In this document: one piece after another, positions 1 to 64,000 of the stretch
Position numbering within the stretch: the first letter of the stretch is position 1
How the letters are laid out: every line of letters starts with the position of its first letter
Assembly: GCF_964340395.1 (NCBI RefSeq)
Contig: NC_135560.1
Location: 11,444,598-11,508,597 of the forward strand
Reading direction: 5' to 3'
DNA from: Glandiceps talaboti
Taxonomy: Eukaryota > Hemichordata > Enteropneusta > Spengelidae
Length of the DNA: 64,000 nt
The notes under the pieces: model-generated
What the model saw: only the letters and a program-made list of their open reading frames with translations
The model's database searches: none
What the model was told of the DNA's origin: nothing
Position numbers and translations under genes: made by a program

Positions 1-925
1 TTTATCAAAATTATTTTAATTTTACCAGATGTCTCTCTCGCTATTTATACCAGCTCAAGATTTGGAGTGAAATGTGTATGTGTGAAGCTGAGTGAATTCA
101 GAACGGTTTAGCAAGCACAAAGATCCTTATCCATCTGTTTGTGCAGACTAAAAGACTGGCATTGTTTTGGTGTCATTCAATTGTACGTAATGAGGAAATA
201 AAAATACACCAGGCAACTCCAGAGGGATTTGGTCTACAAGATATTTGAAATGAGAAAAGTTAATATTCGTGCAGTGCCTTCAGGTGCATATGGATGAAGC
301 GACATGTGAAGGCGTGTTCTGTAGCATGTAAGAGTAGAAGTCCAGTACACAGTTGGTCTATACAATTGATAAAGTAGCCATGCAATATTGCAGAGGTTAT
401 CATTTTTTTTATTAGAAAACTGTCACTTTTGTGTGATTTATGACAAGCGAACAAGTTGTGTCGACCTGCCATAGACTTCTAGAAAGATACACAACACAAT
501 TAGAACCATGTGTATTCTAAATTCAATTACAACCGTTTTGCAAAAATATGTGTAATCTGGATGAATGGCATTCCATAGCATGACATTATAAAAACAAGGA
601 TCATCTCCCAGGCAATTTATGACACGCACACTCAATATTCAAAGTCAGCTCAGGTCATAAAAGGGAGGAAAAATTCCACTTTTTTATACGATGTAACAGA
701 TCTGGTGTCAGTGACACATGGAAAACCTAAAAATGTACAGGGAATTCAAGAAGGCCATGACATAAAGGCTTTTATTACACCCTACATATTACAAACAATA
801 ACACTTAATTTGCATCATAAAAGATTTTTTAATCTCATCTTTTTGGTTCCGAAATTTTGATATTGATTCATACATAAGGATTGCAACATATAAATATGAA
901 TGGAATCAAAGTGTTACTGGCAAAT

Positions 926-1127
926 TTGAATTTTTGTTCAAATAATTTTGGCGGGAAAATTCATAGTACTAATAAGTAGTTTTGGCGGGAAATTTCATAG
1001 TACTAATTTTGTGAGCAGTTTTTGTCAGAAAAATTCTTACAACTTTGTTCAAATACTTTTGGTAGGAAAATTCATACTGGAATACTAATTGCGTTCAAAA
1101 GGTTTCGGCGGGAAAATTCATATTAAT
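926..1127. repeat. degenerate tandem repeat with TTTGGCGGGAAA motifs
   Basis: About four to five degenerate copies of a unit containing TTCAAATA, TTTGGCGGGAAA and TTCATAGTACTAAT follow one another. Exact TTTGGCGGGAAA words lie at 947-958 and 981-992, and a close variant at 1103-1116. The word resembles the E2F consensus, but repetition of a minisatellite unit explains its recurrence without any function. Confidence 0.6.
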
Positions 1128-2689
1128 GAAGTGGAAACATTTTTTACTGGAGATTGAGGGATAGAAAAATGAATCAATGTGGCTATTAATTTTATCTTTT
1201 CACAGCTATGTCTGTTTTGTCTATAGGTATTTAGATTGCACATTCTAAGATTTGATATATGAAAAACTGACTTGATTTATTTCTTCAGATTCTATTTTGA
1301 AACTAAGTAATAAAACAAATTTTGATGACCCCCAACTGTGTTTTAGGGAGGGGGGGGGGGTAAAATGTTTGGTATGAATTACAGCAAATGTTACTTCTGA
1401 AGAAGGAGGGAGGGGGTTGAAATGACTTATGAACTAGTAGTAGTATTTATTTCTTTACTACTAAAATTCTGCTTTGAGAAATGATAGAAAGAAGGGACGA
1501 ACAAATTTCTTTGAAAATTCTCTGGTAATGTTGCTTTACAGTTTTGAGATGTTTAAAAGTTATTTGGCCATTGAGTTTGCCCTATCTGCAGGTTGTGAAA
1601 ACTGTAGCGGTCACACCACAATGATCAATGGAATGTAAAAACCTGATTATAAGCAAATACTACCAGAAACCCAGAACCATACATTTTGTATCTCACATTA
1701 GCAGTAATTTTTTATAACTTATCAACATCTCATAAATAAACATAAAAGCTGTTATCATTGAAGGAGAGAAATTTTCCATTGAAATTTGGTTAGAAGTGCG
1801 GAAATGAAGTTCAGCAATCGCATTGCAGCCAGACACCGCAACCCCCCCCCCCCCCCCAAACAAACGAAGTTTGCTTATTGAGCTTGTGTGACATTGTGTG
1901 ATCATCCCTTAGGCAATTTATTTATTTATTCATTTATTTTTCCCATCAACCGTACAGTACAGCAGCCCACTTACAAATGGGATTGAAAGACGCTAATCTA
2001 CTTTTAAAATACTATTAAAAAGACACGAAAATATAAAAAAATGTGCACATTGCAGTGATTTTGTTTTAAATGGCAAATCATTCTACCAGAGTTTTCCACC
2101 AAATTATAGTGTACCTTAGAAGAAATTGTGTACTTTTCATTGATTTCCTATTATCTGTTTAATACACCAGGGTAACCTAATCTTTGCAAAACCATTGATT
2201 TTTCTTGATGAAATGCTTTGTTTTTTGGAAATATTCTATCTTTGATTATGTAGATGAGGTTATTATAAATTCAGATGAGACATCAAAGATGTAGAAAACG
2301 TAATAAAGTTGTTTAGTTGTTTGATATGTTACCAGTGTTACCATTGCAAAATCACTCGTTTCTGTAGATCAAATTATTTGTTTATTGGGAAATATTTCAA
2401 TCTTTGACTGGATAAGTTTGTTTTAAATTCCGGTGGAGATATCAAGGATGTAGAAAGCCTAATAAAGTTGTTTAGTAGTCAAAAGATGAAGAAGTGATAT
2501 ATCAACACTGTACATCAAGTTTTGCCTTAGTCCTACCAATAAATCAACGTACATTTGTACAACCTTACCTGTGTACAGGGGGATTTGTCATTTTAATGTC
2601 ATTCACTCCATTTAGTTTTAATTTTCAGAATTATACGATGCTTGAATGAACTCTTTCAGAATCCAAATATGCTGCCACAGTGTATTTAT

Positions 2690-3470
2690 GTAGCTCCCCT
2701 GATCAGAATACCAAATTGGTCGAAAAAATTTAAGAAAAAAAAAACAATGACATCACACACTTGTGGTCGTGAAATTACAAATATGCTATAAAAGGTCTTT
2801 GGTTTCCTTGATAAGTCAATCATTTGTAATTATGGCCTCAGAATACCAAATTGGTCGAATTTAGATGAAAAGTTTTTTTTTTTAAAAACGAAATCAAACA
2901 CTTGTCATAAAATTGCAAAAGGTCTTTGGTTTCCTTGATAAGTCAATCATTCATTATTATGGCCTCAGAATACAAAATTGGTCGAATTTGGACGAAAAGT
3001 TTCAAAAAAAACGAAATCAAACACTTGTCATGAAATTACAAAAGGTCTTTGGTTTCCTAGATAAGTCAGTCATTATTATGGCCTCAGAATACCAATTTGG
3101 ATGAAAATTTAAGAAAAAACCAATGAAATTGAACACATGTGGTCATGAAATTACAAAAGGTCTTTGGTTTCCTTGTAAAGTCAGTCATCATAATCATGGC
3201 CTCAGAATACCAAATTGGTCGAATTTGGATGAAAAAAAAAGGCAAATCAAACATTTGTGGTTTTAAAATTATAAATGTGTAGAAAGAGTTCTTTGTGAGT
3301 GAGTCAAATCACTTACTGTATAATCATAGCCTCAGAATACCAAATTGGTTGAATTTGGATGAAAAAAAACCTAAATCAAACACTTGTGGTTTTGAAATTT
3401 AATATAGATATGCAGGAAGAGGTCTTTGGTTTCCTTGATCAGTCAAGCCAATCATAATTGTAGCCTCAAC
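2690..3470. repeat. tandem repeat, about six copies of a 117-138 bp unit
   Basis: Each copy contains, in order, CCTCAGAATACCAAATTGGT, an A-rich stretch, AATCAAACACTTGT, AAATTACAAAAGGTCTTTGG and TTTCCTTGATAAGTCAATCAT. Copies begin near 2700, 2834, 2963, 3080, 3199 and 3333 and differ by small indels and A-run length. Short open frames here are fragments of the repeat, not genes. Confidence 0.8.
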
Positions 3471-4079
3471 GTGTGATGTGGCACTTTACTTGCCATTTTT
3501 GTGCGGAGATAAAAAAAGTCATGAAAATTCATTGCTTGATTATAGGTTGATAATATGTAAACTTTACCTCAGGGTTTGTAATAGAGTTAGCGTAGTTGAG
3601 GCGGTATCCGACATAGCAAATGGCAGAATCGTGTCTGGAGAATTACGGAATATGAAGAATATAGTGGTATCTCATAGACATTCTTAGATTAGTATGCAGT
3701 CAATGTCATCGTATTCATCAATTGCTTCAAGTCGTATCCTTTGAAACTATCTAAGGAGTTCCTTGTGTATGCTGCCAATTTAGTAAAAAAAATTGACCCT
3801 TGACCCGACAATGCCCTAGCGACAAGCTTAATTGATTTTATGTCCCTTCCATTTGTAGTTCTTTTAACGTGTTTGTCCCTACAGAATCGTACACAAATAT
3901 TACCCATGTCATCAGAGTCTGTGATGGGACTGTTCTCAACGTATATAGGGTTTAAGTTAGCTTTACCGCTGACACCGTATGACATTGTACTATGATGTAT
4001 GTGGGCCGAACATAATCTCGACATAATCCCAAAACCGAAGTTGTCATTGAAGCTCTGTCAACACCCATTTAAAAGCTTT

Positions 4080-4650
4080 CAATTGATGGATAGTATATGA
4101 GGGAATTCATACTTTAGTCATAACTTTCTACTTCTGTGATACAAATGTAATATATGGGGGGAATTCGTAATCCATTCACAACGTCCACTTCTCTGATAGT
4201 GTATTGTAGGAGAGGTGGGGGGGGGGGGGGGGGGGTATTTGGTTATTTATACTTTAGTCATAACTTTTTCCTACTGTGATACAAATGTAATAGGAGGGGA
4301 GGGGGGATTCGTAGTCCATTCATAACTTCTACTTCTGTGATAGTGTAGAGGGGGTATTTCTACTTCAGTCATAAGTTTGTACTTCTGTGATGCAAATATA
4401 GTAAAGTATGGGGAATTTATATTTTGGCCATAACTTTCTCTGTGATAGTGTACATGTATGGGAGAATCCATACTTCAGCCATAACTTTCTTGTGTGATAG
4501 TGTGCAGGAGAAGTCATACTTCGACAGTAACTTTCTGCTTGTGTGATAGAGTGTGTGTGTGGTGGGAGGGGGGGAGGGATTTATACTGTAGTCATAACTT
4601 TCTACATGTACTTCTATGATATATATAGGGGATTTCACACATTGGCCATA
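4080..4650. repeat. degenerate tandem repeat with G-rich spacers
   Basis: Recurring words such as CATACTTTAGTCATAACTTT, CTACTTCTGTGATA and ACAAATGTAATA alternate with G-rich segments, including an uninterrupted G run near 4208-4234. Unit lengths vary between roughly 60 and 110 bp. The minus-strand frames at 4271-4638 are translations of this repeat. Confidence 0.65.
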
Positions 4651-4971
4651 TTTTTCTATTTCTAAATGTTGCCAACTTTGAAAGCATAGGGAAAGTTTGT
4701 ATATTTTTTATTCGATGTGTAGAAATTTGTTTTTAAGAAAGTAAAAAAATGGAATATGAAGGATTGTTTCAACTCTTTTCTACAGTTGTTAGGACTGTTG
4801 AACACAACAATGCCATCACTCGGTTAGTAAATTGCTTGAAGAAGTTACTACCCAAAGTCAAGAATTCCTTACTCTCAGTGTGATCGGTAGTCTATCAGCT
4901 AGCCCTCGGATGTTCTTCCGATAAAATACGACACACAGCCGAACAACACTATCGAGGATGGAACATCTGAG

Positions 4972-5321
4972 GTCTAGCGAATGTCATCAGGATATAAATA
5001 ACTGCCAATCAGAGAACCGTATTAGCGACAAGCACAAACAGAGGACAATAGCTAAATTTTCATGCATATTCATCTTAAGGAGGGGCTTGTAAAAATAACC
5101 ACCAATGCGTTAACTAAAATGTGTGAATGACAACGTCTACACACTCATCAAACACAATTACCATAAACTGATAAGACATAGTAATGACATAAATGTGTTT
5201 GTCAACACCTGCATGCAGAGATTGAATATATTATTAAAGTATATATATGCATATATGGCCCAACCCACCGCTTATCGTAATCTCAATGGAATGTCCGGTC
5301 TGAAAATGACATTCGCTAGAC
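4972..5321. other. 16-nt inverted repeat pair, possible small transposon ends
   Basis: GTCTAGCGAATGTCAT at 4972-4987 is the exact reverse complement of ATGACATTCGCTAGAC at 5306-5321, with about 320 bases between. The spacing suggests a non-autonomous element with inverted ends, but I could not define a target-site duplication. It adjoins the foldback repeat that begins near 5519. Confidence 0.35.
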
Positions 5322-5518
5322 TGTTCGGGCAGGCCCTCACATGCGAACTTCGTTCGCTTATAGTTATAGCATCGAAAGAAAGCCCAAACGTCTAGCAGCA
5401 AGACTATGTGATCGGTAGCACACTGTCAAAACGTGTAGCAGGGTTATTTCATTTTGTAGAAATACATATATCCAGTGCAACAGACATACATGTAGACTTG
5501 TTCAAAAAATATGATAAC

Positions 5519-5870
5519 ATACCATGCACAAGCCAGGTTGAACAAAAAATATGGAATTTATACCCGGGTCATTTTTTGTTACAACAACATGCGTCTACAG
5601 CACGACAACGCTTGTCTACGTCACTGGTTTTGCTGTGTTCGAAATATGAGTCAAACATTCGAAATTGCCAATACTTTCCCCTCTTTTTCTTTCATAATAC
5701 TGGCAACGGTATAATTATGTTATTCTTGAATATTTTTCTTCATTCAGCAGGAAAATACTTGTGACATCTAGCAACTCGTAGTGACAATCCCCCTTAGGTC
5801 ACTCGTATTTTTCTTGGCTGAACAAAGAAAAATATTGGTGAATAACATCAAAGTGTCCTTTGTCCTTATC
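5519..5870 (+). mobile_element. foldback/MITE-like dispersed repeat, copy 1
   Basis: This stretch is clearly related to 54247-54640: both contain, in order, ACCATGCAC, a CACGACAACGC-like segment, TACGTCACTGGTT, TGCTGTGTT, an ATTTTTCTTCATTCAGC segment and then CCCTTAGGTCACTCGTATTTT followed by CTTGGC. The left segment GAATATTTTTCTTCATTCAGC and the right segment ending GCTGAACAAAGAAAAATATT are imperfect inverted copies, so the element folds back on itself. It has no coding capacity I recognise. A right-arm-only copy lies at 31376-31470. Confidence 0.65.
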
Positions 5871-7195
5871 GGCTTTACCATGCAAACAAGTTGTACAGGA
5901 TATATATATATATATATCTCACGTAGTACCTCCAATACATGTAGTTCTTTCTTCTGATTTGTCCACATGAGGTCCTTCATACCACATCTTGAGAATCACA
6001 CCGACAGAAAGTTATTGTATTGATGTACGTGTACATTGTATGTGTTTCTGTTACCTGACTATACTGTAGTGTACATGTACTATCTAGGAGGTTGAATGGA
6101 AATAAAAATGCAAATTAGTTCATACATTTATCCCGAATGCATACATGTGAAAGTCACTAGTTTAGTCTCATAATTATTAAGAGGTACATGTATTTGTTCG
6201 TTATCAAAATCTTGTGAAGAATTAGTGTGAATGACTGGCAAGACGTTAAAATCATTTATCCCATAAGTCACTATTTATTTATCGTCTTTGCTATTTCTTC
6301 TGATTTTTCATTTTAAGTAAAAATAAATCCAGGCAAAAAATCCTCTTTGGAAAGCCTTCAATAAATCGAGTCTGAAATCAGTTGAATATTGAATACATAC
6401 AGCATGCCTGGGTCAGATTTCAGGAATATGGAATCCTTGCAACAACAAAAAAAAAAAAAAAAACACTTTTCAAAAATTTCATTTCATATCAATGGCATAA
6501 ACTACATGCATAATTTTGAGGAAATGAAATACTTTGAAGTTACATTTTATAGCATATTTCAAACATTTGATTTGAAACGGTTGATTTCTGTTCCACAACA
6601 GCTGTGTTTCGGTTATTACCAACACATCGATACTTATCTAGTATTTTAATTACTCGTTATAGTCAACAACTTGAGTTTTTGTTAAGAAAAACCTTCTGTG
6701 ATGTAGGATAAACTCCTTGTAATGTTTTGGTCATGTTCTTGCCTTTCCCTCTACTCAAGTACTCAACTCATGTACAGACCAGCTGTTCAAGTTACCACCA
6801 TACATGTTGTACATGTAGCTGGTAAAATGAGAGATCTTGTTGTTGACACAATTTCTTTCACTGGCTCAGTGTTGAATTTGACATTGTAAATTTAACACAT
6901 GTAAAGTCATCATCACTTGAAAGTGAAATTTTTTGGAAGACAACAAAAATAAATGTCCCAATGAGAAAACCAGGAACTATTTATTTCATTTGAAGGTATA
7001 TACCTGTACTGTAGTGTACATATATATGCACATTGTATACTATGATGCCCATCCAATAATTGGTTTAGAGAGAGGAGCACATACAAAACACACATAGAAA
7101 TTTGGCCATATTTATTGTACAGGGATCATGTTATTTACAATGTACTGAAGGGACTATGTTTCCTTGGACTACACAAACGATATGTTAATGAGTAT

Positions 7196-7400
7196 TAAAA
7201 ACAAGACATTTATGGAAATTAAGTCACAGTGAATACATCTCAAAAGCGTGATTCTTGTCCTTTGTAATGACATTATGGTGGCATATTGGAAAGTAAAACA
7301 AGACATTTAAGGATATTAAGTCACAGTGAATACATGGCAAAGGAACACAAAGGCATGATTGTTGTCCATTGTAATGACATTATGGTGGCAAATTGGAAAG
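7196..7400. repeat. two-copy tandem duplication, about 100 bp unit
   Basis: Two adjacent copies share ACAAGACATTTA, ATTAAGTCACAGTGAATACAT, a TGATT-TTGTCC segment and TTGTAATGACATTATGGTGGC. The second copy is about ten bases longer because of a small internal insertion. Confidence 0.75.
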
Positions 7401-7439
7401 TACATAAAGTTCCTGTTTGCATATCTTTTCCATATGTTA

Positions 7440-7890
7440 GCTCTCCCCACTTATGCTCATGCCATGCTACATTGTACATCCAACACACTCACCACCATCT
7501 AACTGTATTTATAAACAGTTATATGTACATTTACTCCACTTACCCTCTCCCTACTTGTACCTCCCATTCAGATTCTGCATCAACACTCTCCCTACCCTCC
7601 CCTTTCCATTCTCCCTACCCTCCTTTCCACTCACACTACACTTTACTACTGTTCATGTACTCCACTTTAACCAGTCTTTCCACCTCCCTATTCACTTTTC
7701 TCCCATTCTACATCCCACACTTTCCTTATCCCCTCCACTTCCCCTCTCCCACATCATGCATGCCACTACCCATATATACTTCCCCCTCTCTATTTTCTCT
7801 CATCTCCCCTCTCTCCACCCACTCATTGCTATTCCCAACTCTATCCTCTGTTTATACTTCTCAGTATTCACCATTGAACACTTCAAACTG
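7440..7890. other. long pyrimidine-rich tract
   Basis: About 450 bases in which the plus strand is dominated by C and T (CTCCC, TCTCC, ACTTCC words). This bias opens two overlapping long frames (7286-7951 and 7453-7929) rich in Ser, Pro, His and Leu that resemble no protein. I regard the tract as low-complexity DNA, not a gene. Confidence 0.6.
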
Positions 7891-8119
7891 TCTAAGATTG
7901 CACACAGCCCTGTTTTCTATCATATATGAGTTGTTTCCTGCTGAGATATGAAAATTACTTGTCTTTTTAGTTTGCTATTCAAATCACAATATGACCCAGG
8001 CAGTGCAAAGGTCACACTGAGACCTTTTCAGCACTTCGAGATCTTTAAGATGTTACGATGACATTTTATTTTTCAATTATGCAAATCACCAGATGCAATA
8101 GACATACAGATTTCAGTTC

Positions 8120-9285
8120 TCAATATTAGCAGTCATCCAAGACACATAGACTACTGAATATTGTATCTAGACTACCAAAGTAACAGTAGTCTAGGACACA
8201 TAGACTACTAAACATTGTATCTAGACTACCAAATTAGCAGTAGTCCAGAACACATAGACTAATAAACATTGTATCTAGACTACCAAAGTAACAGTAGTCC
8301 AGGACACATAGACTACTAAACATTGTATCTAGACTACCAAATTAGCAGTAGTCCAGGACACATAGACTACTAAACATTGTATCTAGACTACCAAATTAGC
8401 AGTAGTCCAGAACACATAGACTACTAAACATTGTATCTAGACTACCAAATTAGCAGCAGTCCAGAACACATAGACTACTAAACATTGCATCTAGACTATC
8501 AAATTAGCAGTAGTCCAGGACACATAGACTACTAAACATTGTATCTTGACTACCAAATTAGCAGTAGTCCAGAACACATAGACTACTAAACATTGTATCT
8601 CGACTACCAAATTAGCAGTAGTCCAGGACACATAGACTACTAAACATTGTATCTAGACTATCAAATTAGCAGTAGTCCAGAACACATAGACTACTAAACC
8701 TTGTATCTAGACTACCAAATTAGCAGTAGTCCAGAACACATACATGTACATGTAGACTACTAAACATTGTATCTAGACTACCAAATAAGCAGTAGTCCAG
8801 GACACATAGACTACTAAACATTGTATCTAGACTACCAAATTAGCAGTAGTCCAGGACACATAGACTACTAAACATTGTATCAGACTACCAAATATGCAGT
8901 AGTCCAGGACACATAGACTACTAAACATTGTATTTAGACTACCAAATATGTAGTAGTCCAGGACACATAGACTACTAAACATTGTATCTCGACTACCAAA
9001 TATGTAGTAGTCCAAGACACATAGACTACTAAACATTGTATCTAGACTACCAAATTAGCAGTAGTCCAGGACACATAGACTACTAAACATTGTATCTAGA
9101 CTACCAAATTAGCAATACCCGGTAGTCCAGGACATGGAATACTAAACATTGTATCTAGACTACAAAATATGCAGTAGTCCAGGACACATAGACTACTAAA
9201 CATTGTATCTAGACTACCAAATTAGCAATACCCGGTAGTCCAGGACATAGACTACTAAACATTGTATCTAGACTACCAAATTATA
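8120..9285. repeat. 54-bp minisatellite, about 21 copies
   Basis: The unit reads approximately GTCCAGGACACATAGACTAC then TAAACATTGTATCTAGACTA then CCAAATTAGCAGTA, repeated with few substitutions from about 8120 to 9285. Some later copies carry insertions (TACATGTACATG near 8744, and ATACCCG near 9113 and 9227). The unit contains short self-complementary words: TAGTCCA/TGGACTA-like ends, TCTAGA and two TAGACTAC blocks. Confidence 0.95.
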
Positions 9286-11297
9286 AGGTGGGAGTGTGTT
9301 AGAAAATCGTAACTGCAACAGTTCTCTTGGCTACCAAACATCTTTGGTGCAATAATTTGCTGATTATCTGACGCCAACAAAAAAATGCGGATACATGCAG
9401 TACTGTACATCCTTTACATTGGTATTACATGTACATCCAAGTTTGAAATGTCACTCTGTGTCAATGAAAAAATATTGAGAAGTGATTTGGCAAAACATAA
9501 ACTCATGGTGCGTGATAGGTAACCTATCATGTTTAAAATCTATAAATTCAATGCTAGCAATCCAATGTATATTTAAAGAAATACTCGTAAAAAAAATGTT
9601 GTCTCAAAAAAAGGATTGTCATGTAACAGACCAAGCTAATAAAGGATTTATTAAATTCAACCATAGTAGAACAGATCTGGATGTTCTTGTTGTGGAACAT
9701 GTCAGGTAATAAGTGAGTGATAAGGTTACCGTAAACGTGGAAATTTTCACTAAAGACTTATTTTCGCTAATTTCGCTAGAGAACAAAAACTCAAAAATAA
9801 GTAGTGACTAAAATGCCTTCTTGCACATGAACATAATGTACCAGTCTGGTCATTAGTAAAAAAATTAGTCTTTGAGAACTCGCTGAAGACTGTAAAATCG
9901 CAAAAGTTGCAAAAATATCTAGGTGTACGGTATCTTATTTCACCAAGTTTTATGTTTTCAGAATATAAAATCTACATACATGTACAGGACTAATTCTAAA
10001 TTAGCTGTCTGTTATTCGGATCCATTTGTAACTGTGGTCTGTTGCAGTTCTTTATTTGCATATATTTAGATTTTCCCCTTTTTATATGGGCTTGGAGGCC
10101 AAGTTAAAGAATAAATTAAAAAAAAAATTAAACTTACTGTAAATGTAGCATATAAAAACTTTCGCTGCCAGTAAAAGGGATTTTAAGTGTAGCAAATTCA
10201 TGACTAGTTTTTCTCACCTGCAAAAAAATATTGTGCTCTGTATAATAAGTATTTATTAGATATAGTATTCATATAGGCATTCAATGTAGTGTTTAGTCAG
10301 AATACCATGCGTGTGTTAATGTTATACATATGAATAATACAAAATGTATGTGGGAGTGCAAAAGTGACGAGTAAAACCGTCCTGATCAATGAGTACATTG
10401 TACAAGCCAATCTTTCAAATTAATATTCTTTTACATAGGATAAAAGCAAGATACAAGCTTATGTAGGTATTAGAAAACCTGACAAATATCTGTATAGTTA
10501 CTGAAAACGAATGATGCACCGCAAGTTCTAATAAATAGTAAAGTATGCTGAGAAAGATCTAAAAAACGCCATGTGCACCAAAAAGAACTCAAACATGCAT
10601 TCTGAAAGATAGAATGGACGTAGTGAGATGGTAGGAATGAACTAAATAGTTTGTTCATTTCATTAGGTTCTAAAATTCCCAGGCGGAAAGTAATTTCCTC
10701 CTCCTTCAACCTCAATTGGTCTTCATAATCAGAAACCTTGCAAATACCTGATATCTGATACATTGTGATAGTTAGCATACATTTTGTATAATATTTTTAT
10801 ATATATGTATGTACATGTATATGTTGACCATTTATCCATTTGTACATAAGGCCATATTCAAATTGTTCATTCTGCAGTGAATTCAAATGTCCAATCAAAG
10901 ACTTCTGCAAACAGCTGTGTTAAGATATGCTTATAAATATTCTACAAACTGCTTTATCTGTCTGCTGTCACTGTGACATACATTTGTACATGTATATGTT
11001 CTTTGCATGGATCCCCCACCCCACCCCCATCTACATCTAAAAAAAACTACATAGCTTTCCTCCCTGCTACTACTACTACTACAACTACTCATCATCGTTG
11101 CCTGCAGTGCATGCACTAGAACAGTGAATTTTGTGAATGTTTGTGAAGAAAGCAGTGATGTACATGTATCATGGCCGTGTTGTATTCAAAACTGCATGCA
11201 AGATTTTTTGAGATGTCAGAGAGAGAAATAGAGATAAGAGAGAGAGAGATATCAGTGGTGTGCCCCTGAGTCTGGATTGATATCTCTTCCAATACAG

Positions 11298-14200
11298 CCC
11301 TGGATAAACTTAGTACTCGTCACCTGTATCCGTCCTTTCAAGTCGAAGTGGTCCAGTTCAACATTGTGTTTGACATTGGAAGTCTTATCCTGTACGGAAC
11401 ACAAGCCATTCCGACCCGACTCAAGATTCTGCTGGATAGACTGTTCAGCGTCCTCAAACATGATGAGGTGATTCAGGTTCTACATGGACTGGGCTGGATG
11501 TATGAAGACTATGCTAGGGGGTATGTCTTGCAGGTAGGTCCATTACGATTGACTTAGAAGGCCTTTCAAATCGCTCATTTGCATATAACTTTGGAAGATA
11601 TTGTTACACGTACTAAGTTACCATACATGTATGTATAGATAGTAGTAAGTTTTTGTCATACTATTTCCTTTCACATTTATACATTAAAAATTGTCAAGAT
11701 TTGTTTTTGAAATCTGTATTTTTACAAAAAGATATTAGAAATGGGAGGTTGTTGCTGTGAGAATGAATGTTCATAGACTTTGGGTGACTGCTTATAATAA
11801 TAGTGAAAATTTCTACTCAGAGTCAAAAAAATTTCTTGGAAGCAAATTCCAAATTTTCACCGACAAGGACATCTCATTAGCATTGTCAGGGGTGTACTAC
11901 TACATGTACATGTATGGGTTATTGTCACATGCCTCAGAAGAGATATGTAAAATGAGCTCAAGAGAAAAAGCTGGGATATGGACATTCGCATTAGTGGTCA
12001 TCAACCTTTATCAGCAACAGGGGAACACCGGAAGAAGTCACACAAGTTTGATGTGAAGAATGTCAAAATCGTGGATGAAGAAGATCAACTGTATAGGCAC
12101 AGGTTGAAGGAAGCCATATGTATTCACCAAAGGAAGCCCAGTTGAAACCAGGATGCAGGCATTGAGATCCGCAGCTGTTTCTGTCAAGCTCATTGCATGT
12201 GTCTCTTCCAAGACGTGTGACAACAACCCATTGTAGTACACTCCTGATGATGCTGATGAGATGTCAGCGAAAATTTTGTATTTACTTCCAAAAAAAATTT
12301 GTTGACTCTGTGAGAAGAAATTTTCAAAGATTGTTGCTGTTCATCTGTAGCACAAAGTTGAACTTTAAAATTCAAGTTCTAGATATTTTGAAGTCAACAA
12401 GACCTATGTCATTTGAAAATTAACATGTGAACAGATTAAAAATGAAACCGGAATGATAAATAAGGTGATTTTTAAAGGCTTCCCAATCAGGTGAAACAGT
12501 GTTGCAATTTTATGTGAATTCGTTAGCTAGAAGTTCTACCATCTTAAATACTCTGTCAACTTGATCCTACTTTTAGCACATATATCAAATACTATATCTC
12601 AAGAACATGAAGAGGCAATCAGCATTTGGATCGAAAAAATCATTCCTTTGGCTCGATTATAACATTTTTGTAAAATAGTATTTTTTAGAAAGACCATTTG
12701 CTTTCAGAAAAGTGAAATTCATATAACGGAAAATGTTCAGTTTTATGTTTGAAGAATAAAACCAAAATCCTTTCGTAATTACATTCACTATTAACAGAAT
12801 CATGGCATTATTGTTGACGTGAAGACTTCAGGTTTTTTTCTCTCTTTTTTTCTGACTTATGCGGTCCAAACACTTTATTTATTATTGGAAGGTTTAACTT
12901 CAAACAAGATAGCATCTAAAATAGCTTATTCTAGCTGCAATTCTTTCACTTTTAATGTGACAATACCTATGTACGTAGGTGACAGGAACTTTGCTAGATA
13001 TTTCAATCTTAAGCCACAATATAATTTATTACCGTTTCCAACACCTGCTGCAGTGAGCAATTTACAGGCAAAACGAGTATTCTTAGATGCGAAATGGGAG
13101 CCTTGCAGCTCTTGGGAAATTTGTATTTTTCGCCAAACGTTTTAGAGCTCCTTCAAGAACCCACCTATTAGTCTTCAGGTATTGAGTGTACAAATGATAA
13201 GAGGCTGTGAAAGATACTCTTCTTCACAATATGTGTGCAGAATGTTGAAAACATCGTAGAATGTCTTGAGGGGTCCTTGTGTGATATGTACGCATAATCA
13301 CTATCTTCATTCACAGTTTGTAATAACATCAGTTACAAATCCCAGGTATTTACCAATTACTGCTTGTAAAACTAAGACTTTCCCCAGAGATCCATACAAG
13401 TAAAAACTAGATTTAGATGTCACTAAAACAAAAGTAATGATTTTTTGCCAATGGGTAGATCCCCAAAGCCCAAATGAACTGTAACATTTCACCACTGTAT
13501 TACGGTACGGTACGATTGGAGATGGAATGATACAGGATTTGCTTATCCATCAAGCGTAGCAGTGCTTCTGTGTGTGTCCAGAAAATCATAAGAAATACAT
13601 GATACATAAAATAATACGAATCCTCAACTTTTTAAAAGCAGTATGTGAGTAGACTTTCTGATTTAGCTAATACTGAAACTGTTGTTTATTGAACTACAAA
13701 TGTAGGTATACCATGTGCATGTGTTCTAGAGTTTCTGGTTTCACTCCGCATGAAATAGTTTACATGTATGCTTGATCAGAGTGTTGAACCATTGTACATG
13801 TATTATAATATACTACCGGGGTATCAGCATTTCTGCTAAGGTTGGAAACACCACCGAACATCACTGAAATGTTAATCTGGTAAAATACATGTCACAGATG
13901 TCCATATATGTACGTGTATCTTGTGTCATAAATTTGGAGGGAAATCTTTGTGAAATACGTAGGGAACTCACGGTAGATTTTACCCATACTTGTACATTTT
14001 GTACTCCATACTTACCAAAAATACTAACTGTTATAGAGATTTTGTTGTTGTTTTTCTTTTTACCCCTCTGATTAGAGAGTTTTTCTACACAGCCCACCCC
14101 ACCACATACATGTATTTAGAAAGGGTTTACCTTTTTATCACCCTCGTGATTAAACCATAGATTGTTCATTTAACTTTCAGTTTCACGCAGCTGATGTGAA

Positions 14201-17200
14201 AGTTTGTAAGTTTGTATGTAACTTAGCTGTTCATTGTGATAAGGATGTTTTCAGATACATTCCTGCTGAGGGTGTGGATAGTTTTGGTCAGTCCAACATA
14301 TCTTTCCATTGCTCTCCCTTTATGTGTACATTCAGTGATGTATACTTGACGTAATGTTGACAGGAATATGAAAAATTATTAAAAAAACAATCACAGATAC
14401 ATGTATGATGTATAGTAGCACTACTGCATGAAGAGTACATGTGAAGCAATGACCACAACAAGAAGGAAAAGTTGACCAAGCAAAGCCATCCATGCCCTCC
14501 TTTACAAAATATGGTATAGTCCAAGAAACCCTCTCTGATTTTCAGGCCTGGTACTGTATGACTATGAACATCGAGCTGGTGCAGGCATATAACCCTGCCA
14601 GCTGTTAACACATATGGATGAGGTGTTAGTGCTAGCCCAGTGGTTGCCATCATGCTGACTCTCACCAGCACTGAGTTTAACCTGATGCCAGCCCAGCCCA
14701 GAAGGCGATTTTTCAGCCATACTTTATCTTAAAACATCTCTCGTTTTTATTTTTAAAGCAGACACTGGAGAAGAAGAATTCTTGAAACAGCTAAACAGAA
14801 TTTGTAATTGTCACTGTTTCATTTTTAAGCAGTCATTTGAAAACTTTTACAATACTAAAACTTAGTTTGTCTTTTGTTGTTATTGTGTCATTCCAGGCAC
14901 CTGATGGAAAAGTGCTAGAACAATGGATGATGACAGCTAAGGAGGAAGAGAAACTGATCCTACAACAATTCCTACGATTTGGAGAGACAAAGTCCATCAC
15001 TGAAGTTATGATCCAACAGGATAACAATGAAGGCAAAACTCCACAGCCACAGCCAACTCAGAATAATGAATCTGATATTCGTGCTTTTATTGAACGGATG
15101 AATACTATGAGACAGTTAAGTATACATGCCCACCAGGTGTCAACATCATCTCCACAACAGACGGTCTTCACAGGGTTTACGCCGACACAACCTGAAATCA
15201 CCATTCCAGAAACAAAACCAACCACAAGTTCTAGTAGCCACAGTGCTGCTTGCAGTCCAACACCTAAATTTTCTCCTAAAATTGAGCCAGTGACATCCCC
15301 CGCACCAAAGAGTGAACCACCACCTAGAAGTGAACAGCTACAAGTACAGCAGTGTAGTCCAATTTCGGCACCAAGTCCAGTAGTGTCTGCAGCACCCTCA
15401 CCACAAAGTGCTGATGAAACACCCAAACGATACATGCTGTGTTCAACTGATAGACCCAATAGCCACTCTTCATACCTATCGATGAAATTAAAACATCTCC
15501 GCAAATCAGCCCAACCAAAGAAGAAATTCCTGATACCTTTCACTATTAATACATCAGGGCCTAAACAGGTGACTTGTAACCTATGCAATAAGGCCTTCTA
15601 CAACAAGGGCACCTGGAAAATCCATTACAGCTCTGTACATCTGAAACAAAAATACAAATGTACCATCGAAGGTTGCAATATGCTGTTCAGTTCCCTACGA
15701 AGCCGAAACCGCCATAGTTCTAATCCTAACCCGAAAATTCATTCCGCAATACCCAAGCAAAGAGTACAAATATCCGATACTGCAGCCCGTGCCGATAGCT
15801 TTCTCAGCGCCAATCCTTCAGGCTCAGTTCTTAACACTCTGAATGACCGATTCCTCAGCCCACCTGTCATTAACGTCCATGATGGACTTAGCAGTCAAAC
15901 TTTAGTTCCATCTACTCTGCAAAGCCAAAATGTCCTGCTTGATTTAAGATGTGCACCAATGGAAGAAGAGTTACATGTAGAGCCCTCAGGACCAAAGCAT
16001 AATGATGACATGACATTTCAACACAGAGAAACTACCCTACGAGAGGAAATGAATGGAGCTGTAATGAGAGACACTTCGCTACAGTCAATGTGCAAAAACT
16101 CTGTTAATACCTCTAGACAGATGGATGATTCATTACCAAAGGAAATTGATGGCGTGACAGTTGTTACTCCTGTGGACAGTGACAGCAGTTCTTCGACTAC
16201 TTTTAATTACCACTCTGAGGGAGAAGAAAAGTCAGACATCTCCATCTCCCTAAAGAAGAATCCTCGTAAGTGTCTGAAGCCAGTCAAGCTATCTCATAAG
16301 ATTGATTCAGATGACGACAATGGTAATGAAGATGACAGATTCTGCAGTGAAGAAAGTGAACAAAGATTTAACCAAGGAGTCAGAAAGCGTAAAAGTAACA
16401 CACCAACCAGATGCCTCGCCAGTAATAGTATGTTCAAGGAGGAGGCAAGCAGTGAGAGTGAACCCGAGTCAGACACAGAGACAGACACCCACACCCAGAA
16501 TAAATCTGATGGTGATGATGATGATGATGAAGATGATTGTGATGATGATGAAGATAACACAGTGAAGGAGGAAGGTTCTGTCAATGATGGAGCTGATGAG
16601 AAATGTAAGCCCGAGCCTATGGATACAGATGAGAATAGTGGAGAAGGTGAGAGTGGTAACGAGATGGCAAAGAATGATGTCCAAGATGGCAGGTCAAATA
16701 ATAGAAACATGGAAGAGAAGAAAGATGTCAAGGATGTGAATGAAACAAATTCTCCAAAAGTTTCAGATACATTTTCAGATGATGTAATGCATCAACCAGA
16801 CTCGCGAATGACTTTTGCCAAATTGATGGCTATGCAGATGATGGAGCAAGGCTATTATCCACCATACTTTGCCAAAGGTGGTGGTAGTCTTGTCAATGAG
16901 AACGTAGACCCAAAACATCCTGATGGTACGAATGATTTCAACAGAGTTCTCAGCACCCTTCCAGTTCCTAAAACTTCAATCGACATTGAAAGTAACAGTA
17001 GCTCACCTACTTTGCCAAATTCTCCGGGTCTTATGATGCCGTGTCATTCCTGCATTGGTTCTTCTGATATATACTTGATGCGGGACGGAATACCATACTG
17101 TGTAGATTGTGCCAAACCCTTTCAGAGTACTCATGGTGTAAAGACTCATTATCAGAACGTCCATCTTAAAATCATGCATTCTTGCACTGTAGCTGGGTGC

Positions 17201-18034
17201 AATGCATCCTTTCCTTCCAAACGAAGCCGTGATAGACACAGCTCTAATCTGAATCTTCATAGAAAATTACTTGCCAAAGATGCTGGTCAGGGTAGTTACT
17301 TCCACGAACCAGTGTTTCCTCACCAGTTTCAAGAACAATTGATGCATCAGTTCATGAGAGTACAAGACATAAACAGTAATGGTATCCAAGGCAACAGTAT
17401 CCAAGGTAACAAAAGTATGGAAAATGGCCATGGCACATTATTGCATAATTGTAGTGACAATAACATTTCTCACAATTTTCATCATCATGAGAATAATTTT
17501 CACATAAAAAGTGAAAATACTATGTTGGAAAACTGCTCTGAGAACATTTGTAATTCACAGAATCAATATAAAATCCTCTCGGAGAATGGTACTTCAGTGA
17601 ATGCTGGACATTTTGAAGACAAGCAGCCAAGTTATGGATCTCATCATCCAAATCATGGAGAGAAAGTAAAAAATGCAGAAGGCAACAGTCATGAAAATAT
17701 GCCAACAGAGGATGCCAGTTCTGAAAACGACTTATCATTTGAAGTCTATCCTTCCCAGCTACGAACAGCTTTAGAAAATGGCCAGTCTTCCAGTAATAGT
17801 AGCCCTGAACCTGTGAACTCATCAGTAGGTGAAAGTCCAGGCTACATCAAATGTGATATCTGCCACAATGTCTACTCCACAAAAACAGCATTACAAGAAC
17901 ATTACAAAAACAGACATCTTCAACTAATGCATCCTTGTCAAGTACCGGGCTGCTTTATGATGTTCACTTCACTCAGTAGTCGCAATCAGCACAGTCAAAA
18001 CGAGAGTCTACACAGAAATCTTAATTCTGAATGA
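11298..18034 (+). CDS. BNC: basonuclin-family zinc-finger protein (5' exons missing)
   Basis: Two exons are supported: 11298-11533 and 14897-18034 (stop TGA), giving the C-terminal 1,123 or so residues. The first exon (acceptor after AATACAG; phase 2 entry; donor CAG/GTAGGT) encodes the conserved basonuclin segment with [33 protein letters not shown] and YARGYVLQ. The second begins [10 protein letters not shown] and continues [18 protein letters not shown], exactly the order in vertebrate BNC1/BNC2. Three separated C2H2 zinc-finger pairs follow at about 15569-15740, 17095-17265 and 17845-18020; each second finger carries the family-typical SRNRHS, SRDRHS or SRNQHS motif. A basic stretch ([12 protein letters not shown], near 16250) sits where basonuclins have their nuclear signal, followed by long Asp/Glu/Ser-rich regions (16300-16680). 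Basonuclins are nuclear DNA-binding factors linked to rRNA and developmental gene transcription. The frame extends upstream to 14837, but those 20 codons are intron. One basonuclin is usual in invertebrates, so I do not assign BNC1 or BNC2. Confidence 0.95.
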
Positions 18035-18689
18035 TTTCTAGCATCATTCCAAGTGTATTCTGGGTAAGAACTGTTTACATGCAGTGTACATGTGATGTAC
18101 ATGTCATGTTCATGTAGTGTACATGTGATGTGCATGACATGTCCATGCAGAGGTACATGTGCTTTGCATGCAGTGTACATGTGATGAACTTATATAAAAT
18201 GAAACACTGTATCAATCATATATGATTGTTTAGACTATTTTGTACATGTGCATTAGTAGTATGATTTCCTAACAGAAAGATGCATGTACCACACTTGTTG
18301 CCAAAATATTTCTGAAAACATTATTAGATATAAAAAATACACTGCCACTAGTATTTTAGTCATTAGGAGGATATTGATAGTTTTATCAATTGTATATTTT
18401 CACAGGGTATCTACCATACTCTTTGTCGACAGTTCCTCAACTGTTCCTTGGTAGCATGCTTCAATATTTCTTACTGCACATAAACTTGTGAAAATCACTT
18501 ACAGCTGGCCCTTACTTCTAAACAAGATGTCTGTCATTTAGTGACAGTTACTAAATATGATACAACAGTATCTCCACTTTTTATCTTTAAACAAAAATCA
18601 AATGTTCCTTTTGCATGGCATCTCTACAGTAGTTCATTTCTCAAATGTAAATAACATTATTGCAGTAAAGTCTATCTACCCTTTATGGA

Positions 18690-19160
18690 CAGTATGTTGT
18701 TGCAGGTCTAGTTGTGCATAAATTGCAGCCTCTCTGCGTCTGTCAGTTTTAAACTGAAGTACCAGCTGCAGGTTTGAATGCTACTGTGTAGAATGGTACA
18801 TTGTCGCAGCTCTAGTAGTCCATAAATTGCAGTCTTTCTGCCTCTGTATCAACTGGATATTGCAGTATCAGTCACAGGTTGAAATTCTACTGTGTAGAAG
18901 TGACCAGTACATGCACATATCTGCAGCTCAGTCTAGACATAAATTGCATTTCTGCCTCTGTATCAGCTGAAGTACCAGTCGTAGGTTGAAATTCTACTAT
19001 GTAGGAATGGTACACTGCTGCAGCTCTAGTACTTCTAAATTGCAGCATTTCTGCTTCTGTATCAGCTTGGGGGCTGAAGTACATGCTGTAGGTTGAAATT
19101 CTACCACATGTATGTAGAAGTGTTCCATTGCTGCAGCACTCATAATATAAATTACAGATC
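18690..19160. repeat. four-copy tandem repeat, about 110-125 bp unit
   Basis: Copies share GCAGCTCTAGT, CATAAATTGCAG, TTTCTGCCTCTGTATCA, TGAAGTACCAGT and GGTTGAAATTCTACT-GTGTAGAA. They lie in the probable 3' untranslated or downstream region of basonuclin and are moderately diverged. Confidence 0.75.
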
Positions 19161-19569
19161 TCTACCTAGAATTAACAGTACCAGTTTCAAGTATCGGTTT
19201 TACCACATCGCAGCAACAAATTGAAGCCCATTAGAGTAATTTGTACAATGTAGTAAGACTACTGTATACCATATAACAGTAGTGACTCATATATTCATTA
19301 CATACAGATACTTAGACATAGAATTGTATAGTTGACTGTATTTACATATTTGTTGAAATAACGACAACCCACCGTTCAGAGAATCCTGTTTATTGAATAT
19401 AAAAGTACTTTTATGTACTCAATTGATAATATTAAAAAAAAAACACTTTTCAGTTCATATATAAACTACTATATATACATATATATTATATATAAAGCAT
19501 AGAATTGGTCTTTGATTATACCTATACTGATAGATAGATAGATAGTAATAACTTGGAAGTGTTTTGTTG

Positions 19570-20270
19570 TAGAGGATAGTGCCGTCATGTAAGTTAGATC
19601 TAAGTACCGTCATGCAAGTTAGGCCTATTGTCATGCAGGCCTACTCACTTGTTATATTTAGCCTACTGTCATGTACAATGTAAGCTAGGCCTACTGTGAT
19701 GTAAGCTTAGCCTACTGTCATGTACGTTAAGCCTACTGTCATGTACATGTAAGCTATACCTATTGTCATGTAAGCTTAGCCTACTGTCATGTAAGCTTAG
19801 CCTACTGTCATGTACATTAGGCGTACTGTCATGTACAATGTAAGCTTATAGCCTACTGTCATGTAAGCTAAGCCTACTGTCATGTAAGCTTAGCCTACTG
19901 TCATTTACATTAGGCGTACTGTCATGTACATGTAAGCTACACCTACTGTCATGTAAGCTTAGCCTACTGTCATGTAAGCTTAGCCTACTGTCATGTACAT
20001 TAAGCCTACTGTCGTGTAAGCTACACCTACTGTCATGTAAGCTTAGCCTATTGTCATGTACATTAGGCCTATTGTCATGTAAGCTAGGCCTACTGTCATG
20101 TACGTTAGGCCTACTGTCATGTGAGCTACACCTACTGTCATGTAAGCTTAGCCTATTGTCATGTACATTAGGCCTATTGTCATGTAAGCTAGGCCTACTG
20201 TCATGTACGTTAGGCCTACTGTCATGTGAGCTAGGCCTACTGTCATGTAAATTAGTCCTACTGTAAGTGT
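19570..20270. repeat. 20-22 bp minisatellite, more than 30 copies
   Basis: The unit is approximately GCCTACTGTCATGTAAGCTT, with variants ending in TACATTAG or TACGTTAG. Because the unit length often stays near a multiple of three, the array translates on the minus strand as a false repetitive protein of HDSRPNV-type repeats (19846-20580). I see no start context, splice signals or similarity supporting a gene. Confidence 0.9.
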
Positions 20271-22357
20271 GCCATGTGATAAAATAAGCAATGTGTATTG
20301 CCACATAAGCATCACAGACATGTAATGTCATGTAAGCTGTGCCGACTGTCATGGAAGCTTTTCCTACTGTGATGTTATATATTACTACAAAAGGTATGTC
20401 AAGTGATAATGCATGATGTGGTTTCTGTAAGAACGTGTAACGTGTAGATGTACATGTAGGCAAAGGTGTGCTATCACTTATCGTGAATGAAGTATTGTTT
20501 GTTTGTTTGTTTGTTTGTTTCAATAAAACAGTATGCATGTGCCAAACCAATTTTTTTTTAGAAAAACAAAAGTGACTCATATGTTATTTTTTTGAATTGG
20601 GTCATTGTTTTAAGATGTCACAAAAGTTTTCTAATTTATCTTTTTCGTTTTCTCAAGTTGTCTGAAATAGTCATCATCTGTCACCTCAAGCAAAAACCGT
20701 CTCCTTTTTTTGATGCAGTCCAAATCATTGCACAAATCGTCAAGATGACCGCCACGTTGGTTCATCTAATATATGTCAAATGATTTTATTGAACAATATA
20801 GGTATCAAATTGTAGATGGCCAGTGTTCAAGTTTTGGTATAATGTGGCTCATCAGATGGTCTAAAAGTGAGGGGATCCCAGTGTCACTCAGCAGTCTTAG
20901 CAGTACTTTGTTCCTATCTTGTGCGTCATTGCCAAAGACCAAACCCTGGGAGGGGGACTGCAGAGGCTGAGAGCAGTCGCAAATTCCACCCATCAAAACA
21001 TTTTTCCCTTCTGTCACTAAATTTTCTACATACCTGCACACATGTACAAACATACATGTACACACAACACATATGCATGCATATACAACCACACACTCCA
21101 CACCTAGCTCCTGTTACATAGCAGATATGCAGGCCTGTGCTTTGCTAATGTCTCCCCAGTTAGTTTCTTTCACCATATTTGCATATAATAGTGTGTTGGA
21201 TTCTCTGAAATATTTTCCCACGACACTTTCATCACTCAAGTTCAAGTGTAGATGTCATTGAGGTCACACTACATAATGTCAACAATTTAGTGCCGCAATG
21301 TCTCGGAATACAAGTATGACACAAATCGATTCCCAAAGTGTGTGTCAGACTTGGTTCACCTTAATCAAATCTACCTTAGTTTTCCAAAATAACCCGTGTA
21401 TAACCCAAAATTAATGTGTAAGATATACAAGAAATTGAATTTGTCTACCTTTTCCATCGCTTCACTGGGGTTTTAAAAACCATTTTAGGGAAACACTGAT
21501 CAGGGATATTTCGGTGACGTGAACAAAATAGGTTCAGTGTAAAATTTTGACTCCTGTTAATTCTGATCAGAGGTAAGCAAATATTTGACATTTATTGGGG
21601 TCAAATTGTACGAAGTAGTTTTGTTGAAAGAACTAATAGCTATGAGGACTGTGTGGCATAGACAACACAACTCTTGGGATGATGATAAGTCAGAATTTGA
21701 TGTAAACAATTAGAGAGGCAGTGCTCCTGAGACTTACAAAATGGGACTTTAAGACTACTCCTCTACAGTTAAGAAGAAACTCAATGAATTCCACTCACTC
21801 TTTCCAACGGAAAGGTTATCAGTAAAGAGAAGCGTGTGAAAAACTAGAAGCTATGTTGAACACTTCTTATCACCTTGATCAACATCTTTATGTATGGACT
21901 TCATAGTGTCACAGCCCGGACAGATACAGTCACGATATTCTTGAACGTAATATTCAAATTAAGCTGTCAGATATCGAAAGTTATTTGAATATGGAGAGAA
22001 ATGTACATTATGTAGTGCTTAATGGTATTTAAGGCTCGGAATCAAACAGTTCACGGTTGAAGTTAGCTTTTTAATAATGTCTGGTTAGGAAGTTTATTGA
22101 GAGGACTTTGTGTGCTGACTGAGCAAGAAGTATGCTATAGAGGAATAGAAAATAAGATGGGAGATGACAAAAAATCAAAAGAATAGTAGGTTGTTGACAG
22201 CCAACATCGTAATACTGTTCAAGGAAACAGCTTAATGTATACAGTATTCACCTCTAGGCTTTAAATTGTGTTGGACACCTTATTACTTTTGATCAATTTG
22301 CATGTTTCTATGAAATTGCATAATAAATAATGTTGTTGATGATGGTAAGCAGTACCC

Positions 22358-22384
22358 CCCCCCCACACACACACACACACACAC
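22358..22384. repeat. C run followed by CA microsatellite
   Basis: A run of C residues passes into about ten CA dinucleotides. This is a simple repeat with no other feature nearby. Confidence 0.85.
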
Positions 22385-22519
22385 TCAAAGTGACATGTAT
22401 ACATTGCATGCACAAACCAAAAATAAAACCAGTAGTTACTTGTACTGATTTACTTTGATAATTTGAATAATATGTTGTATCATTTATTAGCTACATGTAC
22501 TTGACACAAGTGGGTTCTA

Positions 22520-23060
22520 TGTATTGCCAAACACTTCTACACTGGTGTCCATATGTTGCAAAATCTGGCAACACTTGTTAAAGATATTGCCAAATACTGC
22601 TACACTGGTGGCCGTATGTTGCAAAATATGGCAACACTGTATTCCATACATAGCAAAATACTGCAACACTTTTCCAACACATTGCCAAATGTTGTTAACA
22701 GTGATTCAGTTAATTGCAACTTACTGCAGTACTGTATTTCATACATAACTGCAACTGGTTTCATATATTGTTGCCAAATACTGCAACACTTTCTATTTTA
22801 GTGCCAAGTACTAGCAACACCCTTTTCACATATTGCCTAAAACTGCAACACTGGGTTTCATGTGCTGGAAAAAAATACTGCAACACTGGATTCCATGTAC
22901 TGCCAAATATTGCAACACTGGGAGCCATGATCTGAAGAACTTCTCACATCACCAAAAAATTGCAACACTTGATTCCATATATGAAAAAAAAAGTAGCACC
23001 TTTATCCCATATTGGCCAATACATAATGCCAAGTACTGCAACACTGGCTTCTACACGTAT
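22520..23060. repeat. degenerate tandem repeat with TGCCAAATACTGCAACACT words
   Basis: Units of roughly 35-45 bp contain TTGCCAAATACTGCAACACT followed by a TTCCATAT-like segment. About a dozen diverged copies are visible. Overlapping frames on the plus strand (22524-23072) are translations of this repeat. Confidence 0.8.
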
Positions 23061-24934
23061 TCTCAGTATTAGAAAACAACATTCATTTTAGGAATTTGTG
23101 TTCATTATGTGATGGTTTTGCCACTTACAAAAACTGCAAGACAAAAGTTTGGTGGGGTTATGTATGAAATGTGTCATGTCAGTGAATGTGTTGTAACCGA
23201 AATGAAAGTTGATGTCAGGAATGGAAATGTAAAATGAAAGTTGACTGAAAAACAATACCATTATGCAGATTGGTACGGTATTTTAGTCTATTTTGTGTGA
23301 CTGACAGGTTTTTTTTATATGAAAGTTATGAAAAAATTTATAGAAAAAAAGTACAAAATTTGACCAAATTTGACCAATGAGTGTAATTACATGTTAATTA
23401 ATCTGTGCTAAGGATGTTCAACATCACTTCATATATATATACTACGTGTGTACATGGTACTTATTTTATAGTTGACATTCAGTTGAGACATAAATGTGCA
23501 AAACCCTCAAAGGGATCTACCATTGAAGTAAGTTGTTTTTTTCAGAAAAAAAAAAATTACTAATTTGTAGTCATTTTGTGTTTTGGATGCGACTGTCAAT
23601 TTTATGTCATTAGACTTTGTGATAAAGATAATGAATTTGTTTTGAAATATTTTTTTACGTCCAAAGTATTACTGTCACGATGCAAGGCTCAGGCCTGGAA
23701 TAAATAACACCCTGTTACTCTAAAGGATTCCACCAGAAAAAGGCAACACAGTTTAGTTGTCATGGTTTAGATCATTAAAAAAAGTTTTATATTGAATGGT
23801 AACCATAGCAACAAATGATGATGATGTCACTGTAAACAGGATGAATTCAAAATAAATATTAGGATGTTATTTTGGGTGATTATTCCATGCTACCTGGCAG
23901 TTCAGCTATGCCAGAGACTGTACTTAACCAGAACAGACCCGTAAACACCAAGTTAACTCATAGTCCCTGTTGTGGACAAAAATCTGTCAATGGCTGTAAG
24001 CCTTGACTTGCCATAGAGGGCACCGTTGAGTATTTGTTCTGTTTGAAACAAGGCCAAGGTGGCATATTCCCTCCAACCAACCATCAATGAAGTTACTAGT
24101 GAAAGCCTAGCCTATTTCAGGCAATATTGAATATACAGAATCACAGAACAAGACGAATCATAAATAGACCGGCTATGTTTTTAAACATGATAGTTCCAGA
24201 ACTGACATTTTTTTATTGTCGTTTGCACTAGTTCGTTGGTAAATGACAAACATTTTGCAAGGTGCTTTCAAACTATTTGTTCTGCCATTCAGTGTTTCAT
24301 CCTACCAAGAAACTTTTCTGATAATGTACTTGTAATTACAAAGCTTGGATGCTTTAATGTGTGCTCAAGAGTAAATTTTCATTCAAGTTTGTCTTTCAGT
24401 TGACTCAACTGAGCAGCTGCAGGTCTATAGGTATTCAAATGTTGCAGAAAATGATAATTTTCAGCATGAGACAATTTGAATGGCGCCCTCTATAGTTTGG
24501 TGTGTCTAATCTTATGTTTTTAAGATGCCATTGAAACTTTTGTTTTTATTTGTATTGTTTGATTGGAAAAGTTCACCTTTATTTACTGCATATTTAAATC
24601 ATTTCATCAAAGCCAGCAATTATGATTGCTTTTTTAAGAGTCAGTTATGCCATCTTTTTGTTTTGTATCTATGAAAAACAGTTAGTGGAATAGGAAATAG
24701 ACTTCCAGCCAAAATTACAGTATATTTTATTGTACTCAAAATTTTTCTATATTGTTGAATATCAAATACATTTATTGTATAATGTTAACTGTATGTTATT
24801 GAAGTTTTAGTTTTCTGTTTTCATAGTTTTGTACAATTTCTAGTAGATGTATCCATATGAAATGCCAAGACAAAATAAATGGTATCGTGTAGAGTATGAA
24901 ATATTCTCTCTTTTTGTATGTGAGGAGAGTGGAG

Positions 24935-24978
24935 TGAGAGAGAGAGAGAGAGAGAGTGTGTGTGTGTGTGTGTGTGTA
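24935..24978. repeat. GA then GT dinucleotide microsatellite
   Basis: About ten AG dinucleotides pass directly into about ten TG dinucleotides. This is a compound simple repeat. Confidence 0.9.
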
Positions 24979-25350
24979 CAAACATTTAACATGTACTTTA
25001 AATGCTGCTGTTGCCAAAAAATTAAAAATCATTGGTGAGATAGTTCATGCTGGGTATTGTCTTCTCACCAACTTTCCCATTCTGTGGATTCAATTATGAC
25101 TATAGTCTGTAAAGTACACCATGACAGGGCGCCCTCACACATCAGTAAACCACTTTCATGGACCAAGGCCAATGAGGGCTAGGTTACATAATGTATCTAA
25201 CAGTCTTGTGAATATCACTGCAGTCTTAATTACAAAATCAAAGTTACGGGATATTTTGTCTGAAATAGTGTGACACTATTTGTACAGTATGAATCTAGAT
25301 TCTCTTTGCATGTATGCACATCACATGCCCACTTGACAGATCTGCTTGAT

Positions 25351-25442
25351 AGCCCAAATAGCCAAGCCTTGAGCCCTTGTTAATAGCACAGCAAAATTTT
25401 CTGAATATCTACACAGCAAGATAAGGCTTAGCTATTTGGGCC
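25351..25442. other. hairpin-forming inverted repeat, 20-bp arms
   Basis: AGCCCAAATAGCCAAGCCTT (25351-25370) pairs with AAGGCTTAGCTATTTGGGCC (25423-25442) with two mismatched positions and a loop of about 52 bases. The total length of about 92 bases is in the range of a microRNA precursor, but the stem stops after 20 bp and the loop shows no continued pairing. A decayed small transposon is equally possible. Confidence 0.45.
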
Positions 25443-26204
25443 AAATGGAATTGTCAAATCAAATATCCAAGGATCTGAGCGAGTACACCATTGTTTGCAT
25501 ATCAATGTTGAAGTCTTCATTCATAGCAAAATTTGCGGCAACATACATGTACCACAGATTTTTTTCTCAATTTTCTCGTATTTCTCTTTATTTTGCCACA
25601 GTTGTCTTGTTTGCAAATTTGTCAAGTTCTGTCCCATTCTACCATTTCTGACTACACCTTATCTTTCACATTTTTCATATCATCATTGTCACATAACTGT
25701 AATTCATGTGTCTTGAGCAGCTTTTATTTTCACAACTAATATGCTACAAGGGATCACATATTGAAAAGTAAGTATTTGACCCTTGACCCCACTATAGACA
25801 GTATAATGATTTCCTATTGGTTTGTTGCCTTGCATGTAAAATAGGTAGGTCAAAGTTCAAATATGAATAGACAGTATTGATAGATTTGAGTGGTTTTAAG
25901 GGAAAAAGCTCACTGTGGGGTGGTAAGTGAAGCTTGAATACACCTATTGTCAATATTGCTATGCACATCGGAAGCCCCATAGAAATAACGTTATGTGAAA
26001 GTTTGATACTGCACTTTTCCTAGCACTTCCAGTTTATGTTTATGTTATTGCCGATGGGTTTCGTGTGTGTACAGTGAGATTTGCAATATGTCTATTGTCT
26101 TGGACTAGTCTCACTTTGGTAGAGTAGACATGTCCTAAATCGCAGATGGTGGAGTCCTTCTGATTCTGACATAGTGTTTGTAGCAAGTGGCATTTGATAG
26201 CTGG

Positions 26205-26560
26205 TGTATAACTGTTTGACTGGCCAGCTAGGATGGTTAGTTGATGATTGGTTGGCTATCCAGCTAGGATCATGGTTGGTAGATGACTGGTTGACTGGCC
26301 AGCTAGGATGGTTAGTTGATGATTGGTTGGCTATCCAGCTAGGATCATGGTTGGTAGATGACTGTTTGACTGGCCAGCTGGAATGGGTGGTTGACTGGTC
26401 TGCTAGGATGGCTGGTTGATGAGTGGTTGACTGTAAAACTTGCGTGTTTGGTTGATAACTGGTTGACTGACCAGCTAAGACGGTTGATGATTGGTTGACT
26501 GACCAACTAGGATGGTTGGTTGATGAGAGGTTGACAGGTCAGTTAGTTGTTCGATTTGCT
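26205..26560. repeat. tandem repeat of GACTGGCCAGCTAGGATGGT-type units
   Basis: A composite unit of about 76 bp alternates GACTGGCCAGCTAGGATGGT and GGCTATCCAGCTAGGATCAT with GTTGATGATTGGTTG spacers, repeated about twice, followed by shorter degenerate copies. The plus-strand frame at 26204-26419 (QLGWLVDDWL repeats) is a translation of this array. Confidence 0.8.
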
Positions 26561-26946
26561 ATTGGTGAGTGGTTCAATGGCTGGCTTAATAATTCTTCAT
26601 GGGTCTAGATCTGTGTAAATGACTTGGTGACAATGGTGTAATATGGAATGCATGTTTCAAACTTTGGCATGATTATGTTAGTTGACTTGCTTTAGACTAA
26701 GTAAGTAGTTGGCTGGCTTTGCTTGCTTTCTATGTAGACATCGATTTTCTAGCGTAATGAGTTGTGCAGTCATGTGTAGTTCTTGATGAACTCAATTTAG
26801 ATTGTACCTACGGAGTGTCCTATCAACAATACTCTTCATTATTCAAGGTAGAAATGTGGTTTATTCTGCTCTGTAAGCATGGTAGACAGTTGCATTGAAA
26901 AAAAACACAATTATAACCATAAACTCTACTACTATTTCTCCTACAG

Positions 26947-29900
26947 ATTCACTAACTGAAATCCAAGTCAGTAAGGTAAATAAACATTACAGTAGAATAC
27001 ATTATTATGTCAGTGTTTGTCACCTGTGTTTATATATAACAGATCACATACCATATTGATCCTGAACTCGCCCCATATCCCCGAAAAAGTAAATAATGAC
27101 CTCTATGACCAGATCCGAAATTAACACAATTTCACTAATGGTAAGATGACAACACAGTGACACTACAAGGGTGTATCTGGATAAAAATTATCCTGTATGA
27201 CTGAATTCAGGACTTTGATCAATCATATTGTACACAGTATCCTTTTGTCTGTAACTGTCATTCCTAAGGCTTCTAGCTTGACTGTTAAAGTGTAATTATG
27301 AATTGAGAACATAAGTTGATAGTGTGATATTAAAGGAGAAGACTTTTTGGCACCTTCAAAGCCAGTTTTAATAGTCCACCACTGACAACATGATGTTTCG
27401 ATCAGCAGTATTTCTAGACAACTAGTGCAACGGTACTAATATCCTATGTGTTGACCAACGTACATGTATTTATATCTCTATTTGTCAGGTACGCAAAAAA
27501 GGTTTAAAACATGGCACACCATGTCAGTATCCACGCTGCGACTGCGATGACTACGTCAGACCTCAAACCATGTTCAAACCAAGATTCTCCTCTCTGACGT
27601 GTCAAAAGTGTCGTCACAAGGAAAGTGAGCATCGCCTGAAAACTAAGTTTGATAAAGTGAAGAAAGAACAGCTAGATAAAGCCGAGTCATTTCCTTGTAT
27701 CGGATGCAGTTGCCAAGGTTACAAAAGACCAGATAGCAGGTAATGGACTCACCCTTTACAAAGATGTTTTGAGCGAGATACATCCATAGGGTTTACCGCT
27801 TATGTATAAATGCTGTCATACCTGAGGTAGGAGCTAGAAGTGCCTTAGGTAGGGTATTGATGTGTAAACAATGTCACAGACTACTGACACAGATCATGTT
27901 TTTGTTTTCACCAGCGTATCAGCAGAAACCCCGCAGGCCAGACAATGCACTGATTGCAAACATCACATAGATGCACACAGACCAATGACAGAGACTGACC
28001 AGTACATTATAGCATCACTCTCCACAGCCAGTCAACTACACTGCCACTCAGAAGCTAAGAAAGATGGCTACAAACAAAACGAGGATGATGAAGAGGAAGA
28101 GGAAGATGAAGATGAGGAGGTTGACATGACTCCCTGGTTTGAAGCTGTTGCCATAGATCCTGATGAAGTAGAGGAACAGGTGAGAAATGATGCGAGACTA
28201 ACGCAGCATAATTAAATGATCACAGAACAATCTTGTCCTATCAGGTACCATGGCTGGGTAACCAAAGGCACACGCTTGGTGGTCCAAATATGTTAACTTC
28301 AGTAACTGATGTATGCAGATCATGCAGTAGATTGAAGTAATACTGTACCAATGATATTTAATGACACTACAAATTTTAGTCTTTTCAAAACACATCACAA
28401 ATCCTTCACCTAGCAACCTCTGTCCTACAAGGTCTTCATTTATATGGCGTATGTTGACCAAGACCCAATCATGGTTCAAATCTTGCCCAAGGACTTTAGC
28501 CGGCCATTCAGAAACAAATGGCAGCAGTTAGGATAAACCTGCAACTTCAAATGCATCCACTCTTCCACAGAAGATGTGATTCTAACCATTTTAATATTGT
28601 AATATTAATAACCTAACTTTTTAGATTCAGTACTCTCACAGACCGATGTCTTCAAATACTAGAGTACAAATGTAACATGAACCTGTCTTTGTTTTTTTTT
28701 TAGAGTTTTTTGAAGACATGTCGATGCAGAGGATTTGGTGTTAGTTCTGATGATTTGATGAAAACATGTCACAGATATCATGGCTTTACGTAAGTATAGT
28801 AAACTTTACATAAGTATAGTAAAAGGTATGTAAGTATAATAAACGTTACGTGAGTATAGTAAACTATGTAAGTATAGCAAACTTTACGTAAGTATAATAA
28901 ACTTTACTAAAGTATAGTAAACTTTATGTAAGTATAGTAAACTTTATGTAAGTATAGTAAATGTTACATAAGTATAGTAAACGTTACGTAAGTATAGTAA
29001 ACTTCCCTTTATTACACCAGTATATCAACTATTTTCTAGACGTTTTGGGCACCAGGCAGTTTCTTCTAGAGCCGAAATGGTCAGGTGCCAAAACAACTAG
29101 TTACCTATCAACTAGCCTTGCTCAGTTGGACTCAGTAGACAAAAAAAACATATACTTGACTTCACAGTTTTCTGTCACCTCATCACGACCTTTCAAAAAT
29201 TATACTTGACTTAGACACAATCATGGCTCAAATCTTGCCCAAGGACCTCAGCCATTCAGAAACAAATGGCAGTGGTGAGGCTCTAACTGCCAGATGACAG
29301 ATTCAAAGCCAACCTCTCTAATAATTCAACCATCATGTACCCCTAGTATGTACACTGAATAATTTTAGCATATAAAGACAGACAGGGCAAGGTCTTACTC
29401 CAACCCTCCCTCCCCCCCCCCCCCCCAAAAAAAAAAAAAAATCTAATTGCTAATTTTTTGATCTGTTGATTTTTTTTCAGGATAGATTTAGTGGGACCAT
29501 TATTACCAACACTACAATGTCCAAAATGCCAACATTACCTCAAGGATCATAGAGAACCCACAGAACAGGAAGAATTACAGGTAAGCTATTAACCAATCAG
29601 CTGTTTAGAAATGATCATGTGACTTAGTTTGGTGGATTACTTTGCAGTTACTTTTATTTAACCAATCAGTTTTTTAGGATGTGATCACATGATTTAGTCA
29701 CATGGATAACTCTGCTGTTGCTTTTGACCAATCAGTTGTTAGGATATGCTCATGTGACAACAGCTTTGTGAAGAACTCTGTCATGGAGTTTTTTGGTGTA
29801 TTTATCATATGACTTCCAGGTCATTTTTTGGAATCATTAAGAAACAAAAATATTTGGCAATCAGTTGTTTTATCCTGTAAATTAGTAGCAATTTCTTTTC

Positions 29901-32900
29901 ATCCCAAATTCTACTTGACTTTCATGAATAAATGACCATAATAATATGGGATTTTTTTCAGAGATCTATTGAGAGAGCCAAAGTTTTGTCCTTAGTGAAG
30001 GCTGTTGGTTTACGTTCATCAAAACAGTTTGTAAGTCACAAAGCTGCCAGTTTGTTGTTACCAAACAATGTGTCTCAGGTAAGTCTATTGCAGCTAGAAT
30101 CCTATATCAATAGACCGTTCCAAACTGCAAACAGGAAATTGAGAATGCAGTGCCCTCACTCAAATTGGGGGTACTATCACCTCATAGTACCGTTTCGTAA
30201 TAACTTTGTCCTTTGGTATTCTATAGAAGTGTAAATCAGGGATGTTTTTTGTATTGTTCAGACATCGAGGAAAGCAGCAGTGCTCTATGATTAACTGAGT
30301 AACCTATACCATCCCACAAGATACACACAGACAGGAAGTAGAGCGCCACCATGGCAGATTTCGGAAAGGCCTATGGTTGTTATTTAATTTATGCAAAAGT
30401 CACCCAACTACATACTAAGCTTTGGTTGGTCAGTGATTTCCATTTATGCAAATATCAACTAACTACATACTGATCAATGATTGGGCAATTATTGCATTAT
30501 GCAAATTAACCCAACTACATGTTCAGTGATTGGTCAGATACAGAAATTTATCCAAAAGGAAAAAGTCACTCAACTAATTGCATACTGAGCAATGATTGGT
30601 CAGTGATATAAATTTATGCAAACATCACCCTAATACATGGTGATCAGTGATTGGTCAGTCTGAATGATATGTATTTATGCAAATGTTCATAACCATGTTT
30701 ATTTTGATGTGTTAAATAGATGATCTTTGCGAGAACACAGGACAGCAGTAGTAGTAGCACCAAGTACCAGGTGACATGCAGTATACTCTCTAAGCCACTA
30801 TCCAAGCTGCTCTTCAACGCTGCCAGCACACAGAATGGCTCAGACATCAAGTCACACAATGACACAAATATTAAGTCAGGTGTTAGAAAAAGGAGAAGTT
30901 ATGAAAGTGTTACTTCAAGTTTACCAAGCACTCCTGTCAAAAGAAGGAAGAGTGACCAGGATGTATATGAGACAAGGTAAATAGTTTTAGTGTCATCTAC
31001 AATCTATTGTCAGATTATATTGAAACTGTATCTCATCTCAGAACGAACTCAGGTTGCATGTGTACATGCATTGACTTTGATTGGCAGCCAGATTTGAGGC
31101 ATATTTTGTCACCCAGGAAGTTTGTCTGTATGCACTGACTCTGATTTGACAGTCAGATTTGGGGGGTTTTTTGTCACTCAGAAAGCCTGTCTGTAGGCAT
31201 TGACTCTGATGCGGCAGTCAGATTTGGGAAGTCAAAGTCAATGTCAAATATCAAATCTTTAGAAACTGAGGCAAATATGAGAATTTTAGACAGTTCCTAT
31301 TTACAGTATACTGTGGGCATATTTCATAATGTATCAGCAAAAAAGTTATTTCTATGGTGCCTACCAGGGAAGCATGTAGCTACTCGTAGTGACAAAGCCC
31401 CTTAGGTCACTTGTATTTTCCTTGGCTGAACAAAGAAAAAATTGGGGAATAAGATCTAAAAAGTACATTATAGCCCTACCATATCCAGTCCTATGTACTA
31501 TTATAATGATTTCATGAACAGCTTTTACGTCACTAGTACTTCAGTACAAAAACAGCTTGAATCTTCGACTAATTTCTCACCATGAGCAGTCTTTACTACT
31601 TTTTCTCACATTCCGTTTACATCAATATTTGTGTTCAGTGATGAAAACAAGGAAGTCATCGCCATGGAAACAATAAGAAAGAAAGTCAAGGTACCAGACA
31701 AGATTATCAGTGGCATCTTGGAGAATCTCAACAACACAGATAATCTGATGAACATTACAACTTGTATACCCATTACTGTCATGGAATGGTGTCCAGTTAC
31801 AGTTGGTAAGTGTATCACAGGTGAAAGCACTTAGAACACATAATTATATCACTCCCTACACTGCCATCAACTCATAATGTTATGCACCATCATCTTTACA
31901 TTGTGATCAACCCTTACACACACCAATTACCACCTATATACACATCATCCCTGCACAGCCATCAACCCTTACATAAGCCTCACTGCTAACACACCCATCA
32001 CCTGTACACTGCCATCAACCCATACACACCCATTACCACCTATATACACATCATCCCTGTACACCCATCAACCCTTACACACCCATGTGTTATCGTGACA
32101 TAGACACGCACTGTAATGGCGTAGAGTAACCAAAGTATATATTCCACAACTGGGTCCGTGCATGCTATACCATAACATATAGTCTTCATCATAATATACT
32201 TATAGAGTTAATGTATACAAGACTTGTTATCTAAGAATACACATTCTGTCATTCATCCCTTGCAGATGATGCCCTTTTTCTGAGTATCGGTCATTCCAAG
32301 GGACAAATATCCATCTACAAAGTTCACCAGAATAAATGTAAAGCTTTGATAATTCATGGAGACCCTACATCTGCACCAGTCACAAAGTAAGTATCATAAA
32401 TCATAGAATTATTGCAGAAAATATCTGCATTCACTCTTCAGGTTAAATCTATTAATTTCGTGGACTGTAAGATATGTTATGTCATTCTGCCCTCAATGGT
32501 CTGATACTTTCTGTGTTGGTTGGTACTTAAGGGTACTCCAACATGGCATATTTTTACAGACTACTAATCTCATAACCTTGGTAACTTTTAGAGGCACCAA
32601 ATTTGAAATTTGTTATGATTGAAGTTAGGGTGCAGGGTGGGGATGGGTTTGCTGTGGGTGATGTGGTTGGGGGTGGGGGGGTTGATTGACTACTTACTAC
32701 TGTGCAGTGTTTTTGCTAAGGGTTAATTGGTAACCCTGGTGACAGAGAGGGCTAAATCAGGGAAAACTAGCATAGTACCCATTGTACCATAATGTTGGTG
32801 AGAACCTCGGTATTAAAACTACCTGAGGAACTCACTATATAGATTTTATCTACTTGCCAATACTACAATCAGTGAGTTGTCAGTTTTGAACACTGCCAGA

Positions 32901-35900
32901 ACTGTACTGTAACTATTTTCAATACCTTTACTTCTTGAGTTGTATCAGTGTTGTAGGCAATGCAAAGTGCTTAATACTGTCTTAGTCTCACTTATGTAGT
33001 ATTAGTTTTAAAGTACCACTAGCCTTAGACTAACAAATTACATCAAATCTCTCTTTACAGACTAACATGGTTTTCTAAGAAGAGAAAGTGTTACCTATTG
33101 TCAGCATACAAGGATGGTCATATATGTCTATGGCAGCTTGTCAATACCACTGAGTTGGTCCTAGTACAAGATATCTCTAACATTCCCACCAAAGTCACCA
33201 CTATGGCAGTCTCGGCTGACTCAGTGTAAGTAGTGCCAATGTCTAACATTACCATCAAAGTCACCACTATGGCTGTCTGAGCTGAGTCAATGTAAGTTAG
33301 TGCCAATATCTTTAACATTACCATCAAAGTCACCACTATGACAGTCTGAACTGACTCAGTGTAAGTTAGTTCTCATGCCTTTAACATTCCCATCAAGATG
33401 AAGCTGTTGTGGTCACATGTTCATGCTCACAGCTAATAACACATGACATGCATTCTGTTGTTGACCAAAGTAACAATCATTGTGTGTCCATTTTTCTTTA
33501 CAGATACATGGCCATAGGTTATTCCAACTCAACTGTAATGTTCTACAAAATAAATGACCAGAACACAGCAGACAAAGTTCAGTTATCCTTAATTAACAAA
33601 ACCAGTACAGCATATGGGTCTGTACTTTGTCTGTCATGGCATCCAACAAAAAGGTAATATTTTTACTTCATTTTGCTTTTTATTACTGTTTAACATACAT
33701 GTATTACAACAGAAAATGTGCTATCGGTAAACTAAGATAGACACACTTACTAAAACTACACTTGTTGCATGTGATAGTTTACACAAGTGGGTGATTACAG
33801 TGCCATGGTTACATAGGCGTATAAATCATACTATAAACAAAACAGAATGAGTTTGTGCTGCCACTGAAGAAAAAACTAAGTCTTGTAAGGCAATATAAAA
33901 AAGAATTGTTTCTGGTCAGCGTGCGCATAACTTAAATACCCTTGTGATGTTTTTCTTTTCACCCGTGCAGTCTGCAGTTCCGGGTGAAACACAAAAATAA
34001 AGTAGACAACTGCAGAGCCAATCATGAACAAGCAAATGACATCTGCCCCACATACACACTTGGAATAAAGTGGTGTGATGTCGCGTCATCACACCACTTT
34101 AGACAAAATGTCCTGACCAGAAACAGTTCGTTTTTTTTCTTTTTTGGCCTAATAATGAGTGTAATTACATCAATGTCCACTTTACAATCAACATGATGCA
34201 ATAATAGATATAGTTTGTCTGTCTGTCTTAGTTTGCCGATAGTCAGTCCGCCATAGTTGTAACAAAATGTGAAATCCAGCTTTTCATTTTAAAACCATTC
34301 CTGATATTGAAATTATGTAGAGTTTAGACAAGTTTATCCATCAAAACATGAAATTATATATCTATCTAGGAATGTAAGATAGAGAGAAGATTATCAGCCA
34401 TTGACTTGAAAATATCTTATGACATAAATTATTGTCTGAGAACTTCACTCAACATTTGAATTATCTTCCTATGCAATCAATCACCAGAAAGTTTCAAAAT
34501 GTTCGACTTTTACTGAACTGATCTTTGCTCGGACCTGACCCAACCTGACATGACCTGAACTAAACTGACCCTATTCTACCTTTTTCCAGAATGGTTGCAG
34601 CTGGTGGTGAAGATGATAATGTAACCATATTTTATCTGAGGTCATCTGAAATGGAAGGAGACCGTAGGAGTATGGGATCAATCACACGTTATTGTAAGTC
34701 ACTTTCACTCAAGACGTCATTTTCACTCAGGGTGTCAGTTTCATTCCAAACATCACTTTTACTCAAAATGTCACTTTCACTAAAGATGTCACTTTCACTC
34801 AGTCAAAATGTCACTTTCACTAAAGATGTCACTTTCACTCAAAATGTCACTTTCACTAAAGATGTCACTTTCACTCAAAATGTCACTTTCACTCCAAAAT
34901 GTCACTTTCACTCAAGGTGTCACTTTCACCCAAGACGTCACTTTCACACAGTTTGGAAGAATTGAATAGAAATTAACAACAATTGCATTTCAGTTCAGGA
35001 TATCCCCACAACTTCCAATAACCAAGCAAGTCAGTCCCTAATTTGATACACATCAAACTACATTTTTCACAATATATTAAAAAATGTGTAAGATTGTAGA
35101 ATTTTTAGGAGTACATGTATCAAGTAAAACTGATGAACAATTGTACTTGTGATTTACTTATTTCAGTTAGCCCAAAGAAGCATCCAATGAGACCCGATAT
35201 TTTCCATAAATGCTGCCTTCTGAAAGGTAAGTCAAGGATATAGTAGTTTCTTTATTCTTGTTCACAGACTGATTGTTCTGGCACTTGATTCTGACTTGCC
35301 TTTCCATTCCTCGTCCAGCAGAAATGTACACAGAAAACAATATCTGCACCCACATTTAATCAGAATATGTCATATTCAGGTTATCAGAAAGACAAAAGAT
35401 TGTATAGTTTGGCCACTAGAAGTGCTGTTCAGTTGAGTGCTTTGCAGTTGAGCACAAAACCCAACTTTGAAAACATTATCATTTCATAGTGTCTCACAGC
35501 AAAAGTCCTTCCAGTGTTATCCCATCAACACATCTGATCATTTGCACTTGAATTCATTACATACCATAAGTAAACAAAGAAATTTCTTCTTTTTTTTTTC
35601 AGGTCATGTATCATTTGTATCAGCTCTAACCTTTGACCCCAATGGAAAATATCTCTTGTCAGCGGGTTGGGATGGACAGATTCTGTTCTGGAGGGTAGCT
35701 GAAATTGATGACATCATCACAAATAATGATGATGTCACCATCATGGAATGCACATCTGGTTACATGGTTGGTCAACAGAGATTGACTAAATCCTGCGATG
35801 ATGTCATCAATAGAGGTGCACTGATGGCTACATCCTTGAGTGTATTAGATGATATATTGTTTGTAGTTGCCAAGGTAACAGCAGGTCAAGTCTATGTTTC

Positions 35901-35931
35901 TGCATATCGAATTCCAGACAAGTATTTGTAG
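26947..35931 (+). CDS. WD40-repeat protein with three tandem PCAF-N-like Cys/His modules
   Basis: Fourteen exons read in continuous phase: 26947-26975 (29-bp exon, the least certain), 27489-27739, 27915-28179, 28704-28789, 29481-29580, 29962-30078, 30720-30976, 31639-31805, 32266-32386, 33061-33225, 33504-33653, 34590-34693, 35167-35226 and 35603-35931 (stop TAG). They encode about 733 residues; the 5' end is missing. The N-terminal half holds three Cys/His modules, each with a C-x-C-x2-aromatic element and a C-x2-C-x-H-x4-H element: CDCDDY with CQKCRHKESEH; CSCQGYKRP with CTDCKHHIDAH; CRCRGF with CPKCQHYLKDH. This resembles the N-terminal domain of PCAF/GCN5 acetyltransferases (C-x-C-x-G-W-K-x-P, then C-x2-C-x-H-x4-H). 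An acidic stretch follows module 2. A basic RKRRSYES...STPVKRRKSD linker looks like a bipartite nuclear signal. The C-terminal half is a WD40 propeller ending in GGEDDNVTIFYL and FDPNGKYLLSAGWDGQILFW, reminiscent of the WDR20/creC type. I do not recognise a named orthologue. A nuclear or chromatin role is inference. Confidence 0.85.
28458..28546 (-). mobile_element. fragment of the SINE family also at 48614-48908
   Basis: The words TGGTTCAAATCTTGCCCAAG, GACTTTAGCC and CATTCAGAAACAAATGGCAG match the SINE copy in the minus-strand sulfatase gene. Only the end of the element carrying the pol III-like promoter is present. It sits in the intron between Cys/His modules 2 and 3 of the WD40 gene. Confidence 0.6.
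28790..29007 (+). repeat. 20-bp minisatellite of 5' splice-site-like units
   Basis: The array of about eleven units approximating GTAAGTATAGTAAACTTTAC begins at the authentic donor of exon 28704-28789. About seven units contain the perfect donor core GTAAGTATA and one contains GTGAGTATA. The real exon therefore ends at the first of a series of near-consensus donors. Confidence 0.85.
29214..29295 (-). mobile_element. second fragment of the same SINE family
   Basis: The words CAATCATGGCTCAAATCTTG, CCCAAGGACCTCAGCCATTC and AGAAACAAATGGCAGTGGTGAGGC match the SINE family in the same orientation as the fragment 700 bases upstream. It lies in the same intron of the WD40 gene. Confidence 0.55.
29590..29760. 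repeat. three-copy tandem repeat, about 62-68 bp unit
   Basis: Copies share AACCAATCAG-TGTTTAG, GATCATGTGACTTAGT, TGGATAACT-TGC and GTTACTTTT. The array starts ten bases inside the intron that follows exon 29481-29580. Each copy contains a CCAAT word. Confidence 0.7.
30385..30680. repeat. five-copy intronic repeat with ATGCAAAT and ATTGGTCAG words
   Basis: Units of about 60 bp contain TTTATGCAAA, ATCACCCAACTACATACTGA and CAATGATTGGTCAGTGAT. Octamer-like (ATGCAAAT) and inverted CCAAT-box (ATTGG) words therefore recur five times or so in the intron before exon 30720-30976. No function can be shown from sequence. Confidence 0.75.
31060..31225. repeat. three-copy tandem repeat, about 67 bp unit
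   Basis: Copies share TGCA-TGACTCTGATT, GGCAGTCAGATTTGGG and TTTTGTCACTCAGAAAG-CTGTCTGTA. They lie in the intron after exon 30720-30976. Confidence 0.7.
31376..31470 (+). mobile_element. foldback repeat family, right arm only
   Basis: The stretch ACTCGTAGTGACAAAGCC, CCTTAGGTCACTTGTATTTT and CCTTGGCTGAACAAAGAAAA, then TTGGGGAATAAGATCTAAAA, matches the right halves of the elements at 5519-5870 and 54247-54640. The left arm is absent. It is inserted in an intron of the WD40 gene. Confidence 0.65.
31840..32095. repeat. degenerate CA/CC-rich tandem repeat
   Basis: Repeated words include ACACCCATCACCTGTACACT, GCCATCAACCCTTACACACC and ATTACCACCTATATACACAT. The units of 25-80 bp are diverged. The array begins shortly after the donor of exon 31639-31805. 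Confidence 0.65.
33175..33385 (+). repeat. tandem triplication of an exon end with its splice donor
   Basis: A unit of about 71 bp containing TCTAACATTCCCACCAAAGT, CACCACTATGGCAGTCT, GCTGACTCAGT and the donor GTAAGT occurs once in exon 33061-33225 and again as two full intronic copies, with donors near 33291 and 33361, plus a short fourth fragment. Reading on from the first donor meets TAA at once (GTG TAA), so use of the downstream donors would truncate the protein. Confidence 0.85.
33906..34125. mobile_element. small foldback element with palindromic core
   Basis: TTGTTTCTGGTCAG at 33906-33919 is mirrored by CTGACCAGAAACA at 34113-34125. Inside it, AAAGTGGTGTGATG (34067-34080) and CATCACACCACTTT (34087-34100) form a perfect 14-bp stem around six bases. 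The nested arrangement fits a MITE-like insertion in the intron before exon 34590-34693. It has no coding capacity. Confidence 0.55.
34697..34948. repeat. 18-bp minisatellite starting at a splice donor
   Basis: About fourteen copies of GTCACTTTCACTCAAAAT, with variants ending AAAGAT or AAGGT, begin within the donor GTAAGTCAC of exon 34590-34693. The frame running from that exon into the array (34591-34965) is intron read-through. Confidence 0.85.
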
Positions 35932-36489
35932 ATTTATCGCTGATTACCATGGCAACTCAAATTTATTTTGGTGCTATTGATGACATTTATCAAGAACGAA
36001 AGCATTAGGGGACTTTTTTTGTTTCTTGTCATAACCTTTTCAAACTGATTGGCTGGTCAATCGATTAAAAAAAATGAAAAATGTAAATTTGAAGGTTACA
36101 TGAGAAACAGAAAGAACAGAAAGTTAAATAAGACCACCCCCGGGGACCACCCTTTATGTCATACTCCTTGTTTCATGACCAAATAGTATTTTGTAATTCT
36201 TTTTTTTTGTAAAATCAATGTTATGTTGCACTCAGCTTTGTATGTTTGTCAACCTTAGTCAGGACAAACTAATGTCTACAGAATCTGTGAAGACAATAGC
36301 CAACATGTAATGATTTGTAAACATGCCATTGCACCACAGAGTGCCTAGTTCTTCACTCTTAGTTTATTTTGTATTTAGTGTTTACATCGTAGTTAGTCTG
36401 TTTTATTATACAGAGAAAAAAAACCCAGCTTTATGACCTAAAAACTAGGATTAGATGTACATGTATTGTAATATGTACAGTCTTTATGA

Positions 36490-36830
36490 GAGTTGCTATA
36501 GAACTCCATTCACAGGCTCAATACTTAAGTTAACTTTATGAGAGTTGCTATATCATGCAGAGTTGCTATAGGACTCCAGCCACAGGCTCAATACTTAACG
36601 AGAGTTGCTATATCATGCAGAGTTGCTATAGAACTCCAGCCACAGGCTCTCATGCTCAATACAGTCAAGTTAGCTTTATGAGAGTTGCTATAGAACTCCA
36701 GTCACAGCTCAATACTTAAGTTAGCTTTATCAGTGTTACTATAGAACTCCAGTCATAGGCTCAATACTTAAAGTGTCAAACACCATACATAGTCTCATCA
36801 TATAGAAATTTGCTGTACCAGAGTTGTAGT
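36490..36830. repeat. tandem repeat in a likely 3' untranslated region
   Basis: Six to seven copies of AGAGTTGCTATAGAACTCCA, GCCACAGGCTCAATACTTAA and GTTAGCTTTATG occur with internal deletions. They lie between the WD40 stop codon and the best candidate polyadenylation signal, so they may be transcribed. Confidence 0.8.
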
Positions 36831-37478
36831 ACAACCCATCCACAGCTCAGTATAGTGAAGTTTGTTTTGCCAAAATTTACCATAGCAATGTACTTGTATC
36901 TTCTTGTATCATGTATCACTACAGTCCAGTTATTTGACCATGCAAGTGTACTTAAAGTGGCACAAGCTGAGTAAATAAGCTTTATTACTTGGATGAAGGT
37001 ACTTACAAAATAATGTGCTTAAACCATCCAAGTCATGATAACATTTACATTGGGATATTCTTTGATGAAGTGCCTTCTGGTGTTTTTATCACAGTTGTTG
37101 ACAAAACAAAGAAGAGATTTCTTACACATTTTAGTACAGTTTATGTATACAAAATGATGTCAGCGAAGTATTAGTGTCTTATGCCTGGGAATATCAGATT
37201 TGAGTTCAAACACAGACCAAACATGTACATGGGGTACGTAGGGTCTATGATTCTTACCAGTGATGGTTACTTTGTGCTTCAGTATGTAGAATGCTATAAG
37301 TTCATTTGATATGCAGCCAAATTTACCTCTAAAGACACACATTTATTTAGCTTATGTTCCTTTAAATGATATGGATACATGTTTGCCAAGGCAGATGGGG
37401 GGGGGGGGGTTAGGTATAAAGCGTGTGATAAGTCAGTTCATGACGACTTTATAGATTTGTAATGTTTTGTTGTGTTGA

Positions 37479-37484
37479 AATAAA
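37479..37484 (+). terminator. candidate polyadenylation signal AATAAA for the WD40 gene
   Basis: AATAAA lies about 1.55 kb downstream of the WD40-protein stop codon and is followed by a T-rich stretch (CTTTTTTTG). Nearer sites have no clean AATAAA, so this is the best candidate, at modest confidence. Confidence 0.4.
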
Positions 37485-38457
37485 ACTAAACTTTTTTTGA
37501 TTATATAATGCGTGAATTTGTTTAAAGTCTCAGTGAATGTGATTTACCAAATCTGTTTGTGATCATATCTCAATATTTCAAAGTCCAATATCATTCAAAC
37601 CTGGTAGAAAGAGGAGATACCATAGTTAACAGATATTACAGTCTTTAAACACCACTCCAGGAAATAAAAGGTATAATTTCATAAAACTTTGACTCCATGA
37701 TTTCACATCACATAAATTTTGTGTGATTACCAAGTCTCACATTCATTGTCTAGCAGTGGCCAATTAGCCTCGTGAGATTTAAGCAGATATGCATATACAT
37801 TAGGTGAACAATGAATATTCATGACTCACGAGTACTAATTACCTTCAGATAAATATTAGGTTCTGGTCGTAGCAATTAATGCTTGTTCGTTTAGGAATTC
37901 AACATATTACAGCCAAACTGGGACAAATTTTGGACAGTAATAAGGATATAAAATTTGTTACCACTAGTGATCTGATTTTTATGTCTTCAAAAGTGATCGT
38001 GGAAATTAACATGAACATGAAGTTAGATGAATTCTAAGTCAGCTGATTTGTATGATGAGAATGTTTCAGTGGTGTTTGTTTGAGTGTAGACTTTTCATAA
38101 AATCGATGACGAGGAAACATTCTGATGCAAACTTTTTGATACTATTTTCAAGTTGGTACCGTGAATGAAATGTCGGAAGAACTATAAGCTTACTCGCGAT
38201 CACGACGACGCGCGCAAATGTTGGAAGTGCGATGTCGTAAGAGTAGGACGCAGTGCTCTGTTCGTTCGGACCTAGCACGTGTACATAGTTCTCAATTATA
38301 TTCTAGAATACGCGTACGAAAATTACAAACGACAAAATATTGCATTTATTCGAACAAGCACTCGTAAATCTTCGCAAAAACTGTCTTACTTTAGGTTTGG
38401 CTTGCTTTCAAAACTTGGTAGAACTTATATTCTGGTGTCAACTTCAACTAATTCGCC

Positions 38458-39387
38458 ATGAACAAGTCAATGGTATATACGGCAGTCGTTTGCCTCATGC
38501 TGGCAATAATAGTTTCGTCGTCATTACCCATCTTGAAAAGAAAACCAAGAATGTTCGGCGACATAGCGACGGACGATCAGAACGGGTGAGCACGGTTCAT
38601 TATAAGTGTAAAAATAGCATGTATTCTACTACTTTCGTTTACTTGGCCCAAATTATTGTATAGACTATATACTTTACAGTGATATTCATCCAACTTCATT
38701 CATTTGTATTTTCAAAATTAATAATAAGTACCTTACTTTACTCTTTGTTTCCTCATATGTAATGTATGGTTTTAGTTATACATTTCTTATTTGACTAAAA
38801 TACGGTTGCCGTAGGACTCTTGGAGTATATAATACAACTTACGTGTGACGTCAGGATTATCAATTTCATGAAGGGAAAATGTAAAACATACTCTAGATAG
38901 TGTCAAACCTGAAAAAGACGGTCTTTTAGAAGTGCAGATAAAGAAAGATTTATAGCCAACTTTTCTTAGAAAACGAAGCGAAATGACGAGCTGGCAAGAA
39001 ATTATTTCAAACATGCTAAATATATGTACTAGTCTACTGTAGTGTTGTTTCATAACACCTTAATTGTAAAAAAAATTTAAAAAACCAAAAAAAACCACGT
39101 TTCTTTACAGAGAAAAGAGACGCCTAAATGACTTGGACTACTACGAAGGGTCTGAGGACTACAGCGAAACAGACGACGAGTATGTTGACGAGCTCGAGAG
39201 TAGCGAAGATGAAAATTATGATGACTACGAGTACTCCCAATATGATGAAGATAGCGATGAAGAGAGCGAATATGATGACGCTACTTACGATGTTGAAGAT
39301 TACATGTATTCTGATGATGATGAAGATTACGTCGATGCTGATGACGACACATATGATGAATACAGCTCAGAGTACGGAGAATATTAG
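38458..39387 (+). CDS. small secreted acidic Asp/Glu/Tyr-rich protein
   Basis: Two exons, 38458-38585 and 39111-39387 (stop TAG), join in phase (donor CGG/GTGAGC, acceptor TTTACAG/A) to give 134 residues. The start ATG has a good context (GCCATGA). Residues 1-24 or so (MNKSMVYTAVVCLMLAIIVS) are a classical signal peptide. A short basic stretch with KRK and EKRR follows; these could be proprotein cleavage sites. The remaining 85 or so residues are almost wholly Asp, Glu, Tyr and Ser (such as DSDEESEYDDATYDVEDYMY), with no Cys. The protein would be extracellular and strongly anionic. Such composition is seen in calcium-binding and biomineral matrix proteins and in acidic propeptides, but no homology can be claimed. 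The Tyr-Asp/Glu context is also favourable for tyrosine sulfation. AATAAA follows about 110 bases after the stop. Confidence 0.8.
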
Positions 39388-39495
39388 ACTCACTATGTAA
39401 AAAAACTCTCCATTCGATATCGACAAAAAAATACGAACAGACGTCCTTCCTATGATAGTATTTTGAATTCTCAATATATGATTGACTTATTCGAA

Positions 39496-39501
39496 AATAA
39501 A
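39496..39501 (+). terminator. polyadenylation signal for the acidic-protein gene
   Basis: AATAAA lies about 110 bases downstream of the stop codon at 39387, followed by a T-rich segment (GTCTTTTTGTTGT). Position and context are typical. Confidence 0.65.
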
Positions 39502-39587
39502 CCCCCTCATCCACTGTGAATCCTGTCTTTTTGTTGTAACAGTAAGTGTCATATTTCCTCAGCTATGTACAGGTTGAGAGATTCGCA

Positions 39588-39648
39588 GTTGTCTCCGCTC
39601 CATATTGCTGTCGCTTGCTTGCTTGATGCAATGTGGAGCGGAAACAAC
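39588..39648. other. hairpin with 21-bp arms
   Basis: GTTGTCTCCGCTCCATATTG (39588-39607) pairs with CAATGTGGAGCGGAAACAAC (39629-39648) with two mismatches around a loop of about 20 bases. It lies downstream of the acidic-protein gene. The frames on both strands across it are not recognisable proteins. It may be the core of a small transposon. Confidence 0.5.
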
Positions 39649-41450
39649 GACGAAAATTTCAGGGAGCTAATCATTGCCAGAAGAAAAGAAATTTCCCGTC
39701 TCCCTCGTCTCGTCTCCGCCAAATATAATATTACGACCACACAGACATGCCCCCTCGTTGCTGATTGGTGCATGGTAAGGTATGTGCCCGTAGTGTATGA
39801 TCGTCATGGTTCAAATGTAAATATGCTCCCTCGTTCCTGATGATTGGTTTATAGAGGACATGTCCCAGGTGCTGACTCAACCAATCGGAAACCTCATATG
39901 CTTATCTCGAAAGGAAGGAGAAGTTACCTTAATACCTGTAGACAATTTGAAACTTTAAAAGGTAGAATACAGATATTAAAATGTGAAACTTCTCGTAGGG
40001 TTCAAATCTAAGTTGACTTGGTTTGATAAGATATGCACACAGAAACCTTGAAGTTGAAACCTTTGGTACATGGTATGTTTCTTTATTGCTATAAAATAAA
40101 GTTTCTTTAGGGTTCGCGAAAGGTCTTATGAAATTTCTTGTTGCATGTGTTGTGGCCTGACACATGTGGCATAAAAGCTGGAATATGCAAATAAAAAACC
40201 TCTCCGAGCTCCGACTTCAAATACGTTCCACAAAGCTTATTATTGTATCTCTCTTTCATTTTGATCTTTTCAATATTTTTTTTATTACCATGTAAATGTC
40301 AAATATAAAAGCTGCATTCAAAAAAAGGTAAAATCAACATTCCTGTATACTTGATGTGCATGATGTGTACACACACGCGTCTTATGGTCAGAGACATGCA
40401 CTCTGATTGGTTGAAACTAAAGTGTGACGTTTAACGGCCAGACGAACGATCACCTGTCGCGTGTCGCGTGCACGATCCGATAAAATGTTCAGTCGAGAGC
40501 CTGCCCAGCAGGACGCACGCTGTTCACAACAATCTTACGTAAATTCAACTCCAACATTCACAGAAAACTGCAGCACAGAAGGATGAACTTAGTGACAGTA
40601 CGTAGTGCACTTGACGTCAAATATACTGTGTGTTCGTAAGTACAGTTTGCGTTTCTTACGTTGACGTTTGAATTTGATGTGTGACGAATGAAAAGGACCC
40701 GTTTGTCATTCCTGACTGATGACAGATGTTCACGATCTTTCAAGTAGGTAATGTTTTACTTTATCTAATTTTAGTCCCTCTCAATTTCATTTATTTTTCT
40801 ACTTCAGTTATATGATTCGTTTATTTTGAGTCGAGCTTTGTTCAATGCTGCCTGATCAGGTTCCAGTACACACTGTCACTGTGAGTACGTACGTCCATAA
40901 AATTATTGTAAATAAAATAAGTCATACACTGATACAGGCACGAGTTCCAAAATACATTTCTAAAACCAACATTTTATATTAGACGAAACTGCTTCAGAAT
41001 TTATCGATGTCAAGAAAACCACACATCGGTTTGTAAACGTCGTAAATACACCGTGCCGGGCTCCTTTGCGGCAACGGTGAAACACACGAGCGGAGTGTAA
41101 GGGGGTGTGCGGGGCAGTCGACTGTTAAAGTTACAATTTACCGATTAGAACATATGGATAATAACATCATATCATGTCACCTACTAAAAACAAACTAAGA
41201 GGCATCAAACGATCTAAACCGTACCCCGGGAATCACGTCCCAGCTCACAGCAATTAAATATTGATCTATTATACCATTGAAGCGCCACCTGTCGTCAATA
41301 TCAGGCCAATATTTTAGTCATTCGATTGCCAAACCGCCAGGATATCACAATAGCTTGAGAAACATACTGAGGAGAACATGTCTGCATTACATTGTCAATG
41401 TCATGATATCTTGCTCCTGTCATGTAAACAGGTGACTATTTGGAAAGGAT
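39649..41450. other. interval upstream of the RING-CH gene, probable promoter and 5' untranslated exon
   Basis: No coding exon is recognised. Between 40430 and 40520 the sequence is relatively CpG-rich (CACCTGTCGCGTGTCGCGTG), suggesting an unmethylated promoter. A GTAATG donor-like site near 40747 could end a 5' untranslated exon spliced to the acceptor at 41430 (TAAACAG/GTGAC). This is inference. Confidence 0.4.
40612..40619. promoter_or_regulatory. palindromic CRE/ATF-type site TGACGTCA
   Basis: A perfect TGACGTCA palindrome lies in the CpG-rich segment about 840 bases upstream of the RING-CH start codon, with further GTGACGT (near 40425) and TTGACGT (near 40660) half sites around it. CREB/ATF factors bind this word; whether it acts here is unknown. 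Confidence 0.4.
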
Positions 41451-44400
41451 ATGATGGAGTACCCAACAGCCATCACCATGGTTCCTGTTGCTAAGTTTAC
41501 ATCATCAGGAGTAATAACATCCAGCTCTGAAGATAGTCAACCATCAATGAAAGCATGCCTTAGTTTGACAAGGTAGGGAAAAGTCATTTGTAAGAACATT
41601 GCAGTCCCAAGCTATCCATTGATCTATAAACTGAGTTTCCATAATCCCTGTATTTGCATTTGCATGTAATACTAGTAACAGTAGATGTTTTCAGTCCTGT
41701 AGGGTGATAGCCCATCACTTCTGAGTTCTTTCCTCATGACGGTGCACGGCTACTGTGTGTATATTATGAACTGGCATACTCAAAATCCACTAGCTTTGCT
41801 ATAGCGAATTGTAATCATTTCATATTTACATGAACGAAGTTATTGTACGGACTGTGTATCTTTGAGTTCAGAAAATATCTCATTACCCACTTGTTATGAT
41901 GCGTCCTTATTGAATATAAAATATTGAAAATGGCTCACTGTGATGCTAGTAGCCGTCACCATCAGCGTGGTACTGTCAGATGACAATTATTGATCTAATT
42001 ACACATGCAAGTAGTAGTACAAAATGCAAAGTACTGTATGTGGAGGCACACTGTGCATCATGAAACTAGCAATAGGTACAATATTAAAGACATCTCAATG
42101 TATTTATATAACAAGGAATGCCAGTGAGGGCAATCTCACAGTCTAGTGCCTCCACAAAGGTTGACACTATTTACCAAAATTTTGAGGAGTCCCAAGCTAA
42201 AGGCAAGGTAAAGAGTGCAAGCCCTATGGCAGGCACTAAACTGTGACAGTGCCCTCGCTGGCCATAGCATGTGTTATTAATTTTATTTCACTGTCCACTC
42301 ATTCATCCAATCATTCACATGTCCACTGATCATGCATTCATAATCAATAGAAAAGTTTCCCATTCATGGCACATATTCAAATTGTACTTGTAGATAACCA
42401 AATGTGGACACGACCGTATTTATTGGAGGTCAAGTGACCCTGCAGCTCATTTGTAATTATATTTATTTGACATTTGCAAGAAATAAGCTTGTGTGTCTCA
42501 CTGTACTAGTAGTTTTGTCATCTCAAGCACTCAACGCTAGAAAACATCATTGTAGTGATGTGCAGAACAGATGCACATCGGTTGAAATAACTCCAGCCGG
42601 GCAATTGTGCCAGGCAATAGTCTGCACACACAGGCAATAGTCTATTTAAAGATCACATGATTCAATTCTTACCAATGACAGCTTATGTAAGAATGTTGAG
42701 CTGTAATAATTTACATACAAACTCCAAATAATTACATGTATGATGTATGATGAGTATTATCTTTCAGTTTTAGTACTGTGCTGAGTGATGGACCAATTTG
42801 TCGTATTTGTCATGAGGGAGATAAGTATGGGGAAGAACTGATATCACCTTGTCATTGTACGGGTACTATGCGGTATTTGCATCGTGGTTGCATTGAACAT
42901 TGGCTGGCCACTGCTAATACTACAACTTGTGAATTGTGCCATTATGAATTCAGAACAAGAAAGAAATCTCAACCAATCACACAGGTAACATCTTCTGTCG
43001 GTAACATGTCATTGTTAATAACTACTGTAGTCATAAGTTATTCGGCACTAGATTTATTTTAGCTGAATACGCACAAAAACATTTTTTCGCAGAAATAAGT
43101 CTTGCTAGCATACTTTACAAGTTGTCATATTCATAATATTCAGTTGCTGTGAAAGGTGTCAACAAAGGTTACACTGAATATGGTGGGCTGATTGGATGAC
43201 TTATATATGAAAGTAGCACTGTCTACTTTCCCCCTTGCACCGTCTGCCAAATTAAAAGTGATCCTGACACATCATAAATTGCCATTCCACCAAATCTTTC
43301 ATGCACCAAAACGAATAGAATATATACCAAATTGACATAACAGACTGGATGTTCAAGAATATATATTCATACCTGTTCTCAGTTAAAATCCATGAAAAAA
43401 TCTGCTGATCAGATAATTGAGATAGTGATCAAAATAAAATAAAATTTTAGTCATTTCAGAATCCAATATGGCTGCCAAATACTATCTTCACTCGACAATG
43501 GGAAAATAAAAGACTGATGATTCTTTGAAAACAAGGCAGTGAACCTTAAAATTTCTTTTATCACTTCAAAAGAACCAGGGACAAGCTTTCATATGACAAA
43601 GTGTGGAGAGAATTGAAGAACTTTGGTTTTCAAGGAAATTTGTCATGGGAACACGTTTTACAATAATGTAGGTCAACATTCCTGAGATGGACGCAAAGTA
43701 CATTTTGTATATATATATTTACAGTGGCTTCAGCGACCAAGCCAACCACGTGATAGAAGAAATTTTCTGGGTGACATTGCGTGCTTGCTTATTCTCACTA
43801 TACTAGTTAGCGTTAGTGCTTGGTTATGTTTGAATGGTGCTGAGCACTATCTACGTCATAATGGCCATCAATGGGAGGCAGCTGGATTGGTTGGCCTCAC
43901 AGTTATTTTGCTCCTCATCTTCCTTTTCTGGGCCATAGTAAGTATAAATAATTTTCATATTAATCTTTTCAAGCTGTGGTAGCTGTATCTGGTGCATTTT
44001 AAGGGGACATTATGTTTTAATGACCCCTAATATGGCTTGTACCTTCTAACATATATAAACCTGTTACCAGTTCAAAGATGCGTCACATGTCTCCCCATAT
44101 GGTGCGTATGCTGTACGTGCAGGGAGTTTACGCATGCTATTCAGTGGAATGGTTGTCACATGACCATACCCTGGATTTACCAGCAAGATCCTGTTCATGT
44201 TCTGTGTCATTGATGGTGTTTAGTGTTTGTTCTATAAAATCACTCACATTAAAGAGGTCAAATTGTCTTAAAATTTCCATTATTTCATGATGAAAATGTT
44301 ATTTCAAATGTAGTAGAGACAAAACGATCCTAAACGTAGCCACATAAGGGACGTCTCCCACAATGCATCTTGGAACCAGAAAATCATCCATTTAACAGCA

Positions 44401-45249
44401 TTATGGATAAGTTGTCTGTAGTTATACAAAGTCAATGAAGGCATAACTATGATGATGAAAAACAATATTCAGGCATTTCAATATGTTTCAGGGTGTGCAT
44501 CGTGTATATCAAATCTACTTGAAAAGACTGAGCTACAGTTACAGCTATTGCAGCTTTTAACTATAGAGAACAGTCATAAAAGAAGCTCTTTCTTAGTTTG
44601 AACATAATGCATAGTGTGTTGCCCCAAGTACATATTTCAACATAGTATTTTGCGCATGTCAAGAAGTAGATAGTTGTTGGCATACATATCTAATAAATCA
44701 ACCGAGAATAAAAGATGTACAGCGATTCTGAGGTTGTACAACTATACACTATTTTTGTGACTGTTCTCAATCATCCAAGCATGAAGTTATCATCATGGAA
44801 TAATTAGACTCCATCCTACTGGATTCGACTTGCTATTGTTTTGAGCGGTAACAGTTTCACATTCTAGTCTTTATGCTTCTTCAGACAGACAGACCTTAAA
44901 TGACAGGTGGTTGATGACACACAATTCTGTTTCCACTCAAAATAACAGCAAGTAACCCAGTTGGATTTCGTAATAAATACAGACACACTAAAGGTTAGAA
45001 TCTCTTTCTGCCCATCCTGTCCACTAGCTATCCTTTAGGTACCACCTCCATATTTGGAAACTATGGAGAAATGAAAACCAACTGGTGCAGTTAGTTGATT
45101 CACAAATATATAATGACCAAGATGAAGCAGTTGAGTTGATAGAATCACAAGTAACCAACTATCAGGATGAAGCAGAGCAGCATCAAAGCAGCCGTGATAA
45201 CCACATTGTTGAAGAAATGCATGTGTATGCCATGGAAACACAAGTGTAA
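41451..45249 (+). CDS. MARCHF2/3: MARCHF2/3-like RING-CH membrane ubiquitin ligase
   Basis: Supported exons are 41451-41572 (start ATG, MMEYPTAITMVPVAKF), 42768-42984, 43725-43937 and 45039-45249 (stop TAA). Exon 2 encodes a complete RING-CH finger: CRICHEG, SPCHCTGTM, LHRGCIEHW and CELC supply the C4HC3 zinc ligands. Exon 3 encodes two membrane segments (GDIACLLILTILVSVSAWLC and AGLVGLTVILLLIFLFWAI) separated by a short loop, as in vertebrate MARCHF2 and MARCHF3. The last exon reads YHLHIWKLWRNENQ, matching the family's short cytoplasmic segment after the second membrane helix, then a Gln/Glu-rich tail. These enzymes ubiquitinate membrane proteins in the endosomal system. The last junction is unresolved: exon 3 ends in phase 0 at its GTAAGT donor, while the last exon needs a two-base carry-over. 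A microexon, an alternative donor near 43979 or a short isoform ending at 43982 must be considered. Start context is preceded by an in-frame stop. Confidence 0.88.
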
Positions 45250-45523
45250 ATGAAATGACATGAAAAGTGATGCAAAAGGAGCAAATATTGAGGTCTGTGG
45301 ATAGACACAAGACAGAGTTACATTAGTCGCAGGATCGATAAAATTGCTTTTCGTCAACAAATGAATGAGTTGGGTGTTAGAAACAGCTGGAGGACACAAT
45401 TATTTACGCAGAACTGTAGTAGTTGCAAAATTCTCCTTTATTGCTTAAGGAAGTGATATCACCATGATTTAGGATTTTTCATTGAACTTAGAGTCTGGGC
45501 TCAGTGTAATGCTGTCATTCTTT

Positions 45524-45529
45524 AATAAA
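45524..45529 (+). terminator. polyadenylation signal for the RING-CH gene
   Basis: AATAAA lies about 275 bases downstream of the stop codon at 45249. The next gene is convergent (minus-strand sulfatase ending at 46033), so the two 3' ends face each other across about 450 bases. Confidence 0.55.
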
Positions 45530-45967
45530 CAGTACCACTGACACTACGAGAGAAGTTATGGAAGCCTACAACATAAACACAGTTACTGTAATCTTAATAA
45601 GTATTACACACTTTATTTCAAGTGCTCAAACAGCATTGGTCTTGTTTTTTCATGGTGTTCCTTTGAATAATTTATCATAATTACAGACATTAAATACTAA
45701 AATGTATATATTACAATAAGATAATTAAAAAAAATAAAGACATAAACAGAAAGAAATGTACAGTTTTAATTTATAATATTACTCTAAAACTTTTAGTTTT
45801 ACAAGTAGTCGAAATTATCATTCATACTAATCATTCTGCAACAATGTGATAGATGACTCGTACTCCAGTTATATATGTAATAGATAGTCAATGAGTTCGG
45901 GAGGGTTATGTGCCAATAAACAAGGGTCTCTGATTGGCCAAGTCGGTCTAGCCATAGTATAAAAGCC

Positions 45968-45973
45968 TTTATT
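45968..45973 (-). terminator. polyadenylation signal for the minus-strand sulfatase
   Basis: TTTATT on the plus strand reads AATAAA on the minus strand, 60 bases beyond the stop codon of the minus-strand sulfatase gene. Confidence 0.6.
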
Positions 45974-46032
45974 ATCATGACAATTGGAATTACTTGTTTG
46001 TAGAGCAAAACGTTACCACTGACAGCTGTTTG

Positions 46033-48567
46033 TTAGTCAGTTGGTCCATAATCCCCACCATTGCTTTGGCAAAGTGCTACATGTGGTGAACTGCTTTCAC
46101 AATATATTTCACCTTCACGATATTTTTGCAGTTTTTTCAGTAAAAATACAACAATATCAGGTCTGCTATTTGATAGGTCAATTTCTTCATTCGGGTCTTG
46201 TTCCAGGTTAAATAAAAACAGCATCTGTCCCTTTTTTTCTGGTGAGGGAATTGAGTCTCCTTGGTGATATTCAGGAGGTAAAACCCATGTAAGTTGTGAC
46301 CCTTTTTAAAAAGGAAGAAATTATCATTTTAATAGTCATTGATGGAAGTGCATGTGAGCAATATGATATGTGTCAGTTAAATGCCAGGCATGTGCAAACT
46401 CCCAGTAAAATATTGTGGATAGATTTATTTATTTGGCAATAGAATATGGGTAAAGATACATATAGAAGTACTGTCGGTCGGGGATAAAACACAAAAGCAA
46501 TTAACACTTCTTTCCATAATGGGCACAAGGTCTTCTAATGCATGTAAAAGTAGGGTTGTATAAAACAAAACAAAACATTCATGTACCTAAATTATTCTCG
46601 CAAAAAGTGGGGTTTTTTCCCACTCTTGTAAACATGTACGTGTGTTCTACCATAGCCACAAATGGAAGAGGTCTGTGGTGCTATGCTGCTGGTGAAAAGA
46701 TTTCTTAACTAAGAAGTGTGAAATTAAGAAGCAAAAACAAGCTTACCATGTTGACCAGTCACTAATTTCCAATGACCCACAATGATGGCTGAAGTCTTCA
46801 TGATATCAAAGATATCATTGTGTTCCCATGGGTTGACATCTGCAATACTTACTGATGCTCTTATTTCCCTCATATGAATCAGTAATTCTTTCCGTGGAGA
46901 ATTTGACCCACCACTGCAATCAAATATTGAAAGGGGAATAGGTACTTCATTAAAAATGAATGGGCTCTCAAATGGCCATGTGTACACACAGAAGTATGAC
47001 TGATTTGTAAGTGATGTACATAAATTACATACGAATTTGCATAATTCACACATGGTTGTGGCTTGCAGATAATTTGCATAACTAATGCTTTCTAATTCAG
47101 TGTACTTGTATTATAATGCCATTTCCTCTCATATTTATGCTTTAGGAGTGTACCATGAATATAATTGCAACTATTCGGCATGTTTCTTGTTTGTATATTT
47201 GAAAGAAAAATAGATACATAGATATATCAAACAAGATTGAGTGGATTTGAAAGATATTTGTGAAAGTATTGCCTAATAGACAATGACCATGTGTAGTGTA
47301 CCGATCCCATACTAATGTGATGAATGTGTTGTACCTAATCATATCCCACATATTGAAGCCATCGAATCTCATGCCCTCAACGGTACCACCAGCAAGATGC
47401 ACCAATGTTGGTAACCAGTCAATCATATGCATCATTTCATACGACGACCGCCTTGGTTTTACCAATAAAGGACTATTGACAAATGATAAAACACGCACAC
47501 CTCCTTCCCATAAAGTTCCTTTGCCACCTCTCAAAGGCCAGTTTCTGCCGCCTGTGTGAAACTGTGCCCCGTTGTCTAGAAATTATGAGATAAAATAATT
47601 ATTACGGTAACATTTTGAAGTCACACAATTTGATTCAGTACTGATATTGAAAATTTTAATGTATACATGTGTCGTTAATCTTCTCTCTATACCAAATAAT
47701 GTAGCGAATGTACACACAGCTTACAGTACTCTCAAAGTTAAGTAGTCACCCTCCTACCGAGAACACAAGAGCACACAGGAATAGCTCAGACTGAGATGCA
47801 TGATTCGTCAGTTTACATCGCAGATCGAGATGGTAACTTCTTTTCAACCGAATTCCTCCTGGCCCTTATTAATAAACCTTTACATAATTTGCATGGTTTT
47901 CTGTTAGTCAATAAAGTTAAAGCGTCTTCTATGTGATGGATGCAAGTGAACGATGACGTCATCTAGCTGTTTATGATAATTAGCTTAAAATGAGACTGTC
48001 AGTATTCTTATAGTCAACATCACCAATGCCATATGCTCTCATTACTCCATTATTTGATAAAGCAATTATATTTACACTCAAGTGATCACAATATGTCAAC
48101 GCCTACTTTTCTCGCCATTCAACCAATTTTAGCCAGGATTAAAACTATTAGTCGAGTAACTCAATTTGAGAAGTGAATTTGGTATATTTTTAGACAAAGG
48201 GATGAAATTGCCGAAAAAATAAATATTGAAATATTGGTCTGTGACACATGCAGGTTTATATAGACCTGGGATAAATAGGTCGAAATGATAGTTTATTCAA
48301 TTTAAGTATGTAAACTATTGTATTCAATGTTCAATGACTTTTTAGTTTACAGATTTAGGCAAAAATTAGTCTGTATATTTTCAGAAACATGCAAGAATTG
48401 GTATGATGTACACTTTTTAGCATTTTTAAAAGAACATTTCAATCATCTTCCCATAAAAACGTGACGGGCACAGAAATCACATAACTATAAGATAGAAAAT
48501 ACCAGAGGCGATTCCAATGATGGTGGTGGTGGTGGTGGTGGTGGCGATGGTGGTGGGAGTGGTGGTT

Positions 48568-48599
<32 letters not shown>

Positions 48600-51500
48600 G
48601 GTGTTAATGATAATGTTGGGTTCTTATATAGCACTTTCCCACACCGTGCTCAAAGCGCTTTACAATTATTACCCCTGGCTCAGATCAGAACGGCACAACT
48701 TCCTCAACTCCCCAGGGAGCATACAATCCATTGCAGCCATTTCAGTGCATAGGATTAAAGCCTTCACATTGCAACCTACATCCTACCAGGTCCCCAATTA
48801 TACAGCTGGGTTGACTGAAGCACAGTCGTGGTTCAAATCTTGCCCAAGGACTTTAGCCACTCAGAAACAAACAGCAGGCAGCGACAGGGCTCGAACCTGC
48901 AACCTGTGTTGATGATGATGATGATGATGATGATGGTGATGACGACATGGTTTTATGAAAAGACTTCACTGTTGGCATTTCTGGCATAACTGGATTCTGT
49001 CCGTCCAAATATGGCACAAAGGTATGCGTGTTGAACAGATTGATTGTTATTTTGACAAGATCACATGCTAGAAAAATCCTATGGAAATACAGAAAAATGC
49101 TTTACCTGAAGCAAAAATAAGTAGTGTGTTATTCCACAGTCCAGTTTCCTTCAAAGTCGATGTCAAATTTCCTATACCTTCATCCATACATGTTGCCATG
49201 GCAGCATAGATTTTCCGTATGTCATCGACATCTTCGTTTTTATATAAATCAAAATATTCGTTGGGGACTTCTAAAGGGCCGTGGACTGCTTGGTGAGCTA
49301 GGTACATGAACATTGGCTGAAAAGAAACAGGTACAGTGCATAAAGTAAACAGCTCGGTATTAGTGGATGCGGGGGGGGGGGGGGGTATTCTTGCATAATC
49401 TTTGTAGATGTTACTCTTAATTTGCATGTTGTCAACCAGTCTGCGATACTGGCCCTAGACCAATAGATTTCAGTAAGAACCTCGGGTAAGGACCAACAAT
49501 TTTGCAGAGTTAGTAGTAAAACGACCTGTTGGTCCTAATGACTGAATATGAAGAAATACTATTAGGACTGTATTACATTGTAAAACAAATATATACATAA
49601 CAGTTCGAGAAGATAGCGATATAATATCTTCTTTACCGACAACTTTCAGTTTTATTGGTATCTAAAAACTTACATACTTTTTGAGGGTCTTGTTGTTCAA
49701 TTATTCGCTGGGCTTCTTTCGTGAATATATGGGTGGAATATTGGTTCGCATATTCATCAGCCACATTCTTTGAATTCCTCCAAAGATCTCGACAGCTTCC
49801 GCCATGTCCAAGTCGATGTGTATAGTAATCTCCGGCTGCACCGTGATAACCTAAAGAGAAATGCGGCTTGATTCTCAGTTAGATGACAGTGTGGTCAGTA
49901 TGATTCTCTACCTGTGTCGCAAAGCAGAGCACACTTTCCGATGACGCAACAGTACGGGGTAGGGGCGTCGTTATGCGTTGCCGTAAAGAGGCTAGTGTTT
50001 TACGACGACGGGAAAATATATGCACGTGAACCTATTCTTTGCAAAATTATTCACCAGGTGTAAACTGGAAACTTCCCGTATCAATATTTACAAATAGACA
50101 CTCTGAACACACGATAAAGATAGCTTGAAGTACTTCATACTTTCTTACGTCGCGTATTGAATCATCCTGCTGTTTGTTGCATACGAAAGATGATTTTCCG
50201 ATACCTCCAATTTTCAAAGCCAGTTTGAAATGTTCACCACGAAAGAAACGACGTTCTTATCAAGTCAGCTACATTCAATGCTAATATTTGTAAAATGGGC
50301 TTAGATTGTTTAACATGTAACTACTCACCAAAGAAAGTATCAAAGCCTTTACTAGTGGGTACGCATTCTTTCTTTTCAAATCCAAGATGCCACTTTCCAA
50401 TCATGTGAGTAGAGTAGCCGTATTTCTTGAGCATCATGGGTAGAGTTATTGTTTCTGCAGCCATGCAAAATCTAACTCGGTGTTGATCCAAACACGTGTA
50501 ATCAAAACCAGTGTGTATCTGAAATCATATGGAACCAGTGACAAACGAGCATTTACTACCAAAAGCACATGTCAGTTTGCTATAGTCAAGCATAAGCATA
50601 ATGCATATGAAATCGCATGTTTAACCTTCGCGCTATTGGTGAGCCTATGGTGATCATTCACGGGATCATTCAATACGTGCCAATGCCACCTACGGAAAGG
50701 AGTGTGTAACTATTGCGCGGGTTGCATGCGGGCCGTTGCGGGTCGCTGCGGGCCTGGGTACAGAGGCAAAGTAGTAATTTATTTATTTGTGAAGTTTTTG
50801 TCAGTTTGCCAATAAAAAGACTGAAATTCCGCGTGACTGCGAAATCTCGCGTTGTCATTCAGCTAAAAACGTCAGTCATTTATTAGTAATCATCATTAAT
50901 CATACTATTAACACATGTTGACGTATTCACGATCCTGACACAGACTGTCCGACATTCGTCAGTACAAGAAAGATTTTCAAATGGTCGAAACGACAGAAAC
51001 ATGAACACAAAATTAACAAAATAAAAACCCACAAAATACGCATACTTCAAGTGTCTAGGCAAGTCAGAGGAAAAATTTCAGCTAAATCAGAGTTCTGATC
51101 AACAAACAAGGAAATTGTTTAGCTACATTAATTATTTTGACAGGATTTTTGATAGTGCAATATATAATACAGTTCCGATACCGTGACTGTCATTGAAACA
51201 AGTGTGATGATTCTGGTGACCCTGGGTTATTTTGTAATCAATAAATGGCAGCCTGGGGGATAATACATTGAACATATATAATAATGTTATACAAAATAAA
51301 AACATGCTGTCGCATATTTCTACTGTACTGTACTGTACTCTACTCTATTCTATTATATTCTACTCTACTCTACTCTACTTTTTTTGAGATAAGCATTATT
51401 TATAAAAGAAAATAAAGAGTGCTAGTGAGCAAGGAATAACAATTAAGCACATTTGATAAGTCGGAGCTACTTACATTGTCAAAAATAATGTTGTTAATAG

Positions 51501-52461
51501 TTGTTAAATTACTGTATAATATGACCAAAAAATATGGGTTGATACAAGAAATAGTGATTTCCTAGAAAACGAAGGTATCATACTGTTCTCTATATCTTTT
51601 ACATTTGCAGCAATGTTTAAATATTCAAAGTATAAGAAAAATCTGAGGCATTGTTACAATTTGACACCCCCCCCCCCCCCAGTACTCGTTTAATAATCTG
51701 CAGTTATTGAATATATCAGAACTGTATATTAGTAATGCACGGCTTCACTTGCATTCACAATCGGTCGAATGATTGTCACAGCTGTTGAAAGAGGGTGATA
51801 ATAAGTGAGCCATATTGTCTATTTGAAATTTAAATGATAACACGGGAACTTAATTCACGTACAATATATCTGTCCCTATACCATCAGATATGAGCTTTCT
51901 GTTTGTATCTTTATACTTGGTCCTGACTTTACGTTCCGACTCGGAGTAAATATTTAACGAAAATCATTTTCGCCTATTAGTCACATAGAAGTAATTTGAA
52001 AAGTATTTGAGTTTTCTACGAATACTTCTTTGGCGCTTCATGAGCAAATCTTACAACCCGAAATTCTATGATCTTCAAGTTGCTATGAACAAATAAATGC
52101 TTTTCAATTTGGGTGCCTAATAAATGCAAGTTGATATGACCAGACGATACAAAAATGGCTGACAGTGATTTACTCAACACACCGTGTAACAGTTCTGCAT
52201 ACGTACCTGATAACGTCCCATCATAAGAGAACTTCGTGATGGCATACACGATAACATACCATAGTGTCGTTCCAGTTTCACTCCTTCCGCGGCTAATTTA
52301 TCAATATTAGGCGTTTTCACAACTGAACCATTTCGATACCCTACATCGGCGAATCCTAAATCGTCGGCCAAAATGAATATTATATGTGGTCTGTTTACTT
52401 CGCTTGACGTAAACATAGGTAAACCCAGTGATAAAACGATCAAATGTAAGTAACACTCCAT
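46033..52461 (-). CDS. ARSB: arylsulfatase B-like sulfatase, copy 1 (intact)
   Basis: Seven exons, from 5': 52461-52207, 50518-50329, 49850-49678, 49316-49106, 47575-47335, 46913-46747 and 46301-46033, give 501 residues. Every junction has GT/AG ends and phases close. Residues 1-20 ([20 protein letters not shown]) are a signal peptide. [13 protein letters not shown] holds the calcium-binding Asp pair (33-34). C72 in [15 protein letters not shown] is the cysteine converted to formylglycine (core C-x-P-x-R present; Met instead of the usual Thr/Ala/Ser after Cys). [13 protein letters not shown] in exon 2 is sulfatase signature 2, and [13 protein letters not shown] spans exons 4-5. Order and spacing match arylsulfatase B/I/J, which removes sulfate from N-acetylgalactosamine-4-sulfate or related esters in the lysosome or outside the cell. 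The C-terminal [14 protein letters not shown] fits the family's substrate-pocket domain. Intron 4 carries a SINE. It is head-to-head with a close paralogue at 53786. Confidence 0.95.
48614..48908 (-). mobile_element. SINE-like element with pol III B-box word
   Basis: Read on the minus strand, the element starts near GGTTGCAGGTTCGAGCCCTG, whose GGTTCGAGCCC (plus-strand 48887-48897) matches a tRNA B box. It contains CCTTGGGCAAGATTTGAACC and ends AAGCGCTTTGAGCACGGTG then GTGCTATATAAGAACCC, a tail type shared by many animal SINEs and their partner LINEs. GAT/GGT-type simple repeats flank it on both sides (48516-48600 and 48911-48940). It lies in intron 4 of the minus-strand sulfatase and is absent from intron 4 of the plus-strand paralogue. 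Two fragments lie in the WD40 gene. Confidence 0.75.
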
Positions 52462-53036
52462 ATTGATTTGAAAACAACAGAGCTTTCAATGTGTCTCTGA
52501 CTAGAACGCCCAAACCCAAAATGTGGAAGCGTCCATAAGTTATAGGATTATTGACGTACTCGGTATTATGGTAGTGTCACACATGTGTTTATAAAACCAT
52601 CTATATGTAATAGATGTCGTCCTAGGAGTCATTTTGACGGTAGTATGGAAAACCCGGAATCCAAAATCCGGAATTTATCGTAATTGTCGTTATTCAAGTT
52701 GTATCTTTAAATGAACACGCGCACTCTCAGTGAACATTTCGGTGATGGCAGAGATGGTTTCGAAAATTATGGTGAAATACTAAAATTGATTCACTTCCTG
52801 GTATTTAATGACTACTGTATGTTTGAGCACCACAACTAGATTATATTACGAGCTCTAAATGTCCCTGTGTGTGTTAATTAGCTCAGAGGAGGAAACTTAG
52901 GTCTCAATCCTCGTCAATATGTCAAAAGGACTGGGCCATTATTTCAAGGAGGTGTGGCAAAATTTAGGCTCACTTGATCTTACCCATTTTTCTTATTCTT
53001 AGGAAGTCTGGACAGATGCCGGGGACAGATGAAGAC

Positions 53037-53080
<44 letters not shown>
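53037..53080. repeat. GTT trinucleotide microsatellite
   Basis: About fourteen TTG/GTT trinucleotides in a row, followed by a few GTTA units. Confidence 0.95.
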
Positions 53081-53188
53081 AGTTAGTTAGTTAATTTTGA
53101 TTTCCTAAATACAATTTAAATGGTGTACACTTCTCCGTAATGAGTGATAATCAGTATTGAGGGAAAGGGGAGCCCAGGAACAATAAGC

Positions 53189-53470
53189 ATACATACATAC
53201 ATACATACATACATACATACATACATACATACGTGCATACATACGCACATATGCACACATGCACTTGCGCATACACACATACTCGCATACACACATACAT
53301 ACATACACACATACATACATACATACGTGCATACGTGCATACATGCACATATGCACACATGCACACGCGCATACACATACTCGCATACACACATACATAC
53401 ATACATACACACATACACACACATACATACATACATACATACATACATACATACATACATACATACACTC
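53189..53470. repeat. CATA tetranucleotide microsatellite, interrupted
   Basis: Tracts of CATA units are interrupted by CGTGCATA, CGCACATATG and CACACATA variants across about 280 bases. The array opens long overlapping frames on both strands (TYIHTYIH or MYVCMYVC translations) that are not genes. Confidence 0.95.
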
Positions 53471-53503
53471 ACGCACCCCCCCCCCCCACACACACACACA
53501 CAC

Positions 53504-53531
53504 CATAGACCCTACATGTGTAGGGTCTATG
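53504..53531. other. near-perfect palindrome, 13-bp arms and 2-base centre
   Basis: CATAGACCCTACA and TGTAGGGTCTATG flank TG. Both sides are bordered by C runs passing into CA microsatellites (53476-53502 and 53552-53577). Such a structure can extrude as a cruciform and may have formed by local inverted copying. Confidence 0.7.
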
Positions 53532-53785
53532 CACACACGCAAGCACCTGCCTCCCCCCCCCCACACACACACACACAACAGTCACCATTTACCGATGCAT
53601 GTAAGATTGCTTGGCAAAATATAACTGATATGATATCAAAACAATACTGAACACATATGTGGCACTACAATAATAACGAATATGTTAATATATATATAAT
53701 TTTTTTGGACTATTCCACATTTGGTCTATACCGGGCATTGTATCTATGCCAGACACATTGAAAGCTCTGTTGTTTTCAAATCAAT

Positions 53786-56700
53786 ATGGAGTGTTACTTA
53801 CATTTGATCGTTTTATCACTGGGTTTACCTATGTTTACGTCAAGCGAAGTAAACAGACCACATATAATATTCATTTTGGCCGACGATTTAGGATTCGCCG
53901 ATGTAGGGTATCGAAATGGTTCAGTTGTGAAAACGCCTAATATTGATAAATTAGCTTCGGAAGGAGTGAAACTGGAACGACACTATGGTATGTTATCGTG
54001 TATGCCATCACGAAGTTCTCTTATGATGGGACGTTATCAGGTAGGCAGAACTCGGTTGAGCACATCTCATTTTGGACATTGAGAAAAACGGATAGCTGTG
54101 GGTAGGAATCCCACCACACATTCTGGACACGTTTGAAAGCACAATGTGACGAGCAATCAAGGATTTTATTCGATTCACTTCTTGTGTATTTCCTTACACT
54201 ATTCTTTTTCACCTACTACATTCAATATTCTGTTATTCACACTTATACCATGCACGAGTCAAGTTGCACAAAAATATGAAATAATATACTGTGATCGTTC
54301 TGCGTCACGACAACGCGGGTCTATGTCACGACAACGCGTGTGTACGTCACTGGTTCTGCTGTGTTGGAAATATGCGTCAAAACGTTCAAAATTGTCAGTA
54401 CTTTTCCTGATTTTTCCTTGATGATACTGGCGCTTGAATAATTCACCAATATTTTTCTTCATTCAGCCGGAAAATACTCGTGACCTAAGGGTTGTCACTA
54501 CGAGTCGCTAACGAGTCTAGCGACTCGTAATGACAAAAGCCCCTTAGGTCACTCGTATTTTCCTTGGCAGAACCATGGAGGGTCTATGGCAGAACGAAGA
54601 CAAATATTGGGGAATACCATCTAAAAATGACACATTTGACATATACAGCTTTTAACGCATTCGCTCGTAGTATTCTACATTCACCATATTTTCATATTCT
54701 TTACGTAAACGCACATTTCAATTCTATATTTCTCATTCGTTTATTTCTTTACAAAGTGCAAATTGTCTTTTCATTCGCACTTTCAGTACTTTTACGTTTA
54801 CTCGTCATTTTGTTTATTCGGCGCACTTTCACCACATGCATTTCGCATTTGTATATTGGATCACGCTTTCTGCGGGTATACTTATTTGCAATAATGCATA
54901 ATTATGCAACCAGATATCAAGTGAAAGACATTTCTTTTATACCATTGACCACATACCCATGCTTCGTCATAAGTGTAAAGTAACGAAACTAAATTGAAAA
55001 CCAAACGTGAAAATTTATTTTTTTATTTTTTTTAAAAACCACATAGGCTTATGAAACTATCATGCTTTGTTGTGGAGAGTAATGAAGAGTTATCACTCGC
55101 TATTCATATAATGTTTTCGGATCAAAACTTGTTTTAAAATAATCATAACTGATTTACAACCTTTTGTATGGAGTAGTAATAAACAATTATGACTGGGTCG
55201 GCTATATGATTTGTTATGAACAAACACTGTATAATCGTGAACTGTTATCAGTGTTTTATCTCTATGATTTCAGATCCACACTGGTTTTGATTACAGATGT
55301 TTGGATCAACAGATGATCAGACTTTGTATGGCTGCAGAAACTGTGACTCTACCCATGAAACTGAAGGAGTACGGCTACTCTACTCACATGATTGGAAAGT
55401 GGCATCTTGGACATGAAAAGAAGAAGTGTGTACCCACAAGTAAAGGATTTGATTCCTTCTTTGGTGAGTAGTATAGTACAACTCTAGATTACTGTAGATA
55501 CAACTATTATGGACAGACTTAGTATATACATCGTCTTCTGCCTCTCATGCAACTTCCTTTCCGTTTTCACGTACATGCAGTGTAAGTCACCCCCTTTGAT
55601 AGCCCTCGGACCCACTATAGTTATTGTGGTCTGAGGATAGACCTATCTGTCATCCCTTTGGTACACCTGTCCGCAGGCCCTGTTCAATTTGCAAAATTTG
55701 CAATTTTCCCCTCGAGTATTAAATGTCGTTGTGTGGTGCTTTTCGGGATAGTCTATCAGACGGTAACTTCGATGTACTATGCCTAAAACACGTTCCCGAC
55801 CAAAGTGTACCCGGTGTATCCATGGTTCTTCTGACAGAGGGCGCTGTCGAACTCCAAGAATAATCTTTGCTTTAATTTTGCTGGGATAATCCCCAAGCAA
55901 ATTAATATACAGATTTCCGTCCATTTTTATGTACAGATTTGAGGATGATTCATTTCCAATTGCTATTCGGTTTTAGATGCATTATCTGTCAACTACGCCT
56001 GAGATATAATATAATAATAATAATTATGTGTATGTTATTTACTGATTTAAGTTATCGCTTGACCATAGAAGATAAACCTGCTACTGAGCAATTAGTTCAT
56101 GCATTCATTACATCTCGAATAGATTCATGTAATTCACTTTTATTTGGGCTTCCGAAGTACCTAATCAACCGTATTCAACGTATTCAAAATATTGCTGCTA
56201 GAATTGTAACTCGTTCCAAAATCACCTTTCACATCACTCCAATTTTATATCAGTTGCATTGGTTACCTGTTTCTGAACGTATTGTTTTTAAGATTTTAGT
56301 TCTTATTTTTAAATCCATTCATAGGCTTGGACCAATTTATCTTTCTGACATGATAGAACTATACGTTCCACGTCGTAATTTAAGGTCAGCTGATCAGTTC
56401 AAACTCTGCCCCATTCGATCACGTACGAAGACATATGGTGATCGTGCTTTTAGTGTTGCTGCCCCCACTCTCTGGAATAATCTCCCACTCAACATCCGTC
56501 AGTCACCTACCTTATCTGCTTTTAAATCCAATGTTAAAACTTTACTTTTTAAAACTGCTTTTTAAGTGATATTTGTATTGTATGAATTGCTTACAGCGTC
56601 TTTGATCACATTTTTTTGTGGATACTGACGCTTTATAAATAAATTATTATCAATTAATTAATAAATAATTCTGTGTGTCGACTTAATTCGTACAACGATT

Positions 56701-59700
56701 ATGTTCTAGTATCACTATCATAAAACACTTGTTGACACCCCCCCCCCCCCCCAGGTTACCATGCTGCAGGCGGAGATTACTATACGCACCGACTTGGTGG
56801 AGGTCGCCCAGACTGTAGAGATCTTTGGAGAAATTTCGAGAATGTGGCTGATAAATATGCAAACCAATATTCCACGCATATATTCACTAAAGAAGCCCAG
56901 CAAATAGTTGAAGAACACGACCCTAAACAGGTATGTTAGATCACAAATAGCACCGAGAATTGATACACGTTGGGTTTTGAATGAATAAAAAGTATACTGG
57001 CAGTATATCATATCAGGGTTAGGAAGATGTCATTATTTACGGATAGGGGTCGGAGGGGGGTCACTCACATATCATATTCTCTAAAAATCATATTGTTCAA
57101 ACTTTCGCATGTCCCGCAGTACAATACTAATGGCACTAGCTATTTTGACATTAGAATTGTGTTATCCTTAATTTTATTCATTCGTCCACAGTTTAAAGAT
57201 CTTTAACATTAAAAAACTACCCCTCCCCTAAAATATTTCATTTTTCTCCCCTCCTAACAACTACTGAAAGTGCTCTTGCCCACTGATATTGTGTACGACC
57301 GTAACAACTTGCACTAACATGTATGTCCATAAGTTGGGCTGGGGTCAGAATTTACGGCAGGGGGCCTGGGGAGAAATTGGGGGGGGGGGGAGCATGACAA
57401 AAAAATTGAGGTTTCAAAGGGGGGGGGGGCATGAAAATTCTGATAGTCTGAAATATTTTACTCATGATACCCCTTCCCACACCCTCTCTACAAGCTATCA
57501 TGGGGATGCTGTTTCTGCCCAGAATCAAGATTGAAAGATAAAACCCTGCTGACCAAGTACAGCCCAATGTGAGACCTTTTATGCAAAGCCCACATATATT
57601 TGTAAAGAAATCTCTCATTGTTATGTATGGACGCTGAAGTTGATTTCCATAGTTAGTTTAATGGAGTGTACCACCATACTGCACATCTCTGAAATGAGGG
57701 GAGGGGGTACTGTATAATTACACATTACAATATGTAAAGCCAGGAGGGGGGGGGGCTACGAAAATTCTTGGGTTCATGGGGGGGGGGGCATGAAAATTTG
57801 TTAGAGCGCGAAGGAGGAGCTATTTCTCTCCAGCCCCCCCCCCCCCCCCCAATAACAACCTGTTCACATATACACTACATATGTTATACATTTCTTTCAG
57901 CCAATGTTCATGTACCTAGCTTATCAAGCAGTCCACGGCCCTTTAGAAGTCCCCAACGAATATTTTGATCTTTATAAAAACGAAGATGTCGATGACATAC
58001 GGAAAATTTATGCTGCCATGGCAACCTGTATGGATGAAGGTATAGGGAACTTGACATCGACTTTGAAGGAGACTGGACTGTGGAATAACACAGTGCTTAT
58101 TTTTGCTTCAGGTAAACCTTTGTAATCAAAGTAACGCTCAATGTCTAGATATACTATATATCTATACACATGCAATATTATGTACACTCATGGTCTGTAC
58201 GACACGCCGCATCGGTACGCCTATTGGCCTGTTTCTTACGAGAGTGTCAAGATAGTGGCCAATATGGCGATATGGCAGGGCAGATATTACAGTCAATCGT
58301 AACATTTTCACATCATTTCAAGGTTTTCAGTGATTTTTTGCGATCCAATTAGACATTTTTACCGATGTTCAAACTGTTGTAATTATTTTATCTCGCCATT
58401 TCTAGACAACGGTGCACAGTTTCACACTGGCGGCAGAAACTGGCCTTTGAGAGGTGGCAAAGGAACTATATGGGAAGGAGGTGTGCGTGTTTTATCATTT
58501 GTCAATAGTCCTTTATTGGTAAAACCAAGGCGGTCCTCGTATGAAATGATGCACATGATTGATTGGTTACCAACATTGGTGCATCTTGCTGGTGGTACCG
58601 TTGATGGCGTAACACTAGATGGAATCAGTATGTGGGATATGATCAGGTGGGAACCCAGACGTAGAGCACATGAGTACACACGAAATACTGACGGCCCTAT
58701 ACATCAACATATAAATGTGTGATAAAACACTAAAGGAAAACGACTACATTTTTTCGTTAAAAAAGATACAAATGTATGTCCATGCATTCATGGCAAACGG
58801 TTAAGTGAGTAGATATGTCGATTTAAACCTGTGTTTTTTTTTACCACATAATATATTTTCCTTTAAGCTTATTCAACTACTAATAAAAGACATTGCACCT
58901 ATTAATTGGGAGTCAATTGAATTAGGTAGTGTAGTGACAGTGGTTTAAATATTGAGCGAAAGCTTGGTTTTAAGTACAACCATGTTAGTTTGACTTGCCT
59001 TGATACATATATACGGCAGTGCTCATCGAAAATTCAATACTGAGGTACAGGCTAAGTCAAACTCTATCAGTTGCATCGATCATCGCCGTACTGTTTCAAA
59101 GCGTGTCTTGTGAATGATAAAGTGTTGTGTGCAAATTCAATGCTTTCTGGTCACTTGATGCAGTAATGTAAATTCATTCCATTGTCTTACCGTGTTATGT
59201 ACAGATACACACACATACTTACCTATAGATGATTCAATGCACTTCATGGTGTACAATATTACAATTAAGTCATAATATTTAACAATTTTTTTTAATTGTC
59301 CAGTTGCAGCTAGTGCAGATTTAAATTTCAAACCTATGTATAGCCACTGAGACGTGTATTCAACTTTCCAGTTTGAATCCAGATAATATTTCCATTTTTT
59401 CAATATTTGATTGCAGTGGCGGGTCACCTTCTCCAAGGAAAGAATTACTTATTCATATGAGTGGAAGAAGGCAAGCAGTCCAAGTTGAGGGTCTAGATCC
59501 GTGGGAACATAATGGTATCTATGAAATCAGGAAGACTTCAGCAATCGTTGTGGGTCATTGGAAATTAGTGACCAGTCAATACAGTAAGCAGGTTTTCGCT
59601 TCTTCCTTAAATTCTTCTTAGTTGAGAAATCTTTAAATGTTCCCAAAATGTTAATGGTACTCCAGTGTTTTGTCAGAACTTCTTTGATTTAATATTTCTG

Positions 59701-60975
59701 CTCTGCATAGCATAAATAGAGTACCAAAGGTGAGTTTTGTTATGGTATCGGGTTTGATGATAATACTTAATACATGTAATTTACCATATAAAGCTCAGTC
59801 TATGGTGTTTCACTATTTACAACGAAAATCATTAAAACCTACAACAAAACGTTGCCTGAGTGGACAAAAATCTCACTAACATTGCTACATTTTATCATCT
59901 GGGTAGACAAAAATCTCACTAACATTGCTACATTTTATCATCTGGGTAGACAAAAATCTCACTAACATTGCTACATTTTATCATCTGGGTAGACAAAAAT
60001 CTCACTAACATTGCTACATTTTATCGTCTGGCTAGACAAAAATCTCACTAACATTGCTACATTTTATCATCTGGGTAGACAAAAATCTCACTAACATTGC
60101 TACATTTTATCGTCTGGGTAGACAAAAATCTCACTAACATTGCTACATTTTATCGTCTGGCGCGACAAAAGTTTACCAACAACTTAACTAACCAACATTG
60201 CTACACTTTGTTTGCGCCGATTGTGAGCTACCATTATCAGATAAAATGTACAAGGACAACACATGAAGGTAAAACTAACCTTCCTGAGTCCATTCTGATA
60301 TTTTTTTTAGACATTCGATTGTCTAAAATGAAACAATTTTACTTCAATTCTTGTCATGTGGAAATGTTGGATTTTTTGACGATAATATTTAGCACCTTTC
60401 TAGATATTTGTCTGGCCAGACGATAAAATGTAGCAATGTGTTGGTAAAGTTTTTGTCGAACTAGACATGTTTGATTCAGGTTTCGTGATTTTCATTGTAT
60501 TACTGCACAAAACGAAAGCAACCATGATATAGGCGACCGTCGATCATCTTCGTAAATTTACAAAAGTTATTCAAGTGATGTGCAAGCGTCAGTCATTTAA
60601 TTTTACTTGACACGCACTTTCTACAAAGAAATAAAGTACATTCGGATTTTAGAACGACTAGGTCCATCTCTTTACTTTTTTAAAAAAATTTTATTATTCT
60701 AAAAAGGATCACCACTTACATGGGTTTTACCTCCTGAATATCACCAAGGAGACTCAATTCCCCCACCTGAAAAAAAGGGACAGATGCTGTTTTTATTTAA
60801 TCTGGAACAAGACCCGAATGAAGAAACTGACCTATCCAATAGCAGACCTGATATTGTTGTATTTTTACTGAAAAAACTGCAAACATATTATGAAGAAGAA
60901 ATATATTGCGAAAGCGGTTCACCATATCCATCTTGCAAGAGACTTGGAGATAAGTGGGGACCAATTGACCTTTGA
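53786..60975 (+). CDS. ARSB: arylsulfatase B-like sulfatase, copy 2 (intact)
   Basis: Seven exons: 53786-54040, 55274-55463, 56755-56930, 57901-58111, 58406-58646, 59417-59583 and 60707-60975 (stop TGA), give 502 residues. Exon lengths equal those of copy 1 except exon 3 (176 against 173 bases, one extra codon), and every intron phase agrees. The same catalytic elements are present: [13 protein letters not shown], formylglycine motif [14 protein letters not shown] with C72, [30 protein letters not shown] and the [11 protein letters not shown] segment that matches vertebrate ARSB better than copy 1 does (SPSPR against SNSPR). The predicted secreted or lysosomal enzyme should hydrolyse sulfate esters of glycosaminoglycan type; the exact substrate cannot be read. 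Similarity to copy 1 is uneven: exon 1 differs at one residue of 85 and exon 4 at two of 70, whereas exon 6 differs at about a third of positions. Introns carry a foldback repeat (intron 1), a LINE remnant (intron 2), G/C runs (intron 3) and a minisatellite element (intron 6). Confidence 0.95.
54247..54640 (+). mobile_element. foldback/MITE-like dispersed repeat, copy 2
   Basis: The core is an inverted repeat: AAAATACTCGTGACCTAAGG...CGAGTCGCT (54471-54509) against AGCGACTCGTAATGACAAAA...ACTCGTATTTT (54519-54561), with about nine bases between the arms. Weaker pairing extends outwards (ATTCACCAATATTTTTCTT against AATATTGGGGAAT). It is homologous to 5519-5870 and lies in intron 1 of sulfatase copy 2, absent from intron 1 of copy 1. 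Confidence 0.75.
56041..56670 (+). mobile_element. 5'-truncated non-LTR retrotransposon (CR1/L2-like) 3' end
   Basis: The frame ending at 56565 encodes the C-terminal part of a LINE reverse-transcriptase polyprotein: [67 protein letters not shown] and [14 protein letters not shown] are typical of the CR1/L2/Crack-type superfamily. The catalytic core is absent, so the copy is dead. After the stop comes a short 3' untranslated region ending in AATAAATT/AATTAATAAATAATT repeats, as expected for this class. It lies in the sense direction in intron 2 of sulfatase copy 2. Confidence 0.9.
57380..57860. repeat. G-run segments with GGGGGGGCATGAAAATT words and a long C run
   Basis: Two pairs of G runs (near 57380 and 57420; near 57747 and 57780) are each followed by GCATGAAAATT or CTACGAAAATT, suggesting a duplicated unit. 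A run of about 17 C residues follows at 57834-57850. The segment is intron 3 of sulfatase copy 2 and could form G-quadruplex structures. Confidence 0.6.
59845..60475. mobile_element. minisatellite-bearing element with inverted ends
   Basis: Seven to eight copies of a 43-bp unit (GTAGACAAAAATCTCACTAA then CATTGCTACATTTTATCATC then TGG) occupy 59855-60165. The same unit returns inverted at 60411-60470: CAGACGATAAAATGTAGCAATG then TTGGTAAAGTTTTTGTCGAA. This looks like a small DNA transposon whose left subterminal region has expanded into a tandem array. It lies in intron 6 of sulfatase copy 2. Confidence 0.7.
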
Positions 60976-61580
60976 CCTGTGTCAAGGAAATCACTGAACT
61001 AGCATACTACAAGAAACTGGAACGGGAGCTATTTTGTACCCAAAGTTTGTTCTTATTGTTGACACATTCATTGTTTTGCATGCACTTGTTATGATCGCCC
61101 CGTGCTCAGACAACATCAGCAGCCAACAATTTGTCTACAAACTTGTGACAATTAATGGTCTGGACCGTTTATTTGTATAGTTTACAAATGGACATCAAGC
61201 CAGTGTACACAATATCATCAAACGACTAGTGGAGGGCAAGTAGGCCAATTAACGGGATTTCACCATTGTATTTTCTAAACACTTCAACACAACCAATTTG
61301 CCATGCGCCATGGAAATAAGTTGGACTAACTGACCATTGAAACAAACTTACCCTGCTGCAGTGTACAGCAGGCCTAAGCCAGATTTGCCAATTTTCATAA
61401 CTATATATTTCAGAGAGGTTGCAGGATTGGTGAAAATGGCATTTCTGTCTTTGGGTCCTGTAAGCATAAAGACGTCGACATGCAGCTACGATAAATCAGA
61501 CCAGCCTTTGCCACCCCTCCCCTAATTTGACGTATTTCTTGAAAGTTGTAAAAACATTGTAACCCACAATAATTCTCGTG

Positions 61581-61586
61581 AATAAA
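61581..61586 (+). terminator. candidate polyadenylation signal for sulfatase copy 2
   Basis: AATAAA lies about 610 bases after the stop codon at 60975, followed by a T-rich stretch (CCTGTCTTTTTATT). Confidence 0.45.
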
Positions 61587-61673
61587 TTCAGTTTTGAAAC
61601 TGGCAAATCCTGTCTTTTTATTCATCTAAAAATAAAATAATGTTACAATTTGTAGTATGGTAGTACTAGTACA

Positions 61674-61675
<2 letters not shown>

Positions 61676-61769
<94 letters not shown>
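61676..61769. repeat. CT dinucleotide microsatellite, about 47 units
   Basis: An uninterrupted CT/TC tract of about 94 bases lies between the two convergent genes. Confidence 0.97.
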
Positions 61770-61772
<3 letters not shown>

Positions 61773-61806
61773 TGTGAACACCTTTGTGTATTAATATAAA
61801 GTAGTC

Positions 61807-61812
61807 TTTATT
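61807..61812 (-). terminator. polyadenylation signal for the HEPN-NHL gene
   Basis: TTTATT on the plus strand reads AATAAA on the minus strand, about 97 bases beyond the stop codon at 61909. Confidence 0.55.
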
Positions 61813-61908
61813 CTAGTAGTAATAGTTCATTTTTCTGTCCTGGAGGTTTGATGGCATTAGCTCTTCTTGGCTCCTTCAGATCGGGTCGGAATCTTCAGAA
61901 GAACCTGA

Positions 61909-63708
61909 TCAATCATCATCTCGCCTTGCGAGGATCTTCACTCGATGATTACCAGAGTCGGCGACTACTAAACTGATTACCTTGTCCCCCACCACGTCAA
62001 TTCCCTCCGGTTCATCGAATGTTTCTATGCCACATTTAATATTGCATAAAAAGCGGCCAATGTGATCAAATTTGACGACCCTATTGTTACCTTGGTCACA
62101 GACATATATGTTGTCGCGTTTGTCGACCGCAATACCTGAAGGAACTCGAAGCTGTCCGTTGTCAGTTCCATGGCATCCGAACATTTTGTCAAAGCCGCCG
62201 TCAGAGTTAAATATCTGGATTCGATGATTTCCAGAATCAGACACGATGAGTTTCTGTTTTCTGTTAATTGTAATATAAGTGGGACACAGTAGCTGTCCAG
62301 GGCCACTGCCCATTGTGCCTATTGTGCCAATACAGCGATAGGTTTGTTGGCAGTAGATAAAGACACAATGTTGGTAGCTATCAACTACATAGATGTTTCC
62401 ACCTCGTCGATGACGATGGATAGCGATGCCGAAGGGATGCCTCAACTCCTCTTGACCAAAGCAGGCAAGCAGTTTACCAGAAGCGTCACACACTACAATT
62501 TGATGATTTCCCCTTCCAGTAAACTTACCATCACTGATGTAATAGTAATTGTTTCTGGATACAGCAACATCACGTGGGCAAAACATCATTCTGAAGTGAG
62601 TGAATGCAATCAGCAGGACTCGCTTTCCATTCATGTCAATAACTTCAACTCGGTGGTTACCACAGTCACACACAGCTATGTTATTTGACTCAGTGGTAAT
62701 TGCCCCAAAAAGATTTGATAGGTTTCGTGGTTCGCCACCGCCGATCCGAAAAGATTTCCAAAGCACCCAAGTTTGTTGTTGGCTACGAGCTTCAAAAATC
62801 TGTCTCTTGCCTTTTATTCTATACTGCTGTTGGCTTTCAGACGTGCTTTGAGGGCAAGTTGGTGTGGACAACTGGGCTTTAACACCCTTGAACTCTTCGC
62901 GGAGTGTTTGAATTTGTGGACCCAAATTGTTCAGGACAGCTGTAACCGTGTCTTCCGTTGTCTTTCGTCCAACATCATCCATCCTCTGCCTCATCATTTC
63001 ATCACGCTGTGACATTGTTCCTGCAGTGGTCATTTGGCACAGTGACTTGTGTATTTCATCTATTTTCTGATTTTGAGCTTTGAACTTTTTATCAACTTCC
63101 CCAATAAAAAGTTGCATCTCACTTTTCTCTATGTATAACCACTGTTCTAGCATGTCCAGTTCGGTGTCAACTGTGCTATTATCCATGCTTTCCACTAAGA
63201 GTTGATTAATGTCATCTTGTCTTGCACCAAGACGTACTAGCGCTGCTGCAGTTTCCTTCCAGTTTTTATTGAATTCTTCCTCACATATTTCTGTTGTGGA
63301 GTAATGTAGTAACTTATTTCGCAGCAACTTAATGCGGACAAGGTCAGCTGCAACGCTGTAATCAGAGTAAGAGCGCGGGGCATCCCATCCTCTCGGTGGC
63401 GCTTTCAGGTAGCAGATATTTCTCAGTAAAATCATTAGTAGTGATATGTCGAAGCTAGATGACGTTACAGGATGCTCACTTGATGGGTACAGCTGGCCCA
63501 TTTGCTTGCCATTGATAATCTTTTTTGATCGAAGTCTTTGTAAATAACGTTTTGTGGTATACTTGCCGAGGTTAACTGCCAAGCTATCTGGAGGGTGCAC
63601 GCTGTCAAAGACCGTTCTGAAAGCTTTACTTCCCCCTTCGATCAAAAGTCGACAGAGGCGATTGAAGTGGACCTTTTCTGGTTGTTTGAAACTCTTTTGA
63701 TAAATCAA
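61909..63708 (-). CDS. HEPN (DZIP3-type), coiled-coil and NHL-repeat protein
   Basis: A single uninterrupted frame gives 599 residues, with the first residue uncertain. Residues 12-170 or so match the DZIP3-like HEPN domain found in many invertebrate multi-domain proteins (FDSVHPPDSLAVNL, SSFDISLLMILLRNICYL, AADLVRIKLLRNKLLHY). R130-N-K-L-L-H135 fits the R-x4-6-H motif of RNase-type HEPN domains. Residues 190-300 or so are charged and probably coiled-coil (EVDKKFKAQNQKIDEIHKSL). From about 335 to the end is a six-bladed NHL propeller with repeated GNHRVEVID, NIYVVDSYQHCV, SDSGNHRIQIFN, NIYVCDQGNNRVVKFD and ADSGNHRVKIL units. There is no RING or B-box. The family is expanded in marine invertebrates and suspected of immune or RNA-related roles; that is inference. 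The frame begins at a TTG, with no ATG after the preceding stop, so an upstream exon probably joins at an AG such as the one before AGTTTC (about 63690). An ATG at 63719-63721 is in another frame. Confidence 0.85.
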   Translation of the reverse strand: MIYQKSFKQPEKVHFNRLCRLLIEGGSKAFRTVFDSVHPPDSLAVNLGKYTTKRYLQRLRSKKIINGKQMGQLYPSSEHPVTSSSFDISLLMILLRNICYLKAPPRGWDAPRSYSDYSVAADLVRIKLLRNKLLHYSTTEICEEEFNKNWKETAAALVRLGARQDDINQLLVESMDNSTVDTELDMLEQWLYIEKSEMQLFIGEVDKKFKAQNQKIDEIHKSLCQMTTAGTMSQRDEMMRQRMDDVGRKTTEDTVTAVLNNLGPQIQTLREEFKGVKAQLSTPTCPQSTSESQQQYRIKGKRQIFEARSQQQTWVLWKSFRIGGGEPRNLSNLFGAITTESNNIAVCDCGNHRVEVIDMNGKRVLLIAFTHFRMMFCPRDVAVSRNNYYYISDGKFTGRGNHQIVVCDASGKLLACFGQEELRHPFGIAIHRHRRGGNIYVVDSYQHCVFIYCQQTYRCIGTIGTMGSGPGQLLCPTYITINRKQKLIVSDSGNHRIQIFNSDGGFDKMFGCHGTDNGQLRVPSGIAVDKRDNIYVCDQGNNRVVKFDHIGRFLCNIKCGIETFDEPEGIDVVGDKVISLVVADSGNHRVKILARRDDD

Positions 63709-64000
63709 GTCTTGAGTTCATTGTCGAGCTCAGTGTTATAGCCAGTCGGGTGGTTGGTATCTGATATATGATAATAATGCTTGTGCAATATAATGTTCTG
63801 GTTTTAGTACCAGTGTCAGAATATGTAATACGAGTGATTCTGTATAGGGCCTTCCGCACTTTTCTTCAAGAACTGTGGAAAAAACAAAAGTCAAAGTATG
63901 AAACGGCGATCCCTTGGGCCCGGTATGATAGTTGTTGCTCAACAATTACTGTTACAATACCAATTGCCTCCAAGTACAGATTAGAGCTCAATGTGAAATT
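63709..64000. other. 5' flank of the HEPN-NHL gene
   Basis: Two overlapping minus-strand frames cross this stretch, but neither resembles a protein. It may be an intron preceding the HEPN exon or the 5' untranslated region. Nothing else is recognised. Confidence 0.35.

Follow-up and report, generated by a model that had tools for sequence, protein, structure and literature searches.

A Glandiceps talaboti gene that appears to encode three zinc-binding-type modules followed by a WD40 propeller

Gene model and domain order

The window analysed here is a stretch of 64,000 nucleotides of the Glandiceps talaboti genome (contig NC_135560.1), and all positions are counted from its first letter. On the forward strand, positions 27489-35931 hold a gene that, judged from its sequence, appears to encode three zinc-binding-type modules and then a WD40 propeller (Table 1). 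In the predicted model, 13 exons bordered by AG and GT splice into one open frame of 723 codons, the borders having been picked by us to keep the frame open. The in-frame codon score was the highest of the six frames in all 13 exons, a ranking in which stop codons penalise the other frames, and it exceeded the 95% mark (0.03) of a reference set of 72 open non-coding stretches in seven exons, the scores of the other six falling within the non-coding range.

The gene probably starts further 5' than 27489, with the exon at 27043-27088 and perhaps that at 26947-26975. The former is in frame only with a next exon that begins at 27502, where the acceptor has a poor pyrimidine tract, and its own donor is weak (1.9). 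Three candidates for the first exon (20351-20393, 22330-22344 and 23414-23527) were considered; none was convincing, and no convincing start codon was found.

Table 1. Features of the predicted gene, with positions in the window.
Feature	Position	Strand	Basis
Possible further upstream exon (SLTEIQVSK)	26947..26975	+	AG/GT borders and compatible phase only; weak
Probable upstream exon (ITYHIDPELAPYPRK)	27043..27088	+	AG/GT borders, open frame
Exon: module 1 and first half of module 2	27489..27739 (alternative start 27502)	+	Spliced model, codon score
Module 1: C-x4-C-x-C-x2-Y ... C-x2-C-x-H-x4-H, seven candidate ligands	27522..27632	+	Motif scan
Module 2: C-x2-C-x-C-x-G-Y-K-R-P ... C-x2-C-x-H-x4-H, seven candidate ligands	27696..27978	+	Motif scan
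Exon: rest of module 2, followed by acidic tract	27915..28179	+	Spliced model
Acidic tract	28080..28128	+	Sequence
Exon: first half of module 3 (CRCRGF...CHRYH)	28704..28789	+	Spliced model
Module 3: C-x-C-x13-C ... C-x2-C-x-H-x4-H, five Cys and two His	28719..29550	+	Motif scan
Exon: second half of module 3	29481..29580	+	Spliced model
Exon: linker without significant family match	29962..30078	+	Spliced model, profile searches
Exon: linker with basic clusters	30720..30976	+	Spliced model
Two basic clusters, VRKRR ... STPVKRRKSD, bipartite-NLS-like by eye	30881..30956	+	Sequence
Seven exons, the last ending with the stop codon TAG at 35931	31639-31805, 32266-32386, 33061-33225, 33504-33653, 34590-34693, 35167-35226, 35603-35931	+	Model, codon score
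WD40 region, from about residue 393	31739..35928	+	Pfam WD40; start from CDC20-Fz row

Read from the N terminus, the spliced model runs from three Cys/His modules through an acidic tract and a basic linker to a WD40 region at the C terminus, in agreement with a sequence-only reading that had placed zinc modules, basic linker and propeller in this order. The WD40 region matches Pfam WD40 (PF00400) with an E value of 7.3e-18 and 64.7 bits, above the curated cut-off of 27, and about six blades can be recognised by eye. Among the best 25 of the 39 Pfam rows for the 723 residues, WD40 subfamily models with high cut-offs were missed (for example CDC20-Fz, 61 of 200 bits, and WDR3, 63 of 154), whereas three with low cut-offs were passed (IFT140_1st, 40.3 bits versus 27; ANAPC4_WD40, 37.9 versus 22.9; Vps8, 29.4 versus 28.9), and these latter matches are read as a probable general WD40 signal. 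Neither an acetyltransferase domain nor a bromodomain was among these 25 rows, the remaining ones having E values above 1e-4.

Genome searches that scored the best candidates revealed no second copy. With the N-terminal part as query (limit E 10), eight of nine matches were the gene's own exons and the other had an E value of 3.8; with the propeller (limit 0.01), this was the case for six of seven, the other being at 0.0096. In the GTDB genomes and IMG/VR, 29 and 19 stretches, respectively, fit the peptide pattern and none was confirmed, with a type of query that finds close relatives only. The N-terminal part had no match by sequence in the PDB at E values up to 10. The sequence-only reading knew of no named protein with this domain order, and a search for the combination in an open-access library likewise turned up none.

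Cys/His modules and their candidate ligands

The motifs CQKCRHKESEH, CTDCKHHIDAH and CPKCQHYLKDH, first pointed out in the sequence-only reading, were found in one spliced frame and at the place that it had given, as residues 38-48, 95-105 and 214-224; they are preceded by CDCDDY, CSCQGY and CRCRGF, respectively. Beyond the motif described there, an upstream Cys in module 1 (C12) and in module 2 (C70) brings each of these to seven candidate ligands. Module 3 is without an upstream Cys, and C194 sits between its two halves. Five Cys and two His make up the set in every module; modules 1 and 2 share one order and module 3 has them rearranged, and 15 of the 16 Cys of residues 1-250 fall in the three five-Cys sets. 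Introns split module 2 (27740-27914) and module 3 (28790-29480).

The C-x2-C-x-H-x4-H motif occurs four times in the six-frame translation of the window, three times in this gene; the mean in 60 Markov-simulated windows was 0.17 and the maximum 2. For the longer pattern C-x(2-6)-C-x-C-x2-[FWY] ... C-x2-C-x-H-x4-H, the unspliced six frames of the window gave one match and the spliced protein two, against none in the 60 simulated windows, which are unspliced. AlphaFold2 gave no confident structure for the first exon of the model taken alone (pLDDT 43).

Searched singly, module 1 had DUF6422 as its best Pfam row (0.099), module 2 had none and module 3 had Zn_ribbon_CSL (0.027); these matches and one to rad14 (0.024) all lie below the family cut-offs and were set aside. 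The bacterial family RGCVC (NF038206, E 0.0049, residues 84-107) was absent when module 2 was searched alone, another bacterial family appearing there at 0.01, so this match is attributed to a chance zinc-knuckle likeness.

Comparison with PCAF_N and FAM221

In the review PMC8586995, the zinc region of GCN5 is described as a binuclear Zn2Cys5His2 site, the zinc coordination of PCAF_N is termed unique, and the ligands of PCAF_N are given as C107, C113, C115, C142, C145, H147 and H151. The last His is numbered 151 there, yet the 7BY1 sequence reads H-x4-H. In PCAF_N (PF06466; KAT2A/KAT2B; PDB 7BY1) the Cys5His2 set follows the order seen in modules 1 and 2 (C..C-x-C ... C-x2-C-x-H-x4-H), whereas module 3 has the same number but not the same order. 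An aromatic residue three positions after the third Cys is common to PCAF_N and the modules, and module 2, which matches the KAT2 zinc region better than modules 1 and 3 do, also has C-x-C-x-G-aromatic-K-x-P in common with KAT2. PCAF_N proteins have one module instead of three, and KAT2 carries an acetyltransferase domain and a bromodomain where this protein has its WD40 region. FAM221A/B (PF14753) resembles the protein in having, by eye, Cys/His blocks in series, and its block B opens with C-x4-C-x-C-x2-Y as module 1 does; its second half (C-x-C-x-H-x4-H), however, is one residue shorter than that of the modules, and no WD40 lies within the three exons seen.

The genome carries separate KAT2 and FAM221 genes, which provided positive controls for PF06466 (KAT2 zinc region, 2.1e-31) and PF14753 (a FAM221 exon, 5.1e-27). 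A profile check of the N-terminal part against both families, proposed in the sequence-only reading, gave no row at E values up to 10 for its pieces or for single modules, with HMMER filters dropping most matches above about 0.1, and neither curated cut-off was reached; this is one half of the outcome that the reading had named as refuting it. PF06466 was also absent from the best 25 of the 39 rows for the 723 residues. When the whole genome was searched with PF06466 (E up to 10), seven candidates were scored, and the six listed all lay at the KAT2 locus. The connecting helices and MSL3-like helical domain of PCAF_N were not detected by sequence, and the part after module 3 gave no PF06466 row. 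A by-eye suggestion that the linker after module 3 corresponds to these helices was discarded, given that 871 of 1000 shuffles aligned to the genome's own KAT2 as well. With neither a PF06466 match nor a detectable helical part, the earlier description "PCAF-N-like" fits the zinc module only, module 2 most closely, and the protein, as far as these comparisons indicate, is not a PCAF_N domain.

Likeness of the modules as a set was measured with a three-module profile. Against KAT2 (own and mouse) the hhalign score was 24.65, over about 34 columns, and was reached by none of 200 permutations, whether all columns were moved or the Cys/His columns were kept fixed. For FAM221 blocks B and C it was 23.29, which none of 200 permutations reached when all columns were moved and nine of 200 when the Cys/His columns stayed in place. 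KAT2 compared directly with FAM221 was not significant (17 and 57 of 200 permutations). Sixty-five sequences were ranked against the module profile: 60 decoys taken from this genome, half of them MYND and half RING, and five reference stretches. FAM221 block B came first (27.6), mouse KAT2A second (26.5) and the genome's own KAT2 third (23.4). The closest decoy, a RING, scored 22.9 over 11 columns, near own KAT2; FAM221 block C was fifth (18.3), and block A was not among the best 16 of the 65. These profile comparisons and the ranking bear out the likeness to the PCAF/GCN5 zinc region, and that to FAM221, noted earlier, and by these scores FAM221 is about as close to the modules as PCAF_N.

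The likenesses of single modules are weak. A RING decoy ranked first for modules 1 and 3; with module 2, mouse KAT2 (23.85) fell below a MYND decoy (24.06). With Cys and His in place, the KAT2 score was reached by 261, 12 and 44 of 1000 shuffles for modules 1, 2 and 3, and the FAM221 score by 126, 30 and 3, the alignment of module 3 to FAM221 pairing other Cys than the motif would.

An independent origin, with the likeness to PCAF_N and FAM221 reflecting convergence on zinc-knuckle spacing, is an unlikely explanation. The RING decoy score, the 261 shuffles of module 1 and the weak matches to unrelated bacterial zinc families are consistent with it, but the profile-versus-KAT2 score that no Cys/His-fixed permutation reached and the extended motif common to module 2 and KAT2 argue against it. 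It is likewise unlikely that the protein belongs with FAM221 as a diverged relative which acquired a WD40 propeller and whose likeness to PCAF_N is secondary. The serial blocks of the genome's own FAM221 and the first rank and module 1-like opening of block B point in that direction; the missing PF14753 row, the shorter second half, the low scores of blocks A and C and the nine Cys/His-fixed permutations speak against it.

A putative nuclear adaptor

WD40 propellers are common substrate receptors. Combined with zinc modules of PCAF_N type, in which modules 1 and 2 keep one Cys/His order, such a role would suit an unconventional ubiquitin-ligase scaffold, with the modules contacting E2~ubiquitin and the propeller retaining the substrate. 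This is rather improbable. PMC8586995 reports that mGCN5 without its zinc region loses E3 activity, but also that the essential E3 region is not yet identified, that in PCAF_N the zinc loops and helices alpha2 and alpha3 together make up a groove, and that the E2 surface is unknown. Helical counterparts were not detected by sequence in our protein, and the likeness spans only those 34 or so columns. The same source describes a similar Zn2Cys5His2 cluster in RAG1 that lies outside its E3 region, and such a cluster alone therefore does not imply E3 activity. That the model fuses two neighbouring genes, one for a zinc-module protein and one for a WD40 protein, is very improbable: the exon at 30720 opens with ATG, but frame and phase run through all junctions, at the borders that we chose, and the 723 codons contain no in-frame stop.

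The explanation that we favour, with about even confidence, is one gene encoding three tandem compact modules of Zn2Cys5His2 type, an acidic tract, a basic NLS-like segment and a WD40 propeller, in a protein that acts as a nuclear adaptor. It builds directly on what the sequence shows: an open frame after splicing, the Cys/His motifs, the match to WD40 and a graded likeness to the zinc regions of KAT2 and FAM221. That the exons make up a single transcript, and that the modules bind zinc and take the corresponding fold, is inferred. The three modules would form one binding surface, for another protein that may belong to the ubiquitin machinery, and the propeller would form the other, binding one partner or substrate, while the basic segment would direct the protein to the nucleus. 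Both its function as an adaptor and a connection with ubiquitin are putative. The parts are known; the combination appears to be undescribed.

A broader and doubtful proposal is that the protein founds an undescribed animal family, one that unites the PCAF_N zinc region and FAM221 as a superfamily of repeatable Zn2Cys5His2 modules, three of which, with a WD40 propeller, would make a nuclear ubiquitin-related adaptor. A natural protein with three such modules, without the recognisable rest of PCAF_N and FAM221-like as well, would point to a module that can be separated and reused, and it would offer a direct way to ask whether such a module acts on its own with an E2.

Gene model and genomic surroundings

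The gene at 27489-35931 (+) was modelled as 13 exons with AG/GT borders, which yield 723 stop-free codons ending in a TAG at 35931; the borders were picked to keep the frame open. Codon usage was scored after training on two long ORFs in the window: the chosen frame was the best of six in 13 of 13 exons, a ranking in which the competing frames are penalised for in-frame stops. Of the 13 exons, only 7 lay above the 95% mark set by 72 open stretches of non-coding sequence. Codon usage gives the gene model moderate backing. An additional exon probably lies upstream (27043-27088), and none of three candidates for the first exon was convincing. Searches of the whole assembly (590 Mb, 47 contigs) found no second copy of the N-terminal part (8 of 9 matches were the gene itself, the remaining one having an E value of 3.8) or of the propeller (6 of 7, the remaining one at 0.0096).

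Among the neighbouring features, the C2H2 ORF has what we take to be a basonuclin/disco look, and the sulfatase exon and the twin ORF stretches are perhaps duplicated arylsulfatase-like genes.

Features neighbouring the gene in the window
Feature	Position	Strand	Evidence
Long ORF, 1079 aa, C2H2 fingers	14795-18034	+	Pfam C2H2, 1.6e-4, below its cut-off
First twin ORF stretch	47142-47582	-	Nearly identical to the second by eye; no Pfam match
Sulfatase exon	49068-49454	-	PF00884, 5.6e-11
ORF stretch resembling the end of a LINE reverse transcriptase	55906-56565	+	By eye; no Pfam match at 0.001
Second twin ORF stretch	58303-58722	+	Nearly identical to the first by eye; no Pfam match
Long ORF	61909-63717	-	HEPN_DZIP3, 5.5e-41; NHL repeats, 6.8e-28

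Composition of the Cys/His modules

The sequence-only reading had described C-x-C-x2-aromatic followed by C-x2-C-x-H-x4-H in three consecutive modules, and this pattern was confirmed in all three and sharpened. The N-terminal half is C-x4-C-x-C in module 1 and C-x2-C-x-C in module 2, so that each has five Cys and two His, ordered as they are in the crystal structure of mouse GCN5 PCAF_N. Module 3 has the same numbers of Cys and His, and one of its Cys is displaced. Of the 16 Cys in residues 1-250, 15 fall in the five-Cys sets of the modules. A search of the unspliced window found the full pattern once, compared with none in 60 simulated windows.

As described in the review PMC8586995, the crystal structure of mouse GCN5 PCAF_N contains a binuclear Zn2Cys5His2 site (C107, C113, C115, C142, C145, H147, and H151) and a conserved Trp (W118), E3 activity is lost without the Zn region, and a similar cluster in RAG1 is located outside its E3 region. 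The residue number 151 is possibly an error, because the sequence of PDB entry 7BY1 reads H-x4-H at this last ligand. The review counts 26 PCAF_N architectures in Pfam at that time, about half of them acetyltransferases, and one table in PMC5575660 gives the domain only for PCAF and GCN5L2. The zinc-module and WD40 architecture did not come up in searches of an open-access library, which returned few relevant titles; a WD40 combination among the 26 Pfam architectures is possible.

Likeness to KAT2 and FAM221

The same genome has a FAM221 gene and a KAT2 gene whose product carries PCAF_N. HMMER returned no match of the modules to PF06466 (PCAF_N) or PF14753 (FAM221) at E values up to 10; positive controls of comparable length gave 2.1e-31 (Zn region of the genome's own KAT2) and 5.1e-27 (own FAM221 exon). 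In pairwise comparison with KAT2, the scores of modules 1, 2, and 3 were reached by 9, 0, and 0 of 1000 full shuffles and, with Cys/His fixed, by 261, 12, and 44 of 1000. Against the middle Cys/His block of FAM221 (block B), the fixed shuffles numbered 126, 30, and 3 per 1000, the alignment of module 3 being in a register that differs from that of the motif. The three-module profile gave hhalign pairwise probabilities of 52 with KAT2 (0 of 200 permutations with Cys/His columns fixed) and 50 with FAM221 (9 of 200). KAT2 and FAM221 showed no direct match to each other.

The profile was also ranked against 60 decoys from the same genome (30 MYND and 30 RING exons; 65 sequences in all). Block B ranked first, the two KAT2 sequences second and third, and the third FAM221 block (C) fifth; the first block (A) was absent from the best 16 of the 65 rows. 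One RING decoy scored 22.9 over 11 columns, close to the 23.4 over 31 columns of the own KAT2. With single modules, a RING decoy ranked first for modules 1 and 3, and module 2 placed a MYND decoy between the own and the mouse KAT2.

By eye, the own FAM221 (C5:7670991-7674109; L007-L009) carries a series of three Cys/His blocks, and the middle block has its five Cys and two His arranged as C-x4-C-x-C ... C-x-C-x-H-x4-H.

These sequence comparisons suggest that the modules and the Zn regions of KAT2 and FAM221 likely share one module type, and that FAM221 is as good a relative as PCAF_N.

Linker, propeller, and putative function

By sequence, the proposed likeness to PCAF_N held for the zinc module only: after module 3, no sequence likeness to the PCAF_N helical part was found (871 of 1000 shuffles were as good, and PF06466 gave no row). 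Between modules 2 and 3 there is an acidic tract. Two basic clusters, VRKRR and KRRK, precede the propeller and by eye form a putative nuclear-localisation signal. The protein ends in a WD40 region (Pfam, 7.3e-18) that passes the low cut-offs of the WD40-type models IFT140_1st, ANAPC4_WD40, and Vps8, with no subfamily assigned. A structure predicted from a single exon reached a pLDDT of 43 and was uninformative.

The protein is most likely a putative nuclear adaptor that combines three zinc modules with a propeller, and a role in the ubiquitin pathway is possible.
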